From Conus ventricosus (taxonomy: Eukaryota; Mollusca; Gastropoda; Neogastropoda; Conidae), in contig CM031601.1 in NCBI GenBank assembly GCA_018398815.1, positions 23,951,345 through 24,015,344 on the forward strand: a DNA stretch of 64,000 bases, written 5' to 3'. Under the pieces are notes generated by a model that saw only the letters and a program-made list of their open reading frames with translations, had not been told where the DNA came from and did not search any database. Each line of letters opens with the position of its first letter. The stretch's first letter is position 1. This document shows positions 1 to 64,000 of this stretch, piece after piece. The position numbers and the translations under genes are program-made.

Positions 1-189
1 CATACATTCATTACCTGAGACTTCCTGACGCTCTGATTACTGCGATAGGCAAGCTGGTGCCAATCTGTTGGCCGCCACTGTTGAACAAAAAATATCCTTC
101 ACAAGTAAATCTGCCGCTTAAAAAGAAAAGAAAAAAAAAAGCTTAGCTGTGACATTTCCTCCGACAAAACTGAAGTCCACAATTTGCGA

Positions 190-2035
190 TTTTCACTCGG
201 TGGATTGAAACCAGCTCTGCAAACATCGTGATCCTACTCCTGGCCTTCATGATGTCCACTAGTCACTTCTGAAATATCATCCAGAAGGCTGTCTCCAGAC
301 CTTTCTCAAAGTATACAGTCATATCTGGACTACAAGGTTTTTGCCGCTCTCTTTTAGGGCTTTGTTTTTGACAAAAGTGGCTGATTTGTTAGAAGAGGAG
401 GAATTCTTTTCAATGGTTGAAGCATAGCAGATTAGCAACTGCTTTTTTGTCCGTTTTAAAGAGTCAGAAAACTTGAGATGGTTCACAGTGGACAGGTGTT
501 CTTCCCTTTGATTTTCTTAATGATGTTCCACACTTTTTTCTTGGAAGTTTTCGATGTCAGCCTGGAGCAGAAACTTCTCCAGGACCGACGTTTACTGATT
601 TTAAACACATCAAACACCTCAAAACAGCTTGCCAGAAAGCACTGAATATTCTGCGGGTCGTAGCGCACACCGATGGGGCGCTGATAAGAAAACTTTGCTG
701 CACCTCTACAGAGCCTTGGTCCGTTCCAAACTGGACTACGGTTGTGCTGTCTACGGCTCCGCAAGATCGTCTTACCTCAAACTCTTGGACCTATCCACCA
801 TCAAGGGCTTCGTCTCTGTCTTGGAGCGTTCCGCACCACCCCCGTGTACAGCTTGTACGCAGAGGCGGGTGAACCTTCACTGTCCAACCGCAGGCTGAAA
901 CTGTCTTTGAATTATTATATCCGACTGTTCTCAGAACCGCAGAATCCTGCCTATGACTGTGTCTTTGACCCTCCGTTCCAAAGTAAGTTTGAAACAACCC
1001 GAAATGTATTCCGCCGTTTGGTCTTCGTATGCAGCCTCACGTGCGGAATGCAGGTCTAGACCTAGGAGTTGTGTCCGATTTTTCCAAGTTTCCGGATCAA
1101 CCTCCGTGGACCTTTTTCACCAGAGATTCGTTTCGATCTTGCAGCTTTTCGCAAAGAGTCTACCAGCTCTCTGGCGTACAAGGCATTGTATGCTGACTCT
1201 GTTCCAAATTCCCATCCTGTCAAAAAGTTTTCACTGACGGTTCCAAGTATGACGATGGAGTGGCCTGTGTAGCCTACTGCCCTGGGGCTCCTTCTCAGAT
1301 ACTGTTGGAACATATACATTCAGATGCTTCTGTTATTCCGCTGAACTTACTGCTCTGGTTCTGGCTTTGAAGATAATTTCACATTCTTCGAAGAGGGGTT
1401 TTCTGGTTCTGTCGGACTCGCTGTCAGCTTTGGAGGCCATAGCTGGCCGCAACCTTCAGCATCCAGAACTTTTACTTTTTTTTTAACTTTTTAGCAAGTT
1501 GAAGGCGGACGGTTACAACATTACTCTTGCTTGGGTTCCTGGTCATGTTGGCATCGGCGGGAACGAAATGGTTGATCGTTTAGCCAAGAACGCCACAAGA
1601 GAGAAACTGTCCAACATTTATATCCCCTGCTCAGATGTGAAACCCAAAATTAACGATTATGTGAGAGACCTCTGGCAGGAGGATTGGAACACACAGACGA
1701 ATAACAAACTCTTTCAGATCCGTCCAAACCTTAAGGACTTCCTCCCATCTACGTCGGGTGGTCGTAAAGAGGAAACGGTTTCTGTGCCGCGCTGCACACC
1801 GGCCATTCGTATTTTACCCATTCTTATCTTTTAAAGAGTGAAGAAGCTCCGTGGTGCATTCCATGTCATGCACCACTCACAGTGAAACATGTTCTTTTAG
1901 AGTGTTGGGACTTGCACGATGTGAGACACAAACATTTTACAGCGGAGTCCATGAAGATCCTGTTCAGGGATGTCCCGCCAGACGTGATCCTTGAGTTTTT
2001 GAGAGAGATTAACATTTTTCATCTGATTTAATATT
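190..2035 (+). pseudogene. Decayed non-LTR retrotransposon ORF2 (RT remnants plus RNase H), copy A
   Basis: Scattered frames encode an I-type LINE ORF2. Around 229-345 lies an N-terminal RT remnant (PTPGLHDVH, like the conserved pGpDdIH block). At 608-1000 lies the RT thumb/connection region (LLHLYRALVRSKLDYG, then AVYGSA). At 1230-1610 is a type I RNase H with all four acidic positions: FTDGS (1230), AELTALVLALK (1340), LSDSLSALEA (about 1411) and GNEMVDRLA (about 1560). A C-terminal Cys/His segment runs to the stop near 2030. At least three frameshifts and a missing RT palm show it is dead. RNase H downstream of RT is typical of the I/Ingi/Nimb clades; the exact clade is inferred. Confidence 0.85.
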
Positions 2036-2142
2036 TTACGCAGAAAGATTTTTAACAAGTTTCTGGTGCGTTTCTAGACGATGTCATTTAACGAGATGTG
2101 TGAAAGTTTGGGGTTTTTTGTTTGTTTTTTTTTTTTTTTTAA

Positions 2143-2232
2143 ATGACTGGTGAGTTGATTTTAACGTGGTGACAGCCCTGATGTGGCCCTTTGCGGTCGG
2201 CTGGGGCTATAAGCAACATTATCTTGTCTTTG
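2143..2232 (+). mobile_element. Ultra-short TTATC-tailed retroposon, copy 1
   Basis: It starts TGACTGGTGAGTTGATTTT and ends in GCAACATTATCTTGTC. It is nearly identical to copies at 2754-2848 (minus) and 4687-4775 (plus). It follows a T-run downstream of LINE copy A and directly abuts the RT fragment of copy B. It may be the 3' UTR tail of that LINE family or an independent short insertion. No A/B box or ORF is visible. Confidence 0.7.
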
Positions 2233-3100
2233 CCGCTCTCCTGGCGGAAAGCCTTCAACATTCCTATTCATAACCAAAAAAGATCTGATGAACCCTTCTA
2301 ATTATCACCCAATAGCCCTGACTAGCTGTCTTTGCAAACTAGTGGAAAAGGTGGTCAACTTTCATCTGATATGGAAGCTGAACACTAATGGCTTTTTAGC
2401 GCACACACGCACGCAACATACACAAAGTGCAGTTTCCCCAATACCATTCTACAGTTGACCATTTAGTCCATTTTAAAGCCACCCTCTGCAACTCTTAAAA
2501 CAAACAAGTTGTGGTTGCTATCTTGGAAGAAACGACAAATAAAACAATAACAAAAAAAGACAATGTCACATGGAAACCTGAAATTCATTCGGATCTTCAT
2601 TATCTTTGTTTTTAGGGTCATCTCAGTCTTTTTATTGAAAACTTCCGAGATGATCGGCAGTTTTCAAGTCTGGGTTGGCACGACGCTCTGATTTCCACAA
2701 GCAAGAGGTGGTGTGCCCCAGGGGAGTGTCCTTTCTCCTGCTCTCTTGAGCATAAGATAAGATAAGATAAAATAATGTTGCTTATAGCCAGCCAACCGCA
2801 AAGGGCCATATCAGGGCTGTCACCACGTTAAAATCAACTCGCCAGTCACTCTCTTGAGCATCAGAATTAATAAGATTATCAATTATGTAAACCATGGTAC
2901 CGAGTCCTCTCTGTTGATGACTTTGCACACTTGGAGCCTCCTATGCTGGCATACAATGTAGACTCCAAATCTGCATGGACAAGATCCAACAGTCGTGAAC
3001 AATTAATTAATTTTTTTTTTGTTGGTGTACTAAAACTCGGTGTATCCACTTTCAAAACTTCCAACAGGACTGCAGACCCTGAATTCTCTGGATAAAATCC
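2229..3100 (+). pseudogene. Decayed LINE ORF2 RT fragment, copy B
   Basis: This is an RT fragment of the same family as copy A; both share TTTGCCGCTCTC at the junction (338-350 and 2229-2241). Motifs in order are NPSNYHPIALTSCLCKLVEK (2291-2350), GHLSLFIENF (about 2618), GVPQGSVLSPALLSI (2710-2753) and a VDDF catalytic-type motif (about 2915). The reading is broken by frameshifts and by the short minus-strand insertion at 2754-2848. Downstream of about 3000 the homology fades. No intact product is possible. Confidence 0.82.
2754..2848 (-). mobile_element. Ultra-short TTATC-tailed retroposon, copy 2, with 13-bp TSD
   Basis: This 95-bp minus-strand insertion begins TGACTGGCGAGTTGATTTT and ends with three TTATC-type pentamers. 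It is flanked by perfect 13-bp duplications CTCTCTTGAGCAT (2741-2753 and 2849-2861). It sits inside the RT fragment of LINE copy B, and the RT reading frame is continuous across the target site if the insert and one duplication are disregarded. That establishes both ends of the unit and a target-primed origin. Confidence 0.9.
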
Positions 3101-3677
3101 TCCTCTCCAGTTGCGAAGGAAGCCAGAATTCTGGAAGGCAGGGGGTTAGTTTGGGTGGAAATGTGGAGGGGGGGGGGGGGGCATAAAAAGTGATGATGCA
3201 GTTGTGAGGAAGAGTGTGCCCCTGTGCATGTGTGTATGTGCGTGACTTGGACTCGGATTCAGACTCATGTTTTTAAGGGCCTATACACAATTATTATGGT
3301 CGCAATTAGTATGATGGCAAATGAGTATCGGTCCTTAGGCCAGTTTGTTTGTGTTCCTATAGGAACCACTATTGTCTTTTAAAATCCATGCAATTATGAA
3401 CATGTTTTGCAACGTGTGTGAGTGTGTGTGTGTAAGAGAGAGAGAGAACTCGGTGGAACGAGTGTGTTCTACTTTATCAGAGCGTATCGCTCCAGCTGAT
3501 ACACAAATCATATCATATATCAGTGGCATATACACAATCATATCATTCAGTGGCATCTTAGGCATTTCCAGCCTTTAGCCTGCTCAATGTAGATAATTAT
3601 ATGGTTTTAGCCAGAAATATTTTGGTCTTTTTCTCGCACTTTTATAAAGCACATGCGTGGTTTTAAAAATAATTGAA
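3101..3677. other. No gene seen; G-run and short repeats
   Basis: It holds a G-run near 3167-3181, a short GT/GA tract at 3414-3446 and a partly repeated AATCATATCAT...CAGTGGCAT phrase at 3507-3555. No coding signature was recognised. Confidence 0.5.
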
Positions 3678-3896
3678 TCAATGCAAGTCAATATTTGTTT
3701 GAAACACAAGGTGTATCCAGTGTTTATCAAGACGGTTTTTGAAAGTGTTAACACTTTCTGCTCCAGCAACATTGACTGGCAAGTTATTCCAAGTATTAAC
3801 AATTCTGTCAGTGAAAAAGTTTGCTGCTTTTGAAGTTTTAGTCAATTTTTGTGTTAATTTGAACAGGTGCCCTCTAGTTGTAGATTCTGTATTCAA
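3678..3896 (-). pseudogene. C-terminal tail of a CR1/L2/RTE-like LINE ORF2
   Basis: The minus strand carries TRGHLFKLTQKL, then NFFTDRIVNTWNNLP, then SVNTFKNRLDKHW. This is the common end of RT-containing ORF2 proteins in metazoan LINEs (R-x-F-F-x-x-R-V-V-N-x-W-N-x-L-P, then FK-x-x-L-D). The fragment runs into the N-gap on its upstream side. It is distinct from the RNase H LINEs elsewhere in the window. Confidence 0.75.
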
Positions 3897-3900
3897 CTGA

Positions 3901-4000
3901 NNNNNNNNNNNNNNNNNNNNNNNNNNNNNNNNNNNNNNNNNNNNNNNNNNNNNNNNNNNNNNNNNNNNNNNNNNNNNNNNNNNNNNNNNNNNNNNNNNNN
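3901..4000. other. Assembly gap (100 N)
   Basis: Exactly 100 N, the usual placeholder for a gap of unknown length. The true distance between the flanks is unknown. Confidence 0.99.
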
Positions 4001-4148
4001 GATCTCTTCTTTTGCTGTGAACATTAAGAAATGTCTTTTTTTCCCCCCTACTTTCATGACCTAATTTTTGTCAGGCAGCATGTGTGTTCAAAAAGAGAAC
4101 AAGAAAACATATTGAGAGCAAGTGTTACGAATGTCTTTGTATTTATAT

Positions 4149-4182
<34 letters not shown>

Positions 4183-4497
4183 CTAGTAACATAAAAACCA
4201 TTCAATGGCAGGTGTGTTTTTCACACTTGACAAGACACCTTATTATGGGTGAAGATGAGAATTTTCTGGCAGAGTAACAGCTCTCATGAAGAAAGCAAGC
4301 CTTGTCAGCAAAAAGAGAGATGAACTTTTCAGGGAGTGTTGCAAGTTTATTCCACATTGGAAAAGAACAGAAAGCAAGGGGAAATAAGAACCTTTGGGAA
4401 GAATTCTTTACTGTATAATGCAGTTGGGGTAAAGTATACAAATTTGAAAATGCAGTGATTATCTGTAAGAAACAGATTGTTTGCTTGAAGGCTCACC
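4001..4497. other. No gene seen; includes (TG)n at 4151-4181
   Basis: Unique-looking sequence with one short TG microsatellite. No convincing coding or RNA feature was recognised. Confidence 0.5.
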
Positions 4498-4499
4498 AT

Positions 4500-4613
4500 G
4501 TATACACACACACAAACGCACACACTTAGATGCACACACTTAAGCTTGTGCTTTGCACATATACACATACGTACGCAATCACGCATGCACATACGCATGC
4601 ACTTGCGCACGCA

Positions 4614-4652
<39 letters not shown>

Positions 4653-4686
4653 CACACACCCCACACACACAACACACACACACACA
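4500..4686. repeat. (CA)n-rich microsatellite, left part
   Basis: Imperfect CA/CGCA tract that becomes pure (CA)n at 4616-4650. It directly abuts copy 3 of the short retroposon. Confidence 0.9.
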
Positions 4687-4773
4687 TGACTGGTGAGTTG
4701 ATTTTAACGTGGTGACAGCCCTGATGTGGCCCTTTGCGGTCGGCTGGGCTATAAGCAACATTATCTTATCTTA

Positions 4774-4775
<2 letters not shown>
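4687..4775 (+). mobile_element. Ultra-short TTATC-tailed retroposon, copy 3
   Basis: It has the same start (TGACTGGTGAG) and the same internal sequence as the other copies, and ends ATTATCTTATCTTATCTTA. Both flanks are (CA)n, so a target duplication cannot be told apart from the microsatellite. Confidence 0.85.
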
Positions 4776-4830
<55 letters not shown>

Positions 4831-4878
4831 ACATAAACAAACACACACAAACACTAACACACACACATGCACACACAT

Positions 4879-4927
<49 letters not shown>
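4776..4927. repeat. (CA)n microsatellite, right part
   Basis: Long CA runs at 4779-4830 and 4878-4926 with short interruptions. It continues the tract interrupted by the short retroposon. Confidence 0.95.
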
Positions 4928-4933
<6 letters not shown>

Positions 4934-5360
4934 CAGAGAAAAGAATTTGGAAACAGAAAGGGTAAGACAGAGGGAGAAGTAGTCAAAGACATCGTGATTG
5001 TGAGGCAAACAGGTGCTGACACAAACCTGAAAACCACAGAGACACACAGACTAGACAGTGAAAGAGAAGGGGGCAGAAGGGGAAGGGATGAGAAGCATGG
5101 AAGAAAGAGAGAAACCACATGAGTCACACCTTCAGCTGCCCATCTCAGTTAATAGAGTTTTGTGTGTAGCATGTACCATCACACACATTTTATAATGATG
5201 TCTATAATCAGTATTAATATTACACTTATTGAGAAAGAAGTTCCTGTATAAGGCTGAGATTGAACATTTGGTTCTAGTAATTACACACATTTGAATAATT
5301 TTCTTTCATAATTGTCTTCTCAAAAAATAAGGATTACTTAAAATTTGTGTGTGGTTTATA
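4928..5360. other. Flank of the ribozyme array, no gene seen
   Basis: AT-rich sequence with no recognised feature. The last bases before the array read ACTTAAAATTTGTGTG...TTTATATA, compared with AACTAAAATTGTC just after the array. Confidence 0.4.
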
Positions 5361-5582
5361 TAGGCTCAAAGATTGTCCCACTATATTTTATACTGTTTGA
5401 TAATGCTTTTTAGTTTTTCAGCGAACTTTTTTCCTCTCCACACTTGTGTTTTGTTTCCATTTATTACCTTCACTGGCTGCTTTGAGGCTGCTGTTGGATT
5501 CTTTTTTCGAACCTTGGTGGTGAGAACACTCACAGAATCATGGTTGTGTGTGTCTCTATTTGACACCAAGAGCACAGACACA

Positions 5583-5642
5583 ATTAGCCGTGTCTCCCTG
5601 ATGAGTCGATCCAGCGGTCGAAAGGCCTAGGAGCAGGCCAAT
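5583..5642 (+). ncRNA. Type I hammerhead ribozyme, unit 1
   Basis: CTGATGAG at 5598 and CGAAA before 5623. Stem II is GTC/GGTC with one C lost. Stem III/cleavage is AGGCCTA with predicted scission at 5629/5630. Stem I strands CTCC and GGAG flank the core. Weakened stem II. Confidence 0.85.
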
Positions 5643-6261
5643 ACAAATAAAATGTGCCTTGTGAGGGATTACGATGGTTCCCTAGGCAGCTAGTGAAGGG
5701 CCTTCTCCATATTTATAATATATTCCCCCATTTTCTTCATCTTCAAAAACATTTTTTTTTTTTTCCAAAGTTCAGATCTTTGTCTAGTCATTACTTTATC
5801 GACTGAAGATTTTGTTAGCTGCACTTGATTTTCCCTACTACTTAATTGTGCAGCTTATATTGTTTGGTCAATCAGTGGAGATTGAATGCTCTTAGGAGAT
5901 CCAAAGTTAAAGGTTTTGTTCTGCGCAATTCTTAAGCACTCACAATGCTTGGGTTATTGTACTGCAGAGAGCTGACCACTCGACTGTTCCTTGTCTTTTG
6001 ACCCTCCCTTGCTATTGAATGGATCCTTAACTGCATAGGCTCAAAGTTTGTCCCCTATATTTTATTCTGTTTGAATTAATGCTTTTAGGTTTTTCAGCGA
6101 CTTTTTTCTCTCAACACTTTGTGTTGTTCCATTTGATTCCCTTCTAATGGCTGCTTTGAGGCTGCTGCTGTTGGATTTTTTTTCGAACTTGGTGGTTCGA
6201 GATCCTCACTGAATTCTTGGACTGTGGTGTGTCTCTATTTGTCACCTAGTGCACAGACACA

Positions 6262-6320
6262 ATTAGCCGTGTATCCCTGATGTTGTCCGATCCAGCGGTG
6301 AAAGGCTTGGAGCAGGGATA
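6262..6320 (+). ncRNA. Degenerate hammerhead ribozyme, unit 2
   Basis: CTGATG at 6277 is followed by TTGTCC instead of AGTCC. The closing strand is GGTGAAA (C11.1 lost) and the cleavage box is GGCTT. Stem I carries TATCC. Probably inactive unless these are sequencing errors. Confidence 0.7.
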
Positions 6321-6936
6321 TACAAAATAATTGTGCCTTTTGAGAGGGATTACGATGGTTCCCTCAGGCGCTAGTGAAGGGCTTCTCTTATTTATAATAT
6401 ATTCCCCCATTTTCTTCATCTTCAAAAACTATTTTTTTTTTTTCAGATGTTCAGATCTTGGTCATTGTCATTACTATAACGACTGAAGGAATTGTTAGAC
6501 CTGCACTTGTTTTCCCTACTACTTAATTGTTCAGCATTTACTTTGTTTGGTCAATCAGTGGAGATGGCATTCTTAGGAGATCCAAGTAATGGTTGTTCTG
6601 CGCAATTCTTAGGCCACTCACACATGCTTGGGTGATTGAACAGCTGTGACTGACCATCTGTCAGAGTTCATGTATTTGACCTCCTGGCATCTTGATTGAT
6701 CCTCAAGCATAGGCCTCAAAGATTTGTCCCCTATTTTTTTATACTGTTTGAATAATGCTTTTAGTTTTTCAGCGACTGTTTTCCTCTCCTCACTGTTGTG
6801 TTGTTCCATTTTATTACCCTTCACTGGGCTGCTTTGAGGCTGCTGTTGGATTTCTTTTTTCGAACCCTTGGTGGTGAAACACCACAGAATCATGGACTGT
6901 GGTGTGTCTCTAATTGACACCATTGAGCACAGACAC

Positions 6937-6995
6937 AAGAGCCGGGTCTCCATTGATGAGTCCGATCCAGCGGTCGAAAGGCTAGGAGCAGGCAT
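6937..6995 (+). ncRNA. Hammerhead ribozyme, unit 3
   Basis: The core reads TTGATGAG at 6953 (C3 changed to T). Stem II is GTCC/GGTC. GAAA is present. The cleavage box GGCTA cuts at 6984/6985. The C3 change would be expected to cripple activity. Confidence 0.72.
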
Positions 6996-7615
6996 TACAA
7001 ATAAATGTGCCTTTGAGAGGGATTACGATGAGTTCCCTCAGGCAGCTAGTGAAGGGCTTTCATATTTATAATATATTCCCCCATTTTCTTCATCTTCCAA
7101 AACAATTTTTTTTTTTCCAAGTTCAGTTCTTTGTCAAGTCATTACTCATAACGACTGAAGAATTGTTAGGCGGCATCTGTTTTCCCCTGACTACTTAATT
7201 GTTCAGCATTATATAGGTTTGGTCAATCAGTGGGAGGGAGATTGTCTCTTAGGAGATGCAAGTAAAGGGTTGGTATGCGAATTCTTTGCCCTCTCAATGC
7301 TTGGGTTATTGAACAGCAGAGCTGACCACTCAGACTGTTCCATGTCTTTTGACCTCCTTGCATCCTTGATTGGATCCTCAAGCATAGGCTCAAATGATTG
7401 GTCCCCTATATTTTATAACTGTTTTGATAATGCTTTTCGTTTTTCAGCGACTTTTTTCCTCTCCACACTTTTGTTTTGTTCCATGTTATTACCTTCACTG
7501 GCTGCTTTGAGGCTGCTGTTGGATTCTTTTTCGAACCCTTGAGTGGTGCCAGAAACTCCTCATAATCATTGGGACTGGTGGTGTGTCTCTATTTGTCACC
7601 AAGAGCACAGACACA

Positions 7616-7673
7616 ATTAGCCGGTCTCCCTGATGAGTCGATCCAGCGGACGAAGGCCTAGGAGCAGGCAATA
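7616..7673 (+). ncRNA. Hammerhead ribozyme, unit 4
   Basis: CTGATGAG at 7630, then GTC, loop GATCCAGC and GGAC. The GAAA box has lost one A (GAAGGCCTA). Predicted cut 7660/7661. One-base indels are frequent in this unit. Confidence 0.78.
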
Positions 7674-8281
7674 CAAATAAATGTGCCTTAGAGAGGGATT
7701 ACGTGGTTCCTCAGGCAGCAGTGATGGGCTTCTCATTTTTATTATATTTCCCCATTTTCTTTCATCGACAAAAACCAATTTTTTTTTTTTTTTTCAAAGT
7801 TCAGATCGTTGTCAAAGTCGTACTATAACGACCTGTGAATTTTAGCCTGCACTTGTTTTCCCTACTACTTAATTGTTCAGCAGTATATTGGTGGTCATCA
7901 GGGGGAGATTGCATTCTTAGGAAGATCCAGTAAACGGTTGTTCTGCGCATTCTTAGCCATCACCAATGCTTGGGTTTATTGAAACAGCAGCGATGACCAC
8001 TCAGACTGTTCCATTGTCTTTTGACTTCCCTTGCATCTTGATCGGATCACTCAAGCTTAGGGACTCAAAGATTGTCCCCGTTATTTTTATTTACTGTTTG
8101 AAATAATGCTTTTAGTTTTTCAGCGACTTTTTTTATCTCCACACTTTTGTTTTGTTTCCATTTTATTAACCCTTCAGTGCTTTGAGGCTGCTGTTGGATT
8201 CTTTTTTCGAACCCTTGGTGGTGAGAACACACAGAATCATGGACAGTGGTGTGTTCTATTTGACACCAAGAGCACAGACAC

Positions 8282-8343
8282 ATTTAGCCGTGTCTCCCTG
8301 ATGAGTCCGATTCCAGCGGTCGAAAGGCCTAGGAGCAGGCAAT
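8282..8343 (+). ncRNA. Hammerhead ribozyme, unit 5
   Basis: CTGATGAGTCC at 8298, loop GATTCCAGC, then GGTCGAAA and AGGCCTA cut at 8331/8332. The core is intact; stem II has one U-U mismatch. The stem I pairs CTCC/GGAG and GCC/GGC are kept. Confidence 0.88.
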
Positions 8344-8952
8344 ACAAATAAATGTGCCTTTGAGAGGGATTACATGGTTCCTCAGGCAGCTAGTGTAGGG
8401 CTTCTCATATTTATAATATATTCCCCCATTTTCTTCATCTTCAATTTATTTTTTTTTTTTTTTTAAAGTTCGAATCTTGCCAAGTCATTACTATAACGAC
8501 TGAAGAATTGTTAACCTGCACTTGTTTCTCCCCCACTACTTAATTGTTCAGCATTATATTGTTTGGTCAATCAGTGGGAGATTGCATCTCTTAGGAGATC
8601 AAAGTAAAGGTTGTTCTGTGCAATTCTTAGCCACTCACAATGCTTGGGTTATTGAACAGCAGAGCTGACCACTCAGACTGTTCCATATCTTTTGATCTCC
8701 CTTGCATCCTTGAATGGATCCTCAAGCACAGGCTCAAAGATTGTCCCCTATATTTTATACTGTTTGAATAATGCTTTTAGTTTTTCAGCGACTTTTTTCC
8801 TCTCCACACTTTTGGTTTTGTTCCATTTTATTACCCTTCACTGGGCTGCTTTGAGGCTGCTGTTGGATTCTTTTTTCGAACCCTTGGTGGTGAGAACATC
8901 ACAGAATTATGGACTGTGGTGTGTCTCTATTTGACACCAAGAGCACAGCCCA

Positions 8953-9012
8953 ATTAGCCGTGTCTCCCTGATGAGTCCGATCCAGCGGACGAAAGGCCTA
9001 GGAGCAGGCAAT
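8953..9012 (+). ncRNA. Type I hammerhead ribozyme, unit 6 (canonical)
   Basis: Full consensus. Stem I 5' strand is ATT-a-GCC-gtgt-CTCC (8953-8967). Core CTGATGA is at 8968-8974. Stem II is GTCC/GGAC closing an 8-nt loop (8979-8986). GAA is at 8991-8993. A15.1-GGCC-U16.1-A17 is at 8994-9000, with the cut at 9000/9001. Stem I 3' strand is GGAG-ca-GGC-AAT (9001-9012). The stem I internal loop (gtgt/ca) and loop II sit where type I hammerheads make their tertiary contact. AGGCCT is self-complementary, so stem III can pair only poorly within one copy but pairs as 6 bp between two copies. Confidence 0.93.
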
Positions 9013-9620
9013 ACAAATAAATGTGCCTTTGAGAGGGGATTACGATGGTTCCTTCAGGCAGCTAGTGTAGGGCTTCTCATATTTAATAATATATTCCCCA
9101 CATTTTCTTCATCTTCAATTTTTTTTTTTTTTTAAGTTCGAATCATTGCCAAGTCATTACTATAACGACTGAAGAATTGTTAACCTGCACTTGTTTTCCC
9201 CCACACTTAATTGTTCAGCATTATATTGTTTGGTCAATCAGTGGGAGATTGCATCTCTTAGGAGAAACAAAGTAAAGGTTGTTCTGTGCAATTCTTAGCC
9301 ACTCACAATGCTTGGGTTATTAACAGCAGAGCTGACCACTCAGACTGTTCCATATCTTTGATCTCCCTTGCATCCTTGAATGGACCTCAAGCACAGGCTC
9401 AAAGATTGTCCTCTATATTTTATACTTGTTGAATAATGCTTTTAGTTTTTCAGCGACTTTTTTCCTCTCCACACTTTTTTTTTGTTCCATTTTATTACCC
9501 TTCACTGGCTGTTTTGGGGCTGCTGTTGGGATTCTTTTTTTCGAACCCTTGGTGGTGAGAACATCACAGAATATGGACTGTGGTGTGGTTTCTCTATTTG
9601 ACACTAAGAGCACAGCCACA

Positions 9621-9678
9621 ATTAGCCGTGTCTCCTGATGAGTCCGATCCAGCGGACGAAAGGGCCTGAGCAGGCAAT
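9621..9678 (+). ncRNA. Hammerhead ribozyme, unit 7
   Basis: CTGATGAGTCC at 9635, loop GATCCAGC, then GGACGAAA. One C is lost from CTCC before the core, and the stem III box reads AGGGCCTGAG instead of AGGCCTAGGAG. The catalytic core is conserved but the cleavage site is damaged. Confidence 0.8.
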
Positions 9679-10046
9679 ACAAATAATGTGCCTTTGAGAG
9701 GGATTACGATGGTTCCTTCAGGCAGCTAGTGTAGGGCTTCTCATATTTATAATATATTCCCCCATTTTCTTCATCTTCAATTTTTTTTTTTTTAAAGTTC
9801 GAATCTTTGCAAGTCATTACTATAACGACTGAAGAATTGTTACCGTGCACTTGTTTCCCCCACTACTTAATTGTTCAGCATTATATTGTTTGGTCAATCA
9901 GGGGAGAATTGCATCTTTAGGAATCAATAAAGTATAGTATGCTTCTGTGCAATTCTAGCCATCACAAGCTTGGTTATTGAACAGCAGAGCTGACCACTCA
10001 GGACTGGTTCCTACTTTGATCTTCTTTGCATCCTTGAATGGATCTC

Positions 10047-11330
10047 AAGAACTAAAATTGTCATATATATTAATTTTGAAAGCCTTGTTCTCAGCGCCTA
10101 CCACCCAAATACCTTGTTATAAATATCTACTCTTTGTGTTATCTCTTTCCACTTTTATTTTATTCCAATTTTGCTCACAAAGCTTTGTCAAGGCAGCTGT
10201 AAGGCTAAAAGGCATAGATATTCTGTACAACTTTCATATAAGAACTTCATAAAAATGTCTAAAACTTTCCTAACCCCTCACATGCACGCTCACCCCCAAC
10301 ACACACACACACACCACACAACACAACCACACACACACAACGGAAAAGTAATTCCGGCCCCCCCACTATCTTCCCCCAACATATTAATGGCTGCTTCGAA
10401 ACTATGCTTTTCCTTTCCTTCCACATTCCCACCCCACCTCACACTATCTCTACTTTACGCTACAACAGAAGATGCTAGCTGCAAAGAATAAAGATGTTAT
10501 AAACGGCATAAAGTAAAAAACTGATCAAGGATACTTCAAAAAATGACTAGAACCAGGAATGTGGAGGAGCGGAAGAATTAAAGATATAAGAACCGGGGCC
10601 TACGTTCTGTTGTGTGTGTGTTGTGTGTTGTGTGTGTGTGAGCGTCGTGCGCGAGTGTGTGTGCGTGTAGCGCGGAGTGTGTGTATGCTCTTATTATGTC
10701 TGGGGGGTTTGGTGGGGTGGTTGGTGGTGGGGAGTGGGTGTGCATTTGGTGGGTTTAAATTAATCACTCTTTTCGACCCTGTTGTATTCATTTTAGGCTG
10801 TGATTGTCCAGTTTTGGACACTAACGGCAACTAAGTTTTGACCGTGCTCTTGCTCCTCTTACTGTTTTCTCGGCCCTCCACATTCCCTGTCTTCTTAGTC
10901 TATGTCATCTTTTCTAGAGTACCTTTACTATTATCTTTTATTTTCATTTTATACCCTCGCAGTTTTTTGCAGGCAGCTTTTCTTTTTTTGGTACTGTTTA
11001 AGAATAAGAATTTATGGGAGGTGGTGGGTGTGTAATGTGGAAGAAGGGAACAGCATAGTTACGGTGCATTACATGATGTGGTTGCGAATACGTGCGCGCG
11101 CTGGCGCGGGTTATTTAACGTTTCGTTGTGTTTGTGTGTGGTTGTATGTGTTTTGGTGTGTGTGTGAGTGAGCGTATTGAGGGGTTGATACGGAAGTTTT
11201 TAGACATTTTCTTATTTAACTTAATAAGTTGTACAAAAAATTTAAAAGATCCTTTTATGCTTGGCAGTGCCTTGACAAGCTTGTCTACAAAATTTTGGAA
11301 ATATAAAATAAAATTAAAAATAAAATATTA
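10047..11330. other. No gene seen; TG/GC-rich patches
   Basis: The array ends abruptly near GGATCTCAAG. The rest holds short CA tracts (10301-10340), TG-rich low-complexity sequence (10609-10690 and 11117-11168) and no recognised coding region. Confidence 0.45.
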
Positions 11331-11331
11331 T

Positions 11332-11388
11332 TAATTATATTATATATATATTATATATATAATATATAATTAATTATATATAATAATT
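11332..11388. repeat. AT-rich imperfect palindromic tract
   Basis: TATATATATTA/TAATTAATTATATA combinations. It directly precedes copy A of the following repeat family. Confidence 0.8.
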
Positions 11389-11390
11389 AC

Positions 11391-12672
11391 CAAGCTTGTT
11401 TATGTCTTAGATTGAAGAAAGGGGGAAACTTCATACCTGCATGGCAGATTTTTCCTAACTAACAGTTGTGCTTGTGTGGTGATGGGAAAAAATAAAAAAA
11501 AATGCTTCTCAAAATGAACCTTCAGCAAGCTTATTCTCCCAAGGGGGAGACATCTCCAATGGGAGGAAACTCACTAACATATAACTCCTGGTCAGATTAC
11601 CGATATTTCGAAACTGTGGTTTCTCTCCTCAGTGACCGCGGTAATTGACTCCTCTGCCTTTTCGTTTTAAGAAGAATGCAATCCCAGAAAAGGCTGGTGT
11701 GCAATACTGTAGTATGTTTGTTGAGTTTTCAAAAAACCAACCAAAGGTGCCACTAAGAAGCAAAAGAAAATCATGAAAGAGCAAAACAAGCTACATTTTC
11801 TTGTGAAAAGTAGAAAATATAAAAAGATATCCTCTAAGACACAAGTGCTGAGGCCATTCTTGGAATGATCCGCAAGGGAGTAAAATAACAACAAACTAAT
11901 AATTTTCCAAGATAAGTACGAGCACCGTTCCAGCAATTACAGAGACTTGGTGTTGCAATGACTGCAAGAAATATTGAATTATAAACAAAGCTTGCTCTTA
12001 TGTCTTAGATTGAAGAAATAGGGGGAGATACGCATTCATACCTGCAGTGGCAGATGATTCTGCCTAACTAACAGTTTGTGCTTGTGTGGGTGAATGGGAA
12101 AAAATAAAATAAATGCTTCTCAAAATGAACCTTCGGAAAGCTTCTAGTCTCCAAGGGGAGACGATCTCCAATGGGGAGAAAACCACTAACATATAACTCC
12201 TGGTCAGATACCGATATTTCGAAACCTGATTGTTTCTCCTCAGCGACCGCGGAAAGTGGTAAATTTGGGACTCCTCTGCCTTTTCGGTTTTAAGAATGCT
12301 ATCCCAGAAAAAGTGGTGTGCAATACCGTAGTATGTTTGTTGAGTTTTAAAAAATGCAACCAAAGGTGCCACCTAAGAAGCAAAAGAAAATCATGAAAGA
12401 GCAAAACAAGCTCTCCCCCTTAAAGACTAGAAGCTTTCTGAGGTTCATTTGAGAAGCATTTATTTTTTTTTTCCCATTCACCCACACAAGCACATACTGT
12501 TAGTTAGGCAGAATAATCTGCCACTGCAGATATGAATGCTTATCTCCCCTATTTCTTCAATCTAAGACATAAGAGCAAGCTTTGTTTATAATTGAATATT
12601 TCTTGCAGTCATTGCAACACCAAGCTGCTCTGTAAGTTGCTGGAATGGTGCGGTATTTATCTTTGGAATTTA
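11391..12672. repeat. Repeat cluster: direct copies A and B, inverted copy C
   Basis: Copy A (11391-11793) and copy B (about 11895-12414) are direct repeats offset by about 600-620 bp. They share TATGTCTTAGATTGAAGAAA, CCTAACTAACAGT, AACATATAACTCCTGGTCAG, CCGATATTTCGAAAC and CATGAAAGAGCAAAACAAGCT. Copy C (12411-12672) is the reverse complement of 11895-12150, leaving a spacer of about 260 bp, so B and C can fold back. A shorter relative lies at 29025-29125. No ORF was recognised. It could be a non-autonomous DNA transposon/foldback element or a fold-back read artefact. Confidence 0.75.
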
Positions 12673-12676
12673 TTAG

Positions 12677-12680
<4 letters not shown>

Positions 12681-12722
<42 letters not shown>

Positions 12723-12735
12723 TATATATATACCA
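12681..12735. repeat. (TA)n microsatellite
   Basis: TATATATA tract with two interruptions. Normal-quality sequence ends shortly after it. Confidence 0.9.
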
Positions 12736-12789
12736 GTTTAAAATAGGATTTTAAAATGGAAGAATTAAAAACCTACAAACTTGTTTCAA

Positions 12790-13899
12790 GCTAAAATGCC
12801 CCTCATCAGGTTTTTACAATTTGGGCGGGGCCCCCGGGGTTATTATATTGGGGTGTGTGGGCTGTGAGCCCCTGTGGGGTGTGGCACGGGGCCCCTGCCG
12901 GTTTTTTCTTTTTTGGGGGCGCGTTCAGGGGGACGTGCCAGGGGAAGGGTTTGCTTTGACAAAGATTTCCTTTTTATCCCCTCAATTTTTTATCATTTCA
13001 AACTTTAAGTTAAAGGGTCTAGGGGGGGTTTACTTTTATCACCATTTTTCTTTTGTACAAAAGTTGAAATTTTTTTTTAAAATGTTGTTGTAGGGTGTTC
13101 CCTTTTTTTAAATTAATTTTCCTTGATATGTTGTTTCTTTTTTATTTTTTTTTAAAGGGTTTCCAAATATATTTACTTAATTTTTTTGGGTTTTTTTATT
13201 TTTTTAAATTTTTAAAAAGGGGATTTTTTAGGGTTTTAAATAACGGGTTTTTAAAAGGGGTTTTGGCCGTGACCCCCTTTGTATGTTTCTTTACACTTCT
13301 TTTGGGTTACCGTAGCTTGGTACACAATGTTGTTGTAGGGGACATTTTTTGTTCAGAGGGCCCGGGTCTTTTTTTGTGAAATTTCCCAAGATACCCTTTC
13401 ATCACCCTTTTTGGTTTTTGGTTTTTTTTGGGTTTTTTTGGGGAAAAAAAAAATTTAATTTTTTTTAAATTTTTTGGGGCTTTAAAACGAGTTTGATAGT
13501 TTTAAACGGTTTTTTTGTTGAATATTTTAGTTTTTCATGTTTTTTTTTGGGGAAGTTTTTTTAAGGATTTGGGGAATTCTTTTCCTCTTTAGGGGGCCCT
13601 TCAAAATGGGGGTTTACACCTATAATTTTTTTTTTCCCTTTTTTTTCCTTTTTGCTGTTATGTTTTATCGGGGTTTTATATTGAAATTTTGTTTTTGTAG
13701 CCACTTTTTTTTTCAGCGCCCTTGGATTCACTGCTGCCTTTTTAAATTCTTTCTCATTGCAGACATTAAAGATAATCTTTTGTTTATCCCCATTGGGTTT
13801 AAGGGTTTTTAAAGTTGGGGGGTTGGTTTGGTTACTATTGTTGTCTACATAGACGGGGGTGTCTTTGGGTTTTTTATATGGTTTGTTTGTATATCCTTG
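12790..13899. other. Homopolymer-rich low-quality sequence left of the LTR element
   Basis: The plus strand is T/G-rich, with runs such as TTTTTT-AAA-TTTT and GGGGG every few bases. No gene or repeat could be identified. The texture matches the element to the right and looks like poor consensus. Confidence 0.55.
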
Positions 13900-14439
13900 T
13901 TACGTATGGTGTGGGGTTTGCTGTTTTTTTCGACTCTCGCTCTCAAAAGTTTGGATGCGTGTAATAATTATTCTTACCCCAACCACACCAACGTACAGGG
14001 ATAGCCAGGCAACACACGGGGGTTAGATTTCTTTTCTTTATAATTATCTCCCTGAACCTAAAAAACATTTTTTCCCATTTTATTGTTTACAAATAAATTT
14101 TACTTTCATTTTATTTCGATAGATCGATATCAATAAATTTTCTTAAAAAACCTTAAATCATAAGATATCTTTTTTCATACGTTTATATCACTCACAGTCT
14201 CGCCGGCCCCGTCCCAGTGCTCACATTTAAAATCAAAAAATTCATTCCACAGAACCCAACCCAAAAGTTTTCAGCATTAAAATAAGACGAAGAAGGATAA
14301 CCAAGGTCCCCACACGGTAAAAACACCCCGTTCCCCAAAACTCCACGAGGGAAGAAAAACAGGGTTCAACACAGAAGCACCAATTTTTACGTCGAAAAAT
14401 TCCCCAAAGAAAAAAACCGCAAATTTAAAAGGGCACAAA

Positions 14440-14680
14440 TCCACAAAAAAAAGAACCTTTAGTTTCATAAAGAACAGCAATCCACAAAAATGAAGAACGG
14501 GTTTTTTAATAAAGACAGAAAACCATAAAGAACCGCAGTTTTCAAAACCCACAGAAATTTCCACGATGAAGAAACTGAAGATTCTTAAAACACACCCAAC
14601 CCACAGATGAAGAACCGCAAAATTCAAAAAAAACACAGCAACCAAATGAAAAACCCGCAAAATTCATAAACCCACAAAGT
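14440..14680 (-). repeat. ~38-bp minisatellite inside the 3' LTR
   Basis: Repeating phrase CACAGCAATCCACAGATGAAG-type followed by AACCGCAGATTCATAAA, about six imperfect copies. The same array is present in the other LTR. Confidence 0.65.
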
Positions 14681-15242
14681 TAAAACCCCCCCCCCAAAAA
14701 ACCCCCCGCAGATTCACAAAATACGAAATCTTTATTGAATCCCCGGAGAAAAACAATTTCACCAAAGTCCCATGGAACAAAATTAAACTTCGATTGGGAC
14801 GGGGGGGTTTGATCAAAAACCCAAATATTAACTTCTCCGTGAAATTCCACTACAATTTTTTCACATCAATAAATTCACCCCAAACCAAACACACATGCGT
14901 TTGGAAAAATTTTTTAAGCCCCAAAAATATTCTTATATTGATTTTAAAAATCATTCTCGGCGACAAAAGCTTCACAAAAATTTTTTTAAACAAATACATT
15001 TCCCCTGTTTTAAATTTTCCCGCGGGTTTAACCGTCAAAAAAAGTATCCCCATACACAGTGAACTGGGATGCACTACGACTTAAAAGTCAGCCTCCCACT
15101 TAGTAAAAATAGGGAAAAAAAAAACGAGATTTAAAAAAATTTAAATTAGGCGGACACCAACTCCCCGGGCCTTTAGTTTTTGTCTCTTCTTTGTCTTTTT
15201 TTAAATTTTTTCGTCATGTATTTAAAATTATGCTTTTTAAGT

Positions 15243-15267
15243 TGACGTCATAATTTTTTTGACGTCA
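15243..15267 (-). promoter_or_regulatory. Two CRE-type palindromes at the LTR start
   Basis: TGACGTCA occurs at 15243-15250 and again at 15260-15267, at the 5' edge of the LTR in element orientation. The other LTR has AGACGTCA and TTACGTCA at the matching place. TGACGTCA is the consensus CREB/ATF site; any function here is inference. Confidence 0.45.
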
Positions 15268-15270
15268 AAA

Positions 15271-15286
15271 ACCCCCCCCCCCTCCT
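15271..15286 (-). other. Polypurine tract
   Basis: The minus strand reads AGGAGGGGGGGGGGGT directly before the 3' LTR. This is the expected position and composition of the plus-strand primer of an LTR retrotransposon. Confidence 0.7.
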
Positions 15287-15669
15287 AAAGGGAAAAAAAC
15301 AATAAACCGTTGTTTTTTTTTTTTTTTTTTTTTTTAAAAAAGGGTAAAAAAACAGAAGAAAACACAACCTAAAAAAATTAAAATTAAATCGACGGAAAAC
15401 AAAGCCGCTCAGGGAAAAGCTTTTCCCGGGGAGCCCTTCCAAAGGGTTTCTCACACAACGGGAAAAACAAAAGTTGTGCCCCAACGAACCCGAACCCTTT
15501 GACATGCAAAGCTTTTGCTGCCCTCACAAAACCTCTCCTTTCCCACACTGGGTAGAGACCACACATTCTATGCCATTTCGGTCAGCCTCTCCATCCCCCC
15601 CAAGGGGTGGGAATAAAACTGCATTTTCACAAAAGGGAAATTCCTTCCAAAGGGGATAAATTTTGTTTC

Positions 15670-16130
15670 TCACATGGGGGGAAAGGGAAAAGGTCGCAAA
15701 AACATTCGCCAAACCCAGGAATGGCTACAAAAAAAACGAAACTCCTGAAATGAAAAACGCCCCCTCATAATTCTTGATTTTTTAAAGGGGTTTTGGGACG
15801 TTCGGGTTACTTAAAGGGCATGATCTGTCTCCAAGATAAATTTTCCCTCCCCAAAGGAACCTTAAAAACTTCTAAACACCCCGGGACAATGGCTAAACAT
15901 CCCGTTTAATATACTTGAAACCCCTTCTCCGTTCCATTTTAACTTTCGCTAGCGAATACAAAGGGGTAAAGGCATCTTCCCCCTCCGAAGAAATACAGCC
16001 CCAAAAACCCAACAAACTAGCTTCAGCCCTGAGAACAAAAAAATTTTCCCCAAACCCTGGGTAAAAAGGGCAAAGGTGCAGAAGACAAGCCCCCCGAACT
16101 TCCTAAAAGTTCTGAAACATTCGGAGTCCA
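15670..16130 (-). pseudogene. Gypsy RNase H domain (frameshifted)
   Basis: Minus-strand motifs in order: LGFGAVFLRRG-type (about 16.03 kb, the DASxxGVGAVLLQ block), ETDH (about 15.83 kb, of the LETDHxPL block), RIMRG (of the RLMRWAL block) and an IPG...CDL stretch (about 15.70 kb, of the IPGKxNxxADxLSR end). It is the last pol domain before the 3' LTR, with about 0.4 kb between. Confidence 0.75.
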
Positions 16131-16299
16131 AAAAAATAGCCCTTTTCCAGCACGAAAATTTTTCTTTGATCAAAAATTCGACAGTGGGGCACTCACATAG
16201 CAAACCCTAGGAAAATATTCCTGAAAAAAACTGAGCGCCCCAAAAAAAGCCTGCCCTGCCCCTTGTATTTGGAGTGGATTTATTCAAAATTTTTTTTTA

Positions 16300-17100
16300 A
16301 ACCTTCTTACCTTCAGGAGCTTAGTCCCACCTCCAACAAAATGCCCAAAGGAATTTCCCAGTGAACAAACCCTGTCTCCGTTTTTTCGAAGGAGGTGTGA
16401 GGTTGAAAGACCTCAGAGGGGGAGAGCACCCCCAAAACCAAAATTTTTAAAGGGGAAAACATCCCATGACATATGTACCAAGAATTCGTAAAAAAAATTG
16501 ATGGCGAAAAACTGTTTCAAATTGCCAGCTTTGGGCTCTTGCGTGCAAAACACGCGGGGACCCGAAAACAATTTCCAAAAGGAAATCCTGACAAACGGGA
16601 AAATTAAACCCCCAAGTGTGTTTTTAAAAGCCGTTTTTGGGGCAAACCCTGGGCTTAAACCACGTCTCCCAAATATCCTTTCCCAAGATTTTTTCTTTGT
16701 GAAAAAAGGCATCAGTTTAACCTTGCAAAAAGACTCTAAACCCTCGGGAAAATTGGTTCGGCTTCAAAGGGGTTTTAACCCTTGTTCAAAGATCTAAATT
16801 TTAAATGCAAAACCCTACAGTAACCATTTTTCTTCCTGCCAACCCCAACTGGAGATGCTTTCGGTTTTTTGGTTTTCAAGGATTCCAAGACCCCACATGA
16901 TACCAATCTCTCTCCAACAACCTCTTTCGCAGAAGGGGGATATCAAAACATTTCTTTCTAAAGGGGGACATCTGTTGTAAGAGGGATCCTAATAGTCCCT
17001 CACCTGAGAAAGAACCGGGTTTTAGGATAAAAATGCCCCTAAAAATCTTCAAAGACTGCACGAAACCCCCAAAAAACCCGCTGTCAGACAAAGTCAATCA
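16300..17100 (-). pseudogene. Gypsy reverse transcriptase domain (frameshifted)
   Basis: Minus-strand motifs: LSDS...GFVQSLKIF (about 17.09 kb, the pre-RT FRDVF-type block), GLSPGFAPKTAF (about 16.65 kb, of GYWQxxLxPESxxKTAF), FPFVRISFW (about 16.59 kb, of FxRMPFGL), FFYEFLVH (about 16.49 kb, at the position of FxDDxLVxS) and HFVGGGTKL (about 16.34 kb, of EFLGHxVGxG). The catalytic DD pair is not readable as assembled. It lies downstream of integrase on the coding strand. Confidence 0.75.
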
Positions 17101-17439
17101 AACGCACTGAGGGGCCCAATTTTCCCTTGGCTTTGAAAACCCCATGGGAAAACAGCAAAAGTGGGGGGGGGTTTAAAGCGTAAACACAGCCCCTTGGACA
17201 CACCAACTGAAACAAACCATTTCACAACAGAAAAAAACAGACTCCGGAGGGGGGTCCCAAAAGACCAACTCCTGGAGAACACTCAAGAAAACCTTTTCCC
17301 TGCTTTTAAGCCAAAGGGTTTCTACCCTCTGAAAAAGGGCCCACAAAAGGACCTTGTGAAAGAACAACAGCGAATTTAGACAAAAACAGCACGACAAATA
17401 TATTTTTTTGAGCAATTCGCATGAAAGTTTTTTTCCCTT

Positions 17440-18500
17440 TTCCCCTTGCCCAAGGACCTTGTAACTGGATGAAAGACTTTGGGGAACGGCCCTGACCAAT
17501 GGTTAACAACTTTTTTTGGTCAGTCGGCAACAACTAAAACTTTTCATCAAACTTGGAAACGGGGGTTCCCCCCTGCCTTCTTGTCAAAGGTTTTTTTTTT
17601 TCCCTTAAAAGCGGAATCAGCAGAATTCCCCAAATGGCTAACTTACATATTTGAAATTTTCAACTTGGGGTTCAAAAAAGGGTCGAATAAAAGGGGTTTT
17701 TGGCCTAACATCCTGACCTCTGACCCATCCAGCTCTGTAGTAAAGAACAGGCCCAACAAACCTGTCGCCCAAAAACAGCAACGGGAAAAGGGGAAAAAAC
17801 CTGTTTTTTTCAGAGGGCAACCCCTCTGCACGCCAAAACAACAGTGCAGGCAAAAATCGATCCATGCCTTTTGGTTGAGTGCGGACAATTTTTTAAACAG
17901 GGATTTCAAAGCCCCATGAAATCTCTAAAACGCCCTTTTGGGCCTGTGGATAAAATACGGCGATTTTCGTACGCCCTTTGCACCACAAAAAGCTAAAACT
18001 GCTTCATGAATCAGAGTTGAACTGTGTCCCCTGATCAGCCCAGAATCCCCTTTGGGGAAAACCTTTAAACGAGAAAGTTTCCCCAACAATGCTTCCCCCA
18101 CAGCAAAGAGGAGATACCCCTTAAAGGGAACAGCCCCCGGGGAAAAAGGGGGGTACCCAATGTAAAATCATGGCCCAAGATGTAACGATGACCTTGTTCC
18201 GAGGGGGAGATAGTGGACCCAACAAAAATCAACAGCCCCCCACGATCAAATGGAGTACTGATTTACTGGAACAGACGCAAGGGGTACTGGACAAACTCTA
18301 AACCCCTTTTTTATGTCCCTTTTGAACACATCACGGGAAACAACATTTCTTTGTACTTCCCCCAGTTACTCCAGGCCCAAAAGACTTGTTAAGGATTTTG
18401 GGCAGAGTAGCCCGGGAAACCCCCCCCCTGACCCCACAAAATTTGATCATGTGCCCAAAAAAGGGGGGAAAAAAATGTAGGTCGAAGTTTAACGGAACCA
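17440..18500 (-). pseudogene. Gypsy integrase (frameshifted)
   Basis: Minus-strand motifs in order: a GPGVTG-type stretch (about 18.38 kb, of FWPG), PVPLASVPVN (about 18.27 kb), segments matching DxVGPLxPxSExGHRYIL (about 18.22-18.17 kb), DQGTQFNSD (about 18.03 kb, the second catalytic Asp region), LPALLF (about 17.85 kb), RFFPLFPLLFLGDRFVGP (about 17.80 kb, of the GxSPFELLFGRxxRGP block) and LLPTDQKKLL (about 17.53 kb, of the C-terminal GPY-type module). It is spread over all three frames. Confidence 0.82.
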
Positions 18501-18779
18501 ACCGGGTCAAAAGAGGGTATCATTTTTGCAAAAAGCCTGTACAGAACCTCATCAGACACTTAATAGTAAAAGGTTTGTTTTACCTAAACCCCTTCAACCC
18601 CACCAGAAATGCGACTGGAAGAAAGATCAATGACGCATCATCCTTCTTGTTCTGAACAAGACAGAAAAGGGAAAATTTAAAAATCAACTGGGATTGACTC
18701 AAAGGCTTTTTGGCCCCAACATGCTTAGCTCTAGCCCTCGAAAAGGGGGTAAAGAGAAAAGGGTTTTACCAGATAACTT

Positions 18780-19035
18780 TTATTAACTCCCGTTCACAAA
18801 AACTCCCGGGACATTACCCACAATTTAGACTGCGACAGGGGCTATCCCAAAACACAACAAGTCAAATCACCCAACCCCAAAAAAAGGGCACTGACTGAAA
18901 CTGTAGCCAGTGGAAAATCCTTTCCCCCGACCACCAAAAAAAAACCACTTCACTGTGGTTCCTAAAATCTGACTGTCAGAAAATTTAAACCCTTTGGGGA
19001 ACGCCACAAAAAGTAGCACCAGTATCAAAGCAGAA
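18780..19035 (-). pseudogene. Gypsy retropepsin-type protease
   Basis: DTGATFCGVP (about 19.03 kb) carries the catalytic DTG/DTGA motif. A VSVSTAFFGVG-like segment and IVGNVPGVFVN (about 18.79 kb) fit the conserved protease end (LxxGNVPGV). Only about 0.3 kb separates it from integrase, too little for an RT/RNase H. Confidence 0.78.
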
Positions 19036-19099
19036 CAGAAACTCAAAGTGGGCCCTTCCCCAGAACCAAATCCAAAAGCAATTTCCTGTGAACTCCCCC

Positions 19100-20652
19100 A
19101 GCAGCTAGACAAGGGAAAAAGGGTATCAAGAACGGGAACAAGCAATGGATGTTTCTGTCGGCTAGTTCTCAAAAAAAGTAAAAGTTTTTTAACCACAAAA
19201 GGAAAACGTGTCTGGGGGGGCTAAGGGTTGCAAAATTTTAAAAAGGGCTTTACCTGACTTCCTGGACCCCTAGCACTTTTTTGCCCCCCCCTTTTTACAC
19301 AAAAAACACACAACACTTTCAAATGTCAAAGCACTTTTGAGGAACTCCTACGCCCCGAAAGGGTTTAAAAGGGCGCCCGGCCACGTTAAAGGGTACCCCC
19401 AAAATTAAATTTTCCCCACCAGCTGAGTAACCCAAAGCTTGATGCCATAATTTTCAGCTTCCACCAAAGGTTTCTTCCACGATCGCCGAGGAACCAAGTA
19501 TGGCCACTGTTTTTAAAAATAGGTATCTTTTCCTTGTCAGACTGACCACAGTACGGGGTTCTATCAGCTGACCGGGGAAAGCATTTCTTTTCAAACTGAC
19601 CCGGGGGTTTTGAACCCCAAAAGAAGCAAAAAGTTTACATAGCTTTCCTAAAAGCCCTTTTGTTTTTGGTGAGCACGTCTGTATTTGGGGGGGCTCTGAG
19701 ACCCTTTAAATTTCATTTAAAAATTTTTAAAATCTCTCTCACAAAAAAAAAAGTGGGCCCCCCCCCTTAAGACACACCCAAAAAATGCTCAAAAAGGGAA
19801 AATTTAAATCCACCAGATCTTTAAAAGACTTTTCAATTTTTGACAAAGGGCCCAAAAGGTTTAAACAAACGCCCAATTTTAAATGCAAAGGTTTTCGAAA
19901 GGTTTTATCGGGGCTAGGCTTTGCCTCACAAAACGCTTACGAAAACCATCTGGAAATTTTTTTGAAATTTTTTAGCAAGCCCCCTCCCCCCTTTTAAAAA
20001 AATCGTAAGACACAACATTTTTTTTCAGCGGGACTGTGATAGAGAGTTAAAGCAGAACCCCAAGAAATGCCCGACAGGGATGGGTTTCCCCCAAACTCTC
20101 AGCCCTTTCCCCAAAAAAAAGAGGCCCGGGGGTTTTAAAACGAAACAAGTAACTGTCTATATCCAGTTCTTTTCCCTTTAAAGGGGGAACTTAGGAAGGT
20201 TGGGGGAGGGGGTTTTTAAAACCCTTTGGGAAAAAAACCCAAAACCCAAATCTCCTGTCCCCGTCCTAACCGCACCCCTGTGAGAAATAACTTGAAAACT
20301 GGGATTCTTTTTGTTTCCCCCTTTTCCTTTAATTTTTTTTGTTTCCTCCTGTCTCTTTTAGTTTCCCCCCTTGTATCCGCCTCTCTTTTAAATTTCCTCT
20401 TGTATCTGGGTCTCTTTTTGTTTCCTCTTTTAAACTGCTCCCCTTTTAGTTACTTTTTCTTCCTGTACCTTTTCATTTTGATTTTTTCCTCTCTTTCCAA
20501 TCTTGAGCAATGCATTTATCCACATAGGGCCCAAAAGATTTTTCCCCCCAGACCCCCATACCTTTCCTCGTTGGGAAATACTTGGCAAAAACTTTGTCCT
20601 CGTCCCAGAGGACATTTAAAAGGACTTTCTTTCCCTTTGCCTTCTGTGCCAT
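19100..20652 (-). pseudogene. Probable gag region
   Basis: A minus-strand ATG at 20652 opens MAQKAKGKKVLLNVLWDEDK. It is followed by a Lys/Glu/Arg-rich, probably coiled-coil stretch (ERKKSKMK-like, 20.5-20.3 kb) that resembles the charged N-terminal region of many animal Gypsy gag proteins. No clear CCHC knuckle could be read before the protease. Assignment is by position and composition. Confidence 0.5.
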
Positions 20653-21530
20653 CTTGGGAAAAAATTTAAATAAGTCCCGTCAAACCCGACCACACACTAA
20701 AAGGAAACAAATACAACAATTTTTAACACAAGCAAAAAAAAATTTTAAACAAGGGCTATTGAAATATATATGAATTTTTCCCCAAAAGGATTTTTTTTTT
20801 TTAAACAACATTTTAAAGAAAAACACTCTTAAAAAAACTAAATATTATCAAACCCAAACCCAAAAACAAAAAATAGAATTTAAACAACCCAAACCGGAAT
20901 TTTTGGGTTTTGGGGGGGAAAAGGAAAAAACCCCAATCCCTAATCAAAGCCAAAAATTTTAGAACAAGGATAAAAAGCCCAAAGACATAAGTAATAAAAA
21001 ATTTTAATTTAAAAGTATTTTTGTTGTTGTTTTTTCCAAAACTAAGGGATTCAAAAAGAAACAAAATAAAAATTTATTTATTTTTTTTTTTTTTCAAAAC
21101 TGGTTCAGGGCAGCCACCCCCAACACCCACTCTTCAAGAGGGGAAAAGGGAAACCCCGAGAAGCTGAAGAAGCAACACAATCCCCCAAGTAAAAATAGAA
21201 AAAAAAATTAAACGAGAGATTTACTGAAATAAAAAAAATTAAAGCCCGCAAAGGAAAGAAGAACTAGGAACTAGGCCCTCGTTCTCCTGAAACCTTTCAG
21301 AAGGAAAAATTAAAACCCCCTTACGCTGGAAAACGGGGAAAAAAAGTAACAAAAAAAAGTCTAAAAACAAAAAAAAACAACCAACTCAATTTTAAAAAAA
21401 AAAGTCTGTGAAAGTGCTATCACTTCTAATTGGGAATTATAGGGTTACAAAAAACAAAATTTCCCACCCCTAAGGCAAATTTTTTTTCAATTTGCAAAAA
21501 AAACTTTTAAATACGGGGGCCCCCAGTTTT
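20653..21530 (-). other. Leader between 5' LTR and gag
   Basis: About 0.9 kb of A-rich low-quality sequence. No primer-binding site could be named with confidence. A segment at 21192-21230 (GTAAAAATAGAAAAAAAAA...AACGAGAGATTTA) resembles part of the LTR at 15102-15130. Confidence 0.4.
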
Positions 21531-22918
21531 TTACGTATGGTGTGCCCGGGGCGTGTTTTGTCCCGAATTCCCCGCTCTCAAAATTTTTGGAAAGCGTTTT
21601 AAAAATTATACTCTACACAAAAACCACCCATACGTACATGGATAGCCCCGGCAACACACGAGTTAGATTTCTTTTCTTTAATTTTTGCGCCTGAAACCCT
21701 CCCAAAACATTCAATTTAAAGTGTTTGGTACAAATTATTTCATGTCATTATAAAGCATATTTGATCAAGTTATCCCCCCCAATTCATAAGAAATTTAATC
21801 ATCAGATATTCCCAAATTTCATATCGTTAAAATCACTTTACCAAAATCTCGGCCCCGGGGCCGTCCACAAATGCTCACTTTTATAATCAACGTATTTTAG
21901 TTCCACGCCCAAGCCCCAGTCTACAGCATTTTTAAATTTAAAACGAAGAAGGATAAACCAAGGGGCCCCCAAAGGTAAACACCCGCCCCCTTCAAAAAAA
22001 TTTTCTCCACGATTTAAGAAGAAACGGGGCTCAACACAGCATCACAATATAATTTCGTCGAACTATCAGAAGAAGAACCGCCCCCCCCAAATTTTCAAGG
22101 GACACAAATTTCCCCAGAAAAAAGAACCGTAGATTCATAAAACAGCAATCCCAGATGAAGAATCTGAAGATTTTATAAAGCACAGTAAAAAAAATAGAAA
22201 ACCGCGTTCATAAAACACAGCAATCCACGATGGAACGAAAAATTCATAAAAACAAAAGGGAACCCCCTATGAAGAACCGAGAATTTAAAAAACACAGCAA
22301 AACCACAGATTTAAAAACCGCAGAAATTTATAAAGCACAGTAAACCCTTGAAGAAACCCCAGTTTTACAAAAAAAACAGCAATCAATTTTTAATCCCCCC
22401 AGAAACAATTTCACCAAATCCCATGGAAAATTTTTGGGTTCGAAGTACCTTGTCTAAAAAAAAAATTTTAAATTCTCCGTGTAAATTTACAATTCAAAGT
22501 TAAATCAATAAATTTTGCCCACCCGGACACACATGCGAAAAGGGGAAAAATTTGAGCCATAAATTTTTTTTATAGGGGTTTTAAATTTTATTCCCCCGGC
22601 GACACGGGAAATTTACAACAATTTTATTAAAAAATAAATTTCCTTTTTCTTTTTCCCCTGGTACCGTCCCAAAAGTATCCCCACAATTTCAAAAGTTTTT
22701 CATCCCATGCACACTGACTTTTAAAAAAACACCTCTCCCATAGAAAAAATACGGAGAAAAAAACGATGATTAAAAAAAATAAAATTGGGGGGGGGGCCCA
22801 ATCCTCCCCGGCCGTTAGGGTTTTTTGCTCCTTCTTTTGTCCCAATTTTTATTATTTTCTTCCCTTTTAGTTTAAAAATGTAATTTTTAAAAAGACGTCA
22901 TAATTTTTTTTTACGTCA
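21531..22918 (-). repeat. 5' LTR of the Gypsy element
   Basis: Direct counterpart of 13900-15267, with the same ordered phrases and nearly the same length. The outer end on the minus strand reads TGTGACGT. The internal ~38-bp minisatellite lies at about 22060-22390. Confidence 0.82.
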
Positions 22919-23205
22919 CAATTTAAGGTCCCTTTTTTTTATGTCTAAATAATTTACGGGTTTTTTTTTTGGGTTCCTGTGATTTTTTTTTTGGGTTTTT
23001 GGGTTTTAAAATTTTTTCAAATTCTTTTTTCTTGCTTTTAAGGTTTTTTTGGGGTTTTTTGTTTAACGTGGCAAGGCCGTATTTCTGTTTTAAGCCAACC
23101 TGTTTACCAAGTATTTTCTGTATGAGACAACATGAAAAGTCCAACTAATTCACACGTTTCAGCTCCATCATAAGATCCCATCGTGACATCGAATGTGGAA
23201 TTTCT
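22919..23205. other. Right flank of the LTR element, no gene seen
   Basis: The homopolymer-rich texture continues to about 23070 and normal sequence resumes there. No feature was recognised. Confidence 0.45.
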
Positions 23206-23208
23206 GCT

Positions 23209-23231
23209 GACTTTATATATATATAATATAT

Positions 23232-23270
<39 letters not shown>
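23209..23270. repeat. (TA)n microsatellite
   Basis: Nearly pure TA repeats with two TAATA interruptions. Confidence 0.93.
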
Positions 23271-23673
23271 CATCTTTACTCGAATTGCATTGACGACTTT
23301 GTCCATTTCTTCTTGTTTGTACTAGAAAGATGCCACTACGTAAACGCGAACTGTTCTTAGAGTCTTGCCACCTTTTTGATTTCCGTTGTCATAGACTAAT
23401 ATGACAGGGAATTCAGTCTGAAGAATTATTCTGTCTGCCTGTAGATAGATGAACATCGACAATGTTATTCATGGTTTCCTCACTGTGCGCAAATACCTTT
23501 CATTTCTCCTGTCCGTAAGGGACAGATGGCATGAAAAGACCAAATAAACGCAGAGATACGGATACAGATATTTTCAAATAGGCCATTGCCCCTCGTGAAG
23601 GGGTGCATCTGGAAATCATTCATTATTTTAAACGGTCAAGTCCGATTCAACACTATGCATTAAGGAACAAGAA

Positions 23674-23678
<5 letters not shown>

Positions 23679-23738
<60 letters not shown>

Positions 23739-23747
23739 AGAGAAGAC

Positions 23748-23806
<59 letters not shown>
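23679..23806. repeat. (GA)n microsatellite, interrupted once
   Basis: Two long GA runs separated by CAGAGAAGACAGAGAA at about 23738-23752. Reading-frame openness here is an artefact of the repeat. Confidence 0.95.
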
Positions 23807-23808
<2 letters not shown>

Positions 23809-23809
23809 A

Positions 23810-24497
23810 TGTACAACGCCCGATGGATAATGAATGTAATCCTCATGCTGTTGTTGGAAATGTTGAGATACCGATAAGCAATTGGATTAGCCAAAATCGG
23901 ACACGAATACCTCAAATACGTCGCCGACTTTTTTTATTTTTTCAGGAGTGATGAAATTTTCATGATAAAGGTTTCTCTTTTTCATCATGCAGCTTAGTAC
24001 ACTAACAGCATTCTCCGCAGTACGTTGTGGTCAATGACGTGATATGGTTATGTAGAATTTCAGAAGAAAGACCTCTGCGATATTTATATCTCTTCATATA
24101 AGAATTCGGGCAGTCTGGAAAGATTTTAAGAGCTGAATGACAACATGACTTTTCTTTTTTCTTTTGTGCTTCTTGGTTGTTCGGATTAGTGGATTAGAGG
24201 AGTAAAAATTAAAAAAAAGGCTGTAGTAGATTTGACTGTTTGTATACTTTCGTAGCGCATGGATTCAACCAGTGAAAGTATGAGGTGGTGAGAAAATTCT
24301 TTTGTGTGGTATTTCTTTTTGTAACGTAAAGGACCTCTCTACTATTCTACTCACAAACAGTCTCATGGTGGAGTTTGATGAGTTATTACTGCCAGTGCAT
24401 CAGTCGCAATTATTTTGTTTTGATTTCCGTTGTACAAAAAGTTCTTACATCCTTCAAATGTAAATATAATGTGATGTAATGCGGTGCTTTGTAATGT

Positions 24498-24498
<1 letters not shown>
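23810..24498. other. No gene seen
   Basis: Ordinary AT-rich sequence with no recognised gene, RNA or mobile element. Confidence 0.45.

Positions 24499-24585
<87 letters not shown>
24499..24585. repeat. (GT)n microsatellite
   Basis: About 43 uninterrupted GT units. Confidence 0.97.
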
Positions 24586-24586
<1 letters not shown>

Positions 24587-25257
24587 TGTCCCCATGTATT
24601 TCTACTTCTAATGTAATGTCAATGTCTAGCAAAAGAACAAACGTATGCATCTATTTCTCTAACAATTATCCTACCTCCACCCCACCCCCTCCTTTTCTCC
24701 CCTTCCGCTTTTCCTGCCCTTCCCACAATTTCTGATACCCCCGCCCCCACCAACCCCCACTATTTTACCCGCCCCTCCCGCCCTCTCGTTCTCATACCTA
24801 CTCACTCCTGATGACAAAACTCACTGAAATGTTTCATTGAAAGTCTGATCTTCAGTATGCCCCGTACCTGTATTTAGACGCGATGCTGTACAAGCCACGA
24901 TGTTCACATATGTGCAAGGGAAGTAATCGTTCACTTTAGTTAGAGTTGCTCCGCCGTTTTCAGGGGACAGTTGTTTTTGTAGGACATGTCCAAAGCAATT
25001 GTTGTTCTGTCAATCGGTTTATATATTCTTCAATCGGGGAGTGCAAATGCCAAACTATGGATGTGAAGCGGGGCATCGGCTATGCAGACAGTTGATATCG
25101 TGATTGGTGCTCTGGTGTGCGCTTCAACTGAAATAGTCAACTGTCTAGACCTATCGGTTTGACCCATGAACTGAGGAAAGGTAACTGTGTTTTCAGTGGA
25201 AGGACAGGCATGTCTTCCCCTGGCTGTAATTTTGTTGCCCCGGAACAAGGTCTTTTG
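24586..25257. other. No gene seen
   Basis: C-rich patch at 24670-24790, otherwise unique-looking sequence. No feature was recognised. Confidence 0.45.
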
Positions 25258-25331
25258 CTAGTGATTATTTCTGTGATTTGATTTGTTCTCTCCCTTAAAC
25301 ACAAGGTTGAGAGTGAGTGAGTGAGTGAGTG
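25258..25331 (+). repeat. ~60-bp motif with (GAGT)n tail, copy 1
   Basis: GTGATTATTTCTGTGATTTG...AAACACAAGGTTGA ends in GAGTGAGTGAGTGAGTG. Two closer copies at 28486-28566 and 28782-28849 suggest the 3' end of a retroposon with a tetranucleotide tail. Confidence 0.7.
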
Positions 25332-25444
25332 TTTTTGATTGATTTAATTTAGAGTCTCTTCACAACAATGGTGATATTAGACTAAAAAAAAATAAATAAA
25401 AAAAAATAAAATAAAAAGGTGTATGTGTGTAAGTGCTTATATGA

Positions 25445-25448
<4 letters not shown>

Positions 25449-25535
<87 letters not shown>

Positions 25536-25536
25536 C

Positions 25537-25604
<68 letters not shown>
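25449..25604. repeat. (TG)n microsatellite
   Basis: Two long TG runs separated by AGCGTA at about 25533, followed by a GCGC patch. It lies about 90 bp downstream (in element sense) of the LINE that follows. Confidence 0.97.
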
Positions 25605-25608
<4 letters not shown>

Positions 25609-25696
25609 CGTGCGTGAGCGCGCACGCGCGCACGGACACAAATGCATGAAAGTTTGCCTATAACGACCAAACAATAATTTTAAACTGATAAATCAA

Positions 25697-28296
25697 TTAC
25701 AATAAATGAAAGATAACAGAACTCGATATAGCCTTTGCTATATCAATCATTTTGGGGCTGTAAAGAATTTCTTGTAAAGCCCCTAAGGAACCAATATCTA
25801 TCCTTTGGATATTATATAAAGATGTTTGAATTGGACATTCAAAAAGAATATGTTGAATAGATAATGGGAGACCACAAGCGCAATCTACATCCTTAGAAAA
25901 TTTGGTTTTCCACGAGTTTAAACGCATCTTATAAATTATACTGGACAATGATCTTTGACATAATAACACTTTCGTTTTTGCAGAAGTTTTTCATTGTTCA
26001 TACAATTTTCTAATAGAGAAATGATTTCATGTTTATCCAGTTTTAATCTACTTTCTGGATTTTTTCTAAGAGCACCCTCTTTTGCTAATTTATCAGCTAT
26101 TTCATTTCCATAGATACCACAATGAGATGGGATCCAGCAAAACTCTACAAAAGTTCCTTTCGCCATAACGGAATGTATCATAAATTTTATATAAAAATTA
26201 AGTCTTTCCTTACATTTGCATCCCAATTTCGTAAGCTATAAAGAACAGATTTTGAGTCAACACAGATTAGAATGCTGTAAATTGCCACATCAAGATCAGA
26301 TATCCAAGATAAGGCCATAAGGATTGCATATAGTTCAGCAGTGAAAACTGAAAAGTTCTTTCCTAAACAAAATGATTTCTTTGCTTTTAAATCGGGAATT
26401 ACAAATCCAGCTCCTGTATAAGATTCTAAAACTGAACCATCCGTGTAGATTTTAAGATGATGTGGATATGTGTTTTCAAGATGTTCTTTTGCTTCTACTG
26501 ATATCAAATTAATATGGTCTTCTTTTTTTAGAGTAGTATAATCTATACCAAAATTTGGAGAGATATGCTCCCATTGAGGAACTGTGGGCATAGTTGGAGG
26601 TTTTGAAATGGATGCAATATCGATGTCACATTTTTTAAATAAATCATCAGTATAATTTCGAATGGGCTGCAGGTAAGAAATATTCTGTGCCCTTTTAGGA
26701 AAATCCGATTTGGAATCAAGAAAGATTTCATTTGTTACTGAATTTGATATAGAAAGACTTCTGGTTACATATTTGGCTGTTGCTAGTTTGCGTTGATCTC
26801 AAGTGACAAGAGATTAGCTTCTTTATATGTTTTAAAAGTATTAGAATGTACTGGAACACCAAGGGCTATTTTAATAGCTTTACTGTCTAAACTTTGTAAC
26901 CGCTTAAGTAATGTTTGAGAAGCTGAAAAATATACTTCCTGTCCGTAAGTCAATTTTGAACGAACCAGACTAATAGAAAGATGTACAAGAGTTTGGGAAT
27001 CTTGACCCCACGATTGTGCACTGATTATTTTTAGTAAAGATAGCCTTTGTCTGGCATTGTTTATAAGATATTCAATATGGAATCTACAGTTTAATTTAGG
27101 AGTGAAATGAACACCTAAAAATTTAACATTATTGGAATATTGAAGAGTTTTATTTTCTAGCACAAGTTGAGGCAAAACTTTTGGATTTTTACCATTGTTG
27201 AATAACATTAATTGTGTCTTTTCTCCTGATAGTTCTAGTCCATTTTCGTTCATATATTTATTCAGTTTGTCAATTTCAATTTGATATAATTTTTGTATAT
27301 ATAACATGGTTCTCTTATTTGTCTGTTTTTTATGTTTGTATTCATCCACATTGCAATATCATCGGCATATTGCACTACATGCATATTTTTAGACAGTATT
27401 TTAGGAAGATCGTGAATGAGAATTGTAAATAGAATAGGAGCAATAATGGAGCCTTGAGGGATGCCAATGTCAATATCTTTAAACGAAGAGTAACATTTAC
27501 CAACCCTAGTACAAACTGATCTCTCAGATAAGAAAGATTTTATGAACTGATACATTGCGCCATTAATCCCAATATTTTTCAACTTATAAAGTAAACGAGA
27601 ATGCCAGACACTATCGTATGCTTTTCTAATGTCAAAGAAAGTAGCAAGAGTACTTTTTCTACGAGCAAATTGTTTTTTAACATGACTTGCAAGTTTTACA
27701 AGGTGATCGATTGTACTCTACCTTTTCTGAAACCTGCTTGATTGTTGGGAATTATGTCATTCTTTTCACAATAATGTAAAATGCGTTTTTCAACTATTTT
27801 TTCTAGTATTTTTCCAACTTGAGATGTTAATGCTATTGGTCGATAACTATCAATTGCAGACCTAGGTTTACCTTGTTTTGGAACTGGTATTACCACTATC
27901 CTCTTCCAGAAAGTAGGAAGAGTTCCATTTAACCAACATTTTTTGTAAAACGAGTGAAGTAATTGCTTCCAGCACAAAGGTAAGTGGCATAACAATTGAT
28001 ACGAAATTCCATCTAATCCAACATCTGTCTTATTCGAGGAGAATGAAATTAGTGCTTCTTTAAATTCTTCAAATGTTATAGATGCATTTAAGTAATGGTT
28101 TGGATCCAGTGTGGGATCACAATAAGGATCCTTTTTCTCCTCTAGTTCTCTGTAACTTTTGGTATCTGTACGTAGTCTAGTTGATGAGTTATTTTTTGAA
28201 AAAGCTTGTACAAATGCTTCAGCTTTCTCTGATGATGTTGGAATAATATTTTTTTCTAATTTAATAGGATATGAAGGTAGATAATACTTGTTTTTT
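25697..28296 (-). pseudogene. I-type LINE ORF2: RT, RNase H and C-terminal Cys/His motif
   Basis: This is the best-preserved LINE here. RT starts near 28.28 kb, with SYRPIALTSQVGKILEK (about 27.84 kb), NNQAGFRKGR (about 27.74 kb), IPQGSIIAPILF (about 27.45 kb), the catalytic QYADDIAMW (about 27.36 kb) and the thumb SLVRSKLTYGQEVYFSAS (about 26.95 kb). RNase H acidic residues sit in YTDGSV (about 26.44 kb), FTAELYAILMAL (about 26.33 kb), CVDSKSVLYSL (about 26.25 kb) and GNEIADKLAKEG (about 26.10 kb). A CACG...H...C motif precedes the stop at 25697. About five frameshifts inactivate it. The 5' end is cut off exactly at a (TG)n tract. Confidence 0.92.
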
Positions 28297-28297
28297 T

Positions 28298-28325
28298 TAG
28301 TGTGTGTGTGTGTGTGTGTGTGGTG

Positions 28326-28377
<52 letters not shown>

Positions 28378-28404
28378 TGGTGCGTGTGTGTGTGGTGGGT
28401 GTCG

Positions 28405-28452
<48 letters not shown>

Positions 28453-28561
28453 TGTGTGTGTGTGTGTGTGTGTGTGTTTTGGTGATTATTTCTATGATTT
28501 GACTTCCTTCCCATAAACACAAGAATGATGACAGTGAGTGAGTGAGTGAGTGAGTGAGTGA

Positions 28562-28614
<53 letters not shown>

Positions 28615-28670
28615 GTGTGGTGTGTGTGCTTGTGTGCCTGCGTGCGTACGTGCGTGCGTGCGTGCGTGCG

Positions 28671-28712
<42 letters not shown>

Positions 28713-28885
28713 TGCGTGCGTGCGTGCGTGCGCGCGCGCGCGCGCGCGCGCGCGCGTGTGTGTGTGTGTGTTTTTCTCGTGATTATTTCTATGATTCGAC
28801 TTGCTATTTCCCATAAACACAAAAGGATGACAGTGAGTGAGTGAGTGTCTGTGTGTGTGTTTGCGCGCGCGCGCTGTGTGTGTGG

Positions 28886-28919
<34 letters not shown>

Positions 28920-28960
28920 GTGTGTTGTTGTAGTGTGTGGGCTTGTGTCTGTGCGCGCGT
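28298..28960. repeat. Composite (GT)n/(CGTG)n satellite with embedded ~60-bp motif
   Basis: Blocks of (GT)n, (GCGT)n and (CG)n alternate with GTGATTATTTCTATGATT...CATAAACACAA..GATGACAGTGAGTGAG (28486 and 28782, 296 bp apart). This is a tandem duplication of [60-bp motif + (GAGT)n + (GT)n + (GCGT)n]. Long open frames on both strands are repeat artefacts. Confidence 0.88.
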
Positions 28961-29024
28961 GCGTGTTTGTCTTTCTGTGTGTGTATCGATGTGTGCTTGT
29001 TTGTTACAAGTGTGGGTGTATATT

Positions 29025-29125
29025 ATAAGCTGTTAGTTTAGGCGGAATCTCTACCATGAGATATGAATGGTATCTTCCCCTATTTTTCATCAAGACTAAG
29101 AGCAGCTTGTTATATATCAAATATA
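29025..29125 (-). repeat. Diverged fragment of the 11.4-12.7 kb repeat family
   Basis: CTGTTAGTTTAGGCGGAATCTC..., ATATGAATGGTATCTTCCCCTATTT and AAGACTAAGAGCAGCTTGTTATA follow copy C (12500-12590) in the same order and orientation. Confidence 0.7.
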
Positions 29126-29311
29126 TATATATATATATATAATATATATATATATATTATATATGTTGAGTGTGTGTGTGTGTGGTGTGTGTGTGTGTGT
29201 GTGTGTGTGTGTTGTGTGCGCGTGTAGGTATTTATGTATGTGCGTGAGTGTGTGCATTTATGCGTGTGTGTTATGTATGTATGTATGTATGCTTATGTAT
29301 GTATGTGTGTG

Positions 29312-29387
<76 letters not shown>

Positions 29388-29500
29388 GAGAGAGAGAGAG
29401 AGTGTGTGTGTTTGTGTGTGTGTGTGTGTGTGGTGTGTGTGCGTGCGCGCGCGCGCGCGCACGTGTGTGTGTGTATGTGTGTGTGAGCGCGCGCGTGCTA
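29115..29500. repeat. (AT)n, (TG)n, (GA)n and (GC)n microsatellite block
   Basis: (AT)n at 29123-29164, TG-rich at 29172-29350, GA at 29352-29402, then TG and GCGC to 29500. Confidence 0.92.
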
Positions 29501-29900
29501 GTACGTGGCCGAGATCGGTGTCACATGTAGATTCAAACGTTGCACTGACATATGTCATGACTTGCAATCGTACAGGAAACATCACCCGGAGCAGTCACTT
29601 GATTTCATTGTATTATTTTATTCAATCTTTCAACATGGTCAGCATCATAGAAGATAACAAATATACAAAAATGCATTGATAATATAAAACGTGGGATAAA
29701 GAAACCTTGATCTATCACCCAACCTAGCCCACCACCACCACCCCTCCCCTTCCTTCCCCACGACCATCGCACCTTCATTGAAATAACAAGAACAAAGATC
29801 CCCACCTCTGCCCCCGAAAAAGAAAATAAAAAACTTTCATATATACGCTCACAACTGATCACGCTTTATCATATATAAAGGCAGAATTGGTCTGGCTGGA
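29501..29900. other. No gene seen
   Basis: Unique-looking sequence between microsatellite blocks, with no recognised feature. Confidence 0.45.
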
Positions 29901-29930
29901 GTAGAATCGGAAAAGAGAGAGAGGAGAGAG

Positions 29931-29994
<64 letters not shown>

Positions 29995-30074
29995 AGTGAT
30001 GTATAAACAAGGAGAAACTGTCAACAAAGGTCTCAAATGGTAGCAGATCTAAAACGGGAAACATGAAAAACAGA

Positions 30075-30107
<33 letters not shown>

Positions 30108-30129
30108 GGGACGCACACACACACACAAA

Positions 30130-30176
<47 letters not shown>

Positions 30177-30177
30177 G

Positions 30178-30225
<48 letters not shown>

Positions 30226-30561
30226 CTCTCTCTCCTCTCTCTGCCTCCAGAGTTATTTTGGGCCGATTGGGTGTGCTAACCAACCTTCAAGTTGACTGAC
30301 CGCAAATCAGCACACATGACCAGCAAGGGGAGATCACGAAGGGTACAGTTTGATTTCTACCCCCCCCCCCCCTTTCTTTACCCTTACCCTCCGCTTCATT
30401 TGGTCCCCCTTGTGTTCTTTTCGCACTGTTCTGGCGCTAAGTACCTTGAGTTCAATCTCTCTCTCTCTCTCTCTCTCTCATCCTCTCTCTCTCTCCTCTC
30501 TCCGCACAACTCCTCTGTTAGGCAAGGGCTAGATGTGAAACAACTGAGTACTTGTGCCAGT

Positions 30562-30651
<90 letters not shown>

Positions 30652-30660
30652 TTCTATTGA
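29901..30660. repeat. Cluster of (GA)n, (CA)n and (CT)n microsatellites
   Basis: (GA)n at 29912-29994, (CA)n at 30076-30176, (CT)n at 30180-30241 and 30456-30500, (CA)n at 30566-30607, (GA)n at 30613-30647. GA and CT tracts occur in both orientations, so the block can fold back on itself. A C-run lies at 30361-30372. Confidence 0.92.
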
Positions 30661-31790
30661 AAACAGGCATGGCAGTGGCATTATTTTTAACATTGTAAGT
30701 AAGACATTTCCAATCCATAATTCATAAGCGTATTTCTATTTGGACAGCAAACACGGAAGATGACAAAATGCTAGACATCATTATTCAAATGTCAAAAGGC
30801 ACAATAACGTAATTTAAACTAAAAAAAAAGAAGATAACTTAATCCTTTGTAAGTCTTCAGTAATTCCGCCCTTCAGGCACTGACATAAATTTAAGTGAAA
30901 GATTCGTATGTCATAAAGCTGATAATCACTAAACATCTTGGGAAGATGATCAACTGTTTTTTTTTTTGTTTTTTTTTCAAGAATATTTTCTTTTCATTTT
31001 TCTTTTATCACAGTTCTCATACACAGCAAACGGGTTTTCCGTCATCGTAATCATGTTAGCTATAACTAACATAGTTATAACTAACATAGTTATAACTAAC
31101 ATAGTTGCAGTTGCAAAGCTTCAGAAATAAGCGTGTACAAAATGAAAGTGACAGTTGGCAACCTGGAACTGACAAATACATCAAGAATGATGATATCAAT
31201 CGATGCAGAAACTGATCGTAACCGAGTATAACACAAACTGAAAAGAAATGCTGCTATGTCGCCGAAGGAAAAAAACAAAGTACAAGACACTGAGTGTGTT
31301 TCATTCATTCGTTCGGCGGCATAGCAAATTTTTCTTTTCGGTTCGTTTCAGCCTCCGTCCGCAGACACGTCACATTGAAACTGAACAGAATACAGTTTTC
31401 ACCCAGACACACTAGCACTGTCATGGATCGGTCAACAATTGACAGGCCACTTTAGGTTCAATCTCAACGACACAACCAAGGAGTCGCGTAGATACACATA
31501 CTGTCACGTCATGCTGTGGACAGTTTTTGGACTGAAATGGTTAAGCATGTAAGAGAGTTCTGGTGAAGCGGACGAGATCGATGACCCTGGAGGATCAGGA
31601 AAGCGCGCTAACGAGAGAATGTCGTCTGACCGACTGGTCTGCGGTCTGGTAACGCACGTGAAACTGAACGGTCACAGACATCAACAGTGTCATCCGCTCG
31701 TCCCATTCCCGACGGCAGATGTCTGCCTGTCAAGGTCATTCGGTCAACAGTTCAGCAGAAACGACTGCCTCTCCTGACGGGGCTCTGCAA
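30661..31790. other. No gene seen; 15-bp triplicate at 31041-31085
   Basis: TATAACTAACATAGT is repeated three times head to tail. Otherwise ordinary sequence that becomes less AT-rich towards the exon at 32 kb. Confidence 0.5.
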
Positions 31791-31798
31791 TCAGGACC

Positions 31799-31881
31799 AG
31801 GGGGGGGGGGGGGGGGGGGGGGGGGAGGGGGGGGGGGGGAAGTAAGGGGTGGAAGGCAGAGAGGCACCCCCCCCCCCCCCC
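31799..31881. repeat. Long poly(G) tract followed by poly(C)
   Basis: About 38 G interrupted by single A bases (31799-31839), then C14 at 31867-31880. It has G-quadruplex potential, and the C-run could pair with the G-run. Confidence 0.9.
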
Positions 31882-31985
31882 ATCAGCACCCACCACGTGA
31901 CATAGTGCATGTGGAAACCCGACCTTCCATGGTGGAGGGTGAGTGAGAAAATACAACTTCAGTGTTTTTGGAGGGGAGTGGATCT

Positions 31986-32563
31986 TCATTCCTCCTCGTC
32001 CACCTCGGGTAGGGGGGCATCAGAGGTGACCTGGGGATCAGAGGGCACAGCGTGACGGACACGCCACCCAGGGTGGGGGAGTTGGGAGGGGTGGCGCAGG
32101 TGAACGCCTCCGTCCACTGAGAGACCACGTTCTCATTGTCCGCGTTGAAGGTGATCACCGTGCCCTCGTAGTTGTTCTGGATCACGTGGAACTTGGTGAC
32201 GCAGTCCTCCGACAAGGTGCACGTGGAAGTCCTCAGGTTCACGTAGGTGGACTGCGCGGAGATGGCCTGCTGCCGGCTCACCACGGCGAAATGCTCGAAG
32301 GCGTTGCGGTACACCCGCACGAAGACGGGTAGCCAGACGGTTCTGGAACCCAGACGATGCTGAAGCAGCAGCTTGCCGGACTTGATCTCGTAGCCCTCGA
32401 GACTGGAACCCTGGCCAGTGCCGCGACTAGGACCCATGGAAACCTGGGGGAACGTCGCCGGGGACTGCGAGGAGAACTGAGGCATCGTCTGGCCGGCGTT
32501 TAGGGTGTGGAAGAGAAATGCCCTTCGTCTCTGACTAGGCCCGCTCTGTAGTCCTGTGTAAGC
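31986..32563 (-). CDS. Probable last coding exon with PH-like domain
   Basis: It has a long open frame, GC-rich third positions and complex composition, unlike its surroundings. A plausible splice acceptor (TGTTGTGCAG) precedes codon GCT at 32563. The protein is Ser/Pro/Gln-rich at first, then GYEIKSGKLLLQH, VWLPVFVRVYRN, TCTLSEDCVTKFHVIQ, TVITFNADNENVVSQWTEAF. This alternation and the final W followed by helix residues fit a pleckstrin-homology fold that binds lipid or protein at membranes. The assembled frame continues to a stop at 31883. A single extra C in the C6 run at about 32012 would instead end it at 31986 with an acidic tail. The gene is not identified and upstream exons are not seen. 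Confidence 0.65.
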
Positions 32564-32685
32564 CTGCACAACACAGCAGCCCAATTTTACATTAGGTTTG
32601 AGTTTAAAGCGTAAACAAAACTTTCTTGGAGAGTTGGGCGGGGAGAGGGAGTGAGCGATATCGAGAAAGGGGAAGAAGTGTGTAT

Positions 32686-32689
<4 letters not shown>

Positions 32690-32747
<58 letters not shown>
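32690..32747. repeat. (GT)n microsatellite upstream of the exon
   Basis: About 28 GT units, probably intronic for the minus-strand gene at 32 kb. Confidence 0.95.
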
Positions 32748-32749
<2 letters not shown>

Positions 32750-32750
<1 letters not shown>

Positions 32751-33410
32751 ATCAGAGGAAGAGAGGAAGGAGGTGTGAGAGAGATAAAACGGGGGTATCA
32801 AAGAAAGGATGATGAGGATTGTTCTGACAATGGTGATGGGGAAGAAAAAGGAGAATAGGGAGGAGAAACCGGAGCGGGGAAACAAAGAGGAGGGACACAA
32901 AGAAGGAGAAGGGAAAATGGAAGGAGAAAAAAAGATTTTCCCTTTCAAATGGAAGCAGGCAAAAGTGTCTTAATCATGGCAATGTTCATTCACCAAAAAA
33001 AGACAAGAAAAGAAAGAAAGACAGAAAGAAAAAACGTATGACTTGTCAGTTTGGACAGGCCGAGTACTTGGCATGATATAGCATTCAATGAATTGTATTT
33101 AACGGCTTTATCGTTGCAATAGATTTTCCATGTGACTAAACAGAGTTATTCCTGCTAAAAAAAAAAAAGGCAGTAGACAATACACTAACTCAGTTTAAAA
33201 AAAACTGAATATACTTATGTACTGAACAAGTTTCTGGTTTAGTATTCTGCTAGGGAAATAATTGTTTACGCCATCATGTCAATGTACCAGAAAAGAAATC
33301 ATTTTGGCTGTTTTACTTATCATTTAGGCCGTTTTACTTATTCTTTATTTTACATAGGGACTGACGTACAGATGCAGCTAATAAAATGTACAATGAATTT
33401 TTTTCTCCAC
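32750..33410. other. No gene seen
   Basis: Purine-rich to 33030, then AT-rich. No feature was recognised. Possibly intron of the PH-like gene. Confidence 0.45.
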
Positions 33411-33412
33411 TT

Positions 33413-33413
<1 letters not shown>

Positions 33414-33459
<46 letters not shown>

Positions 33460-33463
33460 ATGT

Positions 33464-33500
<37 letters not shown>
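33414..33500. repeat. (GA)n/(CT)n inverted microsatellite
   Basis: (GA)n at 33414-33461 is followed after ATGTG by (CT)n at 33465-33499. The arms are complementary and can form a hairpin or cruciform. Confidence 0.93.
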
Positions 33501-33501
<1 letters not shown>

Positions 33502-34215
33502 GCCACAATGCTGATCAACATTATTACAATTTACCAAACACCATGCGGCCAAACGACATTATGAAAAAAAAGACTCACCTTCAATCAAAAGCGACAAAAT
33601 GCAAAGTTGCCAAGGATCTGTCTGAAGAGTATTAAACAACAATGCCCGCTTAAGGAGTGACTTTGCGAAATTTTGAGACGAAGATTGCAGACACCGGATT
33701 CTGTGAAATGAATCAAATTTACTTGTAACTCGCAATTCAACTTCTCCACCTCTTAAACTTCAGCTGAAAAACTGTTGGAGATAAGTACAATTTTTGTCTC
33801 GTATTCTCTAACGCTGGTTCCTTTTTTCCCTCGGTTTTTCCCTCTTCTGAAACTCTAAGAAATCTTATCGACGTTTGAGCCAAGCTACGCTTGTCGTCTG
33901 CTGATATAGCAGACGAGACGCTGGCTGTCCTGGTTTCTTGATCGCTGATTGGACGAAAATGACTAAGCTTTGTTGTGACGTGTTCTACGCTTGCTGTTTC
34001 TGTCTTGCAGCGCGTGCGTCTCTCTCATTGACGTCTGTGGTTCTCTCTGTCGATTAAAAAAAAAAAGACTGAATAAACAAAAACATTCAACTGAGATGAA
34101 AGGAAAAGAAGAGAAGACGCAAGAGAGAGTAGGTGAGCAAGGCATCCGCGGGGATGGGAGGGGAGGGGGTGCGTGGGGAGACGCGGGTGAAGGCAGGAGA
34201 AGGGAGAGGTACGTG

Positions 34216-34246
<31 letters not shown>

Positions 34247-34838
34247 CGGCGGGAAGCGTACCTAAACTCACAGATATATCAGCAGCTCTAAATTTTCATG
34301 ATGGCGGCATCAGTAGGCAAGAAAGACAGAGGAGGAGCGAGAGAAAGCAAGCAATTTAAGAATGAATAAATCTCCACTTTGTTTTTCGTTTTGTTTTGAA
34401 TGAGGACAGGATTGTATTTATTTCATATATTTTAGCTTCTTTCCATCAGTGAAAAAGCAAGGGAGAAGGTTATTTCAATAGATGAATTAAATTCAAAACA
34501 ATTTGGGGGAAAAAACCTGATTCAATCCATTGCATATTACATACAGTCCAGTCAGTAAACAATGTCATCAGCGAACAGTTAATCTCTGCTGCTAAAGTCA
34601 TCAGCGAACAGTTAATCTCTGCTGCTAAAGTAACGGACGATAACAATAAAACTTGTACATGAGTTGAAGCGAGCGGTGAGCGAAGGGGAGGAGGGGGGGG
34701 GGGAGGAGGGCGGAGAGAGGAGAAACGGGAGTTTCAAGAATCAGGAAGGAGAAAGAGTAACATCATCCCACAAAATAATAGTTTGTCTGCTTATGTTCAG
34801 GAACATAGTCACTTCAAAAGAGCGAACGTTCTGTCTGT

Positions 34839-34840
<2 letters not shown>
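33501..34840. other. No gene seen; short GA tract and a 33-bp duplication
   Basis: (GA)n at 34219-34246. The phrase GTCATCAGCGAACAGTTAATC...CTGCTAAA occurs twice in tandem at 34563-34629. A small perfect palindrome-type hairpin (CGTCTGCT...AGCAGACG) lies near 33894. Confidence 0.5.
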
Positions 34841-34916
<76 letters not shown>

Positions 34917-34922
34917 AGACAG
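34841..34922. repeat. (GATA)n microsatellite
   Basis: GATA units degenerate to GATTGATA near the end and directly abut the SINE. Confidence 0.95.
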
Positions 34923-34944
34923 ATTGGTTGCGAATTAATTTCAG

Positions 34945-35095
34945 TTTCAATTTCAGATTAATCAAAGAGGTGTCACTGCGTGCGGACTAGCTCTATATAT
35001 ATTCTACACCACAACTGCTAGGTTTCGAGATCACACTGCGCATGATTTAAAGCTGATGGATAAATGAATTAATGACTAATTTGAGAGAATTTAAG
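34945..35095 (+). mobile_element. SINE copy 1
   Basis: TTTCAATTTCAG..TCAAAGAGGTGTCACTGCGTGCGGACTAG...CTACACCAC...TTTCGAGATCACACTGCGCATGATTTAAAGCTGATGGATAAATGAAT. It is colinear with 61268-61415 at roughly 80% identity. TTTCGAGATC resembles a tRNA-type B box. The head resembles a SINE I recall as abundant in caenogastropod snails. Confidence 0.75.
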
Positions 35096-35125
35096 ATGAA
35101 ATCCCATGGCTTGGAATTAGCAGAG

Positions 35126-35388
<263 letters not shown>

Positions 35389-35399
35389 GCTGCAATACA

Positions 35400-36130
35400 T
35401 GCATTATATATGATCTCAGTTTTCCTTCTTTTTGTGGCTAGCGTAAAGTATGGTACTTACCGACATATCATCTGAATTTCATATGCTTTACTTCACACTT
35501 ATGTATACTCATGTTTCATGTTCAAAGCTAAGCAATTTATCATTTACTGTGGTAATAGCATTAGACATGCACATGGATCCACGTGAGCAGATCGGTCAGT
35601 CTGTTGGACACTGAAGTGGAAAGAAAAAATCCTTAACATTCTTACATCACTGGATAGAATTCATAGACTAAAGCTGCATATCTGTGTCTGCATGGAAACA
35701 TCGAAGGCCTTAATTTAGCTGTTTAATATTAAATGTGTTGAGGCGAGCAAAGGACGATGAGAATGCCGAGGACTCCGTCTACCAGTCACAGGCCGTTACT
35801 ATTTTTGGTGCATGAGGATAAAACTAGTGTCTGAACATGATCTGGAAAAGTTTCCGTTATGAACATTGCACATTTAAGACAACATTTGTCTTGTTGATAT
35901 GGATGATTAGGTGGATTTTAAACGGAACTGGGCTGGATTATACTACAGGCTGCTTAAACGCTGTCTTTGTTTGTTTGTTTGTTTGTTTGTTTTTTTGCTT
36001 GATCTTTGTCTCTTTTTTTACGAATGTTATGACATGTGCCAGGCTCTGTGATTTGCACAATTCCGTTAGGTTTGTTCTGATTGGAAGAGAGAAATCTCGG
36101 TGTTCACCGCTCGAATACTGCCAGCAAATG
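35400..36130. other. No gene seen
   Basis: Ordinary sequence with a TTTG repeat at 35967-35990 and no recognised gene. Confidence 0.45.

Positions 36131-36131
<1 letters not shown>

Positions 36132-36209
<78 letters not shown>
36132..36209. repeat. (GA)n microsatellite
   Basis: GA repeats with one GGAG interruption at about 36174. Confidence 0.95.
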
Positions 36210-36210
<1 letters not shown>

Positions 36211-37260
36211 CAATAAGCCTTTTGCAAATAATTCGCCAGGGAAACCAATTCACCTCAGGTAGTGTGTGTGGGTGTGTTGTGTGGTATTTTCCCTTACATC
36301 GAGACAGAAATGTGATAAATCGACAATATGTAATATCAGTTCCTTGGTATTCTGTGACGTCTAATGCAAGTCGTAGATTCGCTCTTTTTTTCCTTTCTTT
36401 TCTCTGTGCTAATCAAATAATCAGGTGAGCTACCGACACAGGTCCCATGGTATATTACACAGCAATGAACACCTCTACGTGTCTGCGTTTAGAGTTTGCA
36501 CAATTAAACAGAAAGATGTAAGTGTATAGCAGATCTGACGCAATACGAAAACAAACACCCAAACAAACAATGATTTAATAAACAAGTCTGTGTATGCGGG
36601 GAGGGGGGGGGGGGGGGGTAAAGGATGATGGTTGTGTGTGTGTGTGTGGTGTGTGTGTGTGTGTGTGTGTAGAAAGGAATTCTGTTTTACGTCTCGTCAC
36701 ACATATAGGTGATTGCAGACGTCTAAATAACATAGTGTTTACAATTTTTGACTATTATCATAAAAGAAAAGAGGACGATATGGTTACATAGAACAAAAAT
36801 AAAGGATAGATTAATTGTAGGACAGTAACTATGAAAAATTAGAGAAAAATAACTGAAGTAATCTAACGTACGATTATGATTATAAAATGTTCCTTAATGG
36901 ACTTCCCAAAAGGTTACTCGTTATTTAACAAGAGAAACAACTGGCAACGAATCTAAAAAGTCAAACGCATTAACATGCCAGTGTCAGCACTTGGTATAAC
37001 ACCATTCAAAAGGGTTTCGTTAGTTCACAATCAAAATCACATGTTGAACTGAAAGATCCCCACGACATACGCACTTAACAGTCTGGCAATACTTTGTTCG
37101 TAGGGAATTACATAAAAGTCTAAAAGTCAGGCTTGAAACCGGTCGGCTAAGCGACACAAAGTTTGACAGAGTTTGCTGACGAGGTTTGATGAGGAACTGT
37201 ATTGACTCAAGAAATCCCTCTCGATTATATGACTAATTTCCTTGTATGACAAAGGACAAT
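36210..37260. other. No gene seen; G-run and (GT)n near 36.6 kb
   Basis: A G-run occupies 36605-36619 and an imperfect (GT)n 36632-36670. The remainder is AT-rich without a recognised feature. Confidence 0.5.
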
Positions 37261-37264
37261 CAAC

Positions 37265-38509
37265 CTAATACTACCAAATATATTCTTTGCTCCCTTTTTG
37301 CTACTCTATCTGCTTGATCATTAAAAACGAAGGAGGTGTGCGATGGAACCCAAGAAAATACAACATTAGTACCTTTCATGTAAAGACAGTGCAACATGTA
37401 CTTAATCTCAAATATAATTCCTCTCTCTGTGTATTTTCAAAACAATGCAAACTTTTAATACTGACTGTGAATCAACACAAAACGGATATTAAATATTGAG
37501 ACTGGCAAGGAAATTAATAATTAATGCCATCAGGACAGCAACTAGTTCAGCTGTAAATATGGAATGACCCTTACCTAAATAATATGATTTTTCAGCTTTG
37601 AAATCTGGAATTACAAAGCCAGATCCCGCACTACCATCATCAAGAACTGAGCCGTCAGTGTATACTTATAAATAGTAAACTTTTCTTCCATGTCAATTTT
37701 TGACAGATGCTGCTAGCACATGCGGCGAAATCGCTTTATTTAGATCAGAAGAAAAAATGTTAACTGTTACTTCCGTTAGTTCCCAAGGGGGGTACCGCGG
37801 CGGAACCAGTACGCGAGGCGCTACCTCGTGTGGGTCAATCTTTGATGAATAAAAACGTCTGAAACGTATGAACGAGCATCTCTAAATTGAATTTTTCTGT
37901 GCATTTTTCGAAAAATCAATGTCGGATCGTGTATTTAACTCTTCAAGGTCGTCCACCGCAATCCGTCTCACTACATATTTTACAGAACTTATTTTCCTTT
38001 CTTCATCAAGTGGCAAAGGCTGCTATCTTATAAGCTTCAGAGGACTTACTGTGCACAGGTACACCCATGGCCAACTTTACAGCTTTACTGTCAATTCTTT
38101 GAAGTTTCTTTAAATGCGATCGCGAAGCAGAAAAGAATACTTCCTGTCCGTAAGTCAATCTTGATCGTACAAGACTGGTTGCTAAATGCAACAAAACTTT
38201 GGGATCCTGTCCCCATGGAGAATGACTGACAATTTTTAGAAAATTCAAACTTTTAACTGCTTTAGTAACAATTGAGTCAATATGTTTTTTCCAGTTTAGT
38301 TTTGGTGTAAGTAGGACACCTAAAAATTTTACTTCAAGTTTATAAAAAATTTCCCGTCCTCCAGAAAGAATATAGGCAGGTTACTTGGGTTATATCCATT
38401 GTTAAAGAGAACCACATGTGTCTTTCAACAGAGAATTGAAAGCCATGCAAATGCATATAACTATTAAATTTATCTAGCTCGTGCTGAAAGAGCTTCTGAA
38501 TATAATTTA
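37265..38509 (-). pseudogene. I-type LINE ORF2 fragment, second copy
   Basis: Same family as 25697-28296. RT part: NYIQKLFQHELDKFN (about 38.48 kb) and SLVRSRLTYGQEVFFSAS (about 38.15 kb). RNase H acidic blocks: YTDGSVLDDG (about 37.67 kb), TAELVAVLMAL (about 37.55 kb), CVDSQSV (about 37.47 kb) and NDQADRVAK (about 37.31 kb). It is frameshifted and missing pieces. The 5' end is again truncated at a (TG)n tract. Confidence 0.87.
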
Positions 38510-38542
38510 TGTATGTGTGTGTGTGTGTGTGGTGTGTGTGTG

Positions 38543-38609
<67 letters not shown>

Positions 38610-38646
38610 TGTGTGTGTGTGTGTGTGCGCGTGCGTGCGTGCGCGC

Positions 38647-38693
<47 letters not shown>

Positions 38694-38718
38694 GTGTGTG
38701 CGCGCGCGTGCGTGCGTG

Positions 38719-38787
<69 letters not shown>

Positions 38788-38788
38788 T

Positions 38789-38841
<53 letters not shown>
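38510..38841. repeat. (TG)n microsatellite with GCGC/GCGT core
   Basis: About 330 bp of TG repeats with a GCGC block at 38637-38660 and a second at 38700-38720. It forms the 5' boundary of the LINE fragment. Confidence 0.95.
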
Positions 38842-40424
<1,583 letters not shown>

Positions 40425-40635
40425 GCGCATATACTGAAAATTATGAAAGAAAATCTTTGCATAATAAAAATTTATGTCTGAAATTACTCTGGCAATTGTG
40501 TGTTAACTGATAGCTGTTCTTCTCTTTGTTTCAGTGCTTTGAAAATTAAGAAAGGTACAGAATGAGCTACAATTCTCTTTTCATTTTGAAGTAAAAGAAG
40601 CAATGATACTTGATAAACATTTCTAGTATGAGGCA

Positions 40636-40636
<1 letters not shown>

Positions 40637-40695
<59 letters not shown>

Positions 40696-40769
40696 AGAGA
40701 GAAAGTGCGTGTGTGTGTGTGTGTGTTTCAGGTGCATGTGTGTGTGTGTGTGAGTGTGTGCGCGCACGC

Positions 40770-40848
<79 letters not shown>

Positions 40849-40861
40849 CGTGTGTGTGTGC

Positions 40862-40945
<84 letters not shown>

Positions 40946-40984
40946 GAGTGATTAAGTGTGTATATGTATGCGCGCGCGCGCGCG

Positions 40985-41054
<70 letters not shown>

Positions 41055-41105
41055 TGTGTGTGTGTGTCTGTGTGTGTGTGTCTGTGTGTGTGTGTGTGTG
41101 TGTTT
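40637..41105. repeat. (GA)n then long (TG)n microsatellite
   Basis: GA at 40637-40703, TG to 40948, a GCGC spacer at 40972-40986, then TG to 41103. Open frames here are artefacts. Confidence 0.96.
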
Positions 41106-41735
41106 GAGTTTCTATACGCACCTAGCAAAGAAGAGAAATGCAAAAGTTTTAAGTCTACGTGCTCTCTTTTTTACTCCCATCAAAGGCACATACGTCGTGT
41201 TAAATTTGGTACCAAAACAATATATGGATCGCTTATATTTGTTTCTAGCAAAAAGGTTTATCTGTGAGGTGTACTGGTTTTGCTCATAATGGACAGACCT
41301 CTATAATTATGCTAGAAAACTGGAACTTGTTTACCTGTTTGGGTTTTACCCTTAAAATTGACTCCATCAATTCTGTGCAAATTCATCAAAAACTCTGTAG
41401 TCTTTACACTCAACAGCTTGGCAACGCGTCATGGAGGAGGAGGAGGTGGTGGACGGGGAGGGGGTGGGTGAGGCTGTGTTAACTTAATTAACCTTTAATT
41501 GCCAATGACCTCAGCCGAACACCTCGTTAAGACTTCGATTATGACGTCTTTGCGCATTGATGGTCACCGCTAGCTGTTACCATGGCACATGCGGCCGCTG
41601 GTCAGTGTGTGTCTGTAGCAGAGAGGTGGACAGTAAGATGTGCCTGACCGTTCCGCAGCAACATATATACGGCGTGTCCGTCATTTTCAATGCTCAGTTG
41701 CCTATATTGGCACTAGGGAGATCCAAGATGTTCTC
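41106..41735. other. No gene seen
   Basis: Ordinary sequence with no recognised gene or mobile element. Confidence 0.45.
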
Positions 41736-41737
41736 TT

Positions 41738-41852
<115 letters not shown>

Positions 41853-42020
41853 TTCTCAATCCAAGGACAGCTTGGAACAACGGCCTCTGCCTAAAATCTC
41901 AATCCTTGATCGAATAAAAGTTTTCTGAGTTCTGATCTCTCTCTCTCTCTCTCTCTCTCTCCTTCTCTCTCTCTCTCTCTCTGTTATTATAATGTATACG
42001 CTTTTCTTCTTGTCATATGT

Positions 42021-42110
42021 AGAGAACGTATAAATGCCAATCCTGACTCACTTGCTTCACCACCGAGTTTTTGGGGCAAAAAGTCCCTAAACCGGGCCTT
42101 TTTTGTGGGG
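42021..42110 (+). repeat. Left terminal inverted repeat
   Basis: AGAGAACGTATAAATGCCAA, then TCCTGACTCACTT, then GAGTTTTTGGGGC. It matches the reverse complement of the right end (AGAGAACAGTAATATGCCAA, TCCTAACTCACTT, CAGTTTTCGGGC). Sequence quality collapses about 40 bp inside, so the inner extent is unclear. Confidence 0.78.
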
Positions 42111-43177
42111 GAAGAGAGAGAGAGAGAATCCCCGGGCAGACAAAACAGACAGACAGAGAAAAGAAGAGACAGAGAGAGAAAACAGACAACAGACGAGAGG
42201 GGGGCAGACAACACACACAAAACACCACCCCTCTTTCTCTCTCTCAATTAAAAAAAAAAAAAACCCGCACACTTTTTCTGAAAAAATTTCCCCTACAAAT
42301 TTTGAAACACGGGGTTTGAAATCTAAATCACAAATTTAGGGCTCGCGGCAGTTTGCACCAAAGCCTTTTTCTTTTTAAAACGAAGCCCCCTTCGGCCCCG
42401 GGTTTTCAATGGGTTGCATCAAAATTCGAGTTTTCCCACCGACAAACCGATCGGGGCGGGTCACCACACAACGGGGCCGCATTTTTGGTTTGACCCACCA
42501 CTCAAAAAGGGCCCTGTTTTTTTTATTGCCTCGGGTGTGACCACTTTTGGGGGGGGGGTGTTTTTTTTTATTCTAAAACTTACAAAGAACGGGTTTTTTT
42601 TCCCGAGGCCATAATTTTACTTTAACTGCATTTAAGAAATTTTTGAAAAAATTTATTGAGTAAAGTCAGTGAAGGCAACCCAAAAACTATTCCCATGCCC
42701 TCCCCCGCACAGTTTTTTTGTGTAAAAAACCGTTTTTCCCCCCCGCTAAAAAAAGCGAGAGCCGCCTCTTTTTTTCTTTTCTTAAATTGCGCTTAACTGG
42801 TATTGTCTTGGGGTAGGCGAAGCATGTTGGGGAAACCCGGGAGAGACAAATTTTAAAAGGGTTTTTGGGTAAAGGGAAATAAAACCCAAATTGTAGCTAG
42901 TTTAATAGGGTTTGGGACTATTGATGAGAGGGTTCCTTATCTAAATAAAGGGCGCCGCATTGTTGAAATGGCCGAAGCAAAACAAACCATCACGCTTTGA
43001 TTTTTGGGGACCCTGGCTTGGGGACAGCTAAAGCCATGTTAAAAAACATGGCGTTCTTTTTCTTAAGGGGGGTAAACACACTAAATTTTTATTTAAAAAC
43101 ATTTTTGCTTTTCCCTTTCCCCAAGAAAAAATGTTCTCTTTTTTGTTTTTAGCTTATTGATTTTTAATTTAAAGATT

Positions 43178-43179
<2 letters not shown>
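42111..43179. other. Left subterminal Polinton sequence, no gene read
   Basis: Homopolymer-rich sequence with a GA patch at 42113-42127. No domain was recognised. Confidence 0.4.

Positions 43180-43211
<32 letters not shown>
43180..43211. repeat. Poly(G) run
   Basis: About 32 consecutive G, inside the low-quality block. It may be a basecalling or consensus artefact. Confidence 0.85.
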
Positions 43212-43213
<2 letters not shown>

Positions 43214-43907
43214 GTTGGGGGCAAGCTGATCTGTGTATAAAATGTGAAATCCTTTTCTACTTTTCAAAATTCTAACCAGTTCATTTCCCTTTTTAAGGTC
43301 CCCTTTTTCAACAAAATTTGGCATTTCGAATGTTCGGGAAAAACAAACTAGAGGGGGTTTTGGGCAGTTTAGAACATCAACCAGTATGGAGAGGATAGTT
43401 GTGGCTACCCACTATTTTCATAAAAAATGCTTCAAATATAAAATTGAGGGATTTACTACAACCAACAAAACTATTTTTAACAAAAGGGCTGCCCACGGGG
43501 CCAAACTTAATCGTTTAAATTTCGGCTAGCGAAAACGCCGCCCTTTTCCCTTTTTTCCCACAGCGCACGGAAACCAAACCAAAAAATAAATTTAAACGGG
43601 AGACGGGCTTGCCGGGTGAGGGGGGGGGTGGGGGGGTGTTTCTTTTCGGGTTGACAGCGCCCGGGTGGTCGTTAGCAAATTTTCTAAAATTTACTTCACC
43701 CCTTTTTGTGGGCCGCCACTTTAGCAAAAAGGGGGGTTGTATTGTCATTAAGGGTGTGGGGGTGTAGTGAGAAAATCAGTTCAGGGTACAAACCTTTGTG
43801 TTCAGAAAACTTCTCCACCTTGTGGTTTTTGGGAAAACAAGGGCAAAGCAGACAAAAAACGGAAAAACCACTCGGGCCGGAGATTCTAAAAAAAAAAATT
43901 TTTTTGA

Positions 43908-44200
43908 AACCCCGCACGCTTTTGGGGGCTGAAAAGGGCACCATCTTGCTGCCCCTACGGGGGTTTCTAAATATAGTAACGAACATAAATGATCGGCACC
44001 CCATCTTGCGGCTTTTAACGGGGTTCTAAAAATGTAACGAACATGCATGATCGCAGCCAACTTGCTGCTCTGACGGGGTTCCAAATATGTAACGAAAAAT
44101 GCATGATGGGTAGCCTTTCTTGCGGGCTCTGACTTTGGTTTCTAAATAAAGTAAGGGGAACATCCCTTGATGGGAAGCCATCTTGCCAACCTACAACTTT
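43908..44200. repeat. ~62-bp minisatellite inside the Polinton
   Basis: Four to five imperfect copies of GGGGTTCTAAATATGTAACG, AACATGCATGATGG, AGCCATCTTGC. The next ~400 bp hold a C-rich stretch (44306-44415) and repeated AAGTCATCC phrases (44430-44640). Confidence 0.72.
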
Positions 44201-44639
44201 GCTCGGGCGGCTTTTTCCTTCCCCACTTTCCCACAAGCACTGTCCTGTCTATTTTTGTGTGTGTGGTGTGGTTTGTTTGTTTGTTTGTTTTTGGTTTTTT
44301 TGGGGCCCTCCCCCCACGCTTTGCACACCCCCCCCCCACCCCCCACGTCCCTACCCCCCTCCCCCAAAACCCACCCCCCCCACCCCCCCCCCCAAACCCA
44401 CCCCCCCCCCCCACGCATGCACCCCCCTTAAGTCATTTTTAAGGTTCTTAACTTAAGTCATCCTCAAGTCACCCACAATTTTTTTACTCAATTATTCACA
44501 AGTCATCCCAAGCTTTCACAATTTTCTTCCCCAAAATTTTATCCTCAAGTTATTCCAAGTTTTCTAAGTTTTTTTTAAAAAGTTGTCCTTAAGTCACCTC
44601 AATTTCAAAACCAAATTTAACCAAAAATCATAACAAAGT

Positions 44640-47449
44640 CCCCTTTTTAAGTAAAACCCAAAGTTTTTATTAATTTTACTTATAATTATCAAAAAAATAA
44701 AATCTATTTTTTTTATCTTAAATAGAAAGATTTCAATAAAGAAACACAAAACCCTAAAAAAAAAAACGCGTCATCGTTGAGGAGTTTTGGGCTCAATTTC
44801 TCTGCATAATTTTAAGGAAGGTCTTACATCCAACAAACCGCTTTGGATTAAAATTTTGGGGTCTAGGGAAAAATGCTTTTTTTAGACTCCATGTCTTTTT
44901 TTTATTGACTTTATCATTTTAAAATTTACGCCATGTTTTTATTTTTATTAAAAAATTTAAAATATTTTTGCATTATAAATGGATAAAAATGATTTTTTTG
45001 TTGTTGGGGTTTTTGGCGTGCATTGCTTTTCTGTTTTTAAAAAGGGTTCAGGTTGTTTTAACTTCTTTTTTTTTTTTGCCTTTGGGTTTATTTATTTAAA
45101 CCATAATAACCCCCCCAGCACAAAAAAGGGGCGCCAAAAAGGGCAACATTTTTAAAGTTCAATTTTCCTTAAGACTTTGGGGCCCTTGAATCACATGGAG
45201 TTTTTATAGCTGGAAATTAAACCCAACTTTTTTTCTGGCGTTGGCGGTGTTATGTTTTCATGAGAGTCATTTTCCCTTAACATTAATTTTTTTTGTCTTT
45301 TCCACTCTGCAAATTTTTTTTCCCTGTTTTCAACACGCCCAGGATTTTAAGGGTCTCCACCAAATTCCGTTTTCGGCTGATTTTTGGTTTTGGGGGTTAT
45401 TTTTTCCCCAAACCTGATTCAGTTTTTTTTCCTTTTCGGGCTGTTTTTCCCAGATCGTTAAATTTTAAAGGGAAAATTTTAAAATCTATATTTTTAAAAG
45501 TTTTTAACCCCCATGATTAAGGGCGACAATAAGGTTCCAAATCTATAGTAAAATCACAACCCAAAGGGGACTCTAATGATTTTGTTAAAACTGGATCTTG
45601 CGTTAAATCTTTAAGTAAAAACCCCTTGGGTTTCAAAATAAAAGGGGGGAAAAAATTTCTACTGACTATTTAGTTACAAACTAAAAACCTTTTTTGGCCC
45701 CACACTTTTCACCATTTCTAACCCCAGCTCCTCATCCCTTTAGATATTTTTAAAATGTCTTGCGGCAAAAACCCAATTTTTTTTAATCTTTTTCAAAGCT
45801 AAATTCATTTCCCCAAGGGAACGTTTTTTTTTTTTTCCACTTTCTCCCAAAAAATACACCCTTTTCCTTTTTGGGGCATAAAAGCTTGATCAATTAACTT
45901 GGTCATTCAAAGTTCAGGCATTTTTTTAAACCCCCCTTGTAAGTTAGTAAAAAACACGGGTTCATGTTTTTTTTTAAAAATTTAAAATTTTTTATTTTAA
46001 AAAAAATTTAGCACCAAAAAACTGTTGCTAACCTTGTAAAAACCATTTTTGCTGTTTAGGGGGGGCCAATGTAGATACTAAATTTTGGTAAAAGCCTGTT
46101 AAAATTAAACCAGCGGGAATTTTTGGAAAAAACTAGACTTTGGGGTTTCCAGCAAAGTTTATTGCAACTTTTGCAGCTTGGGTTTGCCACAAAGTTTTTT
46201 CTATTTTAAGCAAGGAATAATTCCAGACAATAAAATATTAAAAAAAAAAAACATTTTTTAAAAAATGGCTTCACTCGCAATAATGTTTAGGCGGCCTTTT
46301 GGGAATGCGCTGCTTTTAGCGGAAGAAATTTTCCGGGCTTTTTAGTAAACGGGGGAAATTGACGGCGAAGAAAAAGACAAAAACAAAGCTAGGAGCAACT
46401 AGCACTGCACAAGACGCCTATGAAAAGGCAGAGACTTGACATTTTAGGGGTTTTTTAAGACCACTGAAAAACGGGGGAAATTCAGCTTACACTTTTAAAA
46501 AATTTTTGATCAAGCAAAAAAAACAAAAATTACTAAAACGGGAAAAACCAATTTCGAGACTTTGCCCCCCCCAAAATTTCAGTGATTTTTTATAAAACCC
46601 TCAGAAAAACAAAAGATGCAAAAATGGGGTTTTTTGGGTTCGTTGGTAGGCCCTTTTTGTGTATTTTGTTGCACATAAAAATTGGGGTTTAAATTTAAAA
46701 ATGAAAAAAAACTAAAATTCCCCCAAAAGGGATATTAAAGGGGCATCACAGCAATTAAAAACTAAGCCAAGGGGCGGGGAGTCAGTGAACAAACAGAAAA
46801 GGGTTTGGTTATCTAAACAAGAAAATTTGGAAAATTTTTTTAAACCTTTCCCCAAACCGAATACAGAACCCCATTTTTTGGGGAACACAATCCCAAAACG
46901 ACACCCACCCAAATGGACCTTTTATATTTACCCTCTGATGGGTTTAAGACGAAAAAGATTTAAGAAACCAAACTCCAGTCTTTGACTTTTGGCTTCAAGA
47001 TACAAAGTTTCAGAACCATTAACACAAAAGATTTGCTCTGCTGTTCCCTTTTGCCATACAGCTGAAAACCACGGGGCCCGCAAATTTACCCCGCATGATT
47101 AAAGCGATGATGGGAAAAAATTTTTAAAGGCCAATTGAATCAATTATTTTTAAAACACAGATTTTTACTTTAAAAGGGGCCCTTTTCCGGATTTCCCAAA
47201 TCACAGTCTTTTTTTTGAAAACTTTAAAAAACCCTTTAGCCAAAAGACTTTTTTCTCCTACCATATCACAGAGAGGGGATTGAAAAATTCTCCCCAACAC
47301 AAAAAGGGGTTTAGAAGGGACTCCCTAAATTTTGCGCGAAAATGAAAAATGAAAAATTTTAAAAGGGCCAAAAACCAGAAACAAGCAATAAAAAGGGAAA
47401 AAAAAATAAAGGCGTTAAAGGGAAAAGTCTTCACCGGCAAACTATTACC
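44640..47449. other. Polinton interior, no gene read
   Basis: AT-rich, frameshifted sequence. I could not assign any Polinton gene here despite the length being enough for one to three. Confidence 0.35.
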
Positions 47450-50400
47450 TTTTGGGTTTTAAAGTAAGGTACCTTTTTTTTACCGGGGAACCGAGGGGAC
47501 ACTCGCTCAGGGCAACAGACCCATTTGGGAGTGTTGATCCATAAAATAAAAAGAATTGTAAAATAAATCCCCCCGGAATTTTTTTACGAGAAACGGCCCC
47601 CACAAAACAACCACCCCTCAAAATTTTTTGTGAAAGAAAACTGCAGATAATCCCCGGCCAGACACATTTTTCCCGCAAAAATTTAAATTTTAGGGTTTTC
47701 CAGGGGCCCAATTGCAAAAGAAAACTCTGGATTAACAAACACCCTTTTTTTGTGTTTTTTTCAAATTCTAATGACTTCTTTGTTAAAAACATTTTGTGTT
47801 AAACTCATGTAGTTAAATTCGCGGGTTTTAAACGTTGTCATGATGAAAAGTTTTAAATTGCCAAACAATGCTTCTTGTATTTTTCTTTTTATATTTTTTG
47901 ACGGGCACAACGCTGCGAGTTTTCCCTTTGCTTTCTTAATGTTTTTTCTCCGGGCTCAAAAATACTGGTACATTTTCGACCTTAACCCCACATACCCCTT
48001 TAACCCCTTTTCCCAAATTAATTCACCCCCATTTTTCCCCAAAACCCTTTTTTGTTAGAAATTTAAATGCAAAGGAATCTTGGATAACCAGTTATCATAC
48101 CACCCTTTCATCCCCTTTTAACCATTTTCCGGTTTCCATGTTTTTATAGATTCTTCAGAAGGGATATCAATAAAAAATTTACCCCGATCTGTGAAAAGTC
48201 CCTTTTGGACCCCGGAAATACAAAAGGCTTAAAGTATCATAAAAAACCTAACATAAAAGCTTTGAAAATTCTAAAACAGAAACCCAAAAAAAAACCCGGT
48301 TTGTCAATTTTGGGACTTTTTTTTTCATCTTTAAACCCAAAAAAAGCTGATCATGAAATTTTCTAAAGTCCGGGAAAAAATTTGGTTTTTAAAATTAGTT
48401 TAAAAGGGCTTCTTTTCTCTTTGGTGACCAATCTGACATCTTTGCGCTTGTGCGGATTCTCCATATTTTTTCCCGAAACGGGCTGTTGTTCATCAACTTA
48501 AAAAAAGCCCTTTTTCTAAAGAAATCTGTGGTTTTTAGTTCTAAAACCCATTTCACATGATGAAAGGGTTTCATGAACTGTTCTTGATCAAAAGCAAAAA
48601 ATGCGATGAACAGCTGTTAACTTAAAAACCATGTCTTAAAAAAAATTTGGGCAAAATTCTGTAAGGCAGACATAATTTTTTTTGCCACGAAGTTTTAGGC
48701 AAAAAGTTTAGGCGCCCCTTTTTAAAATCCATCTTTAGACTTTCTGCTTCTAATGGAAAAGTCATTAAAGCAGGTCATGGAGTTCATTAGGAAATTCTAA
48801 TCCCAAAATTCTAGAATGAAACCACGCTGTTGATCAGGCGTTAAAACTGGGCCCCAACCCCCTTTTTAAAGCCTTTTTTAATATTATTCGTACCGTGTAC
48901 ATCTTTAAGTTACGTAATTTGGGAAGATTGCGCCAATTGGGCCCCAAACCCTACAGATTTTTGCGGTTTTCCCCCCAAAACATGAGATAGTTTGACCTTT
49001 TTCCCCGGGTCATAATGATCCAAGAAAATTTTTTGTTTGCTTTACAGTAAAGATGGATGCCATAAATAAATTTCCCCCACGCAATTTTCCCGGGCCCAAC
49101 ACTATTTTTTGGTAGGTCAACAATAAAAAAAAACTGTACTTTCCCTTTAAACCCTTTAAAAAAAACGTCCCCGCCATTCCCCCGGGGGCAAAAAAAATGC
49201 GCGGGGTCCAGGCTAAAAATGTTTCATGCGGGCTTTCTATAATTTTTAAAAAAATTTCCCCCAACAAACATGTTTTCAGCCACAAAGGGAGGGGTCCTGA
49301 AAAGCTCCCCCTCGTTTTTTCACCCCCTAACTTTTTTTCCACGCTCTTGAGCATGCTGGTAATCAAACGGGTGATGTCCTTTTCCCCTGAGACGAAAAAA
49401 AAGCGCCTTTTTTGGTGGGAAACGTAACTTTAAACAAACCTTTTTCCCAACGTTCATGTACTCATAAGGAAAAAAGCCCTTTCTAAAAGAGTTGGGGCAA
49501 AATATTCTTCTGTTATTGGGGGAGGGCTTTTAAAGGGAAAAAGCCTGCCTCCAATGAACCCATCAATTTTTTTGCATAGAGTCAAAAAAGACTTTATTCA
49601 GATTTTAAAACACATGTACTTTCTGATGCTGTGCAATGCATGAAAAACCCTGAAGGGTCGCCACTGCTTTCATTAAAAGGTAGAGTCGTAACCCGCAATT
49701 TTTGAAAAAGATGGGCAGCTTCCATTCTTAGGGTCAAACTTTATGAAGATTGCATTTTAACTGTGTGCTTCTCCTCTGAACTTTCCGGGAATGTGATCAT
49801 GGGCTCTTACTTTTGGGGTTTTTGCTTCCCTTTATGAGTTTTTAAAACCCCCCCCCTCCAACAATGTTGTTTGGGTTTAGTCATACGTTGTTGGTCTTCA
49901 AACGTCCATTATATTTCAGAAAAAATTCAGATTATTAAACCGGGGGTTTTCGCACTTCCTTTCATCTTCAAGAAGTATTCTGCACTTTTTTTCCTCTGAA
50001 AAAATTTTGGCTCTGAAAGAGCGCCATCCGCCCCGAACCCAAAACGAAGCAAATTAACAGATCTGGGTGATTAAATCATTAAGAAATGTTTTTTGAAGTT
50101 TTTTGTGGCGCTGGGGCCCCTTTATAAAGGGCCAAAGGGGTTTATTCGAAATCTGCGTAAACAACTAAGGAAAAAGTTGCAGTTTTTTTTTAGTTCTTAA
50201 AAATAACTTAAAAACCAGGGGGGGCTAATTAGTTCTGTTTTTACAGTCAACTGGGCCCATACAATTTTCTTATGTTCCTCGCGGCTTGAAAAAGATGGCA
50301 TTTTTGTTAAACATTTTCCCTGGGAGATTCTTGTTTTTGCCCATTCCTTGAACAAGCTGCATTTGTTTTTTTCCTTGTTCCCAATCAATGTGTAATGCGG
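47450..50400 (-). pseudogene. Protein-primed family B DNA polymerase (pPolB), frameshifted
   Basis: Replicative polymerase of Polintons. Minus-strand motifs in the expected order: a Cys/His finger-like FSSREEHKK (about 50.27 kb), KGFFPYEYM-type block (about 49.47 kb), LDPAHFF-type block (about 49.24 kb), RGG of the palm (about 49.09 kb), YLMFW preceding the NLYG motif A region (about 48.97 kb), FFKLMNNS of motif B (about 48.48 kb), SVLEFSKLL (about 48.24 kb) and FTD at the motif C region (about 48.13 kb). Every motif falls in a different frame segment. Usual length is about 1000-1200 residues, consistent with the ~3 kb spanned. The N-terminal extent is uncertain. Confidence 0.82.
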
Positions 50401-53400
50401 TAGCCCCCTGTGAAAACATCAGTAAAAAGTCAACAAGATTTTGTCTTTGGGTTTGGGGCCCAAACGTTGGACTGTTTTGGAAAACTTTAAACGGTTTTTA
50501 GATTTTTTCCCCATCCCTTGTGAAAATTAACAGTTTTTGGTTGGGTTTTGGGCCCTTTAAAAGATCAATTTGGTTTTACACTAACAGGAAAGGAAAACCC
50601 CACTTAAAAATTAAGGGTCATTAATGTAAAGGGTGATAGTTAATATCCTCTGCGTTTTGCGGATATAATGCAGCCTTGCGAGAACCACCACATAAACATT
50701 TTTTTTCTGAATTCTTTATGTTTTGAACCCGCCTTTTTCGTAACCCCAAATCTCGAGGTTGGAATGTAAGCCCTTTCCTACAATCCCGGGGCTACTTAGC
50801 CTTTTTATCTAATCTCAAAACTTTTTTGCCCTCCCACCAACCAAGCCCTTCATTTTTTGGGTTCTTCCGCGGCAGCGCAAACTGTGCAAACAGTTCGTCT
50901 GCCCAACCGGGTTTAATTTATTAAGGAAAGAATAGTCCCCCCGTTTAGTCGAGCCCCAAATTCAGATTTTCTTCATTTAAATTTTTACATAGTCATTAAA
51001 AAAGCTAACATTACTTTAAATGGCGGGGCTAAAAATTGTTTTACTTGGGAAATTGAGAAAACATGAAAAAACGCTTTTCCCCTTTCTTTGTTGGGGTTCC
51101 CAAAGACTTCCCAAAACAAAAATCATTCAGTGCTCTTGGGAAAAACCCCTCCTAAGCATTTCCCTTTAAACAATTTTTTCTTGTCCTTCCCTATTTTCTT
51201 ACCATTTTGAGTTTTTTTTTCCCAACTCAAAATATTTATTTAAATTTAAAAAAAAAATTTTTAATCAAACCCAAATCAACGGCTTTTTTGGGGCTTGGAC
51301 TCATAAACTTAAAATATAAAACACCCTTTGGGGTTTTAATTTAGCTGTTTAGGGAAAAAATTTTTAAAGTCCGTTTACTTTTTTTAAAGGGATTCCTTTT
51401 TTTTCTGCTCGGGGGTTCCCGGCGTTGGGGGGAAAAACTTTCCCCCCGCCTTCTTTGAAAGATCAAACTTTTTTTTTTTGAGTCCAAACAAAAACGGGGC
51501 CCGTAAACGTTTTAAAATTTTTCCCTCCGTTATGTTTGAGTCAACTTTGCGCTTTATTTTTTTGTCCCTTTAAAAAAACTAAGGGTTTTTTTGTTATTTT
51601 TTGAACCATAGCTTTGTGCTTTTGGGTTTAGTTTTTAATTTTTTTCCCGGGCCCCACCTTTCAGCTAAATAACACGACCGAAGCTAAAGACAAACCTCCT
51701 AGAGGTAAAGCTGCTGTGCGCCTATGCCCTTTGCTAAGAGACAAAAAACTCGTTTTCCTTGGGTATAGAGCGCTTATAGTCGATGCTCCATTTTTAACAA
51801 AATGAAAAAACATTAAAGGCAAACAGAATACCCTTTTGTTTTGGGTTTTTCGTATTTTTAAAGGTCCTGCTCTAAATTTTTTTTTGCATTTGGTAAAGTT
51901 TGTTAAACTGAAGGCTTTTAAGTCAAAGGGGTTTTTTTAACAGCAAATTGCCCCGCAAACCCCCCGTTTTGGGAAATCTGGCGCTGTAGGGACTTTTGAT
52001 AAACGTGAACAGACATGGGTTTTTTTAAAAAAAAAATAAATTTTGTTTTTTGTTTTACTTTTTAAAACTTTATTTTCAATATTCCCTCTGCGCTTCCAAA
52101 AAATAAAAAAAAAAATGTACAAATTTAAACGGTTTTTTCGCTTTTTTCTTTTTTTTAACAATTTAAAAAAAGTTTATTACGTCTCTCACAGTTTCTCCCG
52201 CTTCCATGAATGGGATTTATTCCCCCCTTGACCTTAATTTAAAACCTAAACCTATTTTGTTGTTAAATAATCCCTAAGTCTTACCTGTGAAAAGGGGAAA
52301 ATCTTTAAACCACAAGGGCAAAAATTGGATTTCAAAACATCCCCCCCCAAAAATTTTCCTTTTTTCATCAAAATGCTGATAAGGTTTTAAGCCCCGCTAG
52401 CATAGATTTGGGGTTTGGAAATTTCCCCCAATCGAACCTTTTTAACTTTCGTTATTTTTTTGGGTTAAAAAAACTTTTTCACTTCCTCTTTTGGGGTGGG
52501 GGGTTTTTCATCTTCACACAGCAATAAAAACCTTTAAGCGATCTTTCAGACCTAAAACTAAAATTCCATATTCTGCCCCTGCTTTTAAGGGTTTTGTTTG
52601 TATGATAATCACTCTTTTGTAATAAAATTTTTTTAAATTTTTACTGAAATTGTTTTTCAATCAGCCCCCGCTAAATTAGGGGGGGGCTAAAACGTCAAAC
52701 CTAACGAATGTCAGAAATGCCCGTAAATTTGCTTTTGGTTCTGATGTTTTATAAAAACCCCTTTGTATTCATTAAAAGTTAGTTCAAATACAATCTGTCT
52801 TTTAAAAACTCCTTTAAATTTTGGCCATGCGCTTTTAAAAAAACTCAAAATCTAAGGGAAAGGGAAAAACGGGTTTCCCAAAAGCAAAATTACCAAACCC
52901 CCTACTTTTTGCCTCTTTAGTATCTGCGGGACCTATTCTATGTTTTAAATGCTTCTTCATTTTTTATTTTCCCTTAAAGCAAAAATCCCCCCTTTTTAGT
53001 CCCCCGGGTTTTCCCTAGATCAAATAGGTTAAAAATTTTTCCCCATTGTTAAAGAAAAAAATTTTTTTTGCCCCCCAAGTTTTTTAGAAAATTTTCTTAA
53101 CGTTGCCCCCTCCCAGGTTCTGTACAAAAGGGCCCTTTTTTTGGGGGCTGTTGTTAAACGAGCCTATTTTGAAAGTAAAAAAGCGCAGAGCCTGGCACAA
53201 ACACGTCAATTTTCTCCTAGGTTTTGGGGAAAATTTTTAAAAAGAATTTGAAAACGCATCAATAGTAGATGGGGTTTTTTGGGAAAAGTAAAGTCCCCCT
53301 TTTTTTCCCCTTCACCCAAAGGTTTTTTTCATCTTCAAATGCGGGTCAAAATCACCTTTGCTTGTGACATTTTTTTATAAACAAAAAAAAAAAAATAAAA

Positions 53401-56400
53401 TTTAAATTTAAATTAAAAACCCTGGCAGGCATTGAAGATCAGAAGATTATGAGGTTTTGGTCTTGGAGACACATTTATTTAAAAAATCCCTTTTACCCCA
53501 GCATCGCTCAACGCTTTTCAATGCGGCGGGAATTTAAAAAAAAGTACGGTTTGAAGCATTTTTTAAAATTTTAGGCCCAAAAACCTCCCGAATTTATAAA
53601 AACCCAAATGATTTTGAATTTGAAGGAAAAGGTCATTTTTCCCGTGAAAAACGACCCAAGGGGAACTTGTTCGGCTTTTCAACTAAACCCGACCCATCAA
53701 AAATTTTTTTTTCCCAAAAGTACAATTATACAAAAACTCAGTGGGGAAAGATCCCAAAAACCCCCTTTGGGCTTTTTAGAAACCCAAATTGGGGGGAGGC
53801 AGTTGCTAAACTTCCAAAAAACACTGCAAACTACCAACACTAACCAAAACAAAACAGGGAAATTGAAAAAAATTAAATTTAATCGGGAGATGGGGAAAAA
53901 TAATTCAATGAACAGAAACCCCCTTTTTTTAAAAAACAGCATTTAAAAACTATACACACTCCCCGCTAACCCTGGGGGAGAAAAAACGGCCCCTTTATCA
54001 AAAGCTTTAAAAGGAAACATCAAGGGGAATTAAAAAAACAATTTTGCAAAACTAGGGGAAAAGTGACAATAAAAAAGAGAAAAAAAAAAACCCCGTTGGC
54101 GATGACGCCCAACCCTTTTGGGCCCCGATATTAAAGAAAGAATAAGCAAAGACTAAAAAAATCTTTAACAAAAAGAACGCAAGGGCCCAGAAGCGCAACT
54201 ACTAACCGAGACCAATTTTCGAACTCAAAGGGGAAAAAATAAGAAAACATCAAAAAAAAATTTTTTAAAGAAGACACAACACTAGCAAAAACAAAAGAAC
54301 ATTTTTTAGAGAGCAAGGGGTTAAAATTACAAGCGTTATAACACCTTAAGGGTTTGCAATAACAAAACTGGTGTTGGGTATTACAGGGGGCGGGGGAGAG
54401 CAAAGTTCAGTTCCTCCCCGCCAAACGCCTCCATTTTCCCCCCTGGGTAAATCATGGGGAAAAAAAAAGCTTGATCATCTTGCGAGTTTATTAAAAAAAT
54501 TAGCCCGTAAAAACCGTGGGAAAGCTTTTCCTTGGGAAAATTAGGGGGGCCCTTTTTCAGCTGGTTTTGTCCCACTGCAAGCAAAGTAGGTTCTTTTTTG
54601 GCCCAGCACTTTTTGGACAATTTTTCCCGTAATTTGGGTTACAATTTTTTAAGATAAAAAACCAAATTTAAACCTATGCCATTTTAAACCCCGAACAACC
54701 TGGCTTTTCATATTCATGGTTCATCGCAACAGAGTCCGCGAGCTTTGCTGAGTCTTCAATGGGCCCTTTGGGCTTTGGGGCGGGGATTGGAAAACTTTAA
54801 ACTTGGTGTTCTTTTTGTTTGTAATATTACCCGGCTCAGAATTTAAGGGGCGTTTTTTTTTTCCCCCAAACCCTTTTTTTCTTGCCTTCTATAAGAAAAT
54901 TTTATTATTTAAATTTTTTATTTTACCTATCTGGAGCTGAGGTCAGAAAGGGAGCAGTAAAACCAGTGCCCAAAAGCAAAGGCTACTTTTGAACTTTCCC
55001 AGGGGGGGGAAAAAATGTTGGTACCTTTTAATACTTGAAGGTAAATCAACTGTGAATTAAGGCGTCCCCCTAAATTTTCTAAGTATTGTTTTTTGGGGCG
55101 TCAAAACCAGTAAAGGATCAGTTATGCTCGATCTTGCCTGTGCTTGCGACCCTACAAACCAAACCCAAAAGAAGTACGAATAAAAGGGCGTTTATTCGGT
55201 TTTTAAATTTCCCCCCCCTAGTTAGGCCCTTAAATTTCTAAAAAAATGTTGTCCATGCGTTTTTTTCCCCTTTCTGAAGGGGGCCCGGGCTCAACCTTTG
55301 CCAAAAAAAAAAGATTTTTAAAAAGGGGCCAGTCATAGTTAACTTTTTGGCGTGCCCCGAAAATAAAGTCCCTACCATGATTATTTTATCCAACCTTTTT
55401 TTCTTAAAACCTGCTTGGGGTTTTAAAATTGAATTCGTTACAGATCCTTTCAAAGCCTTCATTTTCTATTTTGTTGCTGAGTGGATTTTAAAAGGTTTTT
55501 TTCATTTGGAATTGGGGCTTTCAGTTTTATTCCCAAAAACGCCCGAAGGGGTATAAAAATGAATCTGTACACCCGACCTCACCAAAAAATAAAGGGGATT
55601 TTTTTAAAGATCCCAAACACCCCTCCCCAACCCCTTGATGCGCAAAACACAGCCCAAATTTTAAAATGGTTCTGGTAAAAAATGCATCGGATTACTAAAC
55701 CAAACCCTTTTTTGATGTGGGGCGGTTTTAAAAGGGGGGGGTTTAAAATAGCCTTCAAAAGGGGTTTCTCACCTTTTTTTTGAAAAGAGGCAGTCTGGGT
55801 TTCCCGCAATGTCAAGAAATATCATTGCTATATTTTTTAAAGATTTTAGTGGCCCGGGCCCCAAAAGAATATTTTGCGCCAGTATATTTAATGCACCATT
55901 TTTATTTTGTTTAAAAAAAAAGGTTTTTAACAATAACAAACCCCAAAACCGCCCTTCGTTTTTTGAACAAAGCTATTGATAACGAAAGCGGAGCCCAAAA
56001 AGGTTGCACTTTATGAAATATTTTACAAAGTCGAAAGGTTTTTAAAATAAGGAAAACCAGGAAGAAAATGCATCCTAAAATTTTAAAAAAGAAGGGAAGG
56101 TAGTTAAACCTTTTCCAACCTGATGGGTTTTTACGGGTTTTTTTTCGCTAAAAAAAAGCCCAAAGAGTAATTTCACCCTTTTCTCTCAAACTTTAAAAAT
56201 GGGAAATCTAAAAAAATGTTAACATTTAAAAAACCCGAAGAAGGTACCCCTTTCCCTTTTTTATGTAGACTAGCTAAAAAGTTAGGCTTTTCAGAAACAA
56301 TCTAGAATTTTGAGTTGTGCCGACAAAACTACTTATGAGGAAAAAAACCCCCCGATCATTTCATTACTTCATTACTCATGTTCATTTTGGGCAACTAACA

Positions 56401-57180
56401 TGAAAGAAAACTTTTAAGAAGGAAGGGCCCCCACCCGTTTTTTTTTAAGAGCTTTTTCCCTCAGGGGAAAACTCAAATTTTGATTATTAAATTATACAAA
56501 TTTCCCCAATTTACAGTTTAAAAAATTTTTTGGGGAGGGGGCGGGTCATTTTTTTATAAAAATCAAAGACAAAACAGGAAGTCGTGAAATGTGATAACCT
56601 GCACCCTTGTTTTTTGGAAAAAAAATAATACTTACTAAAAAATTAAAGTCCCGTGGGCCAAAAAACCAGGGGTTCAATTTGCGCCTGTGAGGTGGGATAA
56701 CCCTTTTGAATTAAAAAAACCTTTCAGACGTTTCGGGCTTTGAAAAAACCGGGGGAGAAAGGCCCCTTGGGAAGGGGTTTGAGTACACAAAGATGGGATT
56801 ATAAACGCAAAGAGTTTGCGACAGCAAAAAATTTCCTAAACTTAAAAAAACTGCGCAATCTAAGGCAAAAAAGTTGGCCAGTAAAGAATATACAATGTTC
56901 GAAAAACCCGACCCCCAAATGGCCCCCCCAGAAACCCTTTTTTAAATGGGAAAAAAAAATTTGAATTTTATAAGCCCTTTTACATATTTTTTTGCCGCCA
57001 AAAAAGTTTCAGAAAAGCAAACAACTCTGGCCCTTTTTCATTAAGCCCCCTTCCGGACGAAAAATATTTGGAAAGAAAATTTAAATTAAGCCGAAAGGGG
57101 AAAAACAGTACAAAAACCCCCACAGAAAGAGAATCAGTTTTTTAAAGATTTTCTTTTTACAAAATTACAGTTTTAAAATT
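50401..57180. other. Polinton interior, genes not readable
   Basis: 6.8 kb of homopolymer-rich sequence where integrase, protease and capsid genes would be expected. I found no motif strong enough to report. Confidence 0.35.
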
Positions 57181-57599
57181 TCCCCAAATGAAATTAGGAG
57201 ACCCGTTCACAATGATAATTTTTAAATTTCTGTCCCTTAAAAAAAAGGAGAGGGATGGGGGGGTGGGCTTTTGTGACGCCCTTTTAAAGGGAATTCTAAT
57301 TAGCGGGAAAACTTAAAACGTTGAAAAACTTTTTAAATTACCGGGCGTCATTTTTCACAAAAGGCGAATATTAAGGCAAAACAACAACAAAAAAATCAAT
57401 ATTAGTCAAAATAGAAACAATCTTAAAAGAACTGAATTGGGTTAATCTTAAAGCAAATTTTTGGGCCCCATAATTTTTTTTAAATTTTAAAAACAGAAAA
57501 AAAAAAGGTTTTTTAAAACAGAAAAAAAAAGCCCTTTATTTAAGGGGGAAAAAATAACCCCGGAAAAAATTTTGAAATTTTTTAAATTTTTTTTGCCCC

Positions 57600-58114
57600 A
57601 AAAAAACAGTTTATCGTTATAATTTTATCATATTGTGGTTTTCTGTCCAACACTTAAAGGGAACAAAGCATATCATGATAAGGTTTATATGGACAGATGA
57701 TGACATATATTTAGTTGATCCTAGCAATAAACTGAGTGAGTGTTTAGAACAGTTTTATAGACTGTTGAAGTAACGCAGACACTATTTATTATAGATGACT
57801 GTTCGGCAGAAAGAGACATAGTTAAAAAGAGAAACACTTTATCAAAACTTGCTTTCAGTGGAAGACATGCTGGAATAAGTGTGTGGATTTTATGCCAAAA
57901 ATATAACTCAGTTTTAAAAGACTTTAGAGAACAGTTAAAGACTGTAGTTTTATTTCACATGAAAGACCGAGATGCATTTGATGAATGTATGCGTGAAAAT
58001 GATGTTGTTGAAAATGATCAGGAAAAACATAGGATTAAGCAAAAACTGAAATCTGAAAAGTTTAGTAAATTAGTTTTGAAAACGGATAACCCTGCACAGT
58101 ATGTTTGTTTGTAG
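57600..58114 (+). pseudogene. Polinton packaging ATPase (A32/FtsK-HerA type), C-terminal part
   Basis: The readable part from about 57790 has LFIIDDCSAERDIVKKRNTL (Walker B IIDD), LAFSGRHAGISVWILCQ (the sensor region shared with Polinton ATPases), FREQLKTVVLF and KLKSEKFSKLV, ending at a stop at 58114. The last 78 codons form one clean frame. A stop near 57771-57773 and the low-quality sequence upstream hide the Walker A part. The gene ends 39 bp before the terminal hairpin, an arrangement that keeps it at the element edge. Confidence 0.82.
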
Positions 58115-58152
58115 ATAATCGTTATTTTTTGGTTATTGAAGTCTTACTTGTC

Positions 58153-58244
58153 AGAGAACAGTAATATGCCAATCCTAGGGCACTTTCGCCCGAAAACTGG
58201 TTTGAGGGCGAAAGTGAGTTAGGATTGGCATATTACTGTTCTCT
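58153..58244. repeat. Right terminal hairpin of the Polinton
   Basis: Perfect 25-bp outer arms (58153-58177 and 58220-58244) and 11-bp inner arms CACTTTCGCCC/GGGCGAAAGTG (58181-58191 and 58206-58216) are separated by a 3-nt mismatch and a 14-nt loop. The outer right arm is the terminal inverted repeat. Confidence 0.92.
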
Positions 58245-58249
58245 TATGT

Positions 58250-58781
58250 CTATATGTTGATGTGAATTTTCTGCCTGGAGATTATCTATGTATTCATGTT
58301 GCTTACAGCTCAGGCGAACGTTAAATCCATGTCAGCTCTGGAAGCACTTGATAGATATTAAGTCCAAGGAAAATTCAAAGTGGCTGGAACACTCGAAGCC
58401 TGTTCAATCTTTCGGTTGTTAAATGGTGCATTGGCATTGTTGATACTTTATATTTTTCCTGTGTTGTATTGAACATTAATCTCATTCGTCTGTGCACCGG
58501 TTTCAGTTTTGGTGTGATCCTTCACGACCAGGTGAGCTGCAAACATCAGAAAGCAAAGAAAGAAGAAAAGAAAAAGAGAGAAAGGAAACGAAAGAAAGCA
58601 AGGATGGTATGAAACAACGGAAGAAAAAAAGGGAAGAAAGCACGAAAACAAAACAAAACAAAACCAAAAACAAACAAACAACAACAACAAAAAACAAGAA
58701 AAAGACAGCAAGAAATGAAAGATAAACGATAGGAAGAAAACAGAAAGGAAGAAGGGAAAGGGGAAAAGGAAAGCGAAATAA

Positions 58782-58785
<4 letters not shown>
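58250..58785. other. No gene seen
   Basis: Ordinary, then purine-rich (58550-58780) sequence. No gene was recognised. Confidence 0.45.

Positions 58786-58858
<73 letters not shown>
58786..58858. repeat. (GA)n microsatellite ending in a G-run
   Basis: About 32 GA units followed by eight or nine G. Confidence 0.95.
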
Positions 58859-58859
58859 A

Positions 58860-59450
58860 AGAAAGAGTAGGAAAATGAATAGTAGGAAAAGTACCAGAAA
58901 AAAGAACAGAAGAAAAGACGATCCCTGTATTACCTTGCTGTCTCTGATGTCATTTCTGCACAACACTAAAAATTTTTTTTTTTAACTGACCGTTACACCT
59001 GTCGTTATAATTATTACAATGTCATTAAATGTTTTCACATCTCTGTTTTTACAATACATAATACATGGGGGTTGGGAGCCTGGGCAGGAAACAGTATGGT
59101 TAACGATAATTACTGTTAGTTGCTTTCCAAGACTTACAGTCGCATAAGGAAATAATGTGTTTTGAAATCCGTATTAGACTGCCGCACTTTCTTCCCCGTC
59201 CTGCTCTCCCTTCCTCCACCTAAGCCGATGGAAACCTATGGAAATAGACAGTAGTTACCAAACCTTCACCGTGAAATAAAAGCGGACAGTCAATTATGTG
59301 GTTTAATGAACCGACATTAGCGTTAAAGTTAATATAACCTAACCCTTTTGTTTTTCTGTCGTGTCCAAATAAAGAACAAACACAGAACATAACAGTGCGA
59401 CATTATCAACATCCTTCCCATCCCCACCCTATCCCACCTCTCACCATCCA
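58860..59450. other. No gene seen
   Basis: No recognised coding region or repeat. Confidence 0.45.
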
Positions 59451-59451
59451 C

Positions 59452-59516
59452 CACCCCCACCCACCCACCCACCCACCCACCCACCCACCCCACACACACA
59501 CACACACGCACGCACG

Positions 59517-59612
<96 letters not shown>
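59452..59612. repeat. (CCCA)n, (CGCA)n and (CA)n microsatellite
   Basis: CCCA units at 59457-59490, CGCA at 59507-59520 and CA to 59611. Confidence 0.95.
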
Positions 59613-59613
<1 letters not shown>

Positions 59614-59821
59614 CCCTTCCCTCCCCGAAGAAAGGAAGAAAACATTGAACATCGATATGAGTGAGAATGACAGAAAAACACACAACAATTTGTTCATGGA
59701 TAACGTTGCGTACATACTCAGTTGTATCTGTTTTTTCAAATTAACAAAGTCCATTGAATGGTAGGAAAAGCTGTTGGTCTTTTCTTTCTGTCTGTCTTTC
59801 TTTCTTTTAATTTAACTCTCC

Positions 59822-60516
59822 TTGATCAAAGACGTCGAGAAGATGGGATATGCCAGACATATTGCTTGTATGAATTCCTCCAGTAACTCGTGGACGTTTA
59901 GAAAATAGGATATGCCAGACATATTGAATGTATGAATTCCTCCAGTAACTCGTGGACGTTTAGAAGATAGGATATGCCAGACATATTGCATGTATGAATT
60001 CCTCCAGTAACTCGTGGACGTTTAGAAGATAGGATATGCCAGACATATTGCATGTATGAATTCCTCCAGTAACTCGTGGACGTTTAGAAGATAGGATATG
60101 CCAGACATATTGAATGTATGAATTCCTCCAGTAACTCGTGGACGTTTAGAAGATAGGATATGCCAGACATATTGCATGTATGAATTCCTCCAGTAACTCG
60201 TGGACGTTTAGAAGATAGGATATGCCAGACATATTGCATGTATGAATTCCTCCAGTAACTCGTGGACGTTTAGAAGATAGGATATGCCAGACATATTGCA
60301 TGTATGAATTCCTCCAGTAACTCGTGGACGTTTAGAAGATAGGATATGCCAGACATATTGCATGTATGAATTCCTCCAGTAACTCGTGGACGTTTAGAAG
60401 ATAGGATATGCCAGACATATTGCATGTATGAATTCCTCCAGTAACTCGTGGACGTTTAGAAGACAGGATATGCCAGACATATTGGATGTATGAATTCCTC
60501 CAGTAACTCGTGGACG
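59822..60516. repeat. 62-bp minisatellite, 11 copies
   Basis: Unit GGATATGCCAGACATATTGC, ATGTATGAATTCCTCCAG, TAACTCGTGGACGTTTAGAA, GATA. The phrase TATGCCAGACATATT recurs from 59849 to 60469 at exactly 62-bp intervals. Copies differ at one or two sites (TTGCATG, TTGAATG, TTGGATG; the first and last copies are most diverged). Confidence 0.97.
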
Positions 60517-60790
60517 ATTGTGACTTGTTCTTTTTTTCCATCTTTCTTCCTAGATTAGTGAATGGAACTGTTTGAAAGTTGTTTGTTTTTGTGTTTACAT
60601 CTTTGTTCCCCCCCACCCTCCACCCCCTTCCCGATTTAGTACACTCATTTGTATGCTGTTATTTTAATTCTTTTTTTTTTTTGGTTATGAATGTTGGCAA
60701 ATCATTTTTTTTAAACGAAAAAAAAAGGATCCATATTCGTCGCCTTTCATGAGTTATAAGTACGACTGCACACATCGGAGGCATTGACCA
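60517..60790. other. Spacer between minisatellites, no gene seen
   Basis: Contains C-rich and T-rich short runs only. Confidence 0.5.
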
Positions 60791-60793
60791 CTT

Positions 60794-61062
60794 CCTGACA
60801 GTTCCCCACTGGCTGTCTGTTCACACACACGTTGCCTCTAATGGCATCCTGACAGTTCCCCACTGGCTGTCTGTTCACACACACGTTGCCTCTAATGACA
60901 TCCTGACAGTTCCCCACTGGCTGTCTGTTCACACACACGTTGCCTCTAATGGCATCCTGACAGTTCCCCACTGGCTGTCTGTTCACACACACACTTTGCC
61001 TCTAATGACATCCTGACAGTTCCCCACTGGCTGTCTGTTTCACACACACTTTGTCTCTAATG
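60794..61062 (-). repeat. 54-bp minisatellite, five copies, open on the minus strand
   Basis: CCTGACAGTTCCCCACTGGC recurs at 60794, 60848, 60902, 60956 and 61012. The 54-bp period equals 18 codons. The minus strand reads four in-frame repeats of NVCVNRQPVGNCQDAIRG with two Cys each, ending at a stop near 60747. The fifth copy has extra bases that break the frame. Only A/V and D/E-type substitutions are seen between readable copies. Whether it is translated is unknown. Confidence 0.9.
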
Positions 61063-61267
61063 GCGTCGAACTGTTAACTTTAAAGCACACACACGCTGGT
61101 GGTTCGCCCGTGGACAAAGGCTGTGCGCAGACAGTAGGCCGCCCTCGTTGAACAGTGCACAAAAAGAAGCTAGCCTATATGGTAACCTGGGAGGCGGGCC
61201 GAGGCAACTGAACACTGATCTTGCCTGAACGTAGTTAGTGACCTGCACGAGTGAACGCGGCTCCAAC

Positions 61268-61415
61268 AGATCAGTTTCAGTTTCATCAAGGAGGTGTCAC
61301 TGCGTGCGAACTAGTCCTCTACACCACCTCCGTAAAGTTTTGAGACCACACCACGCATGATTTGAAGCTGATGGATAAATGAATCAATAACTAAGATGAG
61401 AGAATTTAAGAAGAG
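61268..61415 (+). mobile_element. SINE copy 2
   Basis: CAGATCAGTTTCAGTTTCATCAAGGAGG, given in parts: TTTCAGTTTCATCAAGGAGG, TGTCACTGCGTGCGAACTAG, CTCTACACCACCTCCG, TTTTGAGACCACACCACGCA, GATTTGAAGCTGATGGATAA. It is colinear with copy 1 at 34945-35095, including the GATGGATAAATGAAT and GAGAGAATTTAAGA tail. Confidence 0.77.
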
Positions 61416-62210
61416 GGTCTCGAGCTACGACTTAGCAGATGTCTGACCTACGTATTAGCACAAGGCGCTGGTCAGACCTCGAATACCTACCGACTCCAAC
61501 AGAAAGGAATAGAAGGGAAACGAGGAGAGATAGTGATCTTCTCTCCTCTCTACATCTTTGCCTTGACTGACTGACTGCTTGCTGGTTATCATTCAGTGCA
61601 CGAGCTGCGCACACACCGGAGGACCAATCAGAAGATGTTTCTATTTATAATGCATGGGGAGAAGAATGGTGGCTCGTGAGGCTTCCACGTTTGTCTGATT
61701 ATCATTCATTCTGGCATTGTGTAACTCGACTTTGCGTTACATCATTCGAAAAGAGTACTTGGTAATCTCGTTGTCCCGAAGACAACTTTTTTGACAGCTT
61801 TGCCGGGAAAAAAGTACATTTCTCGACTCCGAGATTCGTACATATACCTACTAATAAACTTGCCTTGTAGTAGCCATAATTTACAGACTGAGCTTGGTTG
61901 GAGAGGAGAACAAGACAGGGAGAATAGTATTTATACCGAATGTGTTACGAAAAGTATTGGTGATGAATTTCATTATATTCTGGAGTATCCTTAAAACGTT
62001 TGATCTTGAAATTCACTGACGACCAGTAAACGTGCACCACACTCCATTGCAAAGTTTGTTTTTGTTGTAATTTTAAGCAAACTGGTAAAAGACAACTTAA
62101 AACAAGCTTTGATAAACGTGGAGGTGTTAATTTGTTCAAGTTATTTTAACAATTTTCGGTGTGTACTGTTTGAATTGCCACAGTTTCCCTTATTGGTAAA
62201 AAGATCGAAG
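61416..62210. other. No gene seen
   Basis: Normal-quality sequence with no recognised gene, RNA or repeat. Confidence 0.45.
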
Positions 62211-62214
62211 AAGA

Positions 62215-64000
62215 AGGTAGAGGAAAAAAATGGAGGGGGGGGCCCCCTAACACAAAACCACCACACACACCACACACACACCACACACCCACACACCCGA
62301 AAAAAACAACTTTAAAACGTGGAAAAAAGGGTGGGGTTAAAAACCCCATAAAAAATAAGTTTTCATTGCACAACAAAAGGGGGTCTATATTGAAAATTTT
62401 CAACCTTTAGTTCTTTTAATTTTGAAAAATTACCATGTGAGTATTTTTTATAGACCAATTCAATCAGAATTGTGTCCTTCTACACCAAAAGAAAGAAAAA
62501 TTAAACTTTTGAATATATGTCGTGCTACAAGTGTCATTTCCGAGAAAAAAAAATTATTCGCGATGGTTATGATCCGGCTCCGCACCCTAAAAATTCCCTC
62601 TCATTTTTTTTCCTTCTGAATTAAAAGCAATTGCAAAAGGGGGAGTAACGACAAATAAAATTGTCTCCCCTTCAGACAGCCATAAAAGTCTTTTTCGCCC
62701 CCAGAACAAAAAACTTTTCCCCTTTGTGCTTTTAAAACCGGGAGACCGCTCTGTGCGTTTTTTTTTTTTTTGCTTAAAAGGGTGTGGAAACACCCTTTCA
62801 GGTGCTCGCCCCTAAAAAATTTTACACGGGCCCAAAATGTTGAGGTTCAATCTTCCCCTTAGTATTTCTTCGTCCCTTCTTCCCTTTTTACAACCCCCCC
62901 CCCTCTCCCCCCTCTCTGCTGTCCGTTTTTCGCTGCCGCTGCGCTGCCCCCCTCCTCCCCCTTCTTCTTCTCTCTTTTTTTTTAGGGTTTATTGTTTTGC
63001 CATTGTTTTCTTTTTCAACTGAAAAAGATGTATTCGGGTGGGAAATTTTATTTGTTAAAATCAAGCGGGTTTGCAATTTTTCCCTTTGTAAATTTTTAAT
63101 TTTTTCCTATTGTCCAGGATGTTTAGTTAAAAGGGTTTCGAAAACTTTTGTTTCCTTTTTGGTTTCAGAAAAACTTTTATTTAGTTCACCCTTTACAAAT
63201 TACTCAAATGTAAATGAAGGGATAAGGGAAATTTTTTTTGGCCGAATCCATGTTATTCTCTCATTTAAAGTGTACATGCAATTGGAGATTTTCGGAGTTT
63301 TTTTTTTGCCGTTGGGTAAACAAGGGGGGCTGGTCCAAACCGTTTTCACTCTTCATTAACCAACGGGAAACCAATAATGTGGGGGGTCCATGGAGTGCAA
63401 TGCTTCCATTTTATTGAGATTTCATTTTGCTCTTTTGCCGAGAGTAGCTTTAAATTTCTACTACACCAGTGGTCTACAACACAACTAAACCTTGAAAACT
63501 GTTGTTGTAGTTAAGATAATGTTAACAAATCTAAGAAAAAAGTCTGGTGTTCGGGAAGGGAGGCTTTTAGGAGAAGAAAAAAGGGTATTATGTGGTGAAG
63601 AAATCGAACAGTAAAACGCTCTTTACTTGGGTTTCACTTTTTATACCATGCTTTTTTGAAACTTGGGATAGAGCACAGGGTAAAAAAGGGCAAGAAAAGC
63701 ACTTTATCTTCGTGCCGTGCTTTTTAAAAAATTGCAAAGAAAGTCGGGGGAGGTATTCTTCAAAATCTTTGATTCCCAAACCCAATAATTTTACTGTATC
63801 GCTAAATAGGGGGTCTGCAAAGTTTGAGCACATTTAGAAATCACTTTTTAAACCCGCAAAAGATTCCTTGGCGTTCCACTTAAAACACCTAAAAAATTGT
63901 ATTTCAGAATTTTAAAAGGCTTCCCTTATAATAATTCAACTGAAAGCATTTAGATATTGGTTTAGATTATAGATTGGGGTGAAAAGATTACCTAAAACCG
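62215..64000. other. Third low-quality block, content unassigned
   Basis: From about 62215 the texture changes to homopolymer-rich sequence like that over the LTR element and the Polinton, and it continues to the window end. By analogy it may be the edge of another multicopy element. No domain could be read. Confidence 0.4.

Follow-up and report, generated by a model that had tools for sequence, protein, structure and literature searches.

The seven-unit array and its predicted hammerheads

Self-comparison and alignment of the window, the 64-kb stretch of DNA analysed here, revealed a plus-strand tandem array at 5360..10052, its edges (about 5360 and 10046-10052) being placed by comparison with the unit. 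Seven head-to-tail units of 675, 676, 674, 674, 669, 665 and 649 bp start at 5371, 6046, 6722, 7396, 8070, 8739 and 9404 in the register used, bearing out the original prediction of seven tandem units of about 669 bp. The other six units are 84-93% identical to unit 6, and their variants fall into two blocks, units 1-4 and units 5-7. The array is close to 7.0 units long with the same phase at both edges, and its GC content is about 40% (0.39-0.42). The repeat is probably non-coding: stop-to-stop frames of 127-134 codons traverse the array and none is kept by all seven units, and the loci examined showed no coding region accompanying the unit. A degenerate eighth unit 3' of 10052, plausible by eye, was rejected with a score of 54, within the range of shuffled sequences (mean 40, max 65, n=200).

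The unit consensus carries a predicted type I hammerhead with stem I (CUCC/GGAG on both sides), stem II, a UA cut site and a stem III of 1 bp capped by palindromic GGCC. Each of the seven window units contains a hammerhead-like segment on the plus strand. The motif CTGATGAGTCC-loop-GGWCGAAA, originally assigned to all seven, is exact in units 5, 6 and 7 and inexact in the remaining four; the matching stem I and UA site hold for the consensus, and most window copies are damaged. A structural descriptor gave three matches on the plus strand and none on the minus strand, with one match in 100 dinucleotide shuffles (both strands); only units 5 and 6 passed a stricter version in which stem I and a palindromic loop on stem III were required as well. 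Unit 5 (8287..8340, one U-U mismatch in stem II) and unit 6 (8957..9009, full stem II) would be cut after 8331 and 9000, respectively. Four units carry indels, whether in the core, in stem II or at the cut site: stem II is one base short in unit 1 (5587..5638), the core is broken in unit 2 (6266..6317), the GAAA box is one base short and stem II shortened in unit 4 (7620..7669), and unit 7 (9625..9675) combines an exact core with an indel in the cut-site region. In unit 3 (6941..6993) the core is mismatched at one position and the loop of stem III is shortened. Because most of its ribozyme copies are damaged, the window array is expected to self-cut only in part.

The 1-bp stem III and its palindromic loop suggest that cutting would require dimeric pairing, and co-folding of two copies predicted a symmetric dimeric hammerhead. 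A single copy is predicted to favour a different fold (-17.5 kcal/mol vs -9.7 kcal/mol for the hammerhead fold), which counts against the model. Axolotl retrozymes with the same type of stem III cut better as dimers (PMC7229834, in excerpt). The original prediction had named the lack of an Rfam hammerhead hit as grounds for its own rejection, and no hit was obtained: no family reached the gathering score in the 64-kb window or in five fetched loci, and relaxing the cutoff to E 10 yielded no hammerhead in the window array or one further array. We hold this negative to be weak because two loci with Penelope-type hammerheads found by descriptor (L013, L031) likewise gave no match at gathering score; Rfam is judged, without a positive control, to be insensitive to so short a stem III.

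Genome-wide copies and their ends

In the 3.52 Gb genome the motif occurs 8,610 times when 2 mismatches are allowed, and the 22-nt tail 8,746 times when 1 is allowed, with no matches to either reversed control. The unit family is thus tandem, multi-copy and dispersed: the first 100 perfect motifs listed lie in 81 places, 67 of which have a single listed motif, and motifs on contig C1 are spaced 644-687 bp apart. This genome-wide dispersal is not visible from the window sequence alone. An exact 41-mer had no matches to viral contigs.

Our estimate of constraint on the ribozyme comes from the complete tail set, comprising all perfect tail matches in the first 20.46 Mb of contig C1. Here the hammerhead carries 40/1,152 substitutions vs 773/11,693 in the rest of the unit, counts in which array copies are not independent, and CTGATGA and GAAA are intact in 16/21 segments. 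This set is intermediate between two others. Loci selected by ribozyme suggest very strong constraint (11/899 vs 951/17,975, with L013, L024, L025, L031 and L032 left out), and newly fetched tail-selected loci suggest weak constraint, with a ribozyme only slightly more conserved than the rest (26/529 vs 376/4,964); the latter set by choice excludes loci already fetched for a perfect ribozyme and is hence poor in perfect ribozymes.

Across 38 fetched loci, 3' ends lie 207-228 nt downstream of the cut in 34/37 counted family-A chains, 20 of them at nt 225, and 5' ends are scattered. The 37 chains were drawn from 52 after setting aside 11 in family-B loci (L013, L024, L031, L032), three at locus edges and one flanked by N. 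Of the three chains off the fixed end, that of L010 is split, that of L014 is a fragment, and that of L045 is truncated close to where the fetched sequence stops. Simple (TA)n repeats adjoin 19/34 fixed-end chains, a tally made without a matched control. Target-site duplications of 10-14 bp were found at 5/19 insertions vs 5/342 mismatched flank pairs, using a scan that replaced an earlier one in which simple repeats were counted and 11% of control pairs scored. Only units or truncated units lie between the insertion ends, with no LTR-type arrangement. The window array itself ends at nt 391-396, off the genome-wide fixed 3' site, and it is other loci that supply the evidence for mobility.

The fixed end falls within a predicted AC-rich hairpin, which in unit 5 occupies 8530..8580 on the plus strand with the end at TTCAGCA (8547-8553). 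Its fold has a z of -1.9, and no covariation beyond that of shuffles was seen among the 13 copies compared, out of 23 listed. In the complete tail set 18/25 insertions read through the cleavage site (L034 was left out for N), and the template was therefore presumably joined there. Variants from the consensus are common to units in 469/672 cases (70%) within arrays vs 521/7,694 (7%) between loci. They are either array-wide or private to one unit, with at most 2 per array partly shared; older or short-overlap arrays (L018, L022, L025, L021 minus, L020) have mostly private variants.

Several insertions have Penelope-type neighbours. Penelope-type hammerheads or a GIY-YIG fragment adjoin four of the loci; at L013, L021 and L031 about 100-180 nt separate the hammerheads from retrozyme sequence, a proximity given without a background rate for such hammerheads. 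Their stem II and stem III sequences are unlike those of the unit, and in none of the loci examined is a reverse transcriptase or GIY-YIG ORF attached to the unit. A 70% DNA match between 13074-13341 of the window and the GIY-YIG stretch was not confirmed by tblastn and is not used as evidence.

A probable retrozyme-like element and its proposed route of insertion

A retrozyme-like element, as originally proposed, is the best reading of the unit family, given the type I hammerhead, tandem units, GC of about 40%, thousands of copies and hallmarks of retrotransposition; what does not carry over to the window is an array of mostly intact ribozymes or local evidence of movement. We consider it probable that these are non-coding retroelements of about 670 nt with a predicted type I hammerhead, and that Penelope-like enzymes, as the probable helpers, reverse transcribe their RNA circles from a single internal start. 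Such copying of circles from one start is the likely reason for the fixed 3' end and scattered 5' ends. A Penelope-like helper is suggested by neighbourhood and by analogy: the Penelope-like protein of the anole initiates within an AC-rich stem loop and, in vitro, cleaves AT-rich DNA (PMC11167929), and the examined chains show the Penelope-like combination of internal 3' ends and AT-rich targets.

More tentatively, the insertions may be the footprints of rolling-circle target-primed reverse transcription, in which Penelope-type machinery copies a ribozyme-made circle from a fixed start, for one or several rounds, into AT-rich DNA; the hammerhead would thereby supply a borrowed enzyme with an endless template. 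In the cycle proposed for the preferred reading, an array would be transcribed by read-through. Two hammerheads would pair via their AGGCCU stem III, a palindrome, and free monomers by cutting 3' of the UA, as predicted from sequence and fold. A host ligase may then close the monomers into circles, as in published retrozymes. Reverse transcriptase would start where the fixed ends lie, beside the UUCAGCA found about 219 nt 3' of the cut, with priming presumably at nicked DNA, the observed targets often being (TA)n. It would pass around the putative circle a variable number of times and stop anywhere, leaving truncated or multi-unit inserts, and the units of one insert do carry common variants.

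The same element could instead use a long uncut array transcript as template, copied from the same internal start, with the ribozyme dispensable for movement. We regard this as unlikely, if by no means negligible. Inserts that run through the cut site, and near-identical units with common variants, are also expected from an uncut transcript if the source arrays are uniform, and in vitro the anole Penelope-like element inserted regardless of ribozyme mutations, with uncut RNA serving as its main substrate (PMC11167929). However, ageing multi-unit sources should leave more partly shared variants than the two per array seen at most, and in the complete tail set the ribozyme has diverged less than the remainder of the unit.

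In the loci examined another unit or flanking DNA follows the unit directly, and duplications enclose units alone in 5/19 cases; both findings argue against reading the unit as a pseudo-LTR, with only its tandem copies, and no coding part, remaining of an autonomous Penelope-like element. This reading would suit the minimal type I hammerheads found in tandem Penelope pseudo-LTRs (PMC7761336, in excerpt; PMC11167929) and the GIY-YIG ORF and Penelope-type hammerheads near some insertions, but with the stem II and stem III sequences of those neighbours differing from the unit's we find it improbable. An ordinary satellite with a relict hammerhead, expanded by unequal crossing-over, was already disfavoured and seems more improbable still: the window array, with its nearly whole number of units, in-phase edges and two variant blocks, resembles one, whereas most places among the listed perfect motifs hold a single motif, and fixed 3' ends, scattered 5' truncation and target-site duplications are not satellite features.

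Relation to known hammerhead elements

These loci bear on how animal retrozymes move and what serves as their template, which has been proposed and not settled: published accounts have circles as the intermediates and see possible helpers in Penelope elements (PMC7229834, PMC7761336, both in excerpt). Thousands of inserts in this genome have ends that can be read, and the fixed internal start, scattered stops and array-wide variants make the proposal countable in an assembly and rebuildable in vitro.

Animal non-LTR retrozymes (Cervera and de la Pena 2020, PMC7229834, in excerpt) share with the unit a type I hammerhead, tandem or single copies, low GC, absence of an LTR arrangement, thousands of copies and target-site duplications longer than 4 bp, and axolotl HHR_Amex1 matches it by description in a single-pair stem III with a palindromic tetraloop. 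The unit is, as originally noted, longer, at about 669 nt (649-676 bp in the window) against about 170-400 nt, a reported range and not a strict definition. Its predicted self-pairing is not outstanding (52% paired, z -1.75 over 60 shuffles), and the fixed internal 3' end with 5' truncation seen here is not described for them in the excerpted report.

Penelope-like elements such as Poseidon of the anole (PMC11167929; PMC7761336, in excerpt) resemble the unit in their minimal type I hammerheads and tandem copies, and Poseidon also in its internal reverse transcription start within an AC-rich stem loop and its AT-rich targets (PMC11167929); unlike them, the unit repeats directly onto itself and had no coding region in the loci examined. 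Plant LTR retrozymes, at near 600-800 nt, are closer in size and share the idea of a circle (PMC7229834, in excerpt; see also PMC4918200), yet they are described with type III hammerheads in LTRs, a PBS, a PPT, 4-bp duplications and GC over 55% (PMC7229834, in excerpt), against the type I topology, 10-14 bp duplications and about 40% GC found here. Schistosoma SMalpha and newt satellite 2 are dispersed or tandem hammerhead repeats of SINE-like or satellite character, set apart by their described sequences and sizes, the newt repeat being about 330 bp (PMC8490949, PMC6155905, both in excerpt).

Tandem array and predicted hammerhead

The tandem array of seven units proposed at 5361..10046 of the window was borne out by self-comparison and alignment, which placed it from ~5360 to 10046-10052 with units of 675, 676, 674, 674, 669, 665 and 649 bp. 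Tandem Repeats Finder did not report it because that program's longest period is 500. The core motif originally described for all seven units was exact in units 5, 6 and 7 and altered in the other four; a structural descriptor gave 3 matches in the window vs 1 in 100 shuffles, and units 5 and 6 were left when a palindromic stem III loop was also demanded.

The consensus segment reads GCC-GTGT-CTCC-CTGATGA-GTCCG-ATCCAG-CGGWC-GAAA-GGCC-TA-GGAG-CA-GGC, giving stem I as CUCC/GGAG followed by an internal loop and GCC/GGC, a stem II, the core, and UA before the predicted cut. Stem III consists of one A-U pair closed by a palindromic GGCC loop. A lone segment is predicted to fold otherwise (-17.5 kcal/mol vs -9.7 for the hammerhead), and two segments are predicted to co-fold as a symmetric dimeric hammerhead with a 6-bp AGGCCU stem III joint (-44.1). 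Axolotl retrozymes are reported to have ribozymes with a one-pair stem III and palindromic tetraloop that cut better as dimers (PMC7229834).

Searches with Rfam found no family at gathering score in the whole window or in loci L013, L016, L023, L031 and L032 of the same genome; with E relaxed to 10, neither the window array nor the cleaner L030 array yielded a hammerhead. The original prediction had made itself depend on such a match, and as worded there this outcome counts against it. We argue, by reasoning rather than from a calibrated control, that the result is not decisive against a hammerhead, because stem III is nearly absent and because two of the Rfam-negative loci carry descriptor-found Penelope-type hammerheads.

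With up to 2 mismatches, the core motif occurred 4,397 times forward and 4,213 times in reverse (reversed control 0) across the 3.52-Gb, 12,740-contig genome containing the window. The first 100 matches listed, all in one contig (C1), were spread over 81 places, of which 67 held just one of the listed motifs; adjacent motifs among them were spaced 644-687 bp. From C1 we fetched 24 loci via the ribozyme motif and 14 via the 22-nt tail at the element's 3' end; the latter complete the set of perfect tail matches in its first 20.46 Mb, all of which were fetched.

Substitutions were fewer in the hammerhead in each comparison: 11/899 in its unselected parts vs 951/17,975 elsewhere in ribozyme-chosen loci, and 26/529 vs 376/4,964 in newly fetched tail loci, excluding those already taken for a perfect ribozyme. 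The complete tail set gave 40/1,152 vs 773/11,693 (Fisher p 1e-5, assuming site independence, which fails), with 15/428 windows elsewhere matching the hammerhead's low level; CTGATGA and GAAA were retained in 16 of its 21 hammerhead segments. Among 52 copies picked by the core motif, outside which the cut site falls, G followed the U at the cut site only where a base was deleted. The base preceding the predicted cut was C in subfamily B (L013, L031) and in L025, and U in one L021 copy.

Subfamily B (L013:3092-4573, also L031 and L032) has the hammerhead part in common, but the rest of its ~740-bp unit differs, the cut site is UC, and copies occur in both direct and inverted orientation.

Insertion ends and the template

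Counting 37 of the 52 chains of matched units found, 34 stopped at nt 207-228 downstream of the predicted cut, 20 of them at nt 225. The element ends at or a few bases past ...CACTACTTAATTGTTCAGCA, followed by target DNA. Of the three exceptions, one was split, one a fragment and one clipped by the limit of the fetched stretch. The 5' ends were scattered from nt 2 to 632. Target site duplications of 10-14 bp accompanied 5/19 insertions vs 5/342 mismatched flank pairs, and (TA)n adjoined 19/34 fixed ends, a count without a matched control in loci with 58% background AT.

If the template were a cut linear monomer, copying from this fixed start would halt at the cleavage site. In the complete tail set from C1's first 20.46 Mb (L034 left out for N), 18/25 insertions crossed that site. 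Just two of the 25, L046 (nt 2) and L019 (nt 10), began in the first 20 nt past it, and 5' ends therefore show no strong pile-up there. Non-consensus bases were common to units in 469/672 pairwise comparisons within arrays vs 521/7,694 between loci. Four arrays (L009, L016, L029, L030) had 21-25 variants in all units, 2-7 private and at most one partly shared, the pattern expected if one small circle had been copied round several times. A uniform array transcribed without cutting could yield the same pattern, a source we consider less likely. More variants were private than shared in L018, L020, the minus copy of L021, L022 and L025.

The window array, by comparison, is atypical of the family. 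It begins at nt 393-397, stops at nt 391-396 and is ~7.0 units long; variant blocks set units 1-4 apart from 5-7, and indels are commoner in units 1-4 than in units 5 and 6. It may be a composite, a product of growth by DNA exchange, or distorted by assembly error.

Putative Penelope-like neighbours and classification

A predicted hairpin with a CCCCCACUAC arm (stability z -1.9; 23/500 shuffles equally stable) has the fixed end within or close to its apical loop. Outer-helix changes all keep pairing, yet those in shuffles do too. A GIY-YIG-like ORF lies near one insertion (L015:3432-3839); of 13 aligned members of its family, 4 match Pfam GIY-YIG (best E 3.3e-5), and the ORF used as query has no match. 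The descriptor picked out hammerheads with palindromic CAAATTTG and UA near insertions in L013, L021 (twice) and L031 (0 in 20 shuffle rounds). A similar segment, with CTGACGA and CAACGTTG, was seen by eye shortly 3' of the L015 ORF and fell short of the descriptor. We tentatively take the ORF and neighbouring hammerheads to be Penelope-like, partly on general features of such elements.

We infer that such neighbours may be the enzyme source for the retrozyme. In vitro, the Penelope-like protein of an anole initiates within an AC-rich stem loop and cleaves AT-rich DNA, and its insertion did not require ribozyme cleavage (PMC11167929).

By sequence, the element appears to work like an animal retrozyme in most features tested, although its unit exceeds their reported size range. 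We provisionally class it with the animal retrozymes, with predicted ribozyme action and a putative helper.

Penelope-type hammerheads at L021:9120 (-) and 9347 (+) flank a GIY-YIG-like fragment in inverted arrangement, and others form an inverted repeat near L031:804.

Other features of the window

A second dispersed repeat at 11324-12713, partly inverted and adjoining (TA)n, also occurs in L011, L015, L017, L020 and L027, all retrozyme-carrying. From ~12755 to 22000 every frame is oddly homopolymer-rich, and the stretch may be poorly polished assembly. Reverse transcriptase and RNase H pieces in split frames at 26187-28250 (-) (Pfam RVT_1, E 1.4e-21; RNase_H) presumably belong to a non-LTR type element. 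An ORF at 57761-58114 (+) matches Pfam Pox_A32, an ATPase family (E 2e-7), and may derive from a virus-like insertion or a large DNA transposon. Two further tandem arrays show little divergence: a 62-bp unit is repeated 11 times at 59831-60516 (98% matches), and a 54-bp unit 5 times at 60793-61064 (95% matches).
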